A stretch of 64,000 nucleotides of DNA, taken from assembly GCF_027568515.1 (NCBI RefSeq), contig NZ_JANKZF010000018.1, forward strand, positions 1 through 64,000. Direction: 5' to 3'. A program made the translations under genes and the position numbers. The notes under the pieces are model-generated. The model worked only from the letters and a program-made list of their open reading frames with translations, was not told where the DNA came from and did no database searches. The stretch comes from Arthrobacter sp. HY1533. GTDB lineage: Bacteria > Actinomycetota > Actinomycetes > Actinomycetales > Micrococcaceae. This document shows, piece after piece, positions 1-64,000 of this stretch (position 1 is its first letter; each line of letters starts with the position of its first letter).

Positions 1-86
<86 letters not shown>

Positions 87-360
87 TAACTAAACAGACA
101 CACACAACCACACCGGAAAAAGATGATGGCCATGTGCACTAAATTCGAAACCAGCTAAACGGCCAGCCGTCACCACAGGGGCGGCAACAACCAACCAAAT
201 AACCAATTCAATACAATAAATTGGTATCAATAAAACTTGGCACACTATTGAGTTCTCAAACAACAACTGCATTCGAGTACTTGCAATCCGTATTCTCCGG
301 ACTGGTTTTCATCGTTGCGATGGTCTAACTTTATTTCAATGGAAACTATTTTGTCCAATC
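87..360 (-). promoter_or_regulatory. rRNA operon leader and probable promoter
   Basis: This AT-rich stretch precedes 16S on the minus strand. At 241-265 the minus strand reads TGTTGTTTGAGAACTCAATA, the leader block typical of actinobacterial rrn operons (boxA-like antitermination and rRNA processing region). A plausible promoter has a -35 TTGGAC (353-358) and a -10 AATAAA or ATAAAG (329-335) with a 17-18 nt spacer. The exact promoter is an inference; the leader block is directly visible. Confidence 0.6.
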
Positions 361-551
361 CGCATTGTGTGCGGCTTGTCACTTCATGTTTTCCATAAAA
401 CCGTATTTTCAATTGTTTGAATTCAAATCGAAGAGTCGACTGTATTCATTCAGTTTGTTTAGGTTTTTGGCTTCTTGCGAGGTGGTGGGCTCTGCTCCGT
501 TGCCGGAGTGGCTCAGCGTTGCGCAAGCAACAGATAGAACAATACACAGAT
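361..551. other. Non-coding gap upstream of the rrn promoter
   Basis: About 190 nt, AT-rich compared with the genes. Short open frames cross it on both strands, but none has a ribosome site or a recognisable protein. It may hold upstream elements that stimulate the rrn promoter; nothing more specific is visible. Confidence 0.4.
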
Positions 552-581
552 GCCCGCCCCCAATGCAAATCGGGGGCGGGC
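552..581 (-). terminator. tyrS terminator hairpin
   Basis: A perfect 10-bp stem GCCCGCCCCC/GGGGGCGGGC with a 10-nt loop lies just beyond the tyrS stop codon. The following minus-strand bases are only moderately T-rich. It separates tyrS from the rrn promoter that reads in the same direction. Confidence 0.7.
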
Positions 582-605
582 AGGGTCTCGATCGACCGGT
601 GAACG

Positions 606-1916
606 TCAGCCGGCGAGTTCAACCATGGCGAGTGTTCGCTTGCCACGGCGCACCAGCAGGTACTTGCCATGCAGTGCCTCGGGTGCACCAAGAACGGCGT
701 CAAGATCTGTGACCTTGGCATTGTTCACGTAGGCGCCGCCCTCCCCCACCGTGCGTCGGGCTTCCGAGTTCGTCTTGGACAGTCCCGAGGCAACCAGGAG
801 CTCGACAATGCCCAGGCCCGCGGCCGGCGCCGTGGCATGCGGCAATTCGCGGGTTGCCGATTCCAGCGTTGCAACATCCAGCTCGGACAGTTCGCCCTGG
901 CCAAACAATGCAGCGGATGCCGCAATGACCTTCAGCGTGGCGTCCACGCCATGGACCAGTGAGGTCACCTGGAAAGCAAGGGTGCGCTGGCCTTCGCGGG
1001 CCTGCGGCTTTTCGGCAACAGCATCGGCGATGGCGGCGATCTCCTCGCGGGAGAGGAAGGTGAAGACCTTCAGGCGGTCCACCACGTCGGCGTCGGCCGT
1101 GTTGAGCCAGAACTGGTACATGTCGAACGGGCTGCACATGGCGGCGTCGAGCCAAATGGCGTTGCCCTCGCTCTTGCCGAACTTGGTGCCGTCCGAGTTG
1201 GTGATCAGCGGCGTGCCCAGTGCGTGCACCGAGGCGCCCTCCACCTTGCGGATCAAATCGGTGCCGCTGGTCAGGTTTCCCCACTGGTCGGAACCACCCT
1301 GCTGCAGGACGCAGCCGTACTGGCGGAACAGCTCCAGGTAGTCCATGCCCTGCAGGATCTGGTAGCTGAATTCGGCGTAGCTGATGCCCTCGTCCGAGTT
1401 CAGCCGGGAGGCAACAATGTCCTTCTTGATCATGGTGCCAACACGGAAGTACTTGCCCACATCGCGCAGGAAGTCCAGAACCGACATGGGCTCGGTCCAG
1501 TCAAGGTTGTTGACCATGCGTGCGGCGTTCTCGCCCTCGAAGGACAGGAAGCGCTGCACCTGGCCCTGCAGGTAGCCGACCCACTCGGAAACTGTTTCCT
1601 TGGAGTTCATGGTGCGCTCTGCCGTGGGGCGCGGGTCCCCCACCAGGCCGGTCGAGCCGCCCACCAGCCCCAGCGGCTTGTGGCCGGCGAGCTGCATGCG
1701 GCGCATGGTCAGCAACTGGACCAGGTTGCCCAGGTGCAGGCTCGGCGCGGTGGGGTCAAAACCGCAGTAATACGTGATCGGCGCGCCGGCGAGCAGCTCC
1801 TCGAGGGCTGCCTCATCGGTGGAGACCTGGACCAGGCCCCTCCACTTGAGCTCCTGCCAAACATTGGCGAAGCTGGAGTCGTTCTGGGGGACGCGGAGTT
1901 CTGTTTGCAAAGACAC
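606..1916 (-). CDS. tyrS: Tyrosyl-tRNA synthetase
   Basis: Charges tRNA-Tyr with tyrosine in the cytoplasm. The 436-residue length is normal for the bacterial class I enzyme. The HIGH-type signature is HLGN at residues 61-64, preceded by the tyrosine-pocket stretch YYCGFDPTAPS. The KMSKS-type loop reads KFGKS near residue 245. A C-terminal S4-like RNA-binding segment (GGAYVNNAKV...LVRRGKRT) ends the protein. Immediately downstream are a terminator and the rrn promoter; upstream is helR in the same direction behind its own hairpin, so tyrS is probably transcribed alone. Confidence 0.97.
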   Translation of the reverse strand: MSLQTELRVPQNDSSFANVWQELKWRGLVQVSTDEAALEELLAGAPITYYCGFDPTAPSLHLGNLVQLLTMRRMQLAGHKPLGLVGGSTGLVGDPRPTAERTMNSKETVSEWVGYLQGQVQRFLSFEGENAARMVNNLDWTEPMSVLDFLRDVGKYFRVGTMIKKDIVASRLNSDEGISYAEFSYQILQGMDYLELFRQYGCVLQQGGSDQWGNLTSGTDLIRKVEGASVHALGTPLITNSDGTKFGKSEGNAIWLDAAMCSPFDMYQFWLNTADADVVDRLKVFTFLSREEIAAIADAVAEKPQAREGQRTLAFQVTSLVHGVDATLKVIAASAALFGQGELSELDVATLESATRELPHATAPAAGLGIVELLVASGLSKTNSEARRTVGEGGAYVNNAKVTDLDAVLGAPEALHGKYLLVRRGKRTLAMVELAG

Positions 1917-1984
1917 ACCCCAAAATTACCAGCACGACGGCGTTTCTTCGCCATTGTGCCCGGCGCCGCCCCGGGTGTGTGTCC

Positions 1985-2010
1985 GGGCCGGGAGACGGCT
2001 CCCCCGGCCC
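1985..2010 (-). terminator. helR terminator hairpin
   Basis: GGGCCGGG (1985-1992) and CCCGGCCC (2003-2010) form an 8-bp GC stem with a 10-nt loop, ten bases past the helR stop on the minus strand. There is no clear U-run, so termination strength is uncertain. Confidence 0.45.
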
Positions 2011-2019
2011 GTGGGCCCG

Positions 2020-4260
2020 CTAGTGTTCGATGCCTGCCGGGAGCGGCTGCGAGGTCACCATGCGCAGGCGCTGGGTGGGCCGGGTCATGGCCACGTACAG
2101 GTCCCCGACCCGGCCGTTGGCGCCGGCCAGCAGGGCCGCCGGTTCAACGATGACAACGCCGTCGAACTCCAGCCCCTTGGCCTCGTGCGGGTCAATCACG
2201 ACAATGTCCTGCTCCAGTGATCCGGCACCGTGGCCGATCCGGGAGCCGTAGACGGCCCGGAGTGCCGCAGCAGTTTCCTGCACCATGGCCGGCGGGGCAA
2301 TCACGGCGACCAGGCCGCCGCCCACCGCGGCGGTTTCCTCGGGCATGGCGGCGACAACCTGGGCAACCACATCGGCTGCGGCGACGCGGTCAACGATGGG
2401 TTCCCATTCGCCGTCGCGCACGGCCTTGGGTGCCGAAACAACCTGTCCGGCGGCGTTGGCCATGCGCACGGCCGCCTTGGCAATCTGGGACGGCGTGCGG
2501 TAGTTGACCGTGAGCTCCTCCAGGGTCCAGCGCTCCCCCATGAAGGGAGTGAGTGCCTGCTGCCAGGACATGGCGCCGGCAGCGGAGCTGGTCTGGGCGA
2601 TGTCGCCGACAATCGTGAAGGATTTAACGGGGCAGCGGCGCACCAGCAGGCGCCACTGCATGGGCGAGAGTTCCTGCGCTTCATCCACCACCACGTGGCC
2701 GTAGGCCCAGGTCCTGTCCGTCAGGGCCCGCTCCGCGCTGGTCTGGGAGGCACCTTCAACAATGTTGTAGTCAGCCAGCTGCTCGGCAGTCAGGATGCCG
2801 TCCACGCCGGAGTCCTCCAGCTGCTGGTTCATGTTGGAGATGGCTTTTTCGGCGTTGGCGAGGTCGCGCTTGCGCTGGGCCTCGGCGCTGGCCTGGGCCC
2901 GCCCGCCCGTGGCGTCCATGTCGCCGAGGAGTTCGGCTGCCTCATCCAGCAGCGGCACGTCCGACTCGCTCCAGGGCGCGCCGGCGCTGCGCAGCAGCAG
3001 GTCCCGCTGGTCTTGGCTGAAGCCGGGCGTCACGGCGGCCAGGATTTCCGGCTTGCTGAACATGTCATCGATGAGCTTCTGTGCCGTCATGGGCATCCAG
3101 CACAGGTTCAGCATGACGCGCACGTCGCGGGAGGAGCGCACGTCCTCGGCCAGGTAGGACCGGTCTGCGTTGTTGCCGGCGCCGGCGGATTCGATGTGCT
3201 CGCGCAACTGGTCCGTCAGCTCGCGCAGCAGTGTCTTGACGAAGGTGACGCGCGCGTCGTTGTGCGGCAGGCCCGTGGCCCGCGCCCTGTCCCGGGCGCG
3301 GCGCACCTGGCGGACGGTGAGGATCAGGCGGGTGCCTTCGACGTCGAGCCTGACATCCTCGCGGGGCAGGCGCTGGCGGTTGGCAACGGCGTTGGCCACC
3401 ACCTGGGCCATGACGGGCCGGCCCTTCAGTTCGGCCGCCTCGGCGGATTCAGGGGCGGTGGCGCGGACGCCGGGGAACAAGTTGCCCACGCTGGCCATGA
3501 CCACGCCGGTCTCGCCCAGGGAGGGCAGCACGCGCTCGATGTACTTCATGAACGCATTGGACGGGCCAACGAGCAGCACGCCGGCCGACTGCAGGCGTTC
3601 GCGGTGCGTGTACAGCAGGTAGGCGGCCCGGTGCAGGGCCACGGCGGTCTTGCCGGTGCCGGGTCCGCCCTGGACCACGAGTGCGCCACTGAGCGGTGAG
3701 CGGATGATCCGGTCCTGCTCAGACTGGATGGTGCCCACGATGTCATTCATGCGGCCTGTGCGCTTGGAGTTCAGGGCAGCCAGCAGCGCACCCTCGCCCT
3801 GCAGGTGTTCACCCTCTACGAGCATGGAGTGGTCCAGGACGTCGTCCTCAATGGCCTTGACGGAGCGGCCCTGCAGGAGCAGGTGGCGGCGGCGGCGCAC
3901 GCCCATGCGTTCGAAGGCGGTGGCCTGGTAGAACGTCCCGGCCTCGGGTGCGCGCCAGTCCACCATGAGCTGGCGGAGGTCTTCCGAGAGCAGGCCGATG
4001 CGGCCAATGTAGCGGACCTGGTCGTCGTCCAGGTCAAGGCGGCCGAACACGAGCCGGTCATCCACGGCGTTCAGCTGGTTCAGGCGGTCCTCATAGAGCG
4101 TGGCGAAGGCATCACGTTCGGAGCGGTTCTGGTGCGTGCCCATGGACTTGGCACGGCGCACCTCGCCCAGCTGCGCAACTTTTTCGGCGCGGAGTTCATC
4201 CAGGCGTGAATAGAGGCCATCAACGTAGCTGCGTTCTGTGGCCAATTCTTCGTCATACAT
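2020..4260 (-). CDS. helR: HelR/HelD-type RNA polymerase recycling motor ATPase
   Basis: A 746-residue UvrD-like superfamily 1 ATPase of the actinobacterial HelD (class II) group, which frees stalled or drug-blocked RNA polymerase from DNA. The N-terminal ~70 residues are charged and probably coiled coil. Walker A is GGPGTGKT at 198-205. The later DEAQE box (VVDEAQELS) and the GLEFD motif near the C-terminus are the other helicase-type ATPase motifs. The start is chosen by AGGAG 7 nt before the ATG. Members of this group displace rifampicin-bound polymerase and can give rifampicin tolerance; that role here is by family only. A true DNA helicase function is less likely. Confidence 0.85.
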   Translation of the reverse strand: MYDEELATERSYVDGLYSRLDELRAEKVAQLGEVRRAKSMGTHQNRSERDAFATLYEDRLNQLNAVDDRLVFGRLDLDDDQVRYIGRIGLLSEDLRQLMVDWRAPEAGTFYQATAFERMGVRRRRHLLLQGRSVKAIEDDVLDHSMLVEGEHLQGEGALLAALNSKRTGRMNDIVGTIQSEQDRIIRSPLSGALVVQGGPGTGKTAVALHRAAYLLYTHRERLQSAGVLLVGPSNAFMKYIERVLPSLGETGVVMASVGNLFPGVRATAPESAEAAELKGRPVMAQVVANAVANRQRLPREDVRLDVEGTRLILTVRQVRRARDRARATGLPHNDARVTFVKTLLRELTDQLREHIESAGAGNNADRSYLAEDVRSSRDVRVMLNLCWMPMTAQKLIDDMFSKPEILAAVTPGFSQDQRDLLLRSAGAPWSESDVPLLDEAAELLGDMDATGGRAQASAEAQRKRDLANAEKAISNMNQQLEDSGVDGILTAEQLADYNIVEGASQTSAERALTDRTWAYGHVVVDEAQELSPMQWRLLVRRCPVKSFTIVGDIAQTSSAAGAMSWQQALTPFMGERWTLEELTVNYRTPSQIAKAAVRMANAAGQVVSAPKAVRDGEWEPIVDRVAAADVVAQVVAAMPEETAAVGGGLVAVIAPPAMVQETAAALRAVYGSRIGHGAGSLEQDIVVIDPHEAKGLEFDGVVIVEPAALLAGANGRVGDLYVAMTRPTQRLRMVTSQPLPAGIEH

Positions 4261-4334
4261 GCAAAGCTCCTGAATACGTAAGGCATGCCACCAAAAGGCG
4301 GACCGTCCAGTCTATCCCCCGCGCGGCCGGCCCG

Positions 4335-4361
4335 CCGCCCCGCCGCGAAACGGCGGGGCGG
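4335..4361 (-). terminator. apt terminator hairpin
   Basis: A perfect 11-bp stem (CCGCCCCGCCG/CGGCGGGGCGG) with a 5-nt loop CGAAA lies 20 nt past the apt stop on the minus strand, ahead of helR. No U-run follows. Confidence 0.6.
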
Positions 4362-4381
4362 ACAGTCACCGGACGCTGCGG

Positions 4382-4966
4382 CTACACGTGCAACAGGGTG
4401 TGGACCTCGCGGCCGGGGAGGTTGGCCCGGCCGGGCAGCCCGTCAATCTCCATCACGACGCCGATGCCGGCCACCACGGCGCCCGTGCGCTCAAGCAGGG
4501 ACGCAGCCGCGCCGAGCGTGCCGCCCGTGGCGAGGACGTCGTCGAGAATTAACACACGCGTGCCAGCTGGCACGTCTTCCTGGTGCAGTTCCAGGGTGGC
4601 CTCGCCGTACTCCAGCGCGTAGCTTTCCGCGTACACCTCGCGGGGCAGTTTTCCGGCCTTGCGGATGGTGATGACACCCGTCCCGGTGGCGTAGGCGGCG
4701 GCCGCCGCGAGGAGGAATCCGCGGGCCTCAACACCGGCCACGGCGTCGAACTTTCCGGCGAAGTTGGCGACGATCGAATCCACCACCAGCTTGAAGGCGG
4801 CGGCGTCGGCAAAAACGGGGGTTAAATCTTTGAAAACAATGCCCGGCGCGGGGTAGTCGGCGACGGTTGCGCACAACTGCTCAACAACTGCGGAAACATG
4901 CGGGATTTCGGCTGTTTCAGGGGTGTTGGAAATGGGTGTTTCTGGGGCACTGGAAGTCTGGTTCAC
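4382..4966 (-). CDS. apt: Adenine phosphoribosyltransferase
   Basis: Purine salvage enzyme making AMP from adenine and PRPP in the cytosol. It has 194 residues with the PRPP-binding motif VLILDDVLATGGT in the second half and the FKDLTPVF stretch near the N-terminus that is typical of Apt. The first ~25 residues are Pro/Thr-rich and look like an unconserved extension. The start is a GTG with no clear Shine-Dalgarno sequence, so initiation could be leaderless or the start could be internal. It diverges from the acetyltransferase gene. Confidence 0.93.
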   Translation of the reverse strand: MNQTSSAPETPISNTPETAEIPHVSAVVEQLCATVADYPAPGIVFKDLTPVFADAAAFKLVVDSIVANFAGKFDAVAGVEARGFLLAAAAAYATGTGVITIRKAGKLPREVYAESYALEYGEATLELHQEDVPAGTRVLILDDVLATGGTLGAAASLLERTGAVVAGIGVVMEIDGLPGRANLPGREVHTLLHV

Positions 4967-5033
4967 ACAACAACGGTACAGGCTCTTGCCGGAGGGGTTT
5001 TCGCGGCCCGAAAAAGGTGCTTATATATTCTCC

Positions 5034-5693
5034 GTGCAACACAACATTTCACTTCCCGGACACGGTGTCCGGCTTGTGCCGCTCAGGCGTCGTCACGCGG
5101 CAGATTTGTTCCCCTACATCGATGTAGACATGTGGGCAGGGATGGCCTCGGAACGGCCCACGTCCAAGCGTGCCCTGGAACGGTTGTTCGCCTCCAGGAT
5201 CGCCGACCCCTCCATCATTGCCTTTGCCGTCATCGACGACGATACCGGCACCGTGGCGGGAACCACGAGCCTGTACGACTATGTGCCGGAGCAGTCGCGC
5301 ATTGAGCTGGGCATGACGTTTTTTGGCCGCAACTACTGGGGCCGCAACGTCAACGCCGCCTCCAAGCTGGCCCTGCTGGCCTTTGCCTTCGAGGAGCTGC
5401 TGGTGCACCGGGTGACGCTGCGCTGCGACGTCCGCAATGTGCGCAGCGCCGCGGCCATCGTGAAGCTGGGAGCCTCACACGAGGGGGTCCTGCGCGGCTA
5501 CCGGCGCGGCCACGACGGCACCCGGGTCGATTCCAGCGTGTACTCGCTGCTGGAACACGAATGGCCGGCCTCGCGCTCCGGGCTGGTCCAGCGCCTCACC
5601 CCGGCAGACCTGCTGCCCGAGGTGACGGAGCTCATTGAGTTCTCGGAGCAGCTGGTGCGCGCCGACGCCCAGCACGCACCGCTCCCGGCCTGA
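5034..5693 (+). CDS. GNAT-family (RimJ/RimL-like) N-acetyltransferase
   Basis: A 219-residue acetyl-CoA-dependent acetyltransferase. The fold shows in GVRLVPLRRRHAADLF, then RIELGMTFFGRNYWGRNVN (acetyl-CoA loop) and RVTLRCDVRNVRSAAAIVKLGASHEG, the RimJ/RimL pattern. The substrate is unknown; protein N-termini or small amines are usual for this group. The open frame reaches back to 4923, but the GTG at 5034 is preferred because homology begins there and TATATA lies six bases upstream, ideal for a leaderless transcript. Its 3' end overlaps mpg, on the other strand, by 62 bp. Confidence 0.8.
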   Translation: MQHNISLPGHGVRLVPLRRRHAADLFPYIDVDMWAGMASERPTSKRALERLFASRIADPSIIAFAVIDDDTGTVAGTTSLYDYVPEQSRIELGMTFFGRNYWGRNVNAASKLALLAFAFEELLVHRVTLRCDVRNVRSAAAIVKLGASHEGVLRGYRRGHDGTRVDSSVYSLLEHEWPASRSGLVQRLTPADLLPEVTELIEFSEQLVRADAQHAPLPA

Positions 5694-6297
5694 ACTTCGA
5701 GACCGTGGGCTCGCCGTCGAGCCAGAACCGCCAGGGATACTGCTCCGTTCCACCTGGCCCGCTGATGCCCACACGCGGCCCCGAACTCACATGCGTGGCC
5801 GGGGCCGCAGGCAGGCTGACGGTGACGGCGCCGCCAAGTGCGCCGATGCCGTTGTGTTCGCGGGCAAATCCCATGGCCTTGGCCAGCCTGGCCGGCCCTT
5901 GTGCAAGCTCGATGTCCGTTCTTGCCGTGGGGCGGCGCCGGCGCGCCAGTTCCAGGCCCTGGACAACCTCACCGGCCCGCAACAGGCAGCCAGAGGAGAG
6001 TCCCTCCGGGCGGCACACCAGGTTCGCGCTGAAGTGCATGCCGTAGCTGAAGTAGACGTACAGGTGCCCCGGCGGGCCAAACATGGCCGAGTTGCGCTCC
6101 GTCATGCCACGGTAGCTGTGCGATCCGGGGTCCGGATCGGCTGAATCGGCCGGGCCAAGATAAGCCTCCACCTCGGTAAGCCGGACGACGACGGGACCTT
6201 CCGCACTCTCATGCCGCACCAATGCGCCCAACAGGTACGGCGCCACCTCGGTGGCAGGTTGTTGCAGAAGTTCCAGGATGTCGATCGGGCGGCCCAT
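5632..6297 (-). CDS. mpg: DNA-3-methyladenine glycosylase (AAG/MPG type)
   Basis: Excises alkylated purines as the first step of base-excision repair. It has 221 residues of the AAG fold: LTEVEAYLGPADSADP contains the catalytic region, followed by GSHSYRGMTERNSAMFGPPGHLYVYFSYG, which is highly characteristic. The C-terminal ~15 residues are Arg/Pro-rich and lie in the overlap with the acetyltransferase gene. Its start is only 35 bp from that of alkA, transcribed the other way. TAGTTT sits six bases upstream of the ATG, consistent with a leaderless message. Confidence 0.92.
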   Translation of the reverse strand: MGRPIDILELLQQPATEVAPYLLGALVRHESAEGPVVVRLTEVEAYLGPADSADPDPGSHSYRGMTERNSAMFGPPGHLYVYFSYGMHFSANLVCRPEGLSSGCLLRAGEVVQGLELARRRRPTARTDIELAQGPARLAKAMGFAREHNGIGALGGAVTVSLPAAPATHVSSGPRVGISGPGGTEQYPWRFWLDGEPTVSKFRPGAVRAGRRRAPAAPRTQ

Positions 6298-6332
6298 GCA
6301 CCCAAACTAGCAGGGCGTGAAAGAATTCAGCC

Positions 6333-7274
6333 ATGCCCGAAAGCCTTGCGTTCACTTCCCCGTTCGAACCCGGAATCTTTGATTTTCTGGCGGCCCGTGC
6401 CGTGGCTGGCGTTGAGGAGGCCGGGCCCGACAGCTACGCCCGGACCATCATGCTGGCGGGCGGGCACGGCTGGTTCAAGGTCAGCTGGGACGGCAGCGCC
6501 CTGTGGCTGGAGCAGGACCTCGAAAACCCGCACGACGGCGCTGAACTCCTGTCCATGGTGCGGCACCTGTTCAACCTTGGCCACAACCCCGGGCCGGCCG
6601 ATGCTGCTGTGGGCTCCCACCCGGCGCTCGCCGATCGCGTGGCATCCCTGCCCGGGATCCGCCTGCCCGGCTGCGTCGACGCGGACGAGATCCTGATCCG
6701 GGCCATGGTGGGCCAGCAGATCACTGTCGCGGCCGCCCGCACCGCACTGGGCCAGTTGGCGGCCCTGGGGCGCGAGTCCAGGCTGCCGCACGCAACCATG
6801 GTGCGATTCTTTCCCCGGCCGGCCGAGATTGCCGCCGGCGGCCGCGGGATCCTGCGGGGCCCGCAGCGGCGGATTGATTCAATTGTGGCCGTGGCGGGCA
6901 TGCTGGCCGACGGTTCCCTGACGATCGGCCCCGCCGACACCGTTGACACCCTGGCGGCCAAGCTGCTGCCGATCCCCGGGATTGGGCCATGGACGGTGGG
7001 CTATGTTGCCATGCGGGTCCTGGGCAGCAGCGACATCTTCCTGCCGGGCGACGCCGCCGTGCGCAACGGCTACGGACTGTTGCGCGGGGACACCCTGGCC
7101 CAGGCCCGCACCATCAAGGCCCCGGAACTGTCGCGCATGGCGGAACAGTTGCGGCCATGGCGCTCCTACGCCACCTTGCACCTGTGGCGGGTTGCCGGGG
7201 AAAACGGCACTAGCGGCCGGCGGAACGCAGCTCCAGCAGGATTTCCGGCGATCGCGCGCGGCGCCAGCCAGTAG
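6333..7274 (+). CDS. alkA: AlkA-type DNA-3-methyladenine glycosylase II
   Basis: Second alkylation-repair glycosylase. The 313-residue protein has an AlkA N-terminal domain (residues ~1-110) followed by a helix-hairpin-helix glycosylase domain, with LLPIPGIGPWTVGYVAMRVL and the catalytic aspartate in FLPGDAAVRNG. No Ada methyl-acceptor domain is fused, unlike many actinobacterial AlkA proteins. The last ~22 residues overlap the HxlR gene on the other strand by 65 bp and look unconserved. AAGAAT lies six bases before the ATG, so translation may be leaderless. With mpg it forms a divergent repair pair. Confidence 0.9.
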   Translation: MPESLAFTSPFEPGIFDFLAARAVAGVEEAGPDSYARTIMLAGGHGWFKVSWDGSALWLEQDLENPHDGAELLSMVRHLFNLGHNPGPADAAVGSHPALADRVASLPGIRLPGCVDADEILIRAMVGQQITVAAARTALGQLAALGRESRLPHATMVRFFPRPAEIAAGGRGILRGPQRRIDSIVAVAGMLADGSLTIGPADTVDTLAAKLLPIPGIGPWTVGYVAMRVLGSSDIFLPGDAAVRNGYGLLRGDTLAQARTIKAPELSRMAEQLRPWRSYATLHLWRVAGENGTSGRRNAAPAGFPAIARGASQ

Positions 7275-7701
7275 TCTCAACGGTCAACGGCCGGGCGCAA
7301 TCCACACACCAATCCGCACTGTGGGATTCATTGCCGCACTCAAGGCAGTAAAAACGCATGGTGGCTCCCTGCTCCGGCGGCACAGTGTGCTTGCGTCCCC
7401 ACAGGCTCAGGGCATGAAGAACCGGAAGGGTGTCCGCACCCTTCTCTGTCAGCACATACTCCACCCGGGGCCTCGCGGCGCCGGCATAGGCACTCTTAGC
7501 CAAGAGTCCATGCTCCACCAAGCCCGCAAGGCGTCCACTGAGGACTGAGTCAGCAATGCCCAGCGAATGCTTCAGCGTGTCGAAGCGGCGGTTGCCGGTG
7601 AAGATCTCCCGCAGGATGAGCACCACCCACGGATCCCCTAGCACGTCCAAGGTGCGTGCGATGGGGCAAGCCTGCCCCGACCAGTCCGATCTCAGCGCCA
7701 T
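7210..7701 (-). CDS. HxlR-family transcriptional regulator with C-terminal zinc ribbon
   Basis: A 163-residue winged-helix regulator. The N-terminus CPIARTLDVLGDPWVVLILREIFTGNRRFDTLKHSLGI...LSGRLAGLVEHGLL is a full HxlR domain with the usual conserved cysteine. An extra C-terminal module FYCLECG...WCVDCARP has two CxxC pairs that could bind zinc; most HxlR proteins lack it. It diverges from an EamA permease and presumably controls it; a dyad lies between them at 7758-7780. The ligand is unknown. Confidence 0.88.
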   Translation of the reverse strand: MALRSDWSGQACPIARTLDVLGDPWVVLILREIFTGNRRFDTLKHSLGIADSVLSGRLAGLVEHGLLAKSAYAGAARPRVEYVLTEKGADTLPVLHALSLWGRKHTVPPEQGATMRFYCLECGNESHSADWCVDCARPLTVETTGWRRARSPEILLELRSAGR

Positions 7702-7757
7702 GGTTTCCCTCTTGTCGATTTCGTCGCGGAGCCATCGTCACACCGCCTGTTTTCAAT

Positions 7758-7780
7758 GTTACTATCTTCAGCATAGCTAC
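7758..7780. promoter_or_regulatory. Candidate HxlR operator dyad
   Basis: GTTACTAT (7758-7765) and ATAGCTAC (7773-7780) form an imperfect inverted repeat (6 of 8 positions) around CTTCAGC, in the 100-bp space between the HxlR gene and the divergent permease. An operator is expected here, but the dyad is short and could be chance. Confidence 0.35.
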
Positions 7781-7801
7781 GCATCGATCTGGGAGACCGC
7801 C

Positions 7802-8707
7802 ATGTCAGCAAAACGCGCCCCAACGGTATTGCCCATCGCGTCCGGGCTTTGCGTCGTGGTCCTGTGGGCCAGCGCTTTTCCGGCCATCCGGGCCGCCTCC
7901 CCCGAACTGGGCGTCATTGGGCTGTCCCTGGTGCGCTTGCTGGTGGCGGCCGTTGCCCTGCTGGCCCTTGCCCCGTTTCTCAAGGTCCGCCTTCCGGCCC
8001 GCCGGGACCTTCCCCTGATCATCGCCTGCGCATTCTTTGGCATGACCGCCTATCAACTGCTCCTGAATTGGGGCGAACTGTACGTTCCCGCCGGAACAGC
8101 CAGCATTATCGTGGCGTCGGCCCCGCTGGTCAGCGTCGGCATTGCCGCCTATTTCTTCAAGGAACGAATCTCGGGGATCAAGATTGCCGGCAGCGTGGTG
8201 GCAATTGCCGGCGTCGTTCTGGTGTGCCTGGCCCGCACAGGCGTGAGCCTGTCCGCGGCCGTGTGGATCGTGGTTGCCGCGATGGTGGTCCAGGGCATCT
8301 ACCACCCCCTGACCAAGCCACTGCTGCGCCGGTACACGGGCATGGAGGTGGCCACCTACGGGATGGCGTTTGGCACGGTCATGACGGCACCATTTGTCCC
8401 GTGGGGAATTGCTGACATCTTCTCCGCCGGGACGCCCGCCTGGGTTGCTGCCATCTACCTCGGCTTGTTCCCCTCGGCGCTGGGATTTGTACTGTGGGGC
8501 TACGCCGTGGCACGGCTGAACGTGGCCGCCTCAACGTCCCTGCTGTACCTGGTCCCCCCGGTCGCCGTGGCCATCTCCTTCTTTTGGCTTGGCGAAATTC
8601 CCGTTGCCGGTGAACTGGCAGGCGGGGCCGTGGTCATTGCGGGGGTGGTGTGGCTCAGCCAGGGGGAACGGCTCATGGGCCGCCTGAAGGCCACGCCGGT
8701 GAAGTGA
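7802..8707 (+). CDS. EamA-family (DMT superfamily) permease
   Basis: A 301-residue integral membrane protein with about ten hydrophobic helices arranged as two EamA repeats: residues ~10-145 with WASAFPAIRAASPELGVIGLSLVRLL, and ~155-290 with TSLLYLVPPVAVAISFFWLGEIP. It is a drug/metabolite exporter type; the substrate is unknown. The start at 7802 replaces a longer open frame because MSAKRAPT immediately precedes the first helix. Divergent from the HxlR regulator, which probably represses it. Confidence 0.85.
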   Translation: MSAKRAPTVLPIASGLCVVVLWASAFPAIRAASPELGVIGLSLVRLLVAAVALLALAPFLKVRLPARRDLPLIIACAFFGMTAYQLLLNWGELYVPAGTASIIVASAPLVSVGIAAYFFKERISGIKIAGSVVAIAGVVLVCLARTGVSLSAAVWIVVAAMVVQGIYHPLTKPLLRRYTGMEVATYGMAFGTVMTAPFVPWGIADIFSAGTPAWVAAIYLGLFPSALGFVLWGYAVARLNVAASTSLLYLVPPVAVAISFFWLGEIPVAGELAGGAVVIAGVVWLSQGERLMGRLKATPVK

Positions 8708-8848
8708 ATCCCGTTGTCACCCATTCGCGGGACAATTCGTGCCGCAGGCACCTCCGGGACGGCCCTTGTGTCGGTTTCAGACCTAGAGTTCAAGTGTCCG
8801 GGCATCGCAGCCTCTGTGGCCGCGATTGACTCAGCACGAGGAGGGGCC

Positions 8849-9310
8849 GTGAAGAGGACAGACACAATGGAGCTGGCGGAAGCCTGGGGAACCGGTGTGG
8901 CACATCGGCCGGCGGAGGGCCGGGTGCACCATGCGCTGCTGGCAGCCGAACCCGAGCTGGCGGATTTGGTGGCCCGGTGCGTCGAGACAGCGGGCCCCGG
9001 CCACTGTGCGGACCACGGCACAATACAGGCCAGACTGCTGGCCATGTCCTGCACCCAGGTGCAAAACTGGTTCACTGCCCTGCGCCGCCCTACCGATGCC
9101 GCCCTTGTGGCCAGCATGGCGGCCCGGGACGGCTTCACGGAGCAGACGCTCTGGGACTTCCTCACCGGGGACCCCGGAAAGATTGCCGTTCATAACCGGC
9201 TGGTCCAGTTGCTTGACTCGGAGCTGGTGGAGGAAATCGTGGTTGGTTCCATCCGCCAGGGTTTCCACACCCCGGCCGACAGGCCATCGCGGACCGTTCA
9301 GCCACGGTGA
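8849..9310 (+). CDS. Hypothetical protein, possible helix-turn-helix
   Basis: A 153-residue protein I do not recognise. The start is a GTG behind a very good ribosome site (GAGGAGGGG, 8839-8846); a longer open frame begins at 8714 but has no such site. The middle segment (IQARLLAMSCTQVQNWFTAL then RRPTDAALVASMAARDGF) resembles a Cro/XRE-like helix-turn-helix followed by the helix that usually reads rPs..l...iA. This is a weak inference. It is soluble, with no signal peptide or membrane helix. The stop codon is part of a 12-bp inverted-repeat arm. Confidence 0.55.
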   Translation: MKRTDTMELAEAWGTGVAHRPAEGRVHHALLAAEPELADLVARCVETAGPGHCADHGTIQARLLAMSCTQVQNWFTALRRPTDAALVASMAARDGFTEQTLWDFLTGDPGKIAVHNRLVQLLDSELVEEIVVGSIRQGFHTPADRPSRTVQPR

Positions 9311-9363
9311 ACTTGCAGTAGTGGCCCGTCCCGGAGCCGAAATCGGCAACAACTGCAAGTTCA
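9308..9363. terminator. Inverted repeat between convergent genes
   Basis: TGAACTTGCAGT (9308-9319) and ACTGCAAGTTCA (9352-9363) are perfect 12-bp arms around a 32-nt insert that itself can fold (GCCGA/TCGGC). The left arm begins with the TGA stop of the upstream gene. Its position between two convergent genes suggests a bidirectional terminator, but no U-run is present. Confidence 0.5.
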
Positions 9364-9371
9364 AGCAGAGG

Positions 9372-10106
9372 TCACTTGGCCGGGAACGCCGACGGCCAGG
9401 GCAGCAGCATGGGAAGCTCAACGGAATCGGCGGCGGCCTCGGCGCGCAGGCTGCCCATGGTGGGCGTGCGGCCGGCGAGCCAGGCGGTGATGTCGGTCAG
9501 CATGCCGGAGACGGACACGGCATTGGAGCCGTCGCCCACGGTCATGGGCGGCAGGGCCAGCGGCAGCAGCTTCAGGCGCAGCCCGTCCGGCACGCGCGCG
9601 GACAGGAAGTCGATCAGGTAGAGGCAGAATTCCTTCGACCATGTCTCGGGCCCGCGGCCCAACTGGAGGTCGGCCAGGTGGATGACGAGCTCGCGCCAGT
9701 ACGCCAAGGCACCGTCGCGGACCACGCCGTCGCGGTAGCTGATGGGCAGGGACCACTGATCCTCGTCGAGCCCGTCCAGAACCGTCAGGGCGCGGGTGAA
9801 TGCGCTGGAAATGTACTCGCGGTGCTCCTGGGCTGAGTGTCCGGCGTTCATCTCGATGGCCTGCGTGCGGCCGCCGGGGCCGCCGTCGTAGAACTCGATC
9901 TTTTCCCCGCGCAGCGCGTACTCCGCCTGCCGTGCCACGGCGTTGGAGACGTGGGCGATGTGCGCGAGCACGTGCCCGCGCGTCCAGCCGGGCAGCTCCG
10001 TGGGGGCCAGGACGTCGGCGTCCGTGAGTCCCCCAAGCTTTGAGCCCACATTGTCCGCCGCAGCCTTGAGGCGTTCCATGAGCTGTGCATTAGAAATATC
10101 AGTCAT
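9372..10106 (-). CDS. Mycothiol-dependent maleylpyruvate isomerase family protein
   Basis: A 244-residue member of the MDMPI/DinB-like superfamily. The N-terminal four-helix bundle includes LPGWTRGHVLAHIAHVSNAV, with the conserved histidines that bind the divalent metal, and a C-terminal MDMPI_C-like segment. Characterised relatives isomerise maleylpyruvate using mycothiol, but most members have unknown substrates and there are no aromatic-degradation genes nearby. It lies downstream of argH, separated by a strong hairpin, so it is probably independent. Confidence 0.8.
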   Translation of the reverse strand: MTDISNAQLMERLKAAADNVGSKLGGLTDADVLAPTELPGWTRGHVLAHIAHVSNAVARQAEYALRGEKIEFYDGGPGGRTQAIEMNAGHSAQEHREYISSAFTRALTVLDGLDEDQWSLPISYRDGVVRDGALAYWRELVIHLADLQLGRGPETWSKEFCLYLIDFLSARVPDGLRLKLLPLALPPMTVGDGSNAVSVSGMLTDITAWLAGRTPTMGSLRAEAAADSVELPMLLPWPSAFPAK

Positions 10107-10122
10107 GAACCCAGCCTAGAGC

Positions 10123-10161
10123 AGGAAATGCCCGCATCCACCACGGATGCGGGCATTTCCT
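10123..10161 (-). terminator. argH terminator hairpin
   Basis: A perfect 17-bp stem (10123-10139 with 10145-10161) with a 5-nt loop lies 28 nt beyond the argH stop on the minus strand and ends the argGH transcript before the MDMPI gene. Confidence 0.75.
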
Positions 10162-10189
10162 TGTGCACACCAGCTGCGTTCGACGCGGG

Positions 10190-11626
<1,437 letters not shown>

Positions 11627-12832
11627 CTACTGTCCTGCGACGCGCTGGTCGCGGGTGGAAGCAACCTTGGAAGACATGCCCCACAGCTCGATGAAGCCCT
11701 TGGCCTGCGACTGGTCGAAGGTGTCGCCGGTGTCGTAGGTGGCCAAATCGAAGTCGTAGAGGGAGGTCTCGGAGCGGCGGCCGTTCACGATGGCCTGGCC
11801 ACCGTGGAGGGTCATGCGGATGTCGCCGGAGACGTACTTCTGGGTGTCTTCGATGAAGGAGTCCAAGGAGCGCTTCAGCGGGGAGAACCACTGGCCGTCG
11901 TAAACCAGCTCGGCCCAGCGCTGGCTGACAGTTGCCTTGAAGCGGGCCTGCTCGCGCTCCAGGGTGATGTCTTCGAGGTGCTTGTGGGCGGTGATGAGGG
12001 CCATGGCGCCGGGGGCTTCGTAGATTTCGCGGCTCTTGATGCCAACGAGGCGGTCCTCGACGACGTCGATGCGGCCAACACCCTGGGCGCCTGCGCGGCG
12101 GTTCAGTTCCTGGATGGCCTGCAGCGGGGAAACCTTGATGCCGTCAATGGCAACGGGCACGCCCTGGTGGAAGGAGATGATGACCTCGTCCGGTGCCGGC
12201 GGGAATTCCGGGGTGGCCGTGTAGTCGTAAATGTCCTTGGTGGGGGCATTCCAGATGTCTTCCAGGTAGCCGGTTTCGACGGCACGGCCCCAGACGTTCT
12301 GGTCAATCGAGTACGGGTTCTTCTTGGTGGTCTCGATGGGCAGGTTGTTGGCCTCGGCGTAGGCAATGGCCTTGTCGCGGGTCAGGGCCAGGTCGCGGAC
12401 GGGTGCAATGCACTTCAGGTCCGGGCCCAGGGTCTGGATGCCGACCTCAAAGCGGACCTGGTCGTTGCCCTTGCCGGTGCAGCCGTGGGCAACAGTGGTG
12501 GCGCCGAATTCGCGGGCAGCCTTGACCAGGTGCTTGACGATCACGGGGCGGGAGATGGCCGAAACCAGCGGGTAGTGGCCCTGGTAGAGGGCGTTGGCCT
12601 TCAGGGTGGGCATGGCGTATTCGTTGGCGAACTCGTCGCGTGCGTCTGCAACGTAGGCTTCGACGGCGCCGCAGCCCAGGGCGCGCTGGCGGATGTCCTC
12701 GAGGGACTCGCCACCCTGTCCAACGTCAACGGCCACGGCAATAACCTCGGCCCCGGTTGCTTCACCGATCCAGCCAATGGCCACGGACGTGTCAAGGCCG
12801 CCGGAGTAGGCCAATACAATGCGCTCAGTCAC
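11627..12832 (-). CDS. argG: Argininosuccinate synthase
   Basis: Joins citrulline and aspartate using ATP. It is 401 residues long, with the N-type ATP-binding loop AYSGGLDTS at residues 9-17 and the conserved stretch KGNDQVRFE. The start is a GTG with AAGGGAGAG upstream. The ~70-nt leader contains a strong ArgR-type dyad at 12894-12907. It is followed after 6 nt by argH. Together argGH form a unit separate from argC-J-B-D-F-R. Confidence 0.97.
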
Positions 12833-12893
12833 TTTTTCTCTCCCTTTGTGTGTTGCTGGTCAAACGTGTGTTTCCCGTTGCACACCAGCATAG

Positions 12894-12907
12894 TGCATGA
12901 TTATGCA
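12894..12907. promoter_or_regulatory. Candidate ArgR operator (ARG box) upstream of argG
   Basis: TGCAT (12894-12898) and ATGCA (12903-12907) form a perfect dyad around GATT, in an otherwise AT-rich patch 60-75 bp upstream of the argG start. The size and base content fit half an ARG box, and argR is in the same cluster. Possible promoter hexamers overlap it (minus-strand CATAAT or TATGCT). The assignment is inferred from position and symmetry. Confidence 0.5.
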
Positions 12908-13106
12908 TTCTTGCTAAAAGATATTCACGGCGCGCCCGAAGCCCCCGTTCGGCGCGGGGACAGCCCCCGAAAACACCACAGGGCGGCGGCCGGCCTGCTG
13001 GCGCCGCACACGGAATCTGGGGCAAGATGGACGGCGAACAGATGTGGCCTGCCGCTTGGACGGCACGGGCCCAACATTAGCCGCGAAGCCCGGAGGATTT
13101 TCGAAA

Positions 13107-14564
13107 ATGCCCGCAGATGAAGCAAGCCCCGCACCAGCCGCAGCAGCAGATGACCGGCGCATTCCGCGGCTGGCCAACGTGCCGGTCTTCACCGAGTACA
13201 TGAGCCAAGGCTGGGGAACCCCTGACCGGACTCCCCCGGTGGTGGCCGGGGCCGCCGAGGCCGCGGGCCACCACCGCACCCGCCTTTCCGGCAAGTTCCC
13301 CGGCCAGGCGCTCGTGATTGGCGCAGGCACGGCGCCGGTGCGCGCCAACGACACCTTCTACGACTTCCGCCCCGACTCGGACTTCTACTGGCTCAGCGGC
13401 GCCTCCATCGAAGGTGCCGTGCTGGTCATGGCACCCTCCGGCAGCTCCCACGACGCCACATTGTTCATACCGGCGCCGTTCTACCCCGGAGACCCCCAGT
13501 TCTTCGCCAACGCAGCCCACGGCGAGCTGTGGGTGGGCTCGGCCCCCGACTTCGCCGACTGGCAGGATGCCCTGTCCCTGCCCGTGAAGCCCCTCACCGA
13601 GCTCGACGCCGGCATCACCGCGGCCATGCGCGCCGCCAACGGCACCCTTGCCGCGGGCGTCGTCGCCGCCGATCTGCGCAGCCGCCATGGCCTTTCCGCA
13701 GGCAAGGAGCTGGGCAGCACCCTGGCAGCGCTGCGCATGGTCAAGGACGACTGGGAAATTGCCCAGCTGCGTGAGGCCGTGGACCACACGGTCGCAGGCT
13801 TTGCCGAGGTGGTGGGTGAAATTCCCGCGGCCATCCGGGGCGGCGGGGAACGCTGGCTGCAGGGCACCTTTGACCGCCACGCACGCACGCACGGAAACGG
13901 GGTTGGCTACGCCACGATCGTGGGCAGCGGCAAGCACGCACCCACCCTGCACTGGGTCCGCTGCGACGGGCCGGTACTGGAGGACAAGGTGCTGCTGCTG
14001 GACATGGGCGTGGAGGCGAACAGCTTCTACACGGCCGATGTCACGCGCACCTTCCCGGGGTCCGGCACCTTCAGCCCCATCCAGCGCCAGGTCCACGACC
14101 TCGTGGAAAAGTCGCACCGCGCCGGCCTGGCCGCAGTGGGCCCGGGGCGGCCGTGGACTGACTTCCACCATGCCTCCATGGAGGTCATCGCCAACGGTCT
14201 CAACGACTGGGGGCTGCTGCCGGTCTCCGTGGACGAGGCCCTCTCCCCCAACGGCCAGCACCACCGCCGCTACCTGGTGTGCGGCGTGGGCCACCACCTG
14301 GGCCTGGACGTGCACGACTGTGCGCAGTCAACCCACGAGAACTACCAGGGTGCCACCATGGCGCCCGGGATGGTCTTGGCTGTGGAGCCGGGCCTGTACT
14401 TCCACGAGCACGATCTCACGCTCCCGCCGGAACTGCGCGGCATTGGCGTGCGCCTTGAGGACAACGTCCTCATCACCGCCACCGGTTCCGAGGTCATCTC
14501 GGACGCCCTGCCCATCACCGCCACGGGCATCGAAGCCTGGATGGCCCAGGCCCAGAAGCGCTAA
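13107..14564 (+). CDS. pepP: Xaa-Pro aminopeptidase (M24B, aminopeptidase P)
   Basis: Removes N-terminal residues that precede proline. The 485-residue protein has an N-terminal AMP_N-type domain (~35-215) and a C-terminal pita-bread domain. The dinuclear metal ligands are visible as the Asp pair in LLLDMGVEANSFYTADVTRTF, His in GVGHHLGLDVHD, Glu in AVEPGLYFHE and Glu in GVRLEDNVLI. The start at 13107 is preferred over the longer frame because GGAGG (13092-13096) precedes it. It lies on the plus strand inside the arginine cluster, between argG and argR, an insertion in the usual order. Confidence 0.93.
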   Translation: MPADEASPAPAAAADDRRIPRLANVPVFTEYMSQGWGTPDRTPPVVAGAAEAAGHHRTRLSGKFPGQALVIGAGTAPVRANDTFYDFRPDSDFYWLSGASIEGAVLVMAPSGSSHDATLFIPAPFYPGDPQFFANAAHGELWVGSAPDFADWQDALSLPVKPLTELDAGITAAMRAANGTLAAGVVAADLRSRHGLSAGKELGSTLAALRMVKDDWEIAQLREAVDHTVAGFAEVVGEIPAAIRGGGERWLQGTFDRHARTHGNGVGYATIVGSGKHAPTLHWVRCDGPVLEDKVLLLDMGVEANSFYTADVTRTFPGSGTFSPIQRQVHDLVEKSHRAGLAAVGPGRPWTDFHHASMEVIANGLNDWGLLPVSVDEALSPNGQHHRRYLVCGVGHHLGLDVHDCAQSTHENYQGATMAPGMVLAVEPGLYFHEHDLTLPPELRGIGVRLEDNVLITATGSEVISDALPITATGIEAWMAQAQKR

Positions 14565-14571
14565 CCGCCGC

Positions 14572-14667
14572 GGTGGTTGAACCGACCCGGTGGTTGAACC
14601 GACCCGGTGGTTGAGCCTGTCGAAACCTGGTCTCGACAGGCCCTTGGTCTCGACAGGCTCGACCACC
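14572..14667. repeat. Dispersed-repeat cluster between pepP and argR
   Basis: Two tandem 17-bp units GGTGGTTGAACCGACCC (14572-14588, 14589-14605) lead into a full element (14606-14627), a truncated inverted copy (14628-14643) and a full inverted copy (14646-14667). The two full copies can pair as a ~22-bp stem, so the cluster may also end transcription of the convergent pepP and argR. Confidence 0.8.
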
Positions 14668-14679
14668 GCAGTCGTCCGG

Positions 14680-15216
14680 CTACGCCCCGGAGCCGGACTC
14701 CGCCGCGAACTGCAGGAAGCGCTCGGCAACTTCCGCCCCGCCGAGCGCGTCGCGGGTGATGACCATGACTGTGTCATCGCCCGCGATCGTGCCCAGGATG
14801 GACGGCATGACCGAGTGGTCGATCGCCAGGGCCAGGAAGTTGGCAGCCCCCGGGGGTGTGCGCAGCACGGCAATGTTGGCCGAGCCCTCGGCCGTGACCA
14901 GCAATTCCCCGCAGAGGCGAACCAGTCGGGTGTCCAGGAGCTCCTGGGATGAGGCCGAATGCACGCCGCGTTCCCCGCCCTCGCGCGGCAGGGCGTAGAT
15001 GAGCCCGCCGTCCTTGCCGCGCACGCGGACGGCGCGCAGCTCCACGAGGTCCCGGGACAGTGTCGCCTGCCCCACCACGAGGCCGTCGTCGGCCAGCAGG
15101 CCCGCCAGCTCGGCCTGGGACCGCACAGCACGGCTGGCCAGCAGGGCCGACACGCGTGCCTGCCGCGCAGTCTTCGTGGCCGGCATGCCGGCCGGCTGGG
15201 ATGGGGCCTTTGCCAT
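14680..15216 (-). CDS. argR: Arginine repressor ArgR
   Basis: Arginine-responsive repressor of the biosynthetic genes; it works as a hexamer on ARG boxes. The 178-residue protein has an N-terminal winged helix (ARQARVSALLASRAVRSQAELAGLLADDG...QATLSRDLVELRAVRVR) and a C-terminal oligomer/arginine-binding domain with the aspartate pair in IAGDDTVMVI. The ATG at 15216 is chosen because it lies two bases after the argF stop; a longer open frame runs back into argF. Autoregulation through the argC promoter is expected. Confidence 0.95.
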   Translation of the reverse strand: MAKAPSQPAGMPATKTARQARVSALLASRAVRSQAELAGLLADDGLVVGQATLSRDLVELRAVRVRGKDGGLIYALPREGGERGVHSASSQELLDTRLVRLCGELLVTAEGSANIAVLRTPPGAANFLALAIDHSVMPSILGTIAGDDTVMVITRDALGGAEVAERFLQFAAESGSGA

Positions 15217-15218
15217 GG

Positions 15219-16196
<978 letters not shown>

Positions 16197-17489
16197 CTAG
16201 GCGCTCTTTTCCGGGTTTTGGGCGGCTGCTGTGGCAGTGGCGATGAGGGCGGGCAGTGCCGCCAGGAACGAGCGGGCCTGCTCCGCCGTGAGGTTCAGCG
16301 GGGGCGCCAGGCGGATGGTGTTGGGGCGCGGGGCGTTGACGATGAAGCCGGCCTCGAGTGCGGCAGTGACCACCCCGGCGGCGATGTCCTCGGTGAGGTC
16401 AAAGCCGATCAGGAGGCCGAACGCCCGGACGTCGGCCACGCCGTCGACCTTGGCCAGGCCCTCGGCGAAGACTGCGCTGACGGCTGCCACATTGGCCAGC
16501 ACATTCTGCGTTTCCAGGACATGCAGGGTGGCCAGGGCCGCGGCGGTGGCCACGGGGTTGCCGCCGAAGGTGGTGCCGTGCTGGCCGGCGCTGAGCAGCC
16601 GGGAGGGGCCCTCGCCGAATGTGACGACGGCGCCGATCGGGAAGCCGCCGCCCAGGCCCTTGGCCAGGGTCATGGCGTCGGCGGTTTCGCCGTCGGGCAG
16701 GCCCACGAACCAGCTGCCCGTGCGGCCCACGCCGGTCTGGACCTCGTCGAGGATCAGCAGGGCGCCGTGTTCGCGGGTCAGCTCACGGGCAGCCTTGAGG
16801 TATTCGGCGGAGAGGGGGCGCACGCCCGCCTCGCCCTGGATGGGTTCGATGACCAGGGCCGCCACGGAGCTGTCCATGGCGTCGCGCAGGGCCTCGATGT
16901 CGTTGAAGGCGATGTGGCGAACGCCGGCGGGCATGGGCTCGAATGGTTCACGGTAGGCGGCCTTGGCGGTCATGGCCAGCGCTCCCATGGTCCGGCCGTG
17001 GAAGCCTCCCTCGAGGGCAAGGATGGTGGGGCGTTCCTTGCCGCCGTGGGAGCGGGCCAGCTTGAACGCGGCCTCGTTGGCTTCAGTTCCGGAGTTGGCG
17101 AAGAACACCTTGGAGCCGGCAGGGGCCGCGCTGAGCTCGAGCAGCTTCTCCGCGAGGGCGATCTGGGTGGGGCTCGTGAAGAAATTGGAGACGTGGCCCA
17201 GTGTGGCCAGCTGGCTGGAAATGACGGAGGTGACGAAGGGGTGTGCGTGGCCCAGTGCGTTGACGGCGATGCCGCCGAGCAGGTCCAAGTATTCCTTGCC
17301 GTCGGCGTCCCACACGAGGGCCCCGGCGCCGCGGACCAGGACACGCTGCGGGCTGCCGAAGACACCCATGAGTGATTCCTTGTAGCGGGACAGCCACTGC
17401 TCGCCGGTGCCGGTTCCGGTGACGGCTGCGGCGTTGGCGTTGGCCAACTCGGCTGCCTGCTGGCCGTCGTTCTGCTTGTTCTCAGTCAT
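16197..17489 (-). CDS. argD: Acetylornithine aminotransferase
   Basis: PLP enzyme converting N-acetylglutamate semialdehyde to N-acetylornithine. It is a 430-residue class III aminotransferase with the PLP lysine in LAKGLGGGFPIGA and ILDEVQTGVGRTG just before it. The first ~30 residues are a variable extension. Its ATG overlaps the argB stop by one base (TAATG), indicating translational coupling. It may also serve the diaminopimelate pathway (succinyl-DAP aminotransferase activity), a known dual role in the family. Confidence 0.96.
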   Translation of the reverse strand: MTENKQNDGQQAAELANANAAAVTGTGTGEQWLSRYKESLMGVFGSPQRVLVRGAGALVWDADGKEYLDLLGGIAVNALGHAHPFVTSVISSQLATLGHVSNFFTSPTQIALAEKLLELSAAPAGSKVFFANSGTEANEAAFKLARSHGGKERPTILALEGGFHGRTMGALAMTAKAAYREPFEPMPAGVRHIAFNDIEALRDAMDSSVAALVIEPIQGEAGVRPLSAEYLKAARELTREHGALLILDEVQTGVGRTGSWFVGLPDGETADAMTLAKGLGGGFPIGAVVTFGEGPSRLLSAGQHGTTFGGNPVATAAALATLHVLETQNVLANVAAVSAVFAEGLAKVDGVADVRAFGLLIGFDLTEDIAAGVVTAALEAGFIVNAPRPNTIRLAPPLNLTAEQARSFLAALPALIATATAAAQNPEKSA

Positions 17490-18388
17490 TAGCTTTCATC
17501 CTCATCCGGGAAAATCTGGGTCCCAATCCCTGCAAAAGTCATCAATTCCAGCAGCACCGAGTGGGCGCTGCGCCCGTCCACGACGGCGGCACGGGCCACC
17601 CCGCCGTCCACGGCCGCCAGGCAGGCGGCCATCTTCGGGATCATGCCGGACTCCAGCGAGGGCAGCATCTCGCGCAGGGCGCCCGCGCCAATCTCGCTCA
17701 ACAGCGAGGACTTGTCCGGCCAGTTCGAGTACAGGCCTTCGACGTCGGTCAGCACCACCAGGCGCGAGGCGTTCAGCGCGATGGCCAGGGCGGCCGCGGC
17801 GGTGTCGGCGTTGACGTTCAGCACGGTGGAGGCGTCCCCCACCTCCGGGGCAACCGTGGAAATGACCGGGATGCGCCCGGCCTCCAGGAGGTCCAGGATG
17901 GCGCCCGGGTTCACGCCCACCACCTCGCCCACGAGGCCCAGGTCCACCGGCAGCCCGTCCACAATGGTGCCGGTGCGCTCCGCCTGCAGCAGTGCGCCGT
18001 CCTCGCCGGAAAGTCCGACGGCGTACGGCCCGTGTTCGTTGATCAGGCCCACGAGTTCGCGACCAACCTGGCCCGTGAGCACCATGCGCACCACGTCCAT
18101 GGCTTCCGGGGTGGTGACGCGCAGCCCGCCCTTGAATTCGCTTTGGATGTCCAGGCGCTTGAGCATGGCGTTGATCTGCGGACCGCCGCCGTGCACCACC
18201 ACGGGCCGGATGCCCACGTGGTGCATGAACACAATGTCCTCGGCGAAAGCACGTCGCAGCTCGTCGTTGATCATGGCGTTGCCGCCGTACTTGACCACCA
18301 CCACGGTGCCGGCAAACTTCTGGATCCACGGCAGCGCCTCAATCAGCGTGCCAGCCTTGTCCTGTGCGGTTTCCACCGAAGACATCAT
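17489..18388 (-). CDS. argB: Acetylglutamate kinase
   Basis: Phosphorylates N-acetylglutamate, usually the arginine-feedback step. The 299-residue amino-acid kinase fold shows [10 protein letters not shown] near residue 30, [11 protein letters not shown] and the C-terminal GMIPKM motif. An N-terminal helix (residues 1-25) precedes the core, as in arginine-sensitive hexameric enzymes, so feedback control is likely. Two adjacent ATGs are possible starts; the AAAGG upstream favours the first. A 390-bp gap with a large inverted repeat separates it from argJ. Confidence 0.96.
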
Positions 18389-18603
18389 GTTTTACCTTTC
18401 AATCCTGTTGTGTACTGCAATCACTGCTTCGCACCCGCCTCCCGGCGGAGGACCGGGATTCCCTCGGCCGCTTTCCGGCCAATCGGCCGCGGGCGGCCTC
18501 GGCCTCCCTGACGCGGCCTACGGAAACCCCGGCTCCCCCGCCGTCCGGCTCACGCTGCCGGCGTTTCCAACTCCCGTGGCACCCAAGCCGACCGTTGCTG
18601 CCA

Positions 18604-18706
18604 GGCGACTGGGCCGGCATTTTTGTAGCCCGGCGTAAAGGAGACGCCAAAGGCCGCTAGCGGCCGACGTGTCGGATAGCCGGGCGGAAAATGCCGGACA
18701 GTCGCC
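18604..18706. repeat. 103-bp compound inverted repeat
   Basis: Concentric arms: GGCGACTG (18604-18611) with CAGTCGCC (18699-18706), CCGGCATTTT (18614-18623) with AAAATGCCGG (18688-18697), and GCCCGGC (18628-18634) with GCCGGGC (18679-18685). The centre holds the perfect palindrome GGCCGCTAGCGGCC (18652-18665). It resembles a REP/MITE-type element or a mobile-element relic. Confidence 0.75.
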
Positions 18707-18744
18707 GGACCCAACCACGGGGACCCGGGGTCTCTGGGTCTCTG

Positions 18745-18766
18745 GGTCTCGACAAGCTCGACCACC
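18745..18766. repeat. Dispersed repeat copy downstream of argJ
   Basis: GGTCTCGACAAGCTCGACCA followed by CC, a variant of the element at 14646-14667, preceded by short GGGTCTCT tandem units. It lies 12 bp beyond the argJ stop. Confidence 0.75.
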
Positions 18767-18778
18767 GGCGCCACCGGG

Positions 18779-19948
18779 CTACGAGGAGTAGGCGCTGTTT
18801 TCTTCGACGTAGGCGTGGGTCAGGTCGTTGGTCCAGATGGTGGCCTCGGCCAGGCCGGCGTTGAGGTCGATTTCGACGAGGACTTCGCGGGGTGTGAGGT
18901 CCACGAGGTCACGGGAGTCGCCAATGCAGCCGTTGCGGCAGATCTGCACGCCGTTGATGCTGACGTTGATCTTGTCCGGATCGAAGACGGCGTCGGTGGT
19001 GCCCACTGCGGAGAGGACCCGGCCCCAGTTGGGGTCGTTGCCGAAGATGGCGGCCTTGAACAGGTTGGAGCGGGCCACGGCGCGGGAGACGATCTCGGCG
19101 TCGCGTTCGCTGTCTGCATGCTTGGTGGTGATGGCGATGTCGTGGCTGGCGCCTTCGGCGTCGCCGATGAGGTCCCGGGCCAGGGTGGCACAAACCTGGG
19201 TGAGCCCGGCGGTGAACTCCTCCATGTCGGGGAACGCCGTGGATGCGGCGGAGGCCAGCAGCAACACGGTGTCGTTGGTGGACATGCAGCCGTCGGAATC
19301 GGCCCGGTTGAAGGTGACGCGGACGGCGTCGCGCAGTGCGGCGTCCAGACCCTCGGCCTCAACGCCGGCGTCGGTGGTGATGACAACCAGCATGGTGGCC
19401 AGTCCGGGGGCCAGCATGCCAGCACCCTTGGCCATGCCGCCAATGGAGTAGCTCAGGCCGTCGGCGTTGGCCGGGGACGTCCAGAGCGCCTGCTTGTTGA
19501 CAGTGTCGGTGGTCATGATCGCGGTGGCGGCGGCAGCCCCGCCGTCGTCCGCCAGGGATGCTGCTGCGGCCTCAACGCCGGGGAGGATCTTGTCCATGGG
19601 CAGCTGCTCGCCGATCAGGCCGGTGGAGCAGACGGCCACGTCGGTGGCAGAAATGCCAAGGACCTCGGCCACCTTCTCGGCGGTGGCGTGCGTGTTCTGG
19701 AATCCCTCGGGGCCGGTGCAGGCGTTGGCGCCACCGGAGTTCAGGACCACGGCGTCGACCCGGCCGTCGCTGAGGACCTGGCGGGACCAGTGGATCGGGG
19801 CTGCGGCGACCCGGTTGCTGGTGAAGACTGCTGCGGCGGCGCGTGAGGGGCCCTCGTTGACCACCAGGGCCATGTCGGGGTTGCCCGAGGCCTTCAGGCC
19901 CGCGGTGATGCCGGAGGCCCGGAAGCCCCGTGGTGTGGTGACGCTCAT
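18779..19948 (-). CDS. argJ: Bifunctional glutamate N-acetyltransferase / amino-acid acetyltransferase
   Basis: Recycles the acetyl group from acetylornithine to glutamate, and in the bifunctional form also makes acetylglutamate from acetyl-CoA. The precursor has 389 residues and self-cleaves at the conserved threonine in [12 protein letters not shown], just after [13 protein letters not shown], into two chains. The ATG at 19948 overlaps the argC stop (ATGA); the open frame extends upstream but only inside argC. Downstream are a repeat copy and a large inverted repeat. No argA or argE was seen in the window, consistent with the cyclic pathway. Confidence 0.96.
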
Positions 19949-20991
19949 GGTGCTACTCCTTGGAAGGTGAGGCCGGTTGTTTCGGGAAGGCCCAGGGCGA
20001 TGTTCATTGACTGCACAGCCCCGCCGGCGGTCCCCTTGGTGAGGTTGTCGATGGCGCAGCAAACCACCACGCGGTTCACGTGGGCGTCGTAGGCCAGCTG
20101 GATGGCGGTGTAGTTGGAGCCCTGGACGGACTTGGTGGAGGGCCACTGGCCCTCCGGCAGCACGTGCACAAACGGCTCCTCCGCGTAGGCGGCCTCCCAG
20201 ATGTCGCGCAGGGCGGCGCCGGGGTTCTCCATGGCAGCAAACTCGGCGGAGACCTTGGCGGTGGCCGTGGTGAGGATGCCGCGGCTCATGGGGGCCAGTG
20301 TGGGGGTGAAGGAGACCTTTACGTCCAGGCCGGAGGCGTTGGAGAGCCCTTGTTCAATCTCGGGCGTGTGGCGGTGACCGCCGCCCACGCCGTACGGGCT
20401 CATGGAGCCCATGACCTCGGAGCCGATCAAGTTCACCTTGGCGGCCTTGCCGGCCCCGGAGGTGCCTGAGGCGGCAACAATGACCACATCGTCCGACTCA
20501 AGTGCGCCGGCGGCGAAGCCGGGCATGAGGGCCAGCAGGGAGCTGGTGGGGTAGCAGCCGGGCACGGCAACGCGCTTGGCGCCGCGGAGGCGTTCGCGGT
20601 GGCCGGGCAGCTCGGGCAGCCCGTAGGGCCAGGTGCCGGCGTGTTCGGAGCCGTAGAACTTTTCCCACGCGGCGGCGTCCTCGAGGCGGTGGTCGGCACC
20701 GGCATCGATCACCAGGGTGCTGGCCGGAAGCTGCGCGGCAATGGCGGCGGAGGCCCCGTGCGGAAGCGCCAGGAAGACGACGTCGTGCCCTGAGAGGTTT
20801 TCCACTGTGGTGTCGACCAGGATGCGGTCGGCCAGGGCGTGGAGGTTGGGGGCCAGCGTGCCCAGGCGGGTGCCGGCGTTGCTGTGGGCTGTGATGGCCC
20901 CGATGGTCACCCCGGGGTGGCTGGCCAGCAGGCGCAGCACCTCTCCCCCGGCATATCCGCTGGCTCCTGAGACGGCTACTGAAATTGTCAT
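19945..20991 (-). CDS. argC: N-acetyl-gamma-glutamyl-phosphate reductase
   Basis: NADPH-dependent reduction in arginine synthesis. It has 348 residues: the Rossmann motif [15 protein letters not shown] at the N-terminus and the catalytic cysteine in [15 protein letters not shown]. It is the first gene of argC-J-B-D-F-R. TATAGT (20998-21003 on the complementary strand) lies six bases before the ATG, so the message is probably leaderless. An AT-rich dyad lies just upstream in the promoter spacer. It diverges from the quinone oxidoreductase gene. Confidence 0.97.
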
Positions 20992-20997
20992 AAGTCG

Positions 20998-21026
20998 ACT
21001 ATACAGCAGAATTATTCAGTGATGCC
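20998..21026 (-). promoter_or_regulatory. argC: argC promoter with candidate ArgR site
   Basis: The -10 TATAGT (20998-21003) is followed after six bases by the argC ATG. Between -10 and -35 lies TGAATAATTCT (21008-21018 on the minus strand), whose GAAT/ATTC half-sites match the E. coli-type ARG half-site but with a shorter centre. No convincing -35 is visible. Confidence 0.4.
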
Positions 21027-21147
21027 GATATTTATCCACCCTACTTTTACCGCGTCCCGGTTTATTGCCTGCCGCAGCCCTATGATGATGGTGGGACCGG
21101 CCCGCCGGTTCCGGACACAGAAGATTCGAAGCTGATTTGGAGTTCCC

Positions 21148-22122
21148 ATGACCGAGCACTGCAATGCCATTGTCGCCGCAAACCCCGGCGGACCGGACGT
21201 CCTGGAACTGGTGCAGCACCCCGTCCCCGTCCCCGGCCCCGGCGAATTGCTGGTCAAGGTGGCGGCCGTCGGCGTGAACTTCATTGAAAGCTACCAGCGC
21301 GAGGGCATCTACAAGGTCCCCTTCCCCTTCACCCCCGGCGCAGAGGCGGCCGGCACGGTGGCCGCGGTGGGGCCCGGGGTCACCTCGCACTCCGTGGGCG
21401 ACCGCGTCGCCACGGCCGAGGGCATTGCCTGCTACGCCGAATACGCCATCTTCCCGGCTGTGGCGGCCCTGCCCGTGCCCTCAAACCTCCCGCTGGACAT
21501 TGCCGCGGCACTCCCCCTGCAGGGCATGACGGCCCACTACCTGATGAACTCCACCTACCATGTGGAGCCGGGCCAAACAGTGCTGGTGCACGCCGGGGCC
21601 GGCGGGGTGGGCCTGCTGCTGACCCAGATGCTCAAGGAGCGCGAGGCCAGGGTCATCACCACCGTGTCCACGGAGGAGAAGGAAGAGCTGTCCCGCGTGG
21701 CAGGGGCGGACGAGGTGCTGCACTACGGCGACTTTGCCGCGGCCGTGCGCGAGTACACCGACGGCGTGGGCGTGGACGTGGTGTACGACGGCGTCGGGAA
21801 GGACACGTTCGACGGTTCCCTCGCGTCGCTGCGCACCAGGGGGACCATGGTCCTGTTCGGCGGGTCCTCGGGCCAGGTGCCCCCCTTTGACATCCAGCGC
21901 CTGAACGCCGGCGGCTCGCTGACCCTTGTCCGGCCCAAGCTGAACGACTACCTGCTCAACGCCCGGGAACGCATGTGGCGCTCCACCGAGGTGTTCAATG
22001 CCGCGGCCGCCGGAACCCTGACGGCGAGGATCGGGGCACGCTTCCCGCTGGCCGAGGCAGGTGCGGCACACACCGCCCTGCAGGGCCGCGCCACCACCGG
22101 CAAGGTGATCCTGCAGCCGTAG
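21148..22122 (+). CDS. Quinone oxidoreductase (zeta-crystallin-like MDR)
   Basis: A 324-residue NADPH-dependent medium-chain reductase without structural zinc cysteines. It has the GroES-like N-terminal domain (GVNFIESYQREGIYK, typical of Qor), a Rossmann fold with HAGAGGVGLLLTQM, and the MVLFGGSSGQVPP stretch. It probably reduces quinones or enones under oxidative stress. It diverges from argC across 156 bp and is followed by a hydrolase gene after 60 bp. The physiological substrate cannot be assigned. Confidence 0.9.
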   Translation: MTEHCNAIVAANPGGPDVLELVQHPVPVPGPGELLVKVAAVGVNFIESYQREGIYKVPFPFTPGAEAAGTVAAVGPGVTSHSVGDRVATAEGIACYAEYAIFPAVAALPVPSNLPLDIAAALPLQGMTAHYLMNSTYHVEPGQTVLVHAGAGGVGLLLTQMLKEREARVITTVSTEEKEELSRVAGADEVLHYGDFAAAVREYTDGVGVDVVYDGVGKDTFDGSLASLRTRGTMVLFGGSSGQVPPFDIQRLNAGGSLTLVRPKLNDYLLNARERMWRSTEVFNAAAAGTLTARIGARFPLAEAGAAHTALQGRATTGKVILQP

Positions 22123-22182
22123 CCGGCCACAGTTTCTGCCGGACGCTGCCCACCGCTTGCGGACAAGTTTGAGGACACAACC

Positions 22183-22809
22183 ATGAAGAGACTGCCCAAC
22201 GGGGCCTTCCTGCTGGAAAAATCACGCGGCGCCAACGGCTATGTGGTGGCCAGCGGAGAACAGCTGGCCCTGATTGACCCCGGCATGGCCGGCGGCGCGT
22301 CCGGCGTGATTGCCGAACTTCGGGACGCCGGGATGCTCGGCGCGGTCCGCGACGTGCTGTTGACGCACTACGACGTGGACCATGCCGGTGCCGCCATGGC
22401 CGTGGCAGCGGCGGCCGGGGCAAGCCTGTGGATCACCCGGCTCGATGCCCAGGTGCTGACGGGGCAGGTGAGGCCGGCCACTGTTTTCCGGCGCCTCAGC
22501 ACCTCCTTTGGCAAGCCTCGGCTGCCGGGGACGGTTTCCTACATTGGCGAATCGGCCGGCTTCCCCACGGGCGTTGAGGCAGTTCCGGCGCCGGGCCACA
22601 CGCCCGGCCATGTGGCTTTCCGTTGGCAGGAATCACTGTTCTGCGGCGATGCCGCCCTGGTGCGCAGGGACGGTTCGCTGCGGCAGTTTCCCGGCTTCAT
22701 CATCACCGACAAGCCCCTGGCCCTGCGGACCGCGGCCGCGCTTGAGGCCCTGGACGTTGACTGGGTGTGCCCGGGCCACGGCAGGCCCACCCGAAAATTG
22801 CGGTCCTAG
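22183..22809 (+). CDS. Metallo-beta-lactamase-fold hydrolase
   Basis: A 208-residue MBL-fold protein. The metal motif reads LLTHYDVDHAG, an HxDxDH variant of the usual HxHxDH. Further ligands lie in APGHTPGHVAF (His), LFCGDAAL (Asp) and CPGHGRP (His). It resembles glyoxalase-II-like or lactonase-like hydrolases; the substrate is unknown. It lies just before the peptide synthetase in the same direction, with 21 bp or more between them, so co-transcription is possible but a role in the pathway is unproven. Confidence 0.85.
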   Translation: MKRLPNGAFLLEKSRGANGYVVASGEQLALIDPGMAGGASGVIAELRDAGMLGAVRDVLLTHYDVDHAGAAMAVAAAAGASLWITRLDAQVLTGQVRPATVFRRLSTSFGKPRLPGTVSYIGESAGFPTGVEAVPAPGHTPGHVAFRWQESLFCGDAALVRRDGSLRQFPGFIITDKPLALRTAAALEALDVDWVCPGHGRPTRKLRS

Positions 22810-22830
22810 GGCGGACGCCGCGGTCCGCGT

Positions 22831-25800
22831 TTGCCTGCCGTTAACCTTGCGTTGGTGTTGATGGTGGATGGTGGGCGCGTGAACCATCCCCCCATGCAAC
22901 TGCCCAGCATTGCCCCCGCCGCCGCAGCCCAGTTCCTTCCCCAGATGCCCGGCAGCGCCCTGGCGCCGGAGCCGCGCACCCTGTGGGACATCGTCCGGGC
23001 CACGGCACTGCTCCACCCCGAGGCCACGGCGCTGGACGACGGCGTGAAGTCCCTCAGTTACGCCGAACTGCTCGCGGCCGTCAAGGACAAGGCACGGGAA
23101 CTCGTGCAGGCGGGCCTGGGCCCCGGGGACCGGATAGGGGTCCGCATCCCCTCCGGCACCGCCGCCCTCTACCTCGCCATCCTGGGCATCATCTCCATCG
23201 GGGCCGCCTATGTCCCCGTGGATGCCGACGACCCCGAGGAGCGGGCAGCACTGGTCTTTGGCGAGGCGCAAGTTGCGGCCGTGCTGGTCGATCCGCTGGC
23301 CGGTGCGGCCCTGGTGCCCGCAGGGCAACGCCCGTCGCCGCATCCCGCGCCGCGGGAACCCCTGCCCACGGACGACGCCTGGATCATCTTCACCTCCGGC
23401 TCCACCGGCACCCCGAAGGGCGTGGCCGTCAGCAACCGCTCCGCCGCCGCCTTCGTCGACGCCGAGGCCCGCATTTTCCTGCAGTCCGCACCCATCGGCC
23501 CCGAGGACCGTGTGCTGGCGGGGCTGTCGGTGGCCTTCGACGCCTCATGTGAAGAAATGTGGCTGGCCTGGCGCCACGGGGCTGCCCTGGTGCCCGCGCC
23601 CCGGTCGCTGGTCCGCTCCGGCATGGACCTGGGCCCCTGGCTCATCTCGCACGGCATCACAGTTGTTTCCACGGTGCCCACCCTGGCCGCACTGTGGCCG
23701 GCCGAGGCACTGGAATCGGTGCGCCTGCTGATCTTTGGCGGCGAGGCCTGCCCGCCGGAACTCGCTGCCCGGCTTGCCGTCAAGGGCCGTGAAGTCTGGA
23801 ACACCTACGGCCCCACCGAGGCCACAGTGGTGGCCTGCGCCGCACCCCTGGGCGGACCCGGTCCGGTGCGGATCGGCCTGCCGCTGAACGGCTGGGACCT
23901 GGCCGTGGTGGATCCGGCCGGGGCGCCGGTGGCGGAAGGGGAGGTGGGGGAACTCATCATCGCCGGGGTTGGCCTTGCCCGCTACCTGGATCCGGCCAAG
24001 GACGCCGAAAAGTACGCACCTATGCCGGCCTTCGGCTGGGATCGTGCCTACCGCAGCGGCGACCTGGTCCGGCTTGAGGGCGAGGGCCTGGTGTTCATGG
24101 GCCGGGCCGACGACCAGGTGAAGCTTGGCGGGCGCCGCATCGAGCTTGGTGAAATTGATGCAGCCCTGCAGTCGCTGCCGGGGATTTCCGGTGCCGCCGC
24201 CGCCGTCCAGGACACGGCAGGCGGAAGCCAGCTGCTGGTGGGCTACCTGGTCCCGGCCGCAGGCACTGACCCAGACCCCGCCGCCTTGCGCGCCCTGCTG
24301 GCCGAATCCCTGCCGGCAGCCTTGATTCCCCTGCTCACCTTCACCGATTCCCTGCCCACCAAGACCAGCGGCAAGGTTGACCGCAAGGCCCTGCCGTGGC
24401 CGCTGGAACAGGCCGGGGACAGCGGCGACTCCCTCGCCGGATCAGTGGACCCGGCCACGCAGTGGGTGCTCGACCAGTGGCAGTCGGTGCTGGGCAGCAC
24501 ACCGTCCTCGCTCGACACCGACTTCTTCGCCAGCGGCGGCGGCAGCCTGGCCGCAGCCCAGCTGGTCTCCGCCCTGCGCCGGCGCTACCCGCGCATCACG
24601 GTGGCCGACGTCTACTCCCACCCCCGCATTGGTGCACTGGCGGAACTGGCCGTCGGCTCCGCCCCTGCCGGGGCAGGGGACGACGCACCGTCCCGGACCG
24701 TGGGCAGGACCCGCCGCGGCTCGCAGGTGTTCCAAACGCTCATGGGCGTTCCGCTGCACATCCTGGTGGGCATGCGCTGGCTCACCTGGCTGCTGGTCCT
24801 GAACAATGTTGCTGCCGGGCTGGGCATCCTGCCCGGGGCACCCACCGTTTCCTGGTGGTGGGTGGCTGCCTCCTGGGCCGTCTTCGTCTCCCCGTGGGGG
24901 CGCATGGGGATCTCCGTGGTGTCGGCCCGGCTGCTGCTGCGCGGCGTCCGGCCGGGCAGCTATCCGCGCTCCGGCGGCGTGCACCTTCGGCTGTGGCTGG
25001 CGGAACAAATCGCCGACATGGCCGGTGCCGTCACCCTGGCCAGCGCACCCTGGGTGCCGTACTACGCCCGGGCGCTGGGTGTGAAGATGGGCAGGAATGT
25101 TGACCTGCACTCCGTGCCGCCCGTCACGGGGCTGCTGCGCCTGGCCGAAGGCGCCTCGGTGGAACCGGAGGTGGACCTGTCCGGCTGGTGGATCGACGGC
25201 GACTGGGTGCACATTGGCGAAATCTCCATCGGCGCCGGCGCCGTGGTCGGCGCCCGCAGCACCTTGATGCCCGGTGCGCGCATCGGTGCCGGCGCCCACG
25301 TGGCACCGGGATCCGCCGTGCGCGGCAAGGTCAAGTCCGGCGTGGTGGTCTCCGGCTCCCCCGCCGAACGCACAGGCAAGGCCAGGGACACTTGGCCGGG
25401 GCTGCGCACATCTGCCGGCTGGCGCCGTGAGCTCTGCTTTGCTGCCGCCTCCGGGCTCCTTTCCCTGCTGCCAATCGTTGCCGCCGCCGCGGCCGCAGCA
25501 ATCGTCTTTGCTGCAATCAACGGCCAGCACTCGCTCTCCGCTGCCGCGCCCACTCTCCTGTGGGCAGTCCCCCTGGCAGCCCTGGCCTGGTTCCTTGTCC
25601 TGATGGTGCTGGTCCTGGCCACCGTCCGCCTTTTGGGATTGGGGCTGCGGGAGGGCCACTACCTCGTCCGCAGCCGGATCGGCTGGCAGGTGTGGGCCAC
25701 CGAGCGTGTCCTGGACATGGCCCGCGACTTGCTGTTCCCCATCTACGCCAGCCTCTTCACCCCCGTGTGGCTGCGCCTGCTCGGCGCCAAGGTGGGCAAG

Positions 25801-26826
25801 AACGTGGAAGCCTCAACCGTGCTCCTGCTGCCGAAGATGACAACCATCGGCGCAGGCGCCTTCCTGGCAGACGACACCATGATCGCCTCCTATGAGCTGG
25901 GCGGCGGCTACATCCACATTGCACCCGCCAAGGTGGGCAAACGGTCCTTCCTGGGCAATTCCGGCATGGCCGCCGCCGGGCGCACCATGCCCCGCAATTC
26001 ACTGGTTGCCGTGCTGTCGGCAGCACCCGCAAAGGCCAAGGCAGGCACGTCCTGGCTGGGCAGCCCGCCTGTGCGCCTGCGCCGCACCAACGTGGACACG
26101 GACAAGTCGCTGACCTTCAACCCGCCTTTTCGGCTGAAGGTGGCCAGGGCGTTGTGGGAGAGCTGCCGGCTGGTGCCGGTGGTCTTGACCGTGGGCATCG
26201 CGGCTGCGGTATTGGCCGTGTTCGACGCCGTCGCCCTCGCCTCCGGCTATTGGCTGGCAGCCGCGCTCAGTGGCGTCGTCATGATGGCGGCCGGCGCCGT
26301 TGCGGCTGGCAGCTCGGTGGCCGCCAAGTGGCTGCTGGTGGGCCGCATCAAGGCCGGCGAGCACCCCTTGTGGAGCTCCTTCATCTGGCGCAACGAGGTG
26401 GTGGACTCCTTCATTGAGCTGGTCAGTGCGCCCTGGTTTGCCCGTGCCGCCGTGGGCACACCCGCCATGGTGTGGTGGCTGCGTGCGCTGGGGGCCAAGA
26501 TCGGCCACGGCACCTGGTGCGAGAGCTACTGGCTGCCCGAGGCAGACCTGGTCACCCTCGGCGAGAGCTCCACCATCAACCGGGGCTGCGTCATCCAGAC
26601 CCACTTGTTCCATGACCGGGTCATGGCCATCGATGCGGTTACGCTGGAGGCGGGGGCCACCATGGGCCCGCACGGGGTGATCCTGCCGGCGGCCTGCATC
26701 GCCACGAGCGGCACCGTGGGCCCGGCCTCACTTGTCATGCGCGGGGAAACCGTCCCTGCCAGCAGCTACTGGATGGGCAACCCCATCAGCCCCTGGAAGG
26801 GTCCGGAATTCGCGGACCGCGCCTAA
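22831..26826 (+). CDS. Pls/PosA-type membrane non-ribosomal peptide synthetase (candidate poly-epsilon-amino acid synthetase)
   Basis: A 1331-residue single-module synthetase. The adenylation domain (~50-520) has FTSGSTGTPKG, NTYGPTEAT, YRSGDLV and the catalytic lysine in TKTSGKVD. The carrier domain has pantetheine Ser572 in FFASGGGS. After ~640 come six hydrophobic segments in three pairs, interleaved with three hexapeptide-rich domains (e.g. ISIGAGAVVGARSTLMPGAR). There is no thioesterase or ordinary condensation domain. This is the layout of epsilon-poly-L-lysine synthetase (Pls), in which the three tandem C-terminal domains iteratively form isopeptide bonds. The start is uncertain: TTG 22831, ATG 22861, GTG 22879 and ATG 22894 are in frame, and none has a strong ribosome site. 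I give the longest. Confidence 0.9.
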   Translation: MPAVNLALVLMVDGGRVNHPPMQLPSIAPAAAAQFLPQMPGSALAPEPRTLWDIVRATALLHPEATALDDGVKSLSYAELLAAVKDKARELVQAGLGPGDRIGVRIPSGTAALYLAILGIISIGAAYVPVDADDPEERAALVFGEAQVAAVLVDPLAGAALVPAGQRPSPHPAPREPLPTDDAWIIFTSGSTGTPKGVAVSNRSAAAFVDAEARIFLQSAPIGPEDRVLAGLSVAFDASCEEMWLAWRHGAALVPAPRSLVRSGMDLGPWLISHGITVVSTVPTLAALWPAEALESVRLLIFGGEACPPELAARLAVKGREVWNTYGPTEATVVACAAPLGGPGPVRIGLPLNGWDLAVVDPAGAPVAEGEVGELIIAGVGLARYLDPAKDAEKYAPMPAFGWDRAYRSGDLVRLEGEGLVFMGRADDQVKLGGRRIELGEIDAALQSLPGISGAAAAVQDTAGGSQLLVGYLVPAAGTDPDPAALRALLAESLPAALIPLLTFTDSLPTKTSGKVDRKALPWPLEQAGDSGDSLAGSVDPATQWVLDQWQSVLGSTPSSLDTDFFASGGGSLAAAQLVSALRRRYPRITVADVYSHPRIGALAELAVGSAPAGAGDDAPSRTVGRTRRGSQVFQTLMGVPLHILVGMRWLTWLLVLNNVAAGLGILPGAPTVSWWWVAASWAVFVSPWGRMGISVVSARLLLRGVRPGSYPRSGGVHLRLWLAEQIADMAGAVTLASAPWVPYYARALGVKMGRNVDLHSVPPVTGLLRLAEGASVEPEVDLSGWWIDGDWVHIGEISIGAGAVVGARSTLMPGARIGAGAHVAPGSAVRGKVKSGVVVSGSPAERTGKARDTWPGLRTSAGWRRELCFAAASGLLSLLPIVAAAAAAAIVFAAINGQHSLSAAAPTLLWAVPLAALAWFLVLMVLVLATVRLLGLGLREGHYLVRSRIGWQVWATERVLDMARDLLFPIYASLFTPVWLRLLGAKVGKNVEASTVLLLPKMTTIGAGAFLADDTMIASYELGGGYIHIAPAKVGKRSFLGNSGMAAAGRTMPRNSLVAVLSAAPAKAKAGTSWLGSPPVRLRRTNVDTDKSLTFNPPFRLKVARALWESCRLVPVVLTVGIAAAVLAVFDAVALASGYWLAAALSGVVMMAAGAVAAGSSVAAKWLLVGRIKAGEHPLWSSFIWRNEVVDSFIELVSAPWFARAAVGTPAMVWWLRALGAKIGHGTWCESYWLPEADLVTLGESSTINRGCVIQTHLFHDRVMAIDAVTLEAGATMGPHGVILPAACIATSGTVGPASLVMRGETVPASSYWMGNPISPWKGPEFADRA

Positions 26827-26854
26827 TCCCACCGAATCGGACACCGACCACCGC

Positions 26855-28231
26855 ATGAGATCCCCCCACCGCACATGGCCATCCACCCTGGCTCCCGAGG
26901 CAGGCCCGGCCGCCCCGGACCCGTACATTCCCGGGCACGGCAGCACCAGCTACACAGTGGAACACTACGAGCTGGTGCTGGACGTCCGCCTGGCCGGGAA
27001 CCAACTCCAGGCGCGGGCCGTGATCACGGCCCGCGCCCTGGTTCCGCTGGCCACAGTGGACCTTGACCTCACGGGGCTGGGCATGGACAAGGCGTCAGTG
27101 GATGGCGTGCGCGTGGCCAAGCACACCCACCGGCAGGGCAGGCTGCAACTGCAGCTGCCCACAGCCGTGGAGGCCGGGGCCGCCTTCACCATGGACATCC
27201 GCTACAGCGGCTTCCCCTCCCCTGATGATGGCGCCTGGGGAGAGGTTGGCTGGGAGGAACTTCAGGACGGCGTGCTCGTGGCCGGCCAGCCCACCGGCGC
27301 CCCGACGTGGTTCCCCTGCAACGACAGGCCGGACAACAAGGCCACCTATGGATTCACCGTCACCACTGACGCCAACTACACCGCCGTGTGCAACGGCAGG
27401 CTCGTCTCGCACACCCGGAAGTCCAGCCGTGACATTTGGGTCTACGAGCAGGCAGAACCGATGGCAAGCTACCTGGCCACAGTGCAGATTGGGCGGTACG
27501 GCCTGCTGGCCCTGCCCGCTGCACAGGACCAGCAGCAGCTGCCCATCACTGTGGCCGTGCCCAAGGCGCTGGCGGCCCGGGCGGCCAGGGCGCTGGCCCG
27601 GCAGCGGGAAATGGTGGACGTCTTCACCCAGTGCTTTGGCCCCTACCCCTTCGCCGGCTACACGGTGGTGGTCACGGAGGACGAGCTGGAGATCCCGCTG
27701 GAGGCGCAGTCCCTTTCCATCCTGGGCCGCAACCACCTGGACACAGGCTGGGAATCGCAGCGCCTGATTGCCCATGAGCTCTCACACCAGTGGTTTGGCA
27801 ACTCCCTGACCCTTGCGTCCTGGCGCGACATCTGGCTGCACGAGGGCTTCGCCTGCTATGCCGAGTGGCTATGGTCGGAAGAGAGCGGCTCCATGACGGT
27901 TGCCGAGCGTGCCGCCGCAGCGCATGCAAAGTTGCTTGCGGAGCCCGCCGGGCTGGCCGTCGGGGATCCGGGGGCCGAGAGAATGTTTGACGACGCAGTG
28001 TACAAGCGCGGCGCCCTGGCCCTGGAGGCACTGCGGTCCGCGGCCGGCGACGAGCTGTTCTTCGCGCTGCTGCACCGCTGGGTGGCGGAGAACCAACACG
28101 GCTCGGTCTCCACGCCGGCGTTCACGGCGCTGGCGGACCGGGTATGCGCCGGCGTGCCGGGCTTCAGCGCCCAGAGTGTCCTGGCGCCGTGGCTGTATCA
28201 GCAGGACCTGCCTGCGCTGCCACTCCCCTAG
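26855..28231 (+). CDS. M1-family zinc metallopeptidase
   Basis: A 458-residue aminopeptidase-N-like enzyme, shorter than full PepN (~850) because it ends soon after the catalytic domain. An N-terminal beta domain (~20-220) is followed by the zinc site HELSHQWFGN (His307, Glu308, His311) and Glu330 in LHEGFACYAEW, with exact HExxH-x18-E spacing. There is no signal peptide, so it is probably cytosolic. It starts 28 bp after the synthetase, surely in the same transcript. Characterised epsilon-polylysine-degrading enzymes of Streptomyces are zinc aminopeptidases, so trimming or self-protection is a reasonable inference. The longer open frame into the synthetase gene was rejected. Confidence 0.9.
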   Translation: MRSPHRTWPSTLAPEAGPAAPDPYIPGHGSTSYTVEHYELVLDVRLAGNQLQARAVITARALVPLATVDLDLTGLGMDKASVDGVRVAKHTHRQGRLQLQLPTAVEAGAAFTMDIRYSGFPSPDDGAWGEVGWEELQDGVLVAGQPTGAPTWFPCNDRPDNKATYGFTVTTDANYTAVCNGRLVSHTRKSSRDIWVYEQAEPMASYLATVQIGRYGLLALPAAQDQQQLPITVAVPKALAARAARALARQREMVDVFTQCFGPYPFAGYTVVVTEDELEIPLEAQSLSILGRNHLDTGWESQRLIAHELSHQWFGNSLTLASWRDIWLHEGFACYAEWLWSEESGSMTVAERAAAAHAKLLAEPAGLAVGDPGAERMFDDAVYKRGALALEALRSAAGDELFFALLHRWVAENQHGSVSTPAFTALADRVCAGVPGFSAQSVLAPWLYQQDLPALPLP

Positions 28232-28929
28232 AGGCCGCCAGAGCGGCCGCCGTGCGCCAGCGCCACGGCGAATCCGTCGGGCAGCCCCAGCTCCCCCGGG
28301 CCCATTGAGCGCACCACGACGCCGGCCCAGGGGCCGTCCGCGGCACCGTCCGAGAACGCCGGAATGGTGGCGGGATCAGTGCGCAACCCCTGCCCGGAGT
28401 GCTTGGCCAACGCCTCCTTGCGCGCCCAGGCGTCCGCCCGCCAGGCATCACGTAGTGCCGGCGGCAACCCGCCCAGGCGCCGCTGTTCGGCCGGACTCAG
28501 CGCCACGCCGTCGAACCCGGGAAACCCAACCGAGGCAATGTGCTGGATGTCGACACCCAGCCGCAGGCCGTGGGCCGGCAGCATGGCCATGACGGCCCAG
28601 CCGCTGCTGCGCGACAGGCTGAGGGACACGCCGCCCGCCCCTCCGCGCAGCCGGTAGCCCGGGCGGCCGTGCGCCAGGTCCGGCCCGGACCCGCAGTCCG
28701 GGCACACGTAGGCGGTCTCGAGCGCGGCGGGTTCGCAGCCAAGCAATTCGGCGGCCGCGAGGCGCTGGGCGATGCGCCCGGCTAGGAATTCGCGGCGCGT
28801 GGCGGTGTCGGCAATGGTGTTGGCCCGGCCGTGTTCGGCCGGATCAAGCAGTGGCGCCAAATCCTGCCCGACGGCGGCCAGGTCAAAGGCGCGCACAATC
28901 GGCCCGGCTGCCGAAGCCCCGTTCACCAT
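28228..28929 (-). CDS. Sfp-type 4'-phosphopantetheinyl transferase
   Basis: Transfers phosphopantetheine from CoA to the carrier serine of peptide or polyketide synthases. It has 233 residues. The magnesium/CoA motif is GVDIQ (125-129, Asp127) and the second is WARKEALAKHSGQGL (Lys171, Glu172). Two CxxC-like cysteines (VCPDCG, 76-79) are unusual for the family. GGAGG seven bases before the ATG fixes the start. It converges on the M1 peptidase gene with a 4-bp overlap and is the obvious activator of the neighbouring synthetase. It is too divergent to be the AcpS of fatty-acid synthesis. Confidence 0.88.
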   Translation of the reverse strand: MVNGASAAGPIVRAFDLAAVGQDLAPLLDPAEHGRANTIADTATRREFLAGRIAQRLAAAELLGCEPAALETAYVCPDCGSGPDLAHGRPGYRLRGGAGGVSLSLSRSSGWAVMAMLPAHGLRLGVDIQHIASVGFPGFDGVALSPAEQRRLGGLPPALRDAWRADAWARKEALAKHSGQGLRTDPATIPAFSDGAADGPWAGVVVRSMGPGELGLPDGFAVALAHGGRSGGL

Positions 28930-28981
28930 CCCAACACCTCCTGTCCACCTTTTGTCTTCCCGGCATCCGTAGGCTCTTGCC

Positions 28982-29866
28982 ATGACTGAACCACGCCCCG
29001 ATTTCACCGGATTTTCTGTGCTTGACAACGACGACGACGATCCAGTGCTGCTCGCCCCGGATGGCTCGCAGGTGGACACCTGGCGCGATGGCTACCCCTA
29101 TGGTGCGCGGCTGGACCGGGACGCCTACGACACCGACAAGCGCCTGCTGCAGATCGAGTTGCTGAAGTTGCAGCAATGGATCAAGGCTACCGGGCGCAGG
29201 GTGGTGATCCTCTTCGAGGGGCGCGACGCGGCCGGCAAGGGCGGGACCATCAAGCGTTTCACCGAGCACCTGAACCCGCGCGGCGCACGCGTCGTGGCCC
29301 TGGAGAAGCCCAGCCGGCGCGAGTCGACGCAGTGGTACTTTCAGCGCTACGTTTCCCACCTGCCCAGCGCCGGGGAACTCGTGCTGTTCGACCGCTCCTG
29401 GTACAACCGGACGGGCGTGGAGCGGGTCATGGGTTTTTGCACCAAGGAGCAGTACGACGAGTTCATCCGCCAGGCGCCATTGTTTGAGCGCATGCTGGCC
29501 AACGACGGAATGACTGTCATCAAGTTCTGGTTCTCCGTCACGCAGGCCGAGCAGCGCACGCGCTTCATCATCAGGCAGGTGGACCCCGTCCGGCAGTGGA
29601 AGCTTTCACCCATGGACCTGGCCTCGCTGGACAAGTGGGATGCGTACACCTCGGCCAAGGAGCGCATGTTCAAGCGCACCGACACGCGGCATGCCCCCTG
29701 GACCGTCGTGAAGTCCAATGACAAGAAACGGGCCAGGCTTGAGGCCATGCGCCATGTGCTGAGCCTGTTTGAGTACACGGGCAAGGACCACGGGCTGGTG
29801 GGCGTGCCGGATCCGCTCATTGTGGGCCCGGCCTCCGCCGTGGTGGGCGAGGGCGAGGAGTTCTAG
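28982..29866 (+). CDS. ppk2: Polyphosphate kinase 2 (class I type)
   Basis: Transfers phosphate between polyphosphate and nucleoside diphosphates, mainly to regenerate ATP or GTP. It is 294 residues, single-domain. Walker A is FEGRDAAGKGGT and Walker B/lid is VLFDRSWYNR; QWYFQRYVSHLP is typical of class I one-domain PPK2. An acidic patch (NDDDD) lies near the N-terminus. It diverges from the transferase gene across 52 bp. A link to the ATP-hungry synthetase nearby is speculative. Confidence 0.92.
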   Translation: MTEPRPDFTGFSVLDNDDDDPVLLAPDGSQVDTWRDGYPYGARLDRDAYDTDKRLLQIELLKLQQWIKATGRRVVILFEGRDAAGKGGTIKRFTEHLNPRGARVVALEKPSRRESTQWYFQRYVSHLPSAGELVLFDRSWYNRTGVERVMGFCTKEQYDEFIRQAPLFERMLANDGMTVIKFWFSVTQAEQRTRFIIRQVDPVRQWKLSPMDLASLDKWDAYTSAKERMFKRTDTRHAPWTVVKSNDKKRARLEAMRHVLSLFEYTGKDHGLVGVPDPLIVGPASAVVGEGEEF

Positions 29867-29926
29867 CGGCCGGCTATGCTCACACCCTGGAATCCACAGG
29901 AAAGAATCTGGCGTCCGGGGGCTGGG

Positions 29927-30934
29927 CTACACAGTCTGTTCGGTTGCGCTTGGGTGCGAACCGCCGTCGTGGTTGCGGTCGCGCAGGGCCAGCAGCAGGC
30001 TGGCCGCGGTGTCGGGATCACTGACCGTCACAGCGAATTGCTTGCCGCCCGTGGTGGTGAGAATGAGTCCGGGGCCGGCGCCCATGATGACGGCCGAGCG
30101 GCCGGGCATGACCCGGTAGCCCCAACCGCCCCACTCCATGGGACGCAATTCGGTGACCTCCACGGCCGCAACATCCTCGAGGCGGATGTGCTTGAGCGTG
30201 ATGCGGCCAAAGGTGGAAACAATGCGCAGGCCACGCCAGTCGACGGTCACCTGCAGATGGGCAAGCAGAGCTACGGCAATGGTGCTCGCGAGCATGGTTC
30301 CAATGCCCAGCCAGGTGCTCGCGGCGTGGCCCTCCTGGAAGACCGGAATGAACAGCAAGCCCGTCACGAGCAGAAGTGCCGGCGGCACCCAGAGCAGCAC
30401 CTTCGAGGTGATGGTGCGGGAGAAGGCCCCTGATTCCTGGGCGCCAAGCAGCATCCGGGCTTCATGGTGCGTCGTGGCGAAACGGGGTTTGGGGGCCAGG
30501 AAGTAGGGCACGGCGCCGTACAGGAATGAGGCCAGCAGGGCTGCAAGCCACCAGCCCAGGACGGCCTTGCCGGCACTGCCGGCCTGCAACGTCAGGCCTG
30601 CGGACAAAAGCCAGGTAACGGCCCCCATGCCCGAGGTCACGCCGGCAAATCCCACGATGCCGCGGAACGCTGCCGGGCGCAGGCTTCCAATGCATGCGGC
30701 GGCAAGCCCTGCTGCAGCCGGAATCCCGGTCAGCAGCAACGCAAGGGTCAGTGCGGCCCCGGTTTCCATGGTTCCGTCAGCTTCGCCGCTGCCGGACCAG
30801 TGTGAGGCAAGCTCAGTTGGCAGCTTGTCCCGCCATAGATACCAGCTCACGCCAACGACGGCCAGCGGCACCACCCCTGCCACTGCGGCCAACATCCGCC
30901 GCGCTGCGCCGGTCCCTCGCTGTAGTTCAGTCAT
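29927..30934 (-). CDS. DUF1648-containing membrane protein
   Basis: A 335-residue integral membrane protein with about six hydrophobic segments up to residue ~225, then a soluble ~100-residue C-terminal domain. The DUF1648 hallmark LASHWSGSGEADG lies in the first external loop. The function of the family is unknown; such genes commonly sit behind small GntR repressors, as here. Its start overlaps the GntR stop (ATGA). Confidence 0.75.
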   Translation of the reverse strand: MTELQRGTGAARRMLAAVAGVVPLAVVGVSWYLWRDKLPTELASHWSGSGEADGTMETGAALTLALLLTGIPAAAGLAAACIGSLRPAAFRGIVGFAGVTSGMGAVTWLLSAGLTLQAGSAGKAVLGWWLAALLASFLYGAVPYFLAPKPRFATTHHEARMLLGAQESGAFSRTITSKVLLWVPPALLLVTGLLFIPVFQEGHAASTWLGIGTMLASTIAVALLAHLQVTVDWRGLRIVSTFGRITLKHIRLEDVAAVEVTELRPMEWGGWGYRVMPGRSAVIMGAGPGLILTTTGGKQFAVTVSDPDTAASLLLALRDRNHDGGSHPSATEQTV

Positions 30935-31287
30935 GATTTTGCAACTCCCCCAATCAAACGCGCCACGTCCTGCCGGGACATTCCCAGCTTGCGCGCTTCT
31001 TCCAATAATTGTTCTGCCAGTTCGGTGAGCCGGATCAGTCCCGGGCCGGCGTCGTGGCGCACAAAGGCACCACGGCCCTGGCGCATCTCAATGACGCCCT
31101 CATCGCGCAGTTGCTTGTAGGCCCGCAGCACTGTGTGCATGTTGACCTGCAGCGCCGTGGCCAGGTCCCTGGCAGGTGGCAATCGCTCCCCAGGCGCCAG
31201 GGAACCCTCAACCACGCCCGCGCGGACTTGGATGGCAATTTGCTCCGCCAACGATAGTGCGGATGCGGCATCAACACGAAACAACAT
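30931..31287 (-). CDS. GntR-family regulator, YtrA subfamily
   Basis: A 118-residue repressor with a winged helix at the N-terminus (SLAEQIAIQVRAGVVEGSLAPGERLPPARDLATALQVNMHTVLRAYKQL) and only a ~40-residue dimerisation tail, the YtrA form. This short form typically controls its own operon, usually an ABC transporter or a membrane protein, here the coupled DUF1648 gene. The inducer is unknown, but cell-envelope stress is common for the group. Confidence 0.88.
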   Translation of the reverse strand: MLFRVDAASALSLAEQIAIQVRAGVVEGSLAPGERLPPARDLATALQVNMHTVLRAYKQLRDEGVIEMRQGRGAFVRHDAGPGLIRLTELAEQLLEEARKLGMSRQDVARLIGGVAKS

Positions 31288-31317
31288 GTTTGCAATTCTA
31301 TGCGAACAATGAGCGCA

Positions 31318-32277
31318 CTACAACGTCGGGCGCGGCCGGGTGGCAATCTCCTCCACGGCGGCAACAAGCAGCGCCACAGACTTGGGCCCGCCGTGGCCTT
31401 CGCCGTCAACGATGGTGAGCTTGCTGCCTGGCCACCGCTGGTGCAGCCGCCACGGAGTGATGGCGGGGCCGCTGACGTCGCGCCGGCCGTGGATGAGGTG
31501 GCCGGGGATGCCGGCGAGTTCATGGACCCGGGCCAGGATTTCCTGCCCGCCGGCCGGAAACCCGTCATTGGACCAGTAGTGGGTGACCAGCAGGGCGAAC
31601 GTCATGCGTGCGCGATCGTCCACGATGTACACGCCCGCCGATTCCGGATCATCCAGCGAAACATGCCAGGACTCCCACCGGTCCCAGGCTGCTGCTGCCA
31701 GCCGGGCGTCCTCCCTGTCCGCGCCGGCAAGCCTGCGCGCATAGGCGTCCACGGGCCGCTCCCCGGGACCGGGCCCCGACTCTGCGGCAAATTCATGCCA
31801 GGCCTCGGGAAAGATGCGGCCCACTCCACCGGTGATCCAGTCCACCTCCTCGCGTGAGGTTGTGGTCACGGCCATGAGCGCCAGGCCAAGAACCTGCCGG
31901 GGATGGGCCAGCGCGTAGGCGAGGGCCAGTGTGCTCCCCCAGGAAACGCCTGTCACAATCCAGGAAGTGATGCCCAGGTGTTCGCGGACCGCCTCAATGT
32001 CTGCGATCAGGGTCGCGGTCGTGTTCTCCGCCAAATGCGCCAGGTCGTCCTGCACGGCAGGTGTTGACTTGCCGCATCCGCGCTGGTCAATGCCAATGGT
32101 GAGGAACCGGTCCGGATCGTGCCGCTTGCGGTGGCCGCCTCGGCCCAGCGAACCGCCCGGCCCGCCGTGCAGGTACAGGACGGGAATCCCGGAGGGGTTT
32201 CCCGTCGCTTCAAAGTAGATGCTGGCATGCGGGACATCCACCCAGCCGTGCAAATCTTCCCGGCGACCGCTTGTCAC
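31318..32277 (-). CDS. pip: Prolyl aminopeptidase-like alpha/beta hydrolase (S33)
   Basis: A 319-residue alpha/beta hydrolase. The oxyanion motif HGGPG, the nucleophile serine in GVSWGS, the aspartate in HGRRDVSGP and the histidine near the C-terminus (DGEGHGG) give a full triad. The pattern DQRGCGKSTP is typical of proline iminopeptidase. It probably releases N-terminal proline from short peptides in the cytosol. Its start overlaps the CGNR gene stop by 4 bp (ATGA). Confidence 0.88.
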   Translation of the reverse strand: MTSGRREDLHGWVDVPHASIYFEATGNPSGIPVLYLHGGPGGSLGRGGHRKRHDPDRFLTIGIDQRGCGKSTPAVQDDLAHLAENTTATLIADIEAVREHLGITSWIVTGVSWGSTLALAYALAHPRQVLGLALMAVTTTSREEVDWITGGVGRIFPEAWHEFAAESGPGPGERPVDAYARRLAGADREDARLAAAAWDRWESWHVSLDDPESAGVYIVDDRARMTFALLVTHYWSNDGFPAGGQEILARVHELAGIPGHLIHGRRDVSGPAITPWRLHQRWPGSKLTIVDGEGHGGPKSVALLVAAVEEIATRPRPTL

Positions 32278-32834
32278 AGCCGCACCCCTGCGCCGGTCCG
32301 GGGTGCCGTGCGGGCCCGGTGCCGCCTGACCGCCGCCCTGTTGGCACAGCGCACGGAGCAGTACTGCTGGCGCCCGTTGCGGGTGACGTCAACCACCACG
32401 TTGCGGCAGTCATCCCCCGCAGCGAGCCCGGCGGCACAGCGCCCCAATCGGCCCATTCCCCTCGTTGTCAGGTGGAGGGCGGTGCCGACGCTGATGACTG
32501 CCCGCAGAACATGCGGCAGGGTCTGGTTGTCGTCGCGGTAGTGCAGGTGCCAGCCCTCGGCATCGTGTTCGGTCAAGCGTGGATACGCCGCCGCGTGGGC
32601 CATCTGGGCATTCAGGAGCGCTGCGCGTTCCTGATTATTCGGTGCGTCGACCACCGTCAGCCAGGCATCCACCACGCCACGCACTCCCTCCAGATCTCCG
32701 TCGGTGGGGGTGAAGTCCATGGTCATGCCAAATTCCCGGGCCCGGGCAACAATGCCGGCCCGGTCCGGCGGGAAGTCATTGGCCAGTGATGCCGCGAGCA
32801 GGACGGCATATTCGCCGTAAGGGTTGAGATGCAT
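32274..32834 (-). CDS. CGNR zinc-finger protein
   Basis: A 186-residue member of the ABATE/CGNR family. The N-terminal ~120 residues (LNPYGEYAVLLAASLAND...) form the stress-associated ABATE domain. The C-terminal finger has cysteines in GRCAAG, GDDCRN, QYCS and RCANR; the signature CGNR is changed to CANR, and the first knuckle has an insertion between its cysteines. Family members are thought to be DNA-binding regulators. The ATG at 32834 was chosen over a longer frame. It diverges from a small zinc-ribbon-like gene 26 bp away. Confidence 0.82.
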   Translation of the reverse strand: MHLNPYGEYAVLLAASLANDFPPDRAGIVARAREFGMTMDFTPTDGDLEGVRGVVDAWLTVVDAPNNQERAALLNAQMAHAAAYPRLTEHDAEGWHLHYRDDNQTLPHVLRAVISVGTALHLTTRGMGRLGRCAAGLAAGDDCRNVVVDVTRNGRQQYCSVRCANRAAVRRHRARTAPRTGAGVRL

Positions 32835-32860
32835 AGTGCCATTACAGCATAGTGAAATGC

Positions 32861-33073
32861 ATGACCTCAACGACTGTTTCAAAATCAGCACAAAGCGACG
32901 GGCATGCGGCGGCACATGAGCACGCATGGCACCTCGAGTCGGCGCACAACACCTCACAGGGCAGGGTGCTGTACTTGATCTGCCTGACGGGGTGCGGGGC
33001 CCGTCGAATTGACCTGCTTGGCTTCAACCCTGCGCTTCGGGAAGAGCTTCATTCGACTGCTGCCGGAAACTAG
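32861..33073 (+). CDS. Small conserved actinobacterial protein, zinc-ribbon-like
   Basis: A 70-residue protein (ATG 32861; a GTG at 32852 is also possible). The core HAWHLESAHNTSQGRVLYLI then CLTGCGARRIDL matches a small family I recall from many actinobacteria, in which a histidine-rich N-terminus is followed by a CxxC-like pair; here the spacing is CLTGC, one residue longer. Function unknown. It is divergent from the CGNR gene, and its last 4 bp overlap the lipoprotein gene on the other strand. Confidence 0.6.
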   Translation: MTSTTVSKSAQSDGHAAAHEHAWHLESAHNTSQGRVLYLICLTGCGARRIDLLGFNPALREELHSTAAGN

Positions 33074-33537
33074 GGACGCCAGCGCACCCCGCCGTCCACG
33101 CAATAGGAATGCGTCAGCCGCACGCTGTCCAGGCACAATGCGTCGAAAAGTTCGCGGTCACCCACCGGCTCCGAAAGTTCCACCGTCAGGGGCACCCAGT
33201 CGTTGCTTTGGCACGAGTAGGCGCCCCCGGGCAGCGGCGCCACATCCACTTGAATGATGATCCGGCGGGCTTGCACCGTGACCTGTGGCGCCAGGACCTG
33301 GCCTGTCACGCCATCCGCGCAGCCTGCCCGGGACACCTCAAGCTGAAGAGTGGTGGTGTCCGGGGTGACCTTGGCCGGGTCGACAAGCCGCCATTCGGCG
33401 AAGTCGCCGGTCCCGGTGGCTGCACTGGTGGTGCTTCCGGGCGCCGGACCGGCGCCGGAGCATCCGGCCAGCGCGACTGCGCCAACGGCCACCACGAGCG
33501 CAACCCTTGAACACTGCCGGAGCCTGAAAGTGCGCAT
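33070..33537 (-). CDS. Small secreted lipoprotein of unknown function
   Basis: A 155-residue protein with a lipoprotein signal: basic start (MRTFRLRQCSR), hydrophobic core and lipobox LAGC at residues ~23-26. The mature part begins with a Gly/Ala/Thr-rich linker, followed by a ~100-residue domain with four cysteines that could form disulphides. I do not recognise the family. It is probably anchored on the outer face of the membrane. It lies downstream of no obvious partner and converges on the small plus-strand gene. Confidence 0.7.
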   Translation of the reverse strand: MRTFRLRQCSRVALVVAVGAVALAGCSGAGPAPGSTTSAATGTGDFAEWRLVDPAKVTPDTTTLQLEVSRAGCADGVTGQVLAPQVTVQARRIIIQVDVAPLPGGAYSCQSNDWVPLTVELSEPVGDRELFDALCLDSVRLTHSYCVDGGVRWRP

Positions 33538-33570
33538 GCCCCATTATGGGGTTGCCGTCCGGGAACGAGA

Positions 33571-33618
33571 AAGGCCCCCGCTTGCCCGACCAGGGAAGGT
33601 CGGGCAAGCGGGGGCCTT
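33571..33618 (-). terminator. pheST terminator
   Basis: Perfect 21-bp arms (33571-33591 and 33598-33618) enclose a 6-nt loop AGGGAA, 11 bp past the pheT stop on the minus strand; CTTTCTC follows. This is one of the strongest hairpins in the window and separates pheT from the lipoprotein gene. Confidence 0.85.
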
Positions 33619-33628
33619 GGCGGCAAGG

Positions 33629-36172
33629 TCAGCGCTGGGTGGCGCCGAACCTTTCGGCTGCCAGTTCCACGGCCGACGCGCGCGCGGCCGAGGCCTCGTC
33701 CGAAGTCAGCGTGCGGTCGGCTGCACGGAAGCGCATTCCGAAGGCGAGCGACTTGCTGCCCTCGGGGATGCCGGTGCCCTGGTACTCATCGAACAGTGCA
33801 ACATCTTCCAGCAGCTCGCCGGCGCCTTCGCGCAGGGTCTCCAGCACTGCCTGTGCCGGGATCTCCACGGGAACCACCAGGGCTACGTCCTGCGTGGCCA
33901 CGGGGAACGTGGAGATGGGCTTGGCCACGATCACGTCGGGGGCCTGGGCAAAGACCTTGTCCGCGTTGATCTCCATGGCCACCGAACGTGCCGGCATGTT
34001 CAGCTCGGCCAGCAGCTTCGGGTGCAGCTCTCCGGCGTAGCCCACCACGTCGCCGTTGCGCAGCGACAGCTGTGCGGCGCGGCCGGGGTGGAACGCCTGG
34101 TGCGAACCCTGGGTGACGACCAGTTCCACGCCCACGACGTCGGCGACCAGGCGGGCGGCGTCAACAGCGTCGGCCCAGTCCCAGGCCCGCGGCGTGTGGC
34201 CGGGGGCAGCAGGTGAGTCCTTGCCCGTGAACACGGCCGCCATGGTGAGCGGCTGGTACGGGATGCCGTCGTACAGGGCATCCAGCACGTCCTCGGAGGG
34301 CTTGACGCCCAGCGGGGGGATGGATGCGGTGCCGAGTGTGCCGTCCGGCAGGAACACCAGGCCTGACTCGAACAGGGCCAGGTCGTGGAAGCCGCGGGAG
34401 TGGTTGCGCTTGGCAATTTCAATCAGGCCCGGCAGCACCGAGGTGCGCAGGTAGCCGAATTCCTCGCTGAGCGGGTTGGCCAGCTTCACGGCACTGCGTG
34501 CGGCACCGGCCTCGGCCACGCCGAAGGTGTCGTTGGAAGCCTTGGACACGAACGGGTAGGCCAGGATTTCGGTCAGACCAGAATCCGCCAGGGCCTGCAC
34601 CACGCGGCGGCGCTGCTGCTGCGTGCGCGAGTAGCCGCGGCCGGGAGGGGCCGTGGGCAGCGTGGCCGGGATGAGGTCGTAGCCCACCAGGCGGGCCACC
34701 TCCTCGGTCAGGTCGTCCTTGGTGGCCAGGTCGTGGCGCCAGCTCGGGGCAGCGACGGAGTAGCCGCCGTCGACCTTTTCCACCACTGCGCCGAGGTCCG
34801 TCAGCGATCCCATGACCTGGGACTGCGAGAACTCGATGCCGATGCGGGCCGAGGTGTAGCCCAGGGGCAGGAACACCGGCGCGGCCGGGGTCACGGAGCC
34901 GGCGTCGGTGGAGGTGGTTTCCTCCGTGCCGCCGGCCAGCTCAACGAGCAGGTCCACGGCGCGCTGGGCGGCAATGGCGGAAATGGCCGGGTCCACGCCG
35001 CGTTCGAAGCGCTTGGACGCCTCGGACGGCAGCTTGTGGCGGCGGCGCGAGCGCGAGATTGAGACTTCCTCGAAGTGCGCGGCCTCAATCAACACAGTCG
35101 TGGTCTCGGAGGAGACCTCGGTGGAGGCCCCGCCCATGACGCCGGCAATGCCGATGGGACCTGTGGAATCGGTGATCAGGAGGTCCTCGGCGTCGAGCTT
35201 GCGGACCTTCCCGTCAAGGGTTTCCAGGGTCTCGCCGGCGGCTGCGCGGCGCACCACAATGGTGCCGGCCACCTTGGCGGCGTCGTAGAAGTGCAGCGGC
35301 TGGCCGAGCTCAAGCATGACGTAGTTGGAGATGTCCACGGGCAGGGAGATGGAGCGGATCCCGGCCAGGCGCAGGCGCGAGGACATCCACGGCGGGGTGG
35401 GTGCCGCCGGGTTGATGCCGGACACGGTGCGGGCGACGAAGCGGTCGCAGCCGGGCTTGCCGTAGATGGGGGCGTCGTCGGAAAGATCGACGGCGTGGCC
35501 CTCACCGGAGGACGGCGTGACCGTCACCAGCGAGGCCGGGTCGGTGAACACGCTGTCCGTGGCGTGCGCGTACTCGCGGGCAACGCCGCGGATGCTGAAC
35601 GCGTAGCCGCGGTCCGGGGTGACGTTGATTTCGGCGGCTTCGTCGTCCAGGCCCAGCAGGGCCAGCGCGTCGGTGCCCAGTTCCGGATCAAGGCCCAGGG
35701 TGGAGAGCACCAGGATGCCGTCGTGGTCCTCTCCAATGCCGAGTTCACGCACGGAGGCGATCATGCCGGCCGAGACGTGGCCGTAGGTCTTGCGGGGCGT
35801 GATGCGGAAGTCCCCGGGCAGCACGGCGCCGGGCAGGGTGACAACAACCTTGTCCCCCACCTCGAAGTTGTGTGCGCCGCAGACAATGCCCTGCACGCCT
35901 GAGGGGTCAATCCCGTCAATGTCCAGCGTCTGTGCGGCGCCCTCGGGCACCACGCGGACGGAGCACCAGTTGATGGTCTTGCCGTTGGACTGTGCCTCCG
36001 GCTCCTTCGACAGGACCTGGCCCACCACAATGGGGCCGCTGATCGTGTCGAGGGGGCGGTGCACATCCTCTTCTTCAAAGCCGACCTTCACAAGGTCGTT
36101 CATGACGTCTTCGGCAGTTGCTCCTGCCGGCACCTGCGCATACTCGCGCAGCCAAGTCAGTGGAATACGCAC
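33629..36172 (-). CDS. pheT: Phenylalanyl-tRNA synthetase beta subunit
   Basis: The large subunit of the alpha2-beta2 enzyme. It has 847 residues with the normal domain order: EMAP/tRNA-binding fold (~40-150), B3/B4 editing domain (~210-400), B5 domain, the catalytic-like core and a C-terminal FDX-ACB anticodon-binding domain (~750-847, FPVATQDVALVVPVEIPA). The start is a GTG four bases after the pheS stop, so the two subunits are co-translated. Confidence 0.97.
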   Translation of the reverse strand: MRIPLTWLREYAQVPAGATAEDVMNDLVKVGFEEEDVHRPLDTISGPIVVGQVLSKEPEAQSNGKTINWCSVRVVPEGAAQTLDIDGIDPSGVQGIVCGAHNFEVGDKVVVTLPGAVLPGDFRITPRKTYGHVSAGMIASVRELGIGEDHDGILVLSTLGLDPELGTDALALLGLDDEAAEINVTPDRGYAFSIRGVAREYAHATDSVFTDPASLVTVTPSSGEGHAVDLSDDAPIYGKPGCDRFVARTVSGINPAAPTPPWMSSRLRLAGIRSISLPVDISNYVMLELGQPLHFYDAAKVAGTIVVRRAAAGETLETLDGKVRKLDAEDLLITDSTGPIGIAGVMGGASTEVSSETTTVLIEAAHFEEVSISRSRRRHKLPSEASKRFERGVDPAISAIAAQRAVDLLVELAGGTEETTSTDAGSVTPAAPVFLPLGYTSARIGIEFSQSQVMGSLTDLGAVVEKVDGGYSVAAPSWRHDLATKDDLTEEVARLVGYDLIPATLPTAPPGRGYSRTQQQRRRVVQALADSGLTEILAYPFVSKASNDTFGVAEAGAARSAVKLANPLSEEFGYLRTSVLPGLIEIAKRNHSRGFHDLALFESGLVFLPDGTLGTASIPPLGVKPSEDVLDALYDGIPYQPLTMAAVFTGKDSPAAPGHTPRAWDWADAVDAARLVADVVGVELVVTQGSHQAFHPGRAAQLSLRNGDVVGYAGELHPKLLAELNMPARSVAMEINADKVFAQAPDVIVAKPISTFPVATQDVALVVPVEIPAQAVLETLREGAGELLEDVALFDEYQGTGIPEGSKSLAFGMRFRAADRTLTSDEASAARASAVELAAERFGATQR

Positions 36173-36176
36173 TTAC

Positions 36177-37271
36177 TTAGATCTCCATCCCAAAGTGTTC
36201 GCTGAATCGTACGTCGCCCTCGATCATGTCGCGCATGTCGCCCACCTCATTGCGGAACATGAGGGTGCGCTCAATGCCCATGCCAAAGGCAAATCCTGAA
36301 TATTCCTCCGGGTCGATCCCGGCCGCGCGGAGCACGTTCGGGTTGACCATGCCGCAGCCGCCCCATTCGATCCAGCGCGGTCCGCCCTTGGCGCCTGGGT
36401 GCCAGATGTCCAGCTCGGCGGAGGGCTCGGTGAAGGGGAAGAAGTTCGGGCGCAGGCGGATGCTGGCCTCGTCGCCGAACATCTGCCGGGCAAAGTGCTC
36501 AAGTGTTCCGCGCAAATCTGCCATGGACAGCTTCTTGTCGATGGCCAGGCCCTCGAACTGGTGGAACACGGGGGTGTGCGTGGCGTCGAGCTCGTCGGTG
36601 CGGAACACCTTGCCGGGGCACAGCACGTAGACGGGCAGTTCGCGTTCCAGCAGTGAGCGGACCTGCACCGGGGAGGTGTGGGTGCGCAGCAGCAGGTGCG
36701 CCTCGGGGGGCTCCACGAAGAAGGTGTCCTGCATTTCGCGTGCCGGGTGGTCGGGCTTGAAGTTCAGGGCGTCAAAGTTGAACCACTCCGACTCCAGCTC
36801 CGGGCCCTCGGCAATTTCCCAGCCCATGCCCACGAAGATGTCGCAGACGCGGTCCTGCAGGGTGGACAGGGGGTGGCGGGCACCGGCGCGGCGGCGGCGC
36901 GGGGCGGCCGTCACGTCAACGGTTTCCTCGATGAGGATGCGGGCTGCATCCTCGGCCTCGAGCACCTCGGTGCGGGCTGCGAGCGCCTTGGCAACCCGTC
37001 CGCGCGAGGCGCCCATGATCTTGCCGGCTGCTGCCTTGAATTCCTTGGCGAGCCCGCCGATCTCGCGGTTGGCCAGGCTCAGCGGCGACTTTTCGCCGGT
37101 GTGTGCCAGCCGCGCGGCCTTCAGTTCGTCCAGGGTGGCGGCCGCGGCAATGGCTGCGAGCGCGTTCTCGACGGCAGCGCCAATGGCGGCTTCGTCGAGC
37201 GGGTCCGGGACCGCTGCGGGTTCGGTGGTTGGTTCGGGCATTTCAGCCGTCCTTTGGGGCATGTCAGACAT
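36177..37271 (-). CDS. pheS: Phenylalanyl-tRNA synthetase alpha subunit
   Basis: Catalytic subunit, 364 residues, class II. An N-terminal coiled-coil arm (~25-110) is followed by the catalytic core with motif 2 (GKVFRTDELDATHTPVFHQFEG) and motif 3 (GFAFGMGIERTLM). The Phe pocket stretch FFPFTEPSAELDIW is present. The first 25 residues are variable, and a second in-frame ATG lies three codons on. A small GC hairpin lies in the leader (37307-37327). No T-box is apparent. Confidence 0.97.
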   Translation of the reverse strand: MSDMPQRTAEMPEPTTEPAAVPDPLDEAAIGAAVENALAAIAAAATLDELKAARLAHTGEKSPLSLANREIGGLAKEFKAAAGKIMGASRGRVAKALAARTEVLEAEDAARILIEETVDVTAAPRRRRAGARHPLSTLQDRVCDIFVGMGWEIAEGPELESEWFNFDALNFKPDHPAREMQDTFFVEPPEAHLLLRTHTSPVQVRSLLERELPVYVLCPGKVFRTDELDATHTPVFHQFEGLAIDKKLSMADLRGTLEHFARQMFGDEASIRLRPNFFPFTEPSAELDIWHPGAKGGPRWIEWGGCGMVNPNVLRAAGIDPEEYSGFAFGMGIERTLMFRNEVGDMRDMIEGDVRFSEHFGMEI

Positions 37272-37422
37272 CTACAGTTTTTACCTAAGCTCGTGTGCGA
37301 GTAAGCGGCGGGGTAGCTCCTCCCGCCTGGTTCAGTCTAGTTGACTGCGCGTGCCTGTTTTGTATCCAGATCTTGGCCGGTTTGTGCCCCGTGGCGGGCG
37401 GTGCCTTGCTAGGCTGGCGCCC

Positions 37423-38073
37423 ATGGGCTCACTCCGCAGCGCACGCACGACGCCGGCCTTCCGCCTTGCGCCGCTGTCCCGCCTTGCTCTAGCCGGCCTC
37501 GCCATGGGTGCAGTCCTGGCCCTCACCGGCTGCGATTCCCCCTACCTGCCACCTCCTGCCGCCATCCAGAAAAAAGTTGACTGCCTGGCCACAGTGCCTG
37601 GCTGGGCTGAGCTGCCTGCCAGCACCCCGCCTGCGAATTTGTCCGGCTCCGTGCCGGAAGGGTTCATTCCCGTGGATGTCATCACGTGCTCGCAGGACTA
37701 CAGCGAAGCCGGCGGCGTGCCGCAGACCCTGGTGCGGCAGCAGCACCTGGAGGGCGACTACACAGCCCTGCTGGCAGCCCTCGCGAAGCCCAGCGCCCGC
37801 GGCGGCAGCGGCCCCTGCACGGCGGACATGGAGATTGTGCCGGGTTTGTGGCTAGTCAATGCCGCCGGGGAGGCAGTCAGCGCCACCTGGCCCACTGACG
37901 GTTGCGGCAAGACACGCGGACGGCCGGACACGGCCAAGGCCCTGGCGGGGCTGCGCAAGGGTCCCGTCGAGGTGTTGCTCGTGCCGGGCGCCGGACCCGC
38001 CCCGCAACCGGGGCCGGGGCCGAGGCCGACCGCTGCCCCAGTCACGTCCATGCCGCAGGGGGCCGTGCCGTGA
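37423..38073 (+). CDS. Putative lipoprotein, paralogue 1
   Basis: A 216-residue exported lipoprotein: signal peptide with LALAGLAMGAVLALTGC (lipobox LTGC), then a domain with PEGFIPVDVITCS and a Cys/Trp-containing C-terminal half (GLWLVNAAGEAVSATWP). It ends in a Pro-rich tail. It is clearly homologous to the next gene. Function unknown. The start at 37423 directly precedes the basic part of the signal; a longer frame was rejected. First gene of a four-gene coupled operon. Confidence 0.75.
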   Translation: MGSLRSARTTPAFRLAPLSRLALAGLAMGAVLALTGCDSPYLPPPAAIQKKVDCLATVPGWAELPASTPPANLSGSVPEGFIPVDVITCSQDYSEAGGVPQTLVRQQHLEGDYTALLAALAKPSARGGSGPCTADMEIVPGLWLVNAAGEAVSATWPTDGCGKTRGRPDTAKALAGLRKGPVEVLLVPGAGPAPQPGPGPRPTAAPVTSMPQGAVP

Positions 38074-38621
38074 GCCGCCACCGGGTCATGGGGCAGCTTT
38101 CCCGGGTGGTGGCTGCCGCCGTCGTACTGCTGCTGCTTGCCGGCTGCAACCCCCAAACCCAGTACCGGCCCGAACCGGCAGTCCTGCAGTCCGCCGTGGA
38201 CTGTTCCGCGGCCACGGGCATGATGGCCAACCCCAGCGCCCCGGGCGCCTCCTTGAAGGGCAGGGTGCCTGACGGCTTTGTCCCCGTGGACGTGGTGCGC
38301 TGCACCTGGGCGCTTCCCGTCCTGTCCGCCCAGGCCACCACCTCCCCCGACGCCGTGGTGCGCGAGGACCATCTCTCCGGCGACTACGGCCCGCTGCTGG
38401 CTGCCCTGGCCGGGCCCAGCGACCGCGGCGGCGAAGCCGTCTGCATGGACTTGGCGGAGATCCTGCCCGAGCTGTGGCTTGTCAATGCGGCGGGGGCTGC
38501 CGTGAACGTTGCGTGGCCGGTGGACAGTTGCGGCTTCTCCAAGCCCGGCACGGCGGCCGCCCTGGAAAACCTCACGGTTGCCTCCAGCACCACTGTCCCT
38601 GCCAAGGAACCCGCAGCATGA
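38070..38621 (+). CDS. Putative lipoprotein, paralogue 2
   Basis: A 183-residue lipoprotein with signal VVAAAVVLLLLAGC. Its mature domain parallels the upstream protein: PDGFVPVDVVRCT, then VREDHLSGDYGPLLAALAGP and LWLVNAAGAAVNVAWPVDSC. This indicates a tandem duplication. The GTG start overlaps the stop of paralogue 1 (GTGA) and its own stop overlaps the next ATG. Function unknown; the four conserved cysteines suggest a disulphide-stabilised extracytoplasmic domain. Confidence 0.75.
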   Translation: MSRHRVMGQLSRVVAAAVVLLLLAGCNPQTQYRPEPAVLQSAVDCSAATGMMANPSAPGASLKGRVPDGFVPVDVVRCTWALPVLSAQATTSPDAVVREDHLSGDYGPLLAALAGPSDRGGEAVCMDLAEILPELWLVNAAGAAVNVAWPVDSCGFSKPGTAAALENLTVASSTTVPAKEPAA

Positions 38622-39142
38622 AGACCTCATTGAAGATCCGCGCCGCCGCGAACGCGCTGAACCTGTCCACGGCCACGGGCCTGCTCCTGGCGGCCCTCAC
38701 CGGCACGCGTGTTGCACGGGGCCCGGACGGCCTCTTCATTGGCAGCAGCTACACGCCCAGGCTGCCGCTGGCAGGGGCCTTCACCGTGGGCAATGTGGTG
38801 CTGTGCCGCGGCGGCCCGGGCGCCCTGGAGCAACATCCGGGGCTGTTGGCGCACGAATCCGGCCACGCCAGCCAATACGCCTGGTGCCTGGGCCTGCCGT
38901 TCCTTCCGCTCTACGGGGCCTGCGCGGCCTGGTCGCTGTGGCGCACGGGCGACCCGGGCAGCCGAAACTTCTTTGAACGCAACGCGGGCCTGGAGCGCGG
39001 CGGCTACCGTGAACTGCCCACCGTGGACCGCGGCCCGGCCGTCAGGAACTTTTTGCAGCGCCTTTCGTTTTTCAGGCAACACCGCACTGCCGCGGCAGAC
39101 ACACCGCCCGCCGCACCAACCACCGAAGGGAACCATCCATGA
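38618..39142 (+). CDS. Putative membrane-associated zincin-like protein
   Basis: A 174-residue protein with HExxH in LLAHESGHASQYAWCLG, followed by a hydrophobic stretch (LPFLPLYGACAAWSLW) that may dip into the membrane. A weak hydrophobic segment lies near the N-terminus (LNLSTATGLLLAALTG). FFERNAGLERGGY supplies a possible third zinc ligand. A peptidase activity is inferred from the motif only. Its start overlaps the lipoprotein stop (ATGA) and its stop overlaps the SIMPL start. Confidence 0.6.
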   Translation: MKTSLKIRAAANALNLSTATGLLLAALTGTRVARGPDGLFIGSSYTPRLPLAGAFTVGNVVLCRGGPGALEQHPGLLAHESGHASQYAWCLGLPFLPLYGACAAWSLWRTGDPGSRNFFERNAGLERGGYRELPTVDRGPAVRNFLQRLSFFRQHRTAAADTPPAAPTTEGNHP

Positions 39143-39789
39143 GCGAGTCCCCCGCCACCCCCGGCAGCATCACCGTCACGGGGCACGGCACCGTCCTGGC
39201 GGCACCCGACTGCTTCAACATCACGATCGGCATCGAGGCCGCCCGGCCCACCGTCCGCGAGGCCTACGCCAAGGCCGGGGCTGCGCTGAACGCGGTCACG
39301 GCCAAACTGCTCTCGCTCGGCGTGGCCCGGGAAACCATGAGCTCATCTTCCCTGGATGTCCGGGTCGACAGCCGCTGGCAGGACGGCGTTGGCACGGTGG
39401 TCACCGGGTACACGGTATCCAGCACCCTGGCCGTCACCCTGCGCTACGACCAGGGCGCGGATGAAATCATTGCGGCCGTGGTCGACGCCGGCCACGACAG
39501 TGTGCGCCTGAACGGCATGACCCCCGTGGTCTCGGACCCCTCGGCAGCGCAGGACGAGGCCCGGGCCGCAGCATGGGCAGACGCCCTCCACACGGCAGAG
39601 CTGTACGCCAGCCTGGCCGGGCGCCCGCTCGGCGCCGTGACCGACGTGGTGGAGGGACAGCTGCGCGATTCCGGGCCCCGCCCCATGATGGCCCGGGCCG
39701 CCATGGCCTTTCAGAGTGCCGACATGTCCATCGAGCCCGGCCAAAGCAATGTCACCATGACAGTGCAGGCAAGCTGGCAGCTGGGGTAG
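39139..39789 (+). CDS. SIMPL-domain (DUF541) protein
   Basis: A 216-residue SIMPL protein. The domain runs almost end to end: GSITVTGHGTVLAAPDCFNITIGIE, then the ETMSSSSLDVRVDSRW central segment, and SNVTMTVQASWQL at the end. SIMPL proteins are usually exported, but no signal peptide is visible here, so it may be cytosolic. Function in bacteria is unclear; oxidative-stress links are reported for relatives. Last gene of the coupled four-gene operon. Confidence 0.85.
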   Translation: MSESPATPGSITVTGHGTVLAAPDCFNITIGIEAARPTVREAYAKAGAALNAVTAKLLSLGVARETMSSSSLDVRVDSRWQDGVGTVVTGYTVSSTLAVTLRYDQGADEIIAAVVDAGHDSVRLNGMTPVVSDPSAAQDEARAAAWADALHTAELYASLAGRPLGAVTDVVEGQLRDSGPRPMMARAAMAFQSADMSIEPGQSNVTMTVQASWQLG

Positions 39790-39800
39790 GCGGAGCTGTC

Positions 39801-39867
39801 GGTGATCGAGCCCTGCCGGTGATCGAGCTTGTCGAGATCCAGTCCCGACAAGCTCAGCCACAGCTGT
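39801..39867. repeat. Degenerate dispersed repeat and hairpin between convergent genes
   Basis: Two partial copies of the GGTGATCGAGC variant (39801 and 39819) precede perfect 10-bp arms GAGCTTGTCG (39825-39834) and CGACAAGCTC (39846-39855). It relates to the repeats in the arg cluster and probably terminates both flanking genes. Confidence 0.65.
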
Positions 39868-39871
39868 CCCG

Positions 39872-41371
39872 CTAGGGCACCTTGATTTCGCGCTTGAGGA
39901 TCTTGCCCGTGGGCCCCTTGGGCAGGGCGTCCATGATGACCACCCTGCGCGGGTACTTGTAGGCGGCCACCCTGGCCTTGACGAATTCCTGGATGTTGGC
40001 CGCGAGCGCCGCAAGATCATCCGCCCCGGCGGCACCGTCCTTGAGCGCCACGGCCGCACAGACCTCCTCGCCGTGGAAGTCGTCGGGCATGCCCACCACC
40101 GCGGCCTCGGCCACCGCAGGGTGCTCGTACAGCACCTCTTCAATTTCCCGAGGGTAGATGTTGTAGCCGCCGCGCAGGATCATGTCCTTCTTGCGGTCGA
40201 CGATGAAGAACACGCCGTCCCCGTCCTGGCGTCCAAGGTCGCCCGTGTGGAACCAGCCGTCCACGATGGCCGCAGCAGTTGCCTCGGGGTTGTTCCAGTA
40301 GCCCTTCATGACATAGGGCCCGGCCACGGCAATCTCGCCAACGGCACCAGGCTCGACGTCGGCCCCGGCGTCGTCGAGCACGCGCAGCCGGGCGCCGGCA
40401 ACCACGGTGCCGATGGAGCCGGCCTTGCGGATGCCGTCCACCTGGTTGAAGGACACCACGGGGGATGTTTCGGACAGCCCGTAGCCCTCCAGCAGCGTTG
40501 CCTCGAAGGTGGACTCGAATTCGTGCAGGATCTCCACGGGCAGGGCCGAGCCTCCTGAAGCGGCAAGGCGCAGGCTGCCGACGTCGTACTGCTCCCGCCC
40601 CGGGGCCCGCAGCAGGGCGATGTACATGCTGGGCACGCCCTCAAAAATGGTGACCTTGTCGCGCGCGATGATCTCCAGGGCCTTGACGGGGTCGAACCGC
40701 GGCAGGAGGGTCACGGTGGCCCCGGCCATGACGGCCGAATTGAGCGCACATGTCTGTCCGAAGATGTGGAAGAAGGGCAGTCCGCCGAAGATCACGTCCC
40801 CGGCCGCGAGGTTGAACAGGCCCACGGAGACCTCGGCGTTGCTGCGCAGGTTTTCGTGCGTGAGCTCCGCCCCCTTGGGCTTGCCCGTGGTGCCGGAGGT
40901 GTAGAGGATGACGGCGGTGTCGTCCTTCTCGGCCGGTGCCACCCCGGCCACCGGGTCAAGGGGTGCCAGCAGTTCCATGAAGGCGGCGTCGATGGGGATG
41001 ACGTCCGTGCCGGCAGCCGCTGCACCGGCCGCAACCTCACCCATGACACCCTCCCAGGCGAACGCCAGCACAGCCCCGGAATCCTGCAGGTGGTACTCCA
41101 CCTCGCGTGACTTCAGCAGCGGATTCAGGGGAACCACAATGGCACCGTGGCGCAGGATTCCGTAGTAGATGGGCGGCATCTGGGGCAGGTTGGGCGAGAT
41201 GAGGGCCACCCGGTCCCCCGCTTTGATGCCGCGTTGGGCCAGGAGGGCCGCCACCTTGGCACTGAGGACCTCCAGCGCGCCGAAGGATATTTCAATGCCA
41301 TCAAGCTTGATCGCAACCCCGCCGGGATTCCGTGCAGCAGATGCCGGGACAATTGTGGCCAGGTTGGTCAT
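39872..41371 (-). CDS. Long-chain-fatty-acid-CoA ligase-like AMP-binding enzyme
   Basis: A 499-residue acyl-adenylate-forming enzyme: AMP motif [29 protein letters not shown] (A5), [24 protein letters not shown], and the catalytic lysine in [11 protein letters not shown] at the C-terminus. It probably activates medium- or long-chain fatty acids with CoA; aryl acids cannot be excluded. The ATG at 41371 has AAGGAG six bases upstream; the longer open frame to 41539 is rejected. It diverges from the radical SAM gene. Confidence 0.88.
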
Positions 41372-41542
41372 GAATGCTCCTTGAATACAGATGCCTGTGC
41401 TGTTGCGCCCGGCCGCTCCGGCTGGCTTCGCACACGGGGCGCCGTTGCCCCATGGCACCACAATAGCGCCACCGGACGTGACGCGCGGCACATTCCTACT
41501 CACGGGTAGCAAGAGGCCCTCTTCCGAAGGCATTGCCACGCG

Positions 41543-41560
41543 TTAGAATATATGTTCTAA
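41543..41560. promoter_or_regulatory. Candidate LexA (SOS) box before the radical SAM gene
   Basis: TTAGAATATATGTTCTAA is an 18-bp dyad with perfect 6-bp arms ending seven bases before the ATG. Its AGAAnnnnnnTTCT core matches the box before lexA (55686-55705) except that one half-site is GAAT rather than GAAC. Confidence 0.6.
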
Positions 41561-41567
41561 TCTAGGA

Positions 41568-42677
41568 ATGCGGTGGACAAATCAGCAGCTCAACCAGCCA
41601 CTCTTGACCGAACAGGCCCCGGCCACCGCGCCGTTGCTGCCCCTGGCAGGCCTGGTGAAAAGCGTCCAGACGCCGGAGTTTGCCGGCATCACCTTCCACG
41701 AGGTCTTGTCCAAGTCGGCCCTGAACAAGGTGCCGCCAAGCTCCACCATGCCCTTTGAATGGACAGTGAATCCTTACCGCGGATGCTCGCATGCCTGCGT
41801 CTACTGCTTTGCCCGCAAGAGCCACACCTACCTGGATTTTGACCCGGGGGTGGATTTCGACTCGCAGGTGGTGGTCAAGGTCAATGTGGCCCAGGTGCTG
41901 CGCAAAGAACTGTTCAAGCCCTCCTGGGGACGCCACCATGTTGCCCTGGGCACCAACACCGACCCGTACCAGCGCGCCGAAGGCCGCTACGGGCTCATGC
42001 CGGGAATCATCTCCGCCCTGGCCGATTCCGGCACACCGTTTTCCATCCTCACCAAGGGGACCCTGCTGGCCCGCGACATCCCGCTGCTGCGCCGTGCGGC
42101 CGCCGACGTCAGCATCGGCATGGGCATCTCCCTGGCACTGCTTGACGAGGATCTGGCCCAGAGGCTCGAGCCGGGGACCCCCTCACCCAAGGCACGCCTG
42201 GCGCTCATCTCCAAGCTGCGGGATGCCGGGCTGCCGTGCGGCGTCATGGCCATGCCCATCCTGCCCTGGCTCACCGACTCCGACGAGGCCCTTGACCAGC
42301 TGTTTGCTGCGCTGGCCCGCGCCGGAGCCACAGGCGTCAGCGCCGGCGCCCTCTACCTGCGGCCGGGCACGCGCGAATGGTTCATGCAGTGGCTGGCCCG
42401 TGAGCACCCGGCACTCGTTGGCCGCTACCGCCGCCTCTACGGCACCGGGGCCTATGCACCCAAGGAGTACCGCCAGTGGCTCGCCGCAAAGGTCAATGAG
42501 GCCAGGGCCCGCAACGGCTTCAGCGCCCAGGGGTTCGTCCACGATCCCCGGCAGGACGAGGCCAGGTACCCGTCAGGCAGCATGCCCGAAGCGTCCAACT
42601 TCCGCATTGGACACGAAAAGGCGGGAACCCCCGAAGGGATTCCCGCCTCTGCAGCCTTCTCGCCGACCTTGTTCTAG
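41568..42677 (+). CDS. Rv2578c-family radical SAM protein
   Basis: A 369-residue radical SAM enzyme with the iron-sulphur motif in GCSHACVYCFARKSHTYLDF (CxxxCxxC). It belongs to the SplB/DNA-repair-photolyase-like group. The substrate is unknown. A LexA-type dyad overlaps its promoter, agreeing with my recollection that mycobacterial Rv2578c is DNA-damage induced. The mRNA would be nearly leaderless. The last ~20 codons contain a hairpin that serves the gene on the other strand, and the C-terminal tail looks unconserved. Confidence 0.88.
   Translation: MRWTNQQLNQPLLTEQAPATAPLLPLAGLVKSVQTPEFAGITFHEVLSKSALNKVPPSSTMPFEWTVNPYRGCSHACVYCFARKSHTYLDFDPGVDFDSQVVVKVNVAQVLRKELFKPSWGRHHVALGTNTDPYQRAEGRYGLMPGIISALADSGTPFSILTKGTLLARDIPLLRRAAADVSIGMGISLALLDEDLAQRLEPGTPSPKARLALISKLRDAGLPCGVMAMPILPWLTDSDEALDQLFAALARAGATGVSAGALYLRPGTREWFMQWLAREHPALVGRYRRLYGTGAYAPKEYRQWLAAKVNEARARNGFSAQGFVHDPRQDEARYPSGSMPEASNFRIGHEKAGTPEGIPASAAFSPTLF
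42619..42648 (-). terminator. Terminator of the DUF4870 gene, inside the radical SAM ORF
   Basis: AGGCGGGAA (42619-42627) and TTCCCGCCT (42640-42648) pair with a 12-nt loop. Read on the minus strand the stem is followed by TTTCGTG, so it works as an intrinsic terminator for the minus-strand gene ending at 42690. Confidence 0.7.
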
Positions 42678-42689
42678 GCCGGCTGCGGG

Positions 42690-43241
42690 CTACTTGATGA
42701 ATTCGATGGTGAAGGGGAACTTGTACGGCTGGCCGGCGCGGAACTTCTTGGGTGCGTCGATTGCGGCCATGATGTGGATGACGAACAAGGCGATTGAAGC
42801 CAGCCCAAGGACAATCGCGAGGATGATGCCCAGGACGGGGATCACCAGGATGAAGCTGGTGGCAATGCCCACAATGGCCCGCAGGATCGAGAAGTTCAGG
42901 TTGGCCTTGTGGTATTCGTCAACCAGGCTGCCCTTGCCCTTGTCCACCAGGAAGAAAATCAGGGCCGGGATCCAGGAGAAGAAGACGGACAGCCAGTAGT
43001 TCAACGTGACGTTGTTGGCGGGGTCCACGGCGCCTGCCTGGTACGGCTGCTGCTGGACCGGCGGCTGGCCGTAGGCAGGCTGCTGCTGGACGGGCTGCTG
43101 GTAGCTCGGCATTGTGGACTGCTCATAGCTGGGGGCCGCCGGCTGCTCATAGGACGGTGCGGCCGAAGCGGCCGCTGCGGGGGCGTCGTAGCCGGGGGGC
43201 GTCGGTTCGACGGGCGGCGTGGGGTTGCTGTTCTCGCTCAT
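42690..43241 (-). CDS. DUF4870 (Tic20-like) membrane protein
   Basis: A 183-residue protein. The N-terminal ~75 residues are a disordered Pro/Gln/Tyr-rich region with PSYEQP/PSYQQP repeats. A DUF4870 domain follows with three to four hydrophobic segments: LNYWLSVFFSWIPALIFF, AIVGIATSFILVIPVLG and IILAIVLGLASIALFVIHIM. GAGGAG before the ATG supports the start. Function unknown; the family is a small integral membrane protein class. Confidence 0.85.
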   Translation of the reverse strand: MSENSNPTPPVEPTPPGYDAPAAAASAAPSYEQPAAPSYEQSTMPSYQQPVQQQPAYGQPPVQQQPYQAGAVDPANNVTLNYWLSVFFSWIPALIFFLVDKGKGSLVDEYHKANLNFSILRAIVGIATSFILVIPVLGIILAIVLGLASIALFVIHIMAAIDAPKKFRAGQPYKFPFTIEFIK

Positions 43242-43393
43242 GTTTTCACTCCTCTAAGTGATGGACATTCGTGATTGACATTGCTGGACGGCCTGGAGCA
43301 GGTCCATGGCCGGCGCCGCCTGCGGCCCTGGCGTGCAGGGCCGTGAAGGCCGCAGGGGGCGGGAAATGCTGCGCCCGCCGCCTGCGGCATGGT

Positions 43394-43410
43394 CCGGGAG
43401 ACGTTCCCGG
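43394..43410 (-). terminator. Possible DUF5302 gene terminator
   Basis: CCGGGA (43394-43399) and TCCCGG (43405-43410) form a 6-bp stem with a 5-nt loop just past the DUF5302 stop on the minus strand. The stem is short and no U-run follows. Confidence 0.35.
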
Positions 43411-43413
43411 CTG

Positions 43414-43605
43414 CTATCCGCTCTTGCGGCGGAATTCGCGCTTGTGCCCTGCCGCGCCGTGCGAGGCGTTGATCTTGGGGCCACCGGCGGCGGATACGCT
43501 GCCGTGCTGCTGGTTCTTCTTGTTTTCCAGGGCCTGTCGGAATTTTTCCTTGGTTTCCTCGGAAGCAGCCGTGGGGGGATGTTCGTCGTGGTTTTCACTC
43601 GTCAT
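43414..43605 (-). CDS. DUF5302 small protein
   Basis: A 63-residue, very hydrophilic protein. The pattern ETKEKFRQALENKKNQ...GGPKINASHGAAGHKREFRRKSG is the actinobacterial DUF5302 family with its conserved basic C-terminus FRRKSG. AGGAGG lies seven bases before the ATG, a near-perfect ribosome site that suggests high expression. The basic, Gly-rich tail suggests nucleic-acid or ribosome association, but this is untested. Confidence 0.85.
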   Translation of the reverse strand: MTSENHDEHPPTAASEETKEKFRQALENKKNQQHGSVSAAGGPKINASHGAAGHKREFRRKSG

Positions 43606-43691
43606 TGCACAACCTCCTAGTGGTGTTCAGCACCAGTCTGGCACAGGCCGGAGATTTATCAACACCCCGAACGGCTAATTGTGCCCAGTAT

Positions 43692-44111
43692 TCACGCGGG
43701 CGCCACCGCGGCAAGCAGGGCGTGCACAATGGGAAGGTCCGCCGGAATCCAGCCCAGCTCCCGGATCTCCCTACCGGCAAGGTCAAGCCACCGCAATTCA
43801 TCGTGGTCCTCGAGGGCCTCGGGTGTGCCTTCCGTCACCTCAACCAGCCACACACGCATGGCGGCGCCAGCGTTCAAGGGCCAGCCGCCCGGCGTCGGAC
43901 CCGGCAACTCGGCACCCAGCGCCACCTGGACGTCCAGTTCCTCCGCGAGTTCCCGGTGCAGGGCCTCCACGGCGCCTTCACCGGGTTCCACCTTGCCGCC
44001 CGGAAACTCCCACATGCCGGCGAACTCCGGCGGTGCCGTCCGGCGCGCCGCCAGCAGCCGGCGGGGCTCAGCCAGGGAATCAAGCAGTGCAGCACCAACA
44101 ATTTGTTTCAT
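43692..44111 (-). CDS. Nudix hydrolase (MutT-like)
   Basis: A 139-residue NUDIX protein, possibly an 8-oxo-dGTP diphosphatase. The Nudix box GGKVEPGEGAVEALHRELAE followed by EL is complete. KQIVGAALL at the N-terminus and EFPGG before the box are the MutT pattern. The ATG at 44111 is preferred because AGGTG lies six bases upstream; another ATG is at 44120. Confidence 0.88.
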   Translation of the reverse strand: MKQIVGAALLDSLAEPRRLLAARRTAPPEFAGMWEFPGGKVEPGEGAVEALHRELAEELDVQVALGAELPGPTPGGWPLNAGAAMRVWLVEVTEGTPEALEDHDELRWLDLAGREIRELGWIPADLPIVHALLAAVAPA

Positions 44112-44251
44112 CTCATTCACCTGCCCAGTGTAGGGGGAACTAGACTACAAAGGGCATCAATATGCCCTTCCCGGCCCGGCCACGTGGCTCCGGCACCGCC
44201 CGCCCAGCACTGTGCGGCCGCGGAGAAACCCCACCCCTGCGAAAGTTGTTC

Positions 44252-45481
44252 ATGACCCTGCCTCAGACCAAGAGCAGTTCCAAGCCCACCACGCCCTCAC
44301 CCAACGTGGTGGCGTGGGCCATCCTGTCCCTGGCCATCGGCGGATTCGGCATCGGCACCACCGAATTTGCCATGATGGGCCTGCTGCCCAATGTGGCCGA
44401 GGGTGTGGGGGTCAGCGTCCCCACTGCCGGGCACGTCATCTCCGCCTATGCGCTCGGTGTTGTGGTGGGTGCGCCGCTGCTGGTGGCCATCGGTGCCAAG
44501 ATGCCGCGCAAGACACTGGCCTTGGGGCTCATGGCCCTGTTCACCGTGGGCAACCTGCTCTCCGTGCTGGCCCAGGACTACACCACACTGTTGGTGACCC
44601 GTTTCATCGCAGGCTTGCCGCACGGGGCATTCTTTGGTGTGGCCGCCGTGCTGGCGGCCTCCATGGTGGCACCCACCAAGCGCGGCCGGGCCATCTCCAT
44701 GGTCATGATGGGCCTGTCAGTGGCCAATGTGCTGGGCGTGCCGCTGGCGACCTTTGTGGGCCAGCAGTTCGGCTGGCGCTGGCTGTTCGTCCTGGTCGGT
44801 GGCATCGGCATCGTCACCATGGTTTGCATGTTCGTGTTTGTCCCTGCCCAAAAGGCCCACCCCGATGCGAGCCTGCGACGCGAGCTCGGCACACTCAAGC
44901 GCGGCCAGGTGTGGCTGACGCTGCTCGTGGGCGTCGTGGGCTTTGGCGGCTTCTTCGCCGTGTACACCTACGTTGCCAACACCATGACGGACGTGGCTGG
45001 CTTCGACGCCGGGTTCCTGCCCGTCATCGTGGGGCTGTACGGACTGGGCATGGTCGCGGGAAACTACGTGGGCGGGCGGATGGCGGACTGGTCAGTCATG
45101 GGCAGCATCTACCTCATGATGGGCTTCATCGCCGCCGTGCTGGTCATCTACGCCGCCACGGTCCACATCCAGTGGATGGCGCTGCTCATGATCTTCGTCA
45201 TTGGCGCCTCAGGCGCCATGCTGGTGCCGTCGCTGCAGACGCGCCTGCTGGACGTCTCCCCCGGCGCCCCCACCCTGGCGTCGTCACTGAACCACTCGGC
45301 CCTGAACATGGCCAATGCGCTCGGTGCGTTTGTGGGCGGTCTCGTCATTACGTGGGGCTGGGGCTTCACCGCCCCGGCGCTCGTGGGTGCCGTCCTGGCC
45401 GTGCTGGGCCTGGCCATTGCCCTGTTCAGCGGCTTCCTGGACAAGGGTAGCCGGACAGGCCGCGCCGCCGTCGACGGCTGA
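44252..45481 (+). CDS. MFS transporter (AraJ/DHA1-like)
   Basis: A 409-residue major facilitator with about 12 hydrophobic segments. The first helix carries GGFGIGTTEFAMMGLLP and the second VISAYALGVVVGAPLL, characteristic of DHA1 efflux proteins related to AraJ/PbuE. The exported compound (drug, sugar or nucleoside) cannot be inferred. The ATG at 44252 is preferred over an upstream in-frame start because it lies nearer the first helix. It diverges from the Nudix gene. Confidence 0.88.
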   Translation: MTLPQTKSSSKPTTPSPNVVAWAILSLAIGGFGIGTTEFAMMGLLPNVAEGVGVSVPTAGHVISAYALGVVVGAPLLVAIGAKMPRKTLALGLMALFTVGNLLSVLAQDYTTLLVTRFIAGLPHGAFFGVAAVLAASMVAPTKRGRAISMVMMGLSVANVLGVPLATFVGQQFGWRWLFVLVGGIGIVTMVCMFVFVPAQKAHPDASLRRELGTLKRGQVWLTLLVGVVGFGGFFAVYTYVANTMTDVAGFDAGFLPVIVGLYGLGMVAGNYVGGRMADWSVMGSIYLMMGFIAAVLVIYAATVHIQWMALLMIFVIGASGAMLVPSLQTRLLDVSPGAPTLASSLNHSALNMANALGAFVGGLVITWGWGFTAPALVGAVLAVLGLAIALFSGFLDKGSRTGRAAVDG

Positions 45482-45508
45482 CAGCAACGGGCCGGCCGGC
45501 CCAAGCCA

Positions 45509-45571
45509 AAGGCCCGCAAACACCGTGTGGAGCCCGCCAAGTGCGCGGTCCAGATGGTGGTTGCGGGCCTT
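45509..45571. terminator. Long inverted repeat between convergent MFS and methyltransferase genes
   Basis: AAGGCCCGCAA (45509-45519) pairs with TTGCGGGCCTT (45561-45571); after one mismatch CACC/GGTG extends the stem to about 15 bp. The enclosed ~33 nt are GC-rich. Position suggests a bidirectional terminator. Confidence 0.5.
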
Positions 45572-45588
45572 GTTGATTGGCCGGTGGG

Positions 45589-46500
45589 CTATTCGCCGCG
45601 GCGCTGGGCCCTGGCGCTGGCGTAGAGGCAGACGGTCGCGGCAGTGCCGAGGTTCAGTGATTCGGCGGAGCCGTAGACGGGGACGGCCACGCGGTGGTCG
45701 GCCAGCGCCTTCTCCTCCCCCGCCAGGCCCTGCGCCTCATTGCCGAACAGCCAAATGGTGGGGTCGGCCAGGTCGTACTGGGAATCCGGGATCTCCTGGT
45801 CAAAGGACCGCGCTGCGCTTTCGTCCTGCAGCAGGTCCAGGTTCAGGTGGCCGTAGCCGTCCGCGGCAAGGACGCCAACACCGGCAGCCTTGGCTGCCGC
45901 GACCACTTCAGCCGGGTCGGCGCCGAGCACCACGGGCAGGTGGAACAGGGAACCTGCGGTGGAGCGCACAGCCTTGGGGTTGTAGATGTCCACGCTCGAA
46001 TGGGAGAAGATGACGGCGTCTGCTCCCGCGGCGTCGGCTGCGCGGAGCACTGTGCCTGCGTTGCCCGGGTCCTGCACACGGCACAGCATGGCGATGAGCT
46101 TGGGCTTGGCGGCGAGCACTTGTTCCAGCGGCACGTCCACAAAGTTGCACACGGCCACCACGCCCTGCGGGGAAACGGTGTCGGTCATCGCGGCGAGCAC
46201 CAGCTCGCTGGCAATGCGCAGCTGCAGCCGCGAGCCCGGCGCGGAGGCCGATTCCAGCAGCTCGGGGAATTTCTTGAGGCATTCCACAGTGGCGTACATT
46301 GACTCGACCACGGGGGTTCCGCCGGCTGACAGGCAGTCGTGGTGGGCCCGGAGTGCCTCGCGCACGGCCTGCGGGCCCTCGGCCAGGAACTGGCGGCGCT
46401 TTAAACGCCCCGAGCGCCCGGTCAGCTTGGCAACATCCCTCACTCGATCTGCTCGAGGATTGGTCATTGCTTCTGCTGGCGGGCGCCCGGGTTCAATCAT
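45589..46500 (-). CDS. TrmH/SpoU-family RNA 2'-O-methyltransferase
   Basis: A 303-residue SPOUT methyltransferase, probably modifying a ribose in 23S rRNA or tRNA. An N-terminal RNA-binding substrate domain (~20-120) is followed by the knotted catalytic domain: VQDPGNAGTVLRAADAAGADAVIF, then LFGNEAQGL and VPVYGSAESLNLGTAATVCLY, the three SpoU motifs. Two starts are possible (46500 and the ATG at 46467). It lies downstream of infC-rpmI-rplT, the usual actinobacterial order. Confidence 0.9.
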   Translation of the reverse strand: MIEPGRPPAEAMTNPRADRVRDVAKLTGRSGRLKRRQFLAEGPQAVREALRAHHDCLSAGGTPVVESMYATVECLKKFPELLESASAPGSRLQLRIASELVLAAMTDTVSPQGVVAVCNFVDVPLEQVLAAKPKLIAMLCRVQDPGNAGTVLRAADAAGADAVIFSHSSVDIYNPKAVRSTAGSLFHLPVVLGADPAEVVAAAKAAGVGVLAADGYGHLNLDLLQDESAARSFDQEIPDSQYDLADPTIWLFGNEAQGLAGEEKALADHRVAVPVYGSAESLNLGTAATVCLYASARAQRRGE

Positions 46501-46534
46501 GTCTAGGACTTTATCAGCCGCTGCACACGATCAA

Positions 46535-46550
46535 GGAACCGAGAGGTTCC
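46535..46550 (-). terminator. rplT-downstream hairpin
   Basis: GGAACC (46535-46540), loop GAGA, GGTTCC (46545-46550); on the minus strand it is followed by TTGATCG. A weak terminator or attenuator between rplT and the methyltransferase gene. Confidence 0.45.
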
Positions 46551-46558
46551 AGTGGAGA

Positions 46559-46942
46559 CTACTTTGCTGCCGGAGCCGAGGTGTTGGCGGGCAGTGCAGC
46601 CTTGGCGATCTTGACCAGTGCTGCGAAGGCACCGGCGTCGTTGACGGCCAGGTCTGCCAGCATGCGGCGGTCAACCTCGATCTCAGCAGCCTTCAGGCCC
46701 TGGATCAAGCGGTTGTAGGTCAGGCCGTTGGCGCGGGATGCAGCGTTGATGCGCTGGATCCAGAGGCGACGGAAGTCACCCTTGCGCTTGCGGCGGTCGC
46801 CGTAGCTGTACACAAACGAGTGCAGCAGCTGCTCTTTGGCCTTGCGGTACAGGCGTGAACGCTGTCCGCGGTAACCCTTTGCGCGCTCAAGAACAACCCG
46901 ACGCTTCTTGTGGGCGTTTACAGCCCTCTTCACACGTGCCAC
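46559..46942 (-). CDS. rplT: 50S ribosomal protein L20
   Basis: A 127-residue, very basic protein: [37 protein letters not shown] is unmistakable. The start is a GTG with AAGGAG seven bases upstream. A C-terminal Ala/Pro tail ([11 protein letters not shown]) extends the usual ~117-residue length slightly. It binds 23S rRNA early in assembly. In other phyla L20 represses this operon through infC-leader structures. Confidence 0.98.
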
Positions 46943-47050
46943 GTGCGTACTCCTTCAAGTTTTAAAGATCCCAAGCCAATCATGCCAGGGAAGGCTTTGA
47001 TGAAATGGTGATGGTCCCGAACTGGAAACGTCACCGATTGACTTGCGAAA

Positions 47051-47245
47051 TTAGATGCCGAGCATCTTCTTGATGTTGCGAACGTCTGCCTTGGCGACCA
47101 GGAGGTCACCCTTCAGGCGGCGCTTGAGGCTGGAGGGCTTGTGCTCCAGGTAGTGGCGGCGGTTAGCCTGCTGGCGACGAAGCTTGCCGGAACCGGTCAG
47201 CTTGAATCGCTTCTTTGCACCACTGTGTGTCTTCATTTTAGGCAT
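47051..47245 (-). CDS. rpmI: 50S ribosomal protein L35
   Basis: The whole 64-residue protein matches L35: [37 protein letters not shown]. It lies between infC and rplT with ~100-bp spacers on each side. AAGGAG lies ten bases upstream of the ATG. Confidence 0.98.
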
Positions 47246-47348
47246 GAGGACCTGTCTCCTTACGTATCCACCGGCGCTGCCTGTGGTTCTCTTGCAGCGA
47301 CTGGTTGGGTCACTGTGTGGGTGTATTCACCGCTGAAAGGGATGAACT

Positions 47349-48446
47349 CTATTCAGCTGAGCTGGGGGTTTCGGCTGCCGGCTCGCCCTTTGCGGGGGCG
47401 GCCTTGGCGGCCGGCTTTGCTGCAGCCTTGGGGGCGGGCTTCGCGGCCGGCTTGGCGGCTGCGGGCTTTGCCATGGGCTTGGGCATGGGGATGGGCTTCG
47501 CAGCCACGGGCTTGGGAGCTGCGACGGGCTTCGCGGCCACGGCGGGCTTTGCAGCCACCTTGGCCGGCGCTGCCTTTGCGGGGGCAACCTTGGCCGGTGC
47601 CGCCTTGGCCGGGGCCTTGGCGGGAACGACGGCGGGAGCCGGCTTTTCGGCCGGAGCTTCCTTGGCCGGGGCTGCTTCGGCGGCGGGCGCCGGGGCAACT
47701 GCCGGAGCCAGTGCGGTTTCCGTGGCGGGCGCCTCGGGGGCGGCCTCTGCGGCGGGAACCTCAAGGTCCATGCCCAACTGCAGGCCCTGGGGCAGCAGGT
47801 CGGCAAGCGACTGCGTCATGGGGGCCTTGTTGTCGCGGTCCACGTCAACGCGGGCGGTGCCATTGGCAACTGCCTCGTTGTGGGCCTTTGCGTCGGCGCG
47901 CTGCTGGTTGCGGCGGGCCTCCGCCTTGGCCTCGGCCTTGTTCTTGAGCGGACCAATCACCATGACCATGTTGCGGCCGTCAATGCGGGGGCTCGACTCG
48001 ATGATGCCGACCTCGGCCACATCCTCGGCGAACTTCTGCAAAAGGCGGATGCCCATTTCGGGGCGCTGCTGCTCACGGCCGCGGAACTGGATCATGGCCT
48101 TGACCTTGTCACCGGCACCGAGGAAGCGCAGTGCATGTCCGCGCTTGGTCTCGTAGTCGTGCTTGTCGATCTTGAGGCGGAAACGGATTTCCTTCAAGAC
48201 GGTGTTGGTCTGGTTCTTGCGGGCCTCACGTGCCTTGACAGCGGCTTCGTACTTGTACTTGCCGAAGTCCATCAGTTTGCACACCGGCGGCTTGGCCGTC
48301 GGTGCTACCTCAACCAGATCCAAGTCGGACTCTGCTGCCAAACGGAGGGCGTCTTCAATGCGGACGATACCTACCTGTTCGCCTGCAGGCCCAACCAACC
48401 GCACCTCGGGGACGCGGATTCGATCATTGATGCGTGGCTCGCTAAT
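47349..48446 (-). CDS. infC: Translation initiation factor IF-3 with long Ala/Pro/Lys tail
   Basis: Binds the 30S subunit and checks start-codon fidelity. The 365-residue protein has the N-terminal domain ([17 protein letters not shown]...) and C-terminal domain within the first ~170 residues. A low-complexity tail of ~195 residues rich in PAKA/AAKP motifs follows. The start is read as ATT (48444-48446) because AGGAG lies six bases upstream and IF-3 homology begins there; AUU initiation is the classic IF-3 autocontrol device. An ATG-initiated reading would need 14 extra residues with no ribosome site. Confidence 0.92.
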
Positions 48447-48459
48447 GTGTGGCTCCTGT

Positions 48460-48744
48460 TGCCTAAAAGTGGTGAGCACCACCGGCAACGAAGAAGGCCT
48501 CCTATTGCCGGTGCAATGGAGGCCTCAAATTGGACGGCGCGGCAATACCTTGAAAGGAACTGCAGCTTGCTTCCTGGCGGAAGGCGCCGACCTGAACCAG
48601 ACAACGCCAAGGAATGGGTCGAAAGGTGGGAGAGGACTCCACTTGCAAACCCGCTGCTGTCCCCTGGAATCCTGCCCTGTGACATTCGTCGTGGGGACAG
48701 GATCAAATAACAGCATCGAGTCGGTCTGTGACAAGCTTAGCAGT
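48460..48744 (-). promoter_or_regulatory. infC: infC promoter and structured leader
   Basis: On the minus strand, -35 TTGTCA (48729-48734) and -10 GTTATT or TTATTT (48706-48712) precede a ~260-nt leader. It contains hairpin A (48495-48502 with 48518-48525, 8 bp), hairpin B (48480-48488 with 48505-48513, 9 bp) and hairpin C (48469-48474 with 48477-48482) followed by TTTT. B shares bases with A's loop and abuts or overlaps C, so they are alternatives, as in an attenuator. Confidence 0.55.
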
Positions 48745-49152
48745 ATGAACACCCCAGAGAACAATTCAGACTCCCGCAACACGTTCAGCGCTTACCAGGA
48801 AGAGGCATTCGGCGACGAAACCGCCGCTTCGGCGGTGCGCGACATTGCCGAGGTTCCCGCCATTGAGGTCATTACGACGGCGGCCGTCCACCTCATGAGC
48901 GCAGCGGCCGTCAAGTGCGGCCTGGCCGCCGGGCCGGACGCAGAGGAACTGAAGGACCTGGACGAGGCACGCAAGCTCATCACCGCCCTGGCCGGTTTTG
49001 TCACGGCCGCAGCTCCTGAAATCGGCAGCCAGCACGCCGGACCGTTGCGCGACGGCCTGCGCTCCCTGCAGCTCGCCTTCCGCGAAGCTTCCACCATCCC
49101 GGACGCGCCGGGCAAGGGCCCGGGCGAGAAGTTCACCGGAGCCGTCAACTAG
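48745..49152 (+). CDS. DUF1844 family protein
   Basis: A 135-residue soluble protein. Core VITTAAVHLMSAAAVKCGLAAGPDAEELKDLDEARKLITALAGFVTAA is the DUF1844 four-helix pattern. The N-terminal ~40 residues are acidic and probably disordered. The conserved partner position is beside infC, divergent, in many actinobacteria. The role is unknown. The ATG at 48745 is used; a longer open frame overlapping the infC leader was rejected. Confidence 0.87.
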   Translation: MNTPENNSDSRNTFSAYQEEAFGDETAASAVRDIAEVPAIEVITTAAVHLMSAAAVKCGLAAGPDAEELKDLDEARKLITALAGFVTAAAPEIGSQHAGPLRDGLRSLQLAFREASTIPDAPGKGPGEKFTGAVN

Positions 49153-49186
49153 TCCCCACGCCCTCCCACGCATAGTCCTGAATGTG

Positions 49187-49249
49187 AATCGAACCGGCAG
49201 TAGATGTCAACATTCCTCGCGAATGTTGACATCTGCTGCCGGTTCGATT
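49187..49249. repeat. 29-bp-arm hairpin element
   Basis: Arms 49187-49215 and 49221-49249 are complementary over 29 bp with one T-G mismatch, around a 5-nt loop CTCGC. ATTTGTTT follows on the plus strand, so it can end the DUF1844 transcript. The arms are far longer than a normal terminator. Confidence 0.8.
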
Positions 49250-49263
49250 TGTTTGGGGCGCAC

Positions 49264-50595
49264 TTAGGCCGGGTCGGGCTCGCCGAGGAGCTCATCCTGC
49301 TCGTCGCCGGCCGCAACCATGCGGTTGCCGCGGCGGCGCCAGGCTGCCATGGCGAGCAGGCCGATGATGGCCAGGACACCGCAGATGGCGCCAATGATGG
49401 CAAAGCCGGACCAGGGGCCAATCCGGTCAATCATGAAACCGGCAAAGGGCGATCCCATTGCGCTGCCCATGGTCATTGAGGTGCCGTACCAGCCCATGGC
49501 CTCGCCCCGGCGCTTCTCGGCCACCAGGTCCGCAATGTGTTCGGCGCTGGAGGTCAGCACGGGGGCGCACAGCAGCCCGGGCAGGATCGACAGCAGGCCC
49601 AGCGTCAGGGCGTTCGTGGCGAAGCCCATGGGAATGACCAGGATGGCCATGGCCATCAGAAGCCACAGTGGGTTGATGGAGCGCTTGAGCGCGCCGTAGA
49701 TGACCCCGCCCACAATGGATGCGCCGCACCAGAACAGGAACACGATGCCCAACTCGCTGGTCATGTCGTTGTGGCGCATGAGGGCAACCATGCCGACATT
49801 GACGCCGCTGAGCACCAGGCCGGCCCCGAGGGATGTGCCCAGGATGGCCAGGACGGCCACGTTGACCCAGCGCACGTTGTGCCTGGTCTTTCCCCACCAG
49901 CGCGCGGCCATGTTCTTGCCGGCAAAATCAGGGGCCGGCGCTTCCTCCACGACATGGTGTGGTTGGGCATCCTCTGCGCCGAGGGCCACGTGGGATCCCT
50001 TCTGGCCTGTCCGCGTGGGCGGGTTGAAGACCATCAGGAACACGCCCGCCAGGGAGGCGCTGACGCCAATGATGATCAGGCCCACCACTGTGTTGTTGGC
50101 GGCCAGCATGACGCCGGCTGCCGGCCCGATCATGAAGGTGATTTCCCCGCCCATTGAGTCAAGGGCGTAGGCCGTGCGGCGCTGCTCTGGCGGCACCATG
50201 ACGCCCAGGGCCTGGCGGACCACGGAGAAGATCGGCACGGCAAAGAGTCCGCCAATGAGTGCCGCCACGATCAGCAGCTGGAAGTTCAGGAATGGTGCCA
50301 CACTCCAGACCGTCATCTCGGCAACGATGGAAGGCACCAGGGCCCGTCGCAGTCCGTAGATGTCCACCATCCGGCCCCGCCAGGGTGCGCCAAACGCCAT
50401 GCCGATCGTGATGGCCGCCGCCACCATGCCGGCCGAAGCAAAGTCCAACTTCATGGACTCCACCACGTGCAGCGTCAGCAGGACGCCGGCGGCTGCATGG
50501 GGAATGCGGGCAAACATGGCAACTATGAGCAGCCTGCGCACGGGCGCAACCGCGAGGATCTCGCGGTAGGCGGCAAAATTCACGTTGGAAACCAC
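49264..50595 (-). CDS. MFS transporter
   Basis: A 443-residue major facilitator with about 12 hydrophobic segments and a long, charged central loop (~195-235, NPPTRTGQKGSH...). APWRGRMVDIYGLRRALVPS is the loop-2/3 signature. The start is GTG at 50595 with AGAGAG upstream. The substrate is unknown; the sequence resembles multidrug-type exporters. It is in line with the his operon (upstream sseB), 48 bp away, and may be read through from it. Confidence 0.85.
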   Translation of the reverse strand: MVSNVNFAAYREILAVAPVRRLLIVAMFARIPHAAAGVLLTLHVVESMKLDFASAGMVAAAITIGMAFGAPWRGRMVDIYGLRRALVPSIVAEMTVWSVAPFLNFQLLIVAALIGGLFAVPIFSVVRQALGVMVPPEQRRTAYALDSMGGEITFMIGPAAGVMLAANNTVVGLIIIGVSASLAGVFLMVFNPPTRTGQKGSHVALGAEDAQPHHVVEEAPAPDFAGKNMAARWWGKTRHNVRWVNVAVLAILGTSLGAGLVLSGVNVGMVALMRHNDMTSELGIVFLFWCGASIVGGVIYGALKRSINPLWLLMAMAILVIPMGFATNALTLGLLSILPGLLCAPVLTSSAEHIADLVAEKRRGEAMGWYGTSMTMGSAMGSPFAGFMIDRIGPWSGFAIIGAICGVLAIIGLLAMAAWRRRGNRMVAAGDEQDELLGEPDPA

Positions 50596-50643
50596 TCTCT
50601 CTTGTGAAACACCACAAGGGAGCCGCGCGGCGTTGTGGTGGGG

Positions 50644-51534
50644 TTACGTCTGGGGGTGCGGGTGCCTGAGCTTGACCTGGACGGAGTCAACGCCCTGGGC
50701 GAAGACTTCCTGGGCTGCCCAGATTTCCTGCAGCCCCGCGAGCACGCCATTGACAGCGGACTGGTCGAGCCCGGGCAAAAGGGTGATGGTGACACACAGT
50801 TCCGGTCCGGTTCCGCCTCCCCGCACCAACCGTCCCGACGGTTCAGTGTGGGTGTCCCAGAGGGAGTCTATGCCCTGTCCGGCGTCCGCGGAAATGCCGA
50901 CCACGGAGGGGTTGCCAAGCGCGGCAACGGAGGATTCAAGCACCTGTTGCACGGCGGGATCGGCGTAGCTGGGAACCCAGTCATGCTGCTGGGCCAGGGC
51001 CCACATGGCGGGTCGGCGGACCACGAAGGGACGCTGCGATCCCGGGTCCAGAACCAGCAGCTGCGCCTCCTCTGCAACGGCCGAAAGTGCCGCACGTGCG
51101 GCGTAGACGGCCACCGGCCGCGCCTCGGGGTGCCACCGGGTGAGCGCCTCGGCGTGGGAGAAGGCAGGAAGGGCCCTGCGACCGTCGGGGCCCTGGAGCG
51201 TCACGAGTGCCATGTCCGACTCCTTGTCGGAGACAAGGCCGTTCTCGCCAATCTCCTGCTCCGCCAGCTGCGCGACAATCGGGATGAAGACGCGGGCGTG
51301 GGCCAGCGCGGCCACCACCTGCGCCTCGGTTCCGTCCCCCGAGGCGAGTGCCGCAAGTGCCCCGGCATAGGAGGAGTCCATGGCGCCGTCGTCCGCGTCA
51401 AAGTTGTGGTACTTCTCCTCGGACGGCAACTCGCGGCCCGCCCACGGCTGCCCGGCGGAGTCGGTGTTGCCGCCTGCCCCGGCCAGGGCGGCGGCGATGT
51501 GTCCGGGCAGCTGCTTCTTGGGCATCTCGGTCAT
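50644..51534 (-). CDS. SseB family protein
   Basis: A 296-residue protein with an SseB N-terminal domain (~60-185: DSSYAGALAALASGDGTEAQVVAALAHARVFIPIVAQ) and a C-terminal SseB_C-like region. Named for a Salmonella secretion gene, but in actinobacteria it is a cytosolic protein of unknown function. The start lies three bases after the priA stop, a conserved neighbour pair in the Micrococcaceae. Confidence 0.85.
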   Translation of the reverse strand: MTEMPKKQLPGHIAAALAGAGGNTDSAGQPWAGRELPSEEKYHNFDADDGAMDSSYAGALAALASGDGTEAQVVAALAHARVFIPIVAQLAEQEIGENGLVSDKESDMALVTLQGPDGRRALPAFSHAEALTRWHPEARPVAVYAARAALSAVAEEAQLLVLDPGSQRPFVVRRPAMWALAQQHDWVPSYADPAVQQVLESSVAALGNPSVVGISADAGQGIDSLWDTHTEPSGRLVRGGGTGPELCVTITLLPGLDQSAVNGVLAGLQEIWAAQEVFAQGVDSVQVKLRHPHPQT

Positions 51535-51537
51535 GGG

Positions 51538-52272
51538 CTAGCGGCGGCCTGCAACATCCAGTGCCTGCGGCAGGGTGAACTGGCCCGAGTACAGGGCCTT
51601 GCCGATGATGGCGCCTTCAACGCCCTCGCCGACGAGTCCGCGCAGCACGCGCAGGTCCTCGAGGCTGGAGATGCCGCCCGAGGCAACCACGGGCTTGTCG
51701 GTGCGGGTGCACATTTCGCGCAGCAGCTCCACATTGGGGCCGCGCAGCGTGCCGTCCTTGGTGACGTCGGTGACCACGTAGCGGGTGCAGCCGGCGTCCT
51801 CCAGGCGGGCCAGGACCTCCCAGATGTCGCCGCCTTCCTTGGTCCAGCCGCGGCCGGCCAGGGTGGTGCCGCGCACGTCAAGGCCGACGGCGATCTTGTC
51901 ACCAAAGCGCTCGATCGCGCGGGCGGTCCATTCGGGGTTTTCCAGTGCCGCGGTGCCCAGGTTGACGCGGCCCACGCCGAGTTCCAGGGCGGCTTCCAGG
52001 GAAGCGTCGTCGCGCAGGCCGCCGGACAGCTCAACCTTGACCGTGAGGGACTGGACCATGTCACGCAGCAGCTCCACGTTGGAGCCGCGGCCGAAGGCGG
52101 CGTCGAGGTCGACCAGGTGGACCCATTCGGCGCCGTCGTTCTGCCAGTTCATGGCTGCTTCCAGGGGCGATCCGTAGCTGGTTTCCGAGCCGGCCTCGCC
52201 CTGGACAAGGCGCACTGCCTGTCCGTAGGCCACGTCGACGGCGGGCAGCAATTCCAGGATGGGAGTGGTCAT
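51538..52272 (-). CDS. priA: Phosphoribosyl isomerase A (bifunctional HisA/TrpF)
   Basis: (Beta/alpha)8 isomerase acting in both histidine (ProFAR to PRFAR) and tryptophan synthesis in actinobacteria. It has 244 residues with catalytic aspartates in [11 protein letters not shown] and VTDVTKDGT, and the phosphate loops SGGLR and ASGGIS. A separate trpF is absent from the window, as expected if the enzyme is bifunctional. GAGGA precedes the ATG. Confidence 0.94.
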
Positions 52273-52350
52273 GGGGTCCTCAACGTTGGTGGTTTGGTGT
52301 GGCAGCGGCGCGGGTGGCGCTGCCGGTGTGGTCCGGCGCCCGGGCGGGCG

Positions 52351-52500
52351 CTACTGGGTGAACAGGTAGGCCGCCACGAGGGACATGACGGCGAGCAGCA
52401 CAAAGCTGATGGGGATCCAGCGGGCAGTCTTCTGCTGGTAGAACGTGTAGGCGCCGCCGATCAGCAGTCCGGCCAGGCCCATCAAAAGCAGCGACCACAT
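52351..52500 (-). CDS. 49-residue membrane protein in the his operon
   Basis: A small protein with two hydrophobic helices (WSLLLMGLAGLLIGGAYTF and IPISFVLLAVMSLVAAYLF) separated by a basic turn QQKTARW. Its ATG overlaps the hisH stop by one base (TGATG), which supports real translation. It lies between hisH and priA. I know no function. Its hairpin topology suggests both ends on the same side of the membrane. Confidence 0.75.
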   Translation of the reverse strand: MWSLLLMGLAGLLIGGAYTFYQQKTARWIPISFVLLAVMSLVAAYLFTQ

Positions 52501-53189
52501 CAGTGCGCCGCCTGGGTGCTTGCGGACTTGGAGAGTGACAGGACCCAGTTGCGCAGCAGGCGTGCGCCTGCATCGCCTGACTTTTCCGGGTGGAACTGGG
52601 TGGCGCACAGCGGGCCGTTTTCCACGGCGGCGATGAACGGGGCACCGTGTTCGGACCAGGTCACCATGGGCGGGCGCATCTTGGGCTGCAGGACCTCAAA
52701 GTCCCACTTCTGCACGCCGTAGGAGTGCACAAAGTAGAAGCGCTCCGCCTCCACGCCCTCAAAGAGCATGGAGCCCTCGGGTGCCGTGACGGTGTTCCAG
52801 CCCATGTGCGGAACCACCTCGGCCGGCAGGAGCTCCACCGTGCCGGGCCACTCCCCCATGCCTTCGGACTGCAGGCCGTGCTCCACGCCGGCCTCGAACA
52901 GGACCTGCATGCCGACGCAGATGCCCAGCACTGGCCGGCCGCCGGCAACGCGGCGCCCGATCATGCGCAGTGCGTCGACTGCCTTGAGCTCGGCCATGAC
53001 GGAGCCGAAGGCGCCCACGCCGGGAACCACGAGCCCGTCAGCGGTCAGGACGTCCTCGGGCTTGGCGCTGAGGGTGACCTCGGCGCCTGCGCGCTCCAGG
53101 GCGCGCACGGCCGAGCGCACATTGCCGGAACCGTAGTCCAGGACGGTGACTGTGGGCTTGGCGGTTGTTTCGGTGGCTGCGGAGCTCAC
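52500..53189 (-). CDS. hisH: Imidazole glycerol phosphate synthase, glutaminase subunit
   Basis: Supplies ammonia from glutamine to HisF. It is a 229-residue class I amidotransferase with the nucleophile cysteine in [10 protein letters not shown] and the His/Glu pair in [10 protein letters not shown]-terminal [11 protein letters not shown] is typical of HisH. The GTG start overlaps the hisB stop (GTGA). The partner gene hisF is not in the window. Confidence 0.96.
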
Positions 53190-53806
53190 AAAAGGCCCTT
53201 CGTGGAAGGAATGCCGGAGACGCGGGGATCCGGCTCGACGGCGGAGCGCAGGGCGCGGGCAAAGGCCTTGAACTGGGCCTCAACGATGTGGTGCGGGTCC
53301 CGGCCGGCAATGACGGTCATGTGCAGGCAGATCTGTGCGTGCAGCGTGATGGCCTCGAAGACGTGGCGGGTCAGGGAGCCGGTGAAGTGCCCCCCTATCA
53401 GGTGGTATTCCTGGCCGGCAGGCTCGCCGCCATGCACCAGGTAGGGACGGCCTGAGACGTCCACCACGGCATTGGCAAGGGCCTCATCCAGCGGCACGGT
53501 GGCTTCGCCGAAGCGGCGGATGCCGGCCTTGTTGCCCAGCGCTGTCTTGAGGCATTCGCCCAGCGAGATGGCGACGTCCTCCACTGTGTGGTGGGCGTCA
53601 ATGTGGGTGTCGCCGGTGGCCTTGATGTTCATGTCGATCAGGGAGTGCTTGGACAGGGCCGTGAGCATGTGGTCGTAGAACGGCACGGAGGTGTCGATGG
53701 TTGACACGCCGGTGCCGTCGAGGTTGATCTCCACCATGACGCTGGATTCGCTCGTGGCCCGCTCCAAACGGGCTGTTCGTCCCTGGCCGGGAGTGCTCTC
53801 AGTCAT
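53186..53806 (-). CDS. hisB: Imidazoleglycerol-phosphate dehydratase
   Basis: Removes water from IGP to give imidazole acetol phosphate. It has 206 residues with the two manganese-binding repeats DAHHTVED and DPHHIVEA. It is monofunctional, without the phosphatase domain of E. coli HisB. AAGGAC precedes the ATG. It lies between hisC (180-bp gap) and hisH (overlap). Confidence 0.97.
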
Positions 53807-53986
53807 TGCCGCTGTCCTTCGAATTGTGTGTCCGCCCGGACCACTGCAGGGCAGGGGCGGGCACGCGAACGGTCCATTGTGATTACCACCAGTTTAGGAG
53901 GCTGGGCATGGATATGCCCAAACCGTCCCGGGGCCGGAGGTGTGGCCCCTGAGTTGCCCCTGACGACGACGCCGCCCCCTGGGGCG

Positions 53987-55084
53987 TCAGGCGGAGAGGA
54001 TGGCGCGCAGGCCCGTGAGGAACGCACTGGTTTCGGCTTCCGTGCCCGCCGTGACGCGCAGGTGTCCGGGGATGCCGACGTCGCGGATGAGCACACCTTT
54101 GCTAAGCAGCGATTCCCAGACGGCGTGGGGGTTCTCCAGCCCACCGAAGAACACAAAGTTGGAGTCGGAGGGGGCAGGCGTGAGTCCGAGCCCGGTGAGC
54201 TCGTTGACGATCCGGTCGCGCTGCACCTTGATTTGCTCCACATTGGCCAGCAGGGAGACCGAGTTGCGCAGCGCGGCAACGGCCGTGGCCTGGGTGATGG
54301 CGGAGAGGTGGTACGGGAGCCGGACCAGGCGCAGGGCGTCGGTGACCTCGGGGGCGGCGGCCAGGTAGCCGAGCCGCGCGCCGGCCAGAGCGAAGGCCTT
54401 GCTCATGGTGCGTGAGACCACCAGCCGCGGCCTGCCCTCAAGGAGGCTCAGGGCGCTGGGGGTTCCGGTGTGGGCAAACTCGGCGTAGGCCTCGTCCACG
54501 ATGATGATGGCCTGTGATGCTTCGCCGGCCTCGTAGACTGCCTCCACAACATCCAGGCCCAGGGCGGTGCCCGTGGGGTTGTTGGGTGAGCAGAGGAACA
54601 CGATGTTGGGCGCCTGCTCGCGGACCTGGGCTGCTGCCGATTCGGCCGAAAGGCTGTAGTCGTCGGCGCGTACTCCGGCGACGTAGCCGCTTCCGGTGCC
54701 GCTGGCGAGCAGGGGGTACATGGAGTATGTGGGAGGGAAGCCCATGACCCGGCGGCCCGGGCCGCCGAATGCCTGCAGGACTTGCTGCAGGACCTCGTTG
54801 GAGCCGTTGGCGGCCCACAGGTTCTCTTCGGTCAGGCCGTGGCCCAGGTACGCCGCCAGTTCCTGGCGCAACACGGTGAATTCGCGGTCCGGGTAGCGGT
54901 TGAGGCCATCCAGTTCGGCGGCAACGGCGGCCAGGATGGCGTCGCGGGCATCCGCCGGGACGCCGAAGGTGTTTTCGTTGACGTTCAGGAGCACCGGGAC
55001 GTCCAGCTGGGGGGCGCCGTAGGGGTGCAGGCCGCGCAGGTCGTCACGGAGCGGCAATTGGGCTAAACGTTCAAACTGGTCCAT
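53987..55084 (-). CDS. hisC: Histidinol-phosphate aminotransferase
   Basis: PLP enzyme, fold type I, 365 residues. The Schiff-base lysine is in SRTMSKAFALAGARLGY; CSPNNPTGTAL and DEAYAEF are the aspartate-aminotransferase-type motifs. It is the first his gene in the run. Its upstream neighbour is the LysM gene rather than hisD. Arms CCTGACG/CGTCAGG (53959-53965, 53985-53991) overlap its stop codon and may form a weak terminator or pause. Confidence 0.95.
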   Translation of the reverse strand: MDQFERLAQLPLRDDLRGLHPYGAPQLDVPVLLNVNENTFGVPADARDAILAAVAAELDGLNRYPDREFTVLRQELAAYLGHGLTEENLWAANGSNEVLQQVLQAFGGPGRRVMGFPPTYSMYPLLASGTGSGYVAGVRADDYSLSAESAAAQVREQAPNIVFLCSPNNPTGTALGLDVVEAVYEAGEASQAIIIVDEAYAEFAHTGTPSALSLLEGRPRLVVSRTMSKAFALAGARLGYLAAAPEVTDALRLVRLPYHLSAITQATAVAALRNSVSLLANVEQIKVQRDRIVNELTGLGLTPAPSDSNFVFFGGLENPHAVWESLLSKGVLIRDVGIPGHLRVTAGTEAETSAFLTGLRAILSA

Positions 55085-55156
55085 GGCACCAGCTTAAATG
55101 CTGCCCGGGGCAAAGTCCGAAACCGTTACAGCATTCGGACACCCCCGCCTGCGCCG

Positions 55157-55606
55157 CTACTTGCGGAGGGGGATGTACAGGCGCTGGCCGGCCTGCAGCA
55201 CGCCGCTGCCGAGGTCGTTCAGTGCCACGATGTCGCGCACCACGTCGCGGACGTCGCGGGTGGGGTCGGCCGCCCCTGCGATGCTGAACAGGCTGTCGCC
55301 CTGCAGCACGGTCACGGCTGCTGCATAGTCGTCCATGTCGATGGGTGCGTACGACGCCGAGGCCTGGGCCGGTGAGGCCACCGAGCCGAGCACAATGGCC
55401 AGTGCGGCGAACAGCATGACGGCCGCAACCGCCAGGGCCGGCAGGCCAAGGAGAATAAAACGGCCGCGCCGGGTGAGCTGCATCCGGCCGGTTCCTGCGG
55501 TGGCCGGGCGGGCCGCTGCCCCCTGCGCCACTGCGGCCGGGCTGCGGAAAACGCCGCCGGCGGGCCGCACATCAAAGTGTCCTGCGTTCATGGCTGCTGC
55601 ATTCAT
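55157..55606 (-). CDS. LysM membrane protein, SOS cell-division inhibitor-like (ChiZ/YneA/DivS type)
   Basis: A 149-residue protein: cytosolic N-terminus, one transmembrane helix (FILLGLPALAVAAVMLFAALAIVLG, ~50-74), and an external LysM domain (VTVLQGDSLFSIAGAAD...VALNDLGSGVLQAGQRLYIP). It is divergent from lexA with SOS boxes between them, exactly the setting of Rv2719c/ChiZ in mycobacteria and divS in Corynebacterium. The role in blocking division during DNA damage is inferred from architecture and position. The transcript would start beyond 55607. Confidence 0.85.
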   Translation of the reverse strand: MNAAAMNAGHFDVRPAGGVFRSPAAVAQGAAARPATAGTGRMQLTRRGRFILLGLPALAVAAVMLFAALAIVLGSVASPAQASASYAPIDMDDYAAAVTVLQGDSLFSIAGAADPTRDVRDVVRDIVALNDLGSGVLQAGQRLYIPLRK

Positions 55607-55685
55607 GACTTCTGGTCCTTTCGCCGTGGATAACGATCCAGGCCAACTGCACCGCTCGGATCATAGTTCCATGCTTCACATCTTC

Positions 55686-55705
55686 GATAGAACGTATGTT
55701 CTATC
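55686..55705. promoter_or_regulatory. LexA (SOS) box 1
   Basis: GATAGAACGTATGTTCTATC has perfect 8-bp arms around GTAT and contains the GAACnnnnGTTC LexA core used in actinobacteria. It lies 80 bp upstream of the LysM start, in the divergent lexA promoter region. Confidence 0.85.
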
Positions 55706-55755
55706 TTTCTACTAGAACAGTTTTAGCACCTATGCACGACACTTGCCAAGACTAA

Positions 55756-55772
55756 ATAGAACAAATGTTTGA
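55756..55772. promoter_or_regulatory. lexA: LexA (SOS) box 2
   Basis: ATAGAACAAATGTTTGA has one perfect half-site (GAAC) and one degenerate (GTTT). It lies nearer lexA, consistent with a second operator for autoregulation. Confidence 0.6.
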
Positions 55773-55880
55773 AATCGGTGCCTGTGTGGCTTAAACTTGA
55801 GAAACAAGGATTGGCCCCACAAGCAGTCCACCAGCAGGCACTGACATTGTTCAGGGCAGCCACGAAAGGAACCCGGAACC

Positions 55881-56624
55881 ATGGCGCTTCCAGAACCACC
55901 GCACCGCATTCCCCAGGCGCCCAGCCGCGCCGGCATGAAGGGCCTGACCGTGCGGCAGAAGAAGATCCTCGAGTGCATCCAGCGCTCCATCGCCGACAAG
56001 GGCTACCCGCCCTCGATGCGAGAAATTGGGGACTCGGTGGGACTGGCCAGCCTGTCCAGTGTCACGCACCAGCTGACCCAGCTGGAACGCCACGGATACC
56101 TGCGGCGGGACCCCAAGCGGCCCCGCGCCATGGAGGTCCTGATTCCGCTGGTCCTGGACAACGGCAAGGTGGAGATTGAGGGCGTGTCCGCCCCTGCCCA
56201 GCTGCGCAGCTCCAACGGGCTGAACTTTGCCGAGCTCAGCAGCTCCTCCGACACCGCATTTGTGCCGCTCGTGGGGCGAATTGCCGCGGGCGGCCCCATC
56301 CTGGCCGACCAGTCGGTGGATGACATCATGCCGCTGCCGCGCCAGATTGTGGGCAGCGGCGAGCTGTTCATGCTCAAGGTCCATGGTGATTCCATGATCG
56401 ATGCGGCCATCTGCGACGGCGACTGGGTGGTGGTCCGCCAGCAGGCCACGGCCAACAACGGCGACATCGTCGCGGCACTGCTCGAGGACGAGGCCACTGT
56501 CAAGACGTTCCGCCAGCGCGACGGCCACACATGGCTGCTGCCGCAAAACACGCGCTACGAGCCCATCCTGGGCGACCACGCCACCATCATGGGCAAGGTC
56601 GTCTCGGTGCTGCGCAGCCTGTAG
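55881..56624 (+). CDS. lexA: LexA repressor
   Basis: SOS repressor, 247 residues. The winged helix ([15 protein letters not shown]...[20 protein letters not shown], ~22-62) is followed by a linker and the S24 peptidase domain. The self-cleavage site is Ala136-Gly137 (GRIAAGGP); the catalytic dyad is Ser171 (HGDSMID) and Lys208. Two LexA boxes upstream allow autoregulation and control of the LysM gene. The ORF is followed by a strong bidirectional terminator. Confidence 0.98.
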
Positions 56625-56636
56625 CGGCACACGGAT

Positions 56637-56690
56637 ACACAAAAAGGGGCAGGGCCCGGCATTGATGCCGGGCCCTGCCCCTTTTTGTGT
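56637..56690. terminator. Bidirectional terminator between lexA and dinG
   Basis: A ~26-bp near-perfect stem whose base is AAAAAGGGGC / GCCCCTTTTT, giving a run of U in both directions. It serves lexA (plus) and the DinG-like gene (minus). Confidence 0.92.
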
Positions 56691-56694
56691 GTGC

Positions 56695-58722
56695 CTACTT
56701 GCCCGAAAGCCTGCTGAGCGCGGACAGTGCCACGGCCCTGTCCTTGGTGGACCAGAACGGCGGGAGCGCCGCACGCAGGAATCCGCCGTAGCTGGCGTTG
56801 GCGAGGCGGGAGTCCAGGACGGCCACCACTCCCCTGTCGCTGCTGGAGCGGATCAGCCGGCCCACGCCCTGGGCCAGGCGCACGGCGGCGTGTGTTGCCG
56901 AGATGGCAATGAAGCCGTCCCCGCCACTTTGGGCCACGGCCCGGGCCCGGGCCGTGACCAGTGGATCGTCCGGGCGGGGGAAGGGGATCCTGTCGATGAC
57001 CACTAGCCGGCAGGAGGCGCCCTGGACGTCTACACCCTGCCACAGGGACATGGTGCCGAACAGGCAGGTGTCCGGTTCGTCGGCGAACTCCTTGATGAGC
57101 CCGGACATGGACGAGTCGCCCTGGCACAGGATCTTGACCTTGAGGGTCTTGCGCAGCTTGGCTGCCGCATCCTCCGCGGCCCGGCGGGATGAGAACAGTG
57201 CCAGTGTTCCGCCACCCGCGGCGGTGATGAGGGCGGCCAGTTCATCCAGCTGCTCGGGCGAGGTGCCGAAGCCCGGCTTTTGCAGGTGCGCAGCCACGTA
57301 CAGCATGCCCTGCTTGGGGTAGTCGAAGGGGGATCCGACGTCGGCCCCCGTCCACTTGGGTGCGCTGGGGCCCAGCAGGCCGAGCCCGCCGGCGGTGGCC
57401 TGGAACGACTCGCCGATGGCCAGGGTGGCCGAGGTGAGCACCACTGTGCGGTCAGCAAAGAGCCCCTCGCGCAGTTTCATGGCCACGCTCAGCGGGGCGA
57501 TGTTGATGACGGCGGGCTCGCTGTCGTCGGCCTTCTGGTAGCCCTTGCCGGGGGCAAAGGTGCCGGGGCGGGAGGCCCACACAACCTCGCCCTCATCGTT
57601 GGCACCCAGCAGCCGTTCGCACAGGTCGAAGACCAGGTTCAGGCGTGAGCGGGCGATCGAGCGGCCGCCGTCCACGGCCGCGTTGCCGTCGGGCTTGGAA
57701 TCGGACAGGGCCGCGCGTGCGGCGTCGCGCACCTGTTCAACGGCCTGGGACTGGGTGTCGTTGAGCCCGTTGGGCATGAGCCCTTCCGGGGTTCCGGCCA
57801 GGGCCAGGTCAAGGGCTGCGGCGCCACCCTGGAGGGCGTCAACCGGAACACCTGTGTGCTTGCGGGTGCTGGAGGCTGCGGCCTGGACCATTTGCACCGA
57901 CAGCTGTCCTGAGACGGCACCGGTCACCCGGTCCTGCAGTTCATGGGCCTCGTCAACCACCACAACGTCATAGTCGGGGAGCACGGCAATGCCCTCGAAG
58001 GCGCTGATGGCCAGCATGGCGTGGTTGGTCACCACGATGTCGGCCTCGGCGCCTCGTGCGCGGGCCAGCTCGGAGAAGCATTCGGTGGCCAGGGGGCACT
58101 TTTGGGCACCCAGGCACTCCATGGAGGTGACCGAGACCTGCCGCCAGGCACGGTCCGTCACGCCGGGGACCAGTTCGTCGCGGTCCCCCGTTTCCGTGTC
58201 CTGTGCCCAGTCGCGGAGCCGAACGACTTCCTTGCCCAGCTGGGAGGTGGGGCCGGTGCCCGCCCCGGGCAGGTGGGCGACGCTCGTGTCCTCACCCAGA
58301 GAGAAGAGCGCTCCCTCCCCCGTGTCTTCCGTGGGGAAGCCGCCGCCGAGCTTTTGCTTGCAGACGTAGTTGCTGCGGCCCTTGACCAGGGCCACCTCAA
58401 TGTGCCTCGGCAACACCGGTTCCAGGGCAGCCAAGAGGCGCGGCACGTCCCGGCCCACAATCTGCGCCTGCAGGGCCAGCGTTGCCGTGGCCACGACGGC
58501 GGGCTTGTCGCTCGTGAGCGCGTTGACTATCAGCGGAATCAGGTAGGCCAGTGACTTGCCCGTGCCGGTGCCGGCCTGGACCAGCAGGTGGTCGCCGGTT
58601 TCGATGGCCTCAACCACGCGCCGGACCATTTCATGCTGCCCGTCGCGGCGCTGGCCACCCATGGCCTCCACGGCACGGTCCAGCAGTTCCAGTGCCTGGG
58701 TGGTAAGTTCACGCTCAGTCAT
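56695..58722 (-). CDS. dinG: DinG-like ATP-dependent DNA helicase
   Basis: A 675-residue XPD/DinG-type superfamily 2 helicase. Walker A AGTGTGKS lies near residue 50 and the DEAH box in VVVDEAHE. Four iron-sulphur cysteines lie in between (YVCKQK...MECLGAQKCPLATEC). The C-terminal motif VI-like stretch is AQGVGRLIRSSSDRG. It probably resolves R-loops or D-loops. The ATG at 58722 overlaps the hflX end by 8 bp; no LexA box lies in front of it, so despite its name it is unlikely to be a direct SOS gene here. Confidence 0.92.
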   Translation of the reverse strand: MTERELTTQALELLDRAVEAMGGQRRDGQHEMVRRVVEAIETGDHLLVQAGTGTGKSLAYLIPLIVNALTSDKPAVVATATLALQAQIVGRDVPRLLAALEPVLPRHIEVALVKGRSNYVCKQKLGGGFPTEDTGEGALFSLGEDTSVAHLPGAGTGPTSQLGKEVVRLRDWAQDTETGDRDELVPGVTDRAWRQVSVTSMECLGAQKCPLATECFSELARARGAEADIVVTNHAMLAISAFEGIAVLPDYDVVVVDEAHELQDRVTGAVSGQLSVQMVQAAASSTRKHTGVPVDALQGGAAALDLALAGTPEGLMPNGLNDTQSQAVEQVRDAARAALSDSKPDGNAAVDGGRSIARSRLNLVFDLCERLLGANDEGEVVWASRPGTFAPGKGYQKADDSEPAVINIAPLSVAMKLREGLFADRTVVLTSATLAIGESFQATAGGLGLLGPSAPKWTGADVGSPFDYPKQGMLYVAAHLQKPGFGTSPEQLDELAALITAAGGGTLALFSSRRAAEDAAAKLRKTLKVKILCQGDSSMSGLIKEFADEPDTCLFGTMSLWQGVDVQGASCRLVVIDRIPFPRPDDPLVTARARAVAQSGGDGFIAISATHAAVRLAQGVGRLIRSSSDRGVVAVLDSRLANASYGGFLRAALPPFWSTKDRAVALSALSRLSGK

Positions 58723-60382
58723 GCTGGATGAACGGCTCCACTTCGGCTGCGAGGTCTTCCCGGACCCGGACCTCGGCCAGCGTGCCGTGCTCACCATGTT
58801 CCAGGCTGATGATTTCAGCGTCGTTGCCGTGCAGCTTGTTCAGCAAGTCGCCGCGGTCGTAGGGAACCAGCAGCTTCAGCGTGACGCTGGGGTGCGGGAT
58901 GCCTTCACGGATGGCCTCGAGCAGTTCCTCGATGCCCAGCCCGGTGCGGGCGGAGACCACCACAGTGCGCGGCTCGCGCTGGCGCAGCCGCTCGACGACG
59001 AAGGGGTCGGCGATGTCGGCCTTGTTCAGGATGATGATTTCCGGGATCTGCAGGGCCCCGACCTCACCAAACACGGTCCGGACGGCGGCAATCTGCCCCT
59101 CGGGGTCGGGGTGGGAGGCGTCCACAATGTGCAGGATCAAATCGGCATCCGCCACCTCCTCCAGCGTTGAGCGGAAGGCCTCGACGAGCTGGGTGGGCAG
59201 GAAACGCACAAAGCCCACGGTGTCCACGAGCGTGTAGCCCAGGCCGTCGGAGGTCTCGGTCTTGCGCACGGTGGGATCCAGCGTGGCGAACAGTGCGTTC
59301 TCCACCAGCACGCCGGCGTCGGTCAGGCGGTTCAGCAGCGAGGACTTGCCGGCGTTCGTGTATCCGGCAATGGCCACCGAGGGCACGCTGTTGCGCTTGC
59401 GGTTGGCCCGCTTGGTTTCGCGGGCAGGGCGCATGGCGGCAATCTCGCGGCGCAGCTTGGCCATGCGGGTGCGGATCTTGCGCCGGTCCAGTTCCATCTT
59501 CGTTTCACCGGGACCACGCGAGCCGATGCCGCCGCCGGCAGCACCGACGCGGCCGCCGGCCTGGCGGGACATGGACTCGCCCCAGCCGCGCAGTCGCGGC
59601 AGGAGGTATTCCATCTGGGCCAGTTCCACCTGTGCCCGGCCCTCACGGGACTGGGCGTGCTGGGCAAAGATGTCCAGGATCAGGGCCGTGCGGTCAATGA
59701 CCTTGACCTTGACGACTTCCTCCAGGGTGCGGCGCTGCGAAGGGGCAAGGTCGCCGTCGATGATGACGGTGTCGGCGCCGGTGGCGTGGACAATGTCCTT
59801 GAGTTCCTGGGCCTTGCCCTGGCCCAGGTAGGTGGCGGGGTCCGGCTTGGCACGGCGCTGGACCAGGCCGTCAAGGACCTCGGAGCCGGCGGTCTCGGCC
59901 AGCGCAGCCAGTTCGCGCAGGGAGTTTTCGGCATCCGCCATGGTGCCCTGGGACCACAGGCCGGCCAGGACAACGCGCTCCAGGCGCAGCTGGCGGTACT
60001 CAACCTCGGTGACGTCCTCGAGTTCCGTGGAAAGGCTGGCCTGGCCCTGGCGCCGCAGGGCGTTTCGGTCGGCAAGATCTGACTGGTCACCGTCGAAGCG
60101 GCTGTGCTGGAAGTCCAGCGCGGACACGGCCTGCGCGGTTCCGGCCAGCGGCCGTCCGGACGGCGTGCCGCCGTGCGGGTCCTGTGCCTCGATGTCGCTG
60201 TCGGTGCGGGCGGCCCGGCCGGCTGCCGCATCCTTGGCCAGGATGCGGTCGATCACGGCCTCAATTTCGGCGGCGGACAGCTCCTGGCCCGGCTCTTCCG
60301 TGCCGTGGTCCGATGTTCCGTGGCTGCCGTGCGCAGGCAGCGTGTTGTCGTCGGAACTGTTGTGTGCAGGTGCGTTGGACAT
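58715..60382 (-). CDS. hflX: GTPase HflX
   Basis: Ribosome-splitting GTPase, 555 residues. A ~90-residue acidic extension precedes the HflX domain (~125-300, SQRRTLEEVVKVKVIDRTALILDIFAQHA) with the Gly-rich hinge GAAGGGIGSRGPGETK. The G domain follows: GYTNAGKSS (G1), DTVGFV (G3), NKAD (G4). AGGAG is four bases from the ATG; the longer frame to 60436 was rejected. Actinobacterial HflX rescues stalled ribosomes and can mediate macrolide resistance. Confidence 0.95.
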   Translation of the reverse strand: MSNAPAHNSSDDNTLPAHGSHGTSDHGTEEPGQELSAAEIEAVIDRILAKDAAAGRAARTDSDIEAQDPHGGTPSGRPLAGTAQAVSALDFQHSRFDGDQSDLADRNALRRQGQASLSTELEDVTEVEYRQLRLERVVLAGLWSQGTMADAENSLRELAALAETAGSEVLDGLVQRRAKPDPATYLGQGKAQELKDIVHATGADTVIIDGDLAPSQRRTLEEVVKVKVIDRTALILDIFAQHAQSREGRAQVELAQMEYLLPRLRGWGESMSRQAGGRVGAAGGGIGSRGPGETKMELDRRKIRTRMAKLRREIAAMRPARETKRANRKRNSVPSVAIAGYTNAGKSSLLNRLTDAGVLVENALFATLDPTVRKTETSDGLGYTLVDTVGFVRFLPTQLVEAFRSTLEEVADADLILHIVDASHPDPEGQIAAVRTVFGEVGALQIPEIIILNKADIADPFVVERLRQREPRTVVVSARTGLGIEELLEAIREGIPHPSVTLKLLVPYDRGDLLNKLHGNDAEIISLEHGEHGTLAEVRVREDLAAEVEPFIQHD

Positions 60383-60540
60383 GTTCTCCTTATAGGCGCT
60401 TGCTTCAATCGTAGTCCGGCCCGCCCACACGCACACCTTTGGCGCCCCTTTCCTGTGGATAATTCACTTTCGGCGGCTCCGGCGCAGGGCCGGGCGGCAC
60501 AGGCCGGCACACTTCCGGCCCCGGTCTTGGGCATGCCGAG

Positions 60541-60570
60541 TTACACATCGGGGCAATTGCGCACTAATCT
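60541..60570 (+). promoter_or_regulatory. Probable promoter of the RsmC-like gene
   Basis: -35 TTACAC (60541-60546) and -10 TAATCT (60565-60570) with an 18-nt spacer. The expected start of transcription (60577-60580) coincides with the second ATG, suggesting a leaderless mRNA. Confidence 0.5.
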
Positions 60571-60579
60571 GGCATGACT

Positions 60580-61209
60580 ATGGGTGCAGATCATTACTTC
60601 AGTTCACAACCGTCCACGCCGATGAAGCGCCGCCCGCTCAGCGTGGTTCTGGCCGGCGAGGAGCGAAGCCTCCAGACGGCCGGGGGCATCTTCAGCCCCG
60701 ACGGCGTTGACAAGGGCACCACCATCCTGCTCAACGAGGCTCCCCTGCCCGCCGCGGAGGGAAATTTGCTCGACATTGGCTGCGGCTGGGGCCCGATCGC
60801 CCTGAGCCTTGCCCTGCACTCCCCCGCGGCCACCGTCTACGCCGTGGACGTCAATGAGCGTTCCATCGAGCTCACGCGCGAGAACGCCGCGGCGCTCGGC
60901 CTGGGCAATGTGCATGCCTCAACGCCGGAGGACGTCGACCCTGACGTGCGCTTCGACACCATCTGGTCCAACCCGCCCATCCGGGTGGGCAAGGAAGAAC
61001 TGCACTCGATCCTGCTCATGTGGCTGCCCCGCCTGGCCCACAACGGCAGCGCCTACCTTGTGGTGCAAAAGAACCTGGGTTCGGACTCGCTGCAGCGTTG
61101 GATTGCGGCCGAGCTGGGCGAACGGTTCCCCGAGGCCGGCTTCACGGTTGTCCGCCACTCGACGAACAAGGCGTTCCGGATCCTGCACGTCACCCGCACC
61201 AAGCCCTAG
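60580..61209 (+). CDS. RsmC-like class I SAM methyltransferase
   Basis: A 209-residue MTS-domain methyltransferase. SAM motif I is LLDIGCGWGPIAL and motif IV is IWSNPPIRVGK, the NPP[IFY] signature of base N-methylation. It resembles the C-terminal half of RsmC (16S rRNA m2G1207). The ATG at 60580 is preferred over 60574 because the putative -10 would place transcription start at it. Its 3' end overlaps dapF by 4 bp. Confidence 0.85.
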   Translation: MGADHYFSSQPSTPMKRRPLSVVLAGEERSLQTAGGIFSPDGVDKGTTILLNEAPLPAAEGNLLDIGCGWGPIALSLALHSPAATVYAVDVNERSIELTRENAAALGLGNVHASTPEDVDPDVRFDTIWSNPPIRVGKEELHSILLMWLPRLAHNGSAYLVVQKNLGSDSLQRWIAAELGERFPEAGFTVVRHSTNKAFRILHVTRTKP

Positions 61210-62126
61210 GCCAGCACGCCCTCGGCGACAATCACGGCCGGCCCGCTGAGCTCAACATGCTCGCGGCCACCGGCTCCGGGGAAGAAGCGTACGCCAACTA
61301 CCCCGCCGGGAACGGCCACGGCCCAGTCGTTGGGTGCCCCGGCACCGGCCCAGAAGCGGGTTGCGGCGGCCGCCGCGCAGGCGCCCGTGCCGCACGACAG
61401 GGTCTCCCCCACGCCGCGTTCGTGGACGCGCATGCTGATGTGCCCGACGTCGTCCACCACGAGCGGCTCGGCGGGCACGGCGAATTCCACATTGGTGCCG
61501 TGCGGCGGCAGCGGGGTGACGGCCGGGGCGGTGGTGAGGTTCGTGCCGGCAAGTTCCTCAAGGTTGGCCAGCGCCACCACTGTGTGCGGGTTGCCCATGG
61601 TGATGGACACTGCCGGCCGCGCCACCTCAAGCCCTGCCGCCTCGACGAGGGAGTCGCTGCCGCTTTCCGTGGCTTCCTGCGGGTGGATGAACGCCCAGGG
61701 GCCCATGTCGACGCGGTAGCCGTCCGCTGTGCGGGCAACCACCTTGACGCCGCCGCGGGTGCCGATGGCGAGCTCCTGGCCGGCGTCAAGGGAAACAAGT
61801 CCCTGGGTGACCAGGAAGTGCACGAACACCCGCACGCCGTTGCCGCACATTTCCGAGAGGGAGCCGTCGGAGTTGTAGTAGTCCATGAACCATTCCGCGC
61901 CAGGGTTCTCCTCAAGCACGGCCGTGCCCTCGGGCAGGTGGCGGGAGGGTACGGCGCGGATCAGGCCGTCGCCGCCAATGCCGCGGCGGCGGTCGCACAG
62001 GCCGGCAACCTGCTCCGGCGACAGCCCGCGGACACCTTCCGGATCCGCCAGCAGGACAAAGTCGTTGCCGGTGCCATGGCCTTTGGAAAAGCGCATGCCT
62101 GTCAGGGAAGGTGTGCCATAAGTCAT
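61206..62126 (-). CDS. dapF: Diaminopimelate epimerase
   Basis: Converts LL- to meso-diaminopimelate for lysine and peptidoglycan. It has 306 residues with the two catalytic cysteines in SEMCGNGVR and LSCGTGACA. KGHGTGNDFVLL at the N-terminus is the usual signature. The adjacent genes miaA and miaB lie upstream in the same direction with a 75-bp gap, so co-transcription is possible. Confidence 0.97.
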   Translation of the reverse strand: MTYGTPSLTGMRFSKGHGTGNDFVLLADPEGVRGLSPEQVAGLCDRRRGIGGDGLIRAVPSRHLPEGTAVLEENPGAEWFMDYYNSDGSLSEMCGNGVRVFVHFLVTQGLVSLDAGQELAIGTRGGVKVVARTADGYRVDMGPWAFIHPQEATESGSDSLVEAAGLEVARPAVSITMGNPHTVVALANLEELAGTNLTTAPAVTPLPPHGTNVEFAVPAEPLVVDDVGHISMRVHERGVGETLSCGTGACAAAAATRFWAGAGAPNDWAVAVPGGVVGVRFFPGAGGREHVELSGPAVIVAEGVLA

Positions 62127-62201
62127 GCATCAATGCTAAGGCACGCCACGCACGACGCCGGCACCGGGCTGCCCCGTCCGGCCCGCCTGCGCGGGGCCTG
62201 C

Positions 62202-63131
62202 CTAGGCGCCGGCCACGCCGGAGTTGGCCACAAGTGCCTCCGCGGCACCGCCGAGCCCGGCCTGTGACCAGTCGAGCCATTGCACGCGCGGGTCCGCCCG
62301 GAACCAGGTGATCTGTCGGCGGGCAAACTGCCGCGTTGCCACGATGGTTTCCTCGCTGGCCCGGGCCACGGTGGATTCGCCGTCCAGCACGCGCAGGAAC
62401 TGTTCGTAGCCCAGGGCCTTGCGTGCCGTGCGCCCCTCCCGCAGTCCTTCCGGGATGAGCGAGGCCACCTCGTCCATGAGCCCGGCATCGACCATGCCGT
62501 GCACGCGGGCGGCCAACCGCCCGTGAAGTTCGGCCCGGTCGCCGTTGAGGCCGATCTGGATGGTCGGCACGACGTATTGGCGCTCGGGCATGAAGGAGCT
62601 GAAGGGCCGGCCCGTGAGCTCAAAGACCTCCAGGGCGCGCACCACGCGCTTGGCGTCCCCAATGCGTTCGGCCGACACCGGGTCCACGTCCTGCAGCCGG
62701 GCCATGAGGACGGGCAATCCCCTGAGTTCGAGTTCGTGTTCCAGGGCAGCACGCACCGCCGGGTCCGTGCCGGGGAACTCGAGGACATCGATGGCGGCCC
62801 TGTTGTAGAGCCCGGAGCCGCCCACCAGGATGGGCAGCCTTCCGCGGGAGCGAATGTCCGCGATGGCGGTCCGTGCCATGTGCTGGAACGCCGCAACAGT
62901 GGTGTCCTCCCGGACGCCCAGGAAGTCCATGAGGTGGTGCGGGATGCCCCTGCGTTCGGCTTCGGGCAGCTTGGCCGTGCCAATGTCCATGCCGCGGTAG
63001 AACTGCATGGAGTCGGCGTTGACGGCCTCGCCGCCGAACCGTTCGGCCAGTTGCAGAGCAAGCTCCGACTTGCCGGAACCGGTGGGGCCCACGATCGCCA
63101 CGAGGGGCAGGGACGAAGAGCCTTCGCTCAC
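62202..63131 (-). CDS. miaA: tRNA dimethylallyltransferase
   Basis: Adds the isopentenyl group to A37 of tRNAs that read UNN codons. It has 309 residues: P-loop [13 protein letters not shown] at ~13-23, [15 protein letters not shown] (conserved substrate block) and [13 protein letters not shown] near the C-terminus. The GTG start overlaps the miaB stop (GTGA), so the two tRNA-37 modifying enzymes are coupled. Confidence 0.96.
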
Positions 63132-64000
63132 GTGGTGCGGACCGGCAGCGAGGGCATGCCCAGGCTCACGCTGGGCCGCACGCCGTCGGACGTGCCGCTG
63201 GCAACGGGCACGCCGCAGGACTCGGCCTGCGCCAGGTCCCAGGCGTCCCCGGCACGGGAGCGTCGCAGCCTGTAGTCGGCCGGGGTGGGGTCCGCCACGA
63301 GGTGGAAGGCCGCGGCCTCGGTGATGGTGACGGTGACCAGGTCGCCGGGGCGCGGCGCTTCGGCGCCGTCGGGGACGCTGAAGTGGACCAGGCGCTGGTC
63401 CTGGGCGCGGCCGGACAGGCGGTTCGTTTCGGTGGCCTTGCGTCCGGAGTCCGCCGTGACCATGACCTCGACCTCGCGGCCCACCTGCTTGGCGTTCTCC
63501 TCGGCGGCGATCCGGTCCTGCAGCGCGGTCAGGCGCAGGAAGCGCTCCTGGACCACTTCCTTGGGCAGCTGGTCCGGGAGGTCCGCCGCGGGGGTGCCGG
63601 GGCGCTTGGAGTACTGGAAGGTGAACGCGGTGGCGAAACGGGACTTTTCGACCACGTCCAGCGTTGCCGCGAAGTCCTCCTCGGTCTCGCCGGGGAAGCC
63701 CACGATGATGTCGGTGGAGATGGCGGCGTGCGGCATCTGCTCGCGGACCTTGTCAAGGATGCCCAGGAACTTGGCGGAGCGGTAGGAGCGGCGCATGTCC
63801 TTGAGGACCTTGTCGGAGCCGGACTGCAGCGGCATGTGCAGCTGGGGCATGACATTGGGGGTTTCGGCCATGGCGGCGATGACGTCGTCGGTGAAGGCAG
63901 CCGGGTGCGGGCTCGTGAAGCGGACGCGTTCCAGGCCCTGGATCTGCCCGCAGGCGCGCAGCAGCTTGCCAAAGGCCAGGCGGTCGCCGAACTCGACACC
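63128..64000 (-). CDS. miaB: tRNA methylthiotransferase MiaB, C-terminal part
   Basis: The last 290 residues; the frame is open through the right edge, so the N-terminal half with the MTTase domain and the radical-SAM cysteines lies outside the window. Present are the later radical-SAM barrel ([35 protein letters not shown]) and the TRAM domain (~150 residues from the end: [16 protein letters not shown]...GDLVTVTI). The last ~50 residues are a variable extension. It thiomethylates the i6A37 made by MiaA. Confidence 0.95.

Follow-up and report, generated by a model that had tools for sequence, protein, structure and literature searches.

A putative epsilon-poly-L-lysine locus in Arthrobacter with linked phosphopantetheinyl transferase and class I polyphosphate kinase genes

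What does the large synthetase gene in this stretch of Arthrobacter sp. HY1533 DNA make, and which of its neighbours belong with it? The window, ie the whole stretch analysed, is 64,000 nucleotides long. A sequence-only reading had proposed a self-contained three-gene locus for a cationic isopeptide polymer, comprising the synthetase, an M1 peptidase and a phosphopantetheinyl transferase (PPTase). The reading favoured here, with a probability of about three in four, is that of an epsilon-poly-L-lysine locus extended to a unit of four genes, in which roles are proposed for the PPTase, the M1 peptidase and a polyphosphate kinase (PPK2). Coordinates of the features are given in Table 1.

Table 1. 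Features of the putative locus and its borders, in window positions
Feature	Position	Strand	Basis and remarks
adh/quinone-oxidoreductase-like gene, upstream border of site	21148..22122	+	Pfam; genus comparison
pls, probable epsilon-poly-L-lysine synthetase	22831..26826	+	start uncertain; TIGR02353; 7wew A domain
A domain (AMP-binding, residues 58-384)	23002..23982	+	Pfam; holds first nine pocket residues
carrier (T) domain, PP-binding, residues 544-606	24460..24648	+	Pfam; Ser572 codon 24544-24546
Pls/PosA C-terminal polymerisation region	24727..26787	+	TIGR02353; weakly, hydropathy pairs and beta-helix stretches
PldII-like M1 zinc peptidase	26855..28231	+	Pfam PF01433 and PF17900; HELSH...E at 27773-27844
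Sfp-type 4'-phosphopantetheinyl transferase	28228..28929	-	PF01648
gap between divergent PPTase and PPK2 starts, 52 bp	28930..28981	.	coordinates
class I PPK2, pls-linked group, N-terminal DNDDDDP tract	28982..29866	+	TIGR03707
pheT, far side of site	33629..36172	-	Pfam; genus comparison

The synthetase is encoded by a single open frame of 1331 amino acids. Its start could be TTG 22831, GTG 22879 or ATG 22894, and no ribosome-binding site is evident before the TTG. Residues 633-1319 match the whole of TIGR02353 (profile 1-695 of 695) at 701 bits against a cut-off of 423, which places the protein in the Pls/PosA family as had been claimed. The A domain and a carrier domain with Ser572 lie in the same protein, again in agreement with the sequence-only reading, and neither a condensation nor a thioesterase domain is among the five Pfam families matched. 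The A-domain motifs and the carrier serine, on which that reading had relied, are both intact; a serine stands in the carrier column in all 76 aligned Pls rows. The match to AMP-binding_C (residues 441-515) scores 23.6 bits, slightly below its cut-off of 24.5. Paired hydropathy peaks were found in the C-terminal region at residues 639-678, 876-930 and 1117-1160 (24745-24864, 25456-25620 and 26179-26310). Because the first pair is weak (1.54 and 1.13) and equally high peaks are present within the A domain, six membrane segments are likely, but no firmer than that. Only one hexapeptide stretch, residues 798-832, exceeds the Pfam cut-off. Separate weak matches to left-handed beta-helix enzymes occur in three places: about residues 795-853 (best E 0.0015; about 25213-25389), 1005-1096 (0.027; about 25843-26118) and 1239-1320 (0.011; about 26545-26790).

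The substrate pocket was located by means of the GrsA motifs. It reads DAESIGTVVK, formed by D237, A238, E241, S280, I301, G303, T325, V333, V334 and K515 (the last at 24373-24375). The same code is present in 69 of the 76 aligned Pls rows, and the remaining seven are five members of a distant group and two rows that are cut short. The closest solved relative is the A domain of an epsilon-poly-L-lysine synthase, 7wew, at 655 bits, and its pocket residues, read from the A-domain alignment, are identical to those found here. The family as a whole shares this architecture (TIGR02353; PMC10522769, in the text available), and substrate prediction from pocket codes is imperfect, so that poly-ornithine, poly-diaminobutyrate, poly-diaminopropionate or poly-beta-lysine might in principle be made instead. 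Against this, the available text of PMC10522769 associates alanine at the second pocket position with lysine, phenylalanine with PDAP/PDAB and methionine with PosA, and the codes it gives for PosA, DMEHNGTVSK, and for poly-beta-lysine, DGESISVVNK, both differ from the present one. PosA, identified there as 8G95, is also a far more distant match to the A domain (191 bits). We consider any of these other products very improbable. On the pocket and the A-domain similarity, the earlier description of a cationic isopeptide polymer can be sharpened from an open choice among cationic polymers to epsilon-poly-L-lysine as the likely product.

The frame for the M1 peptidase opens at an ATG 28 bp beyond the pls stop, on the same strand, as the sequence-only reading had noted. 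Both M1 Pfam domains are matched and the zinc site, HELSH(18)E beginning at residue 307, is intact; E283, H307, E308, H311 and E330 are invariant in 151 of 151 rows. By hydropathy there is no signal-like segment at the N-terminus of this protein. A value above 1.6 on the 15-residue scale was seen there in only four of 149 rows, all of a distant group, hydropathy being the sole measure. The PldII of S. albulus is placed outside the membrane in the accessible part of PMC9223678. According to the portion of PMC8506220 available, inactivation of Pld and PldII altered neither production nor degree of polymerisation. Given that result and the lack of a signal-like segment, the trimming role first proposed for the M1 peptidase is the less supported one, and self-protection or recycling is likelier.

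The PPTase, at 33.6 bits for PF01648 (cut-off 25), starts at an ATG preceded by AGGAGG and is 233 amino acids long. It contains GVDI and AWARKEA, consistent with the Sfp-type pattern of G-V-D and W..KEA in about 230 residues. No solved structure matched it by sequence up to E 0.1. The gene is convergent with that of the M1 peptidase, the two 3' ends overlapping by 4 bp. The genome holds two PF01648 matches, the other lying in an AcpS-sized frame of 118 amino acids. In the PPTase tree, from which L104, L112, L119 and L201 were left out as neither motif was found in them, this PPTase falls within a set of eight rows, all of them pls-linked (100/94), and the seven PPTases of the genus with large NRPS genes nearby make up two further sets. 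The pls-linked PPTases do not form one group on the tree (two changes), and do so in 34% of bootstrap trees. Three of the four synthetase-search matches in this genome are listed, namely Pls and frames of 545 and 585 amino acids, and no large NRPS gene is among them. On that count and on its place in the tree, a general PPTase serving NRPS genes is less likely. More widely, a PPTase was found near 33 of 80 named loci and 16 of 67 loci of the wider class.

A comparison of synteny, proposed with the sequence-only reading, was made across the genus. Full Pls is present in eight of 23 genomes, and exactly the same eight carry the M1 peptidase, a close PPTase (at least 53% identity) and the PPK2 (at least 80% identity). 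The synthetase, M1 and PPTase genes occur together, and the earlier grouping of the PPTase with the other two was right. The adh gene lies beside argC in all 23 genomes, the window included. The 15 genomes lacking Pls have adh and none of the four genes within the 18.6-19.4 kb examined. On an argC plus adh tree the presence pattern of the four genes requires six changes, at least three of them forced by well supported branches. Where the examined stretch extends as far as pheT, the unit is bordered by adh on one side and pheT on the other, and these borders are met again in other genera. Two of the eight pls copies of the genus (G001 and G003) are split into two frames. In the 67 loci of the wider class, M1 frames that overlap pls by more than 200 bp stop-to-stop and end beyond it were counted as downstream. 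A metallo-beta-lactamase-fold gene (22183-22809) was considered as a member of the unit and rejected, since relatives with 51-62% identity are found close to adh or pheT in eight genomes of the genus that lack pls, and none is found in the 80 named loci at E 1e-20; among the other pls-bearing genomes of the genus a relative occurs only in G012, beyond PPK2. No Rfam match at the gathering score was obtained in 17000-32000 for an RNA leader.

The three-gene unit of the sequence-only reading was sound in its members, but by conservation in the genus it was incomplete, the PPK2 gene having been missed. The encoded protein scores 378 bits against TIGR03707 (cut-off 302). DRSWY is found at 137, followed in the translation by N, which by eye satisfies the rule that asparagine after Walker B marks class I (given in the available text of PMC8776046). 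Of 150 PPK2 matches listed from 197 family genomes, the 32 best-scoring are all encoded on the strand of pls, 1.5-5.8 kb downstream of it, and the other 118 have no Pls match within 20 kb. An acidic run of at least four residues is present at the N-terminus of 36 of 36 linked PPK2s aligned; among unlinked ones, taken as full frames, a run of even three or more was seen in three of 20. Support for the branch separating the linked PPK2s is weak (51/20; present in 46% of bootstrap trees) in a tree that includes one row of only 165 amino acids. The position of the gene varies: it comes after the PPTase gene in the genus, straight after M1 in L195 and L199 (in both of which the PPTase gene is upstream), just upstream of pls in L193 and L198, and downstream but reversed in L179. 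A linked PPK2 is present in 32 of the 111 family genomes with a Pls-family match and in none of the 67 loci of the wider class, so Pls does not need it.

Family membership, the intact motifs, the pocket of lysine type, the occurrence of all four genes or none across the genus and the acidic-tailed set of pls-linked PPK2s are all observed; the scheme that follows takes the product, the mechanism, the PldII activity and the gain from added PPK2 from published relatives. The PPTase would place the phosphopantetheine arm on Ser572, and the A domain would load L-lysine with conversion of ATP to AMP and pyrophosphate. In the membrane-bound C-terminal region the side-chain amine of one lysine would be joined to the next carboxyl and the chain passed out of the cell, while the PldII-like peptidase would hydrolyse polymer harmful to the cell. 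The best-studied class I PPK2 is described in the available text of PMC8776046 as not using AMP, so that an adenylate kinase must be assumed for the step from AMP to ADP. The PPK2 may then make ATP from ADP and polyphosphate and keep Pls supplied, as its natural polyphosphate-fed partner, and the acidic tail may keep the kinase close to the polycation or to Pls. Going further, members of one family may have evolved a dedicated Asp-tailed PPK2 that is inherited with Pls, uses polyphosphate to regenerate the synthetase's ATP locally and binds the growing polycation, or Pls itself, through its tail. We hold this extension tentatively, at rather less than even odds. If it is true, nature had already built the energy recycling that was engineered into S. 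albulus in 2023, and added a dedicated PPTase.

Pls and PldII could act alone, with the PPTase and PPK2 genes merely hitch-hiking at a site whose genes are lost or relocated en bloc. The recurrence of the adh and pheT borders in other genera suits that explanation, as do the convergent PPTase gene, which is outside the operon, and the 60 of 92 family genomes whose Pls is at least 56% identical and which have no linked PPK2. The other 32 of these 92, however, hold the best-scoring PPK2s among those listed, with the acidic tail in common. The several positions of PPK2 beside pls, and the upstream PPTase in two loci, also argue against it, as a hitch-hiker is not expected to stay linked through rearrangement. 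We regard it as unlikely, though the strongest of the competitors. A little less probable is a silent or decaying locus, in which case this organism would make no polymer. The two split pls copies, the 15 genomes of the genus without the locus and the TTG start without an evident ribosome-binding site would fit this, and C. variabile is described as silent in culture in the text available of PMC8117764; here, however, none of the four frames is interrupted and every catalytic motif checked is intact.

The PPK2 might also work in reverse, making or managing polyphosphate as a counter-ion for the polycation and not supplying ATP to Pls. An acidic tail in every linked copy aligned would be compatible with this, and some class I enzymes make polyphosphate too, according to the part of PMC8776046 available. 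The same text gives the P. aeruginosa class I enzyme a 75-fold preference for nucleotide phosphorylation, and addition of PPK2B to S. albulus is reported, in the accessible text of PMC10012588, to have given 30% more ATP and 18% more poly-lysine. Such a role appears improbable, and less so in our judgement only than a different polymer; the four-gene epsilon-poly-L-lysine unit remains the preferred reading.

Epsilon-poly-L-lysine is used industrially to preserve food, and ATP limits its production, as stated in the part of PMC10012588 available. The polymer is described as antimicrobial, and the present host is a soil-type bacterium. The class I PPK2 and the PPTase, both linked to pls and perhaps dedicated to it, are two candidates for use in production in non-filamentous hosts. 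Expression of Pls in C. glutamicum gave no polymer according to the available text of PMC8117764, where promoter and regulation are suggested as the cause; the words 'phosphopantetheinyl' and 'pantetheine' are absent from its main text. The lack of a suitable PPTase could also explain that outcome. The Asp tract kept on a kinase beside a polycation synthetase raises the question of how cells handle such a polymer.

Much of this idea is already in print, ie the operon of synthetase and M1 peptidase (pls-pldII) and Pls homologues in Arthrobacter (PMC8117764, in the text available). The pls-pldII operon of Streptomyces albulus encodes a synthetase of the same family with a lysine-type pocket, and the peptidase gene, whose product is described as an aminopeptidase (PMC9223678, in part), is directly downstream. 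There the two genes are reported to overlap by 4 bp in a single operon (available text of PMC4361855), compared with the 28-bp gap found here. Unlike that operon as described, the present locus has a convergent PPTase gene and a PPK2 gene alongside; the published accounts, as far as their available text extends, make no mention of either at the Streptomyces operon. The coryneform homologues are, as here, operons of Pls and peptidase in non-filamentous actinobacteria. In the same partial source (PMC8117764) the product is proven for the Pls of C. variabile; the organism itself, with Pls intact, gave no polymer in culture. PosA, the delta-poly-L-ornithine synthetase of Acinetobacter baumannii, shares the family and the A-T-membrane plan (PMC10522769, in part) but differs in its pocket and in the similarity of its A domain. 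No PAP was found by Pfam scans of 16 frames in the window. In the engineered S. albulus of PMC10012588, as far as its available text describes it, PPK2 makes ATP from ADP alongside Pls; that system was assembled by hand, with PPK2 taken from C. glutamicum and PAP from Acinetobacter, whereas here the PPK2 gene occurs naturally beside pls.

The new part of the locus is the PPK2 gene beside pls. The Pls synthetase was already known, Arthrobacter being named among the genera having Pls homologues in a passage of PMC8117764. The sequence-only reading had described a Pls-type synthetase with an M1 peptidase and an Sfp-type phosphopantetheinyl transferase (PPTase); that anatomy was correct, and the match of the synthetase to the family model is full length.

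Features at the pls site, with the bordering genes
Feature	Position	Strand	Basis
adh, upstream border	21148-22122	+	
metallo-beta-lactamase-fold hydrolase	22183-22809		
Pls synthetase	22831-26826	+	Pls/PosA family model, 701 bits, full length
M1 peptidase	26855-28231	+	
PPTase	28228-28929	-	
class I PPK2	28982-29866	+	TIGR03707; Asn after Walker B
pheT, far side	33629-36172	-	

The A domain of the synthetase was nearest to 7wew, the epsilon-poly-L-lysine synthase structure (655 bits, versus 191 bits to 8g95 of the delta-poly-L-ornithine synthetase PosA). Its ten pocket residues, at positions we take to be those marked by the GrsA motifs, are DAESIGTVVK, shared by 69 of 76 aligned rows and, as read from the alignment, by 7wew. 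Alanine at position two is linked to lysine in a passage of PMC10522769. Because of this match, this pocket and this alanine, the product is predicted to be epsilon-poly-L-lysine. Two of the eight Pls-bearing genomes of the genus, G001 and G003, carry Pls in two reading frames (loci L072/L264 and L074), by sequencing error or decay. A second Pls-family synthetase, 42-45% identical, lies elsewhere in genomes of the family such as G397, G345 and G459, besides the lysine-type one. Four class loci of family f23 (L163, L164, L166 and L167) encode distant relatives of Pls, 32-33% identical, whose pockets read DFEYIGTVTK or DFEYLGTVTK; the Phe in the second position hints at a shorter diamino acid as substrate. 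About 0.8 kb downstream of each is an M1 peptidase bearing a signal-like segment, which looks secreted and makes an unusual arrangement.

The pairing with an M1 peptidase recurred when pls loci were compared, the gene following pls in 64/67 class loci and being present in 78/80 named loci. The zinc site and catalytic glutamates were invariant (151/151 rows). The window's M1 protein has no signal-like segment by hydropathy; the threshold was exceeded by 4/149 rows, all of one distant group whose partner synthetase has a different pocket. PldII of S. albulus is described as an external membrane enzyme in a passage of PMC9223678. Trimming of the polymer by the peptidase, as proposed from the sequence, is less well supported: according to a passage of PMC8506220, chain length was unchanged on loss of Pld and PldII, and the M1 protein is therefore read as protective or recycling rather than as a trimmer. 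At one locus of Arthrobacter sp. Y81 (L179, 7045-13071) Pls lacks an M1 match altogether, and the PPK2 lies about 1.1 kb downstream in reversed orientation.

By the rule in a passage of PMC8776046, Asn after Walker B marks class I PPK2. Within the genus, PPK2 of at least 80% identity occurs in the same eight genomes as Pls; the only other match at E 1e-100 was a 66% copy in G007. The survey of 197 family genomes gave Pls-family matches in 111 and, among the matches listed, 150 PPK2 places. For each of the best 32 of these 150 (71-100% identity to the window copy) the distance to a Pls match is 1.5-5.8 kb, downstream of pls and on the same strand in 32/32. None of the remaining 118, which reach 72% identity over a shorter stretch, is within 20 kb of a Pls match, the nearest on a Pls contig being 102 kb away. 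Among named loci, PPK2 was also found just upstream of pls (L193, L198) and downstream reversed (L179). In the PPK2 tree linkage required one change against 20 unlinked copies, on a weakly supported branch. An N-terminal acidic run of at least four residues (DNDDDDP in the window) was present in 36/36 linked PPK2s; among the unlinked, 3/20 carry three acidic residues in a row. PPK2 is an accessory to Pls and no requirement, since the linked copy is missing from 60 of the 92 family genomes having Pls of at least 56% identity. In one family genome (G452, C1 ~640507-645507) stops interrupt the Pls frame as well as the linked PPK2, as though the unit were decaying as a whole.

The window's genome has two PF01648 matches, the PPTase and one 118-aa, AcpS-sized frame. 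A close PPTase (at least 53% identity) was found in all eight full-Pls genomes of the genus and in 0/15 others, five of which have weaker matches. Seven weaker PPTases of the genus have large NRPS genes at a distance of about 3 kb; three of the seven belong to genomes with Pls. In the PPTase tree the window copy falls within a set of eight rows (support 100/94; seven genus genomes, one represented twice), every row pls-linked. The window copy and the pls-linked PPTases from other families do not make up a single group, which counts against a simple story. Among the 80 named loci, which include one genus member (L186, ie G005), 33 have a PPTase match near pls, 26 of them convergent and within ~0.6 kb of the M1 end. 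The names of all 33 place them in the Micrococcaceae or Microbacteriaceae, and one (L201) lacks both motifs; no match was seen in the stretch examined at the Nocardia, Rhodococcus, Mycobacterium and Kribbella loci. Class loci gave 16/67, three without motifs. Family f10 (20 genomes) has no pls-linked PPTase, yet 2-3 PF01648 matches per genome, so its Pls may be served by another PPTase.

The order adh, pls, M1, PPTase, PPK2, pheT was found in six of the eight genus genomes (the window's, G018, G019, G012, G005 and G010). That of G010 was pieced from two stretches, with several kb between M1 and PPTase plus PPK2, and the G001 and G003 stretches end short of pheT. In 14 of the 15 genomes without the unit adh is followed by pheT with none of the four genes between, at spacings of ~55 and ~40 bp by alignment ends in G014 and G022; the stretch of the fifteenth, G007, does not reach pheT. 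The argC+adh tree required six presence changes, at least three on well supported branches, so joint gain or loss of the four genes happened more than once. Elsewhere in the family, in other genera, adh and argC lie upstream and pheT downstream of pls, with matches in 28, 23 and 22 of the 80 named loci, some of the adh matches being distant. Recurrence of these borders favours the view that the locus is old and was lost repeatedly. The hydrolase gene directly upstream of pls has relatives in the same adh-pheT region of genus genomes without pls.

No published description of a PPK2 or PPTase gene at a pls locus was found in the titles and abstract openings of the papers listed by the searches, nor was either gene placed there in the passages of PMC10012588, PMC11274744, PMC8776046, PMC8949500, PMC4668381 and PMC4361855. 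Since subscription papers were mostly outside this coverage, the silence is no proof of novelty.

Pls uses one ATP to AMP step per lysine added. The linkage of the genes suggests that PPK2 would serve Pls. According to passages of PMC10012588, ATP limits poly-lysine production, and in S. albulus PPK2B alone raised ATP by 30% and poly-lysine by 18%, and PPK2B with PAP by 72% and 21%, respectively. Compared with that engineered PPK2 system, as far as those passages describe it, the locus in the window looks like a natural version.
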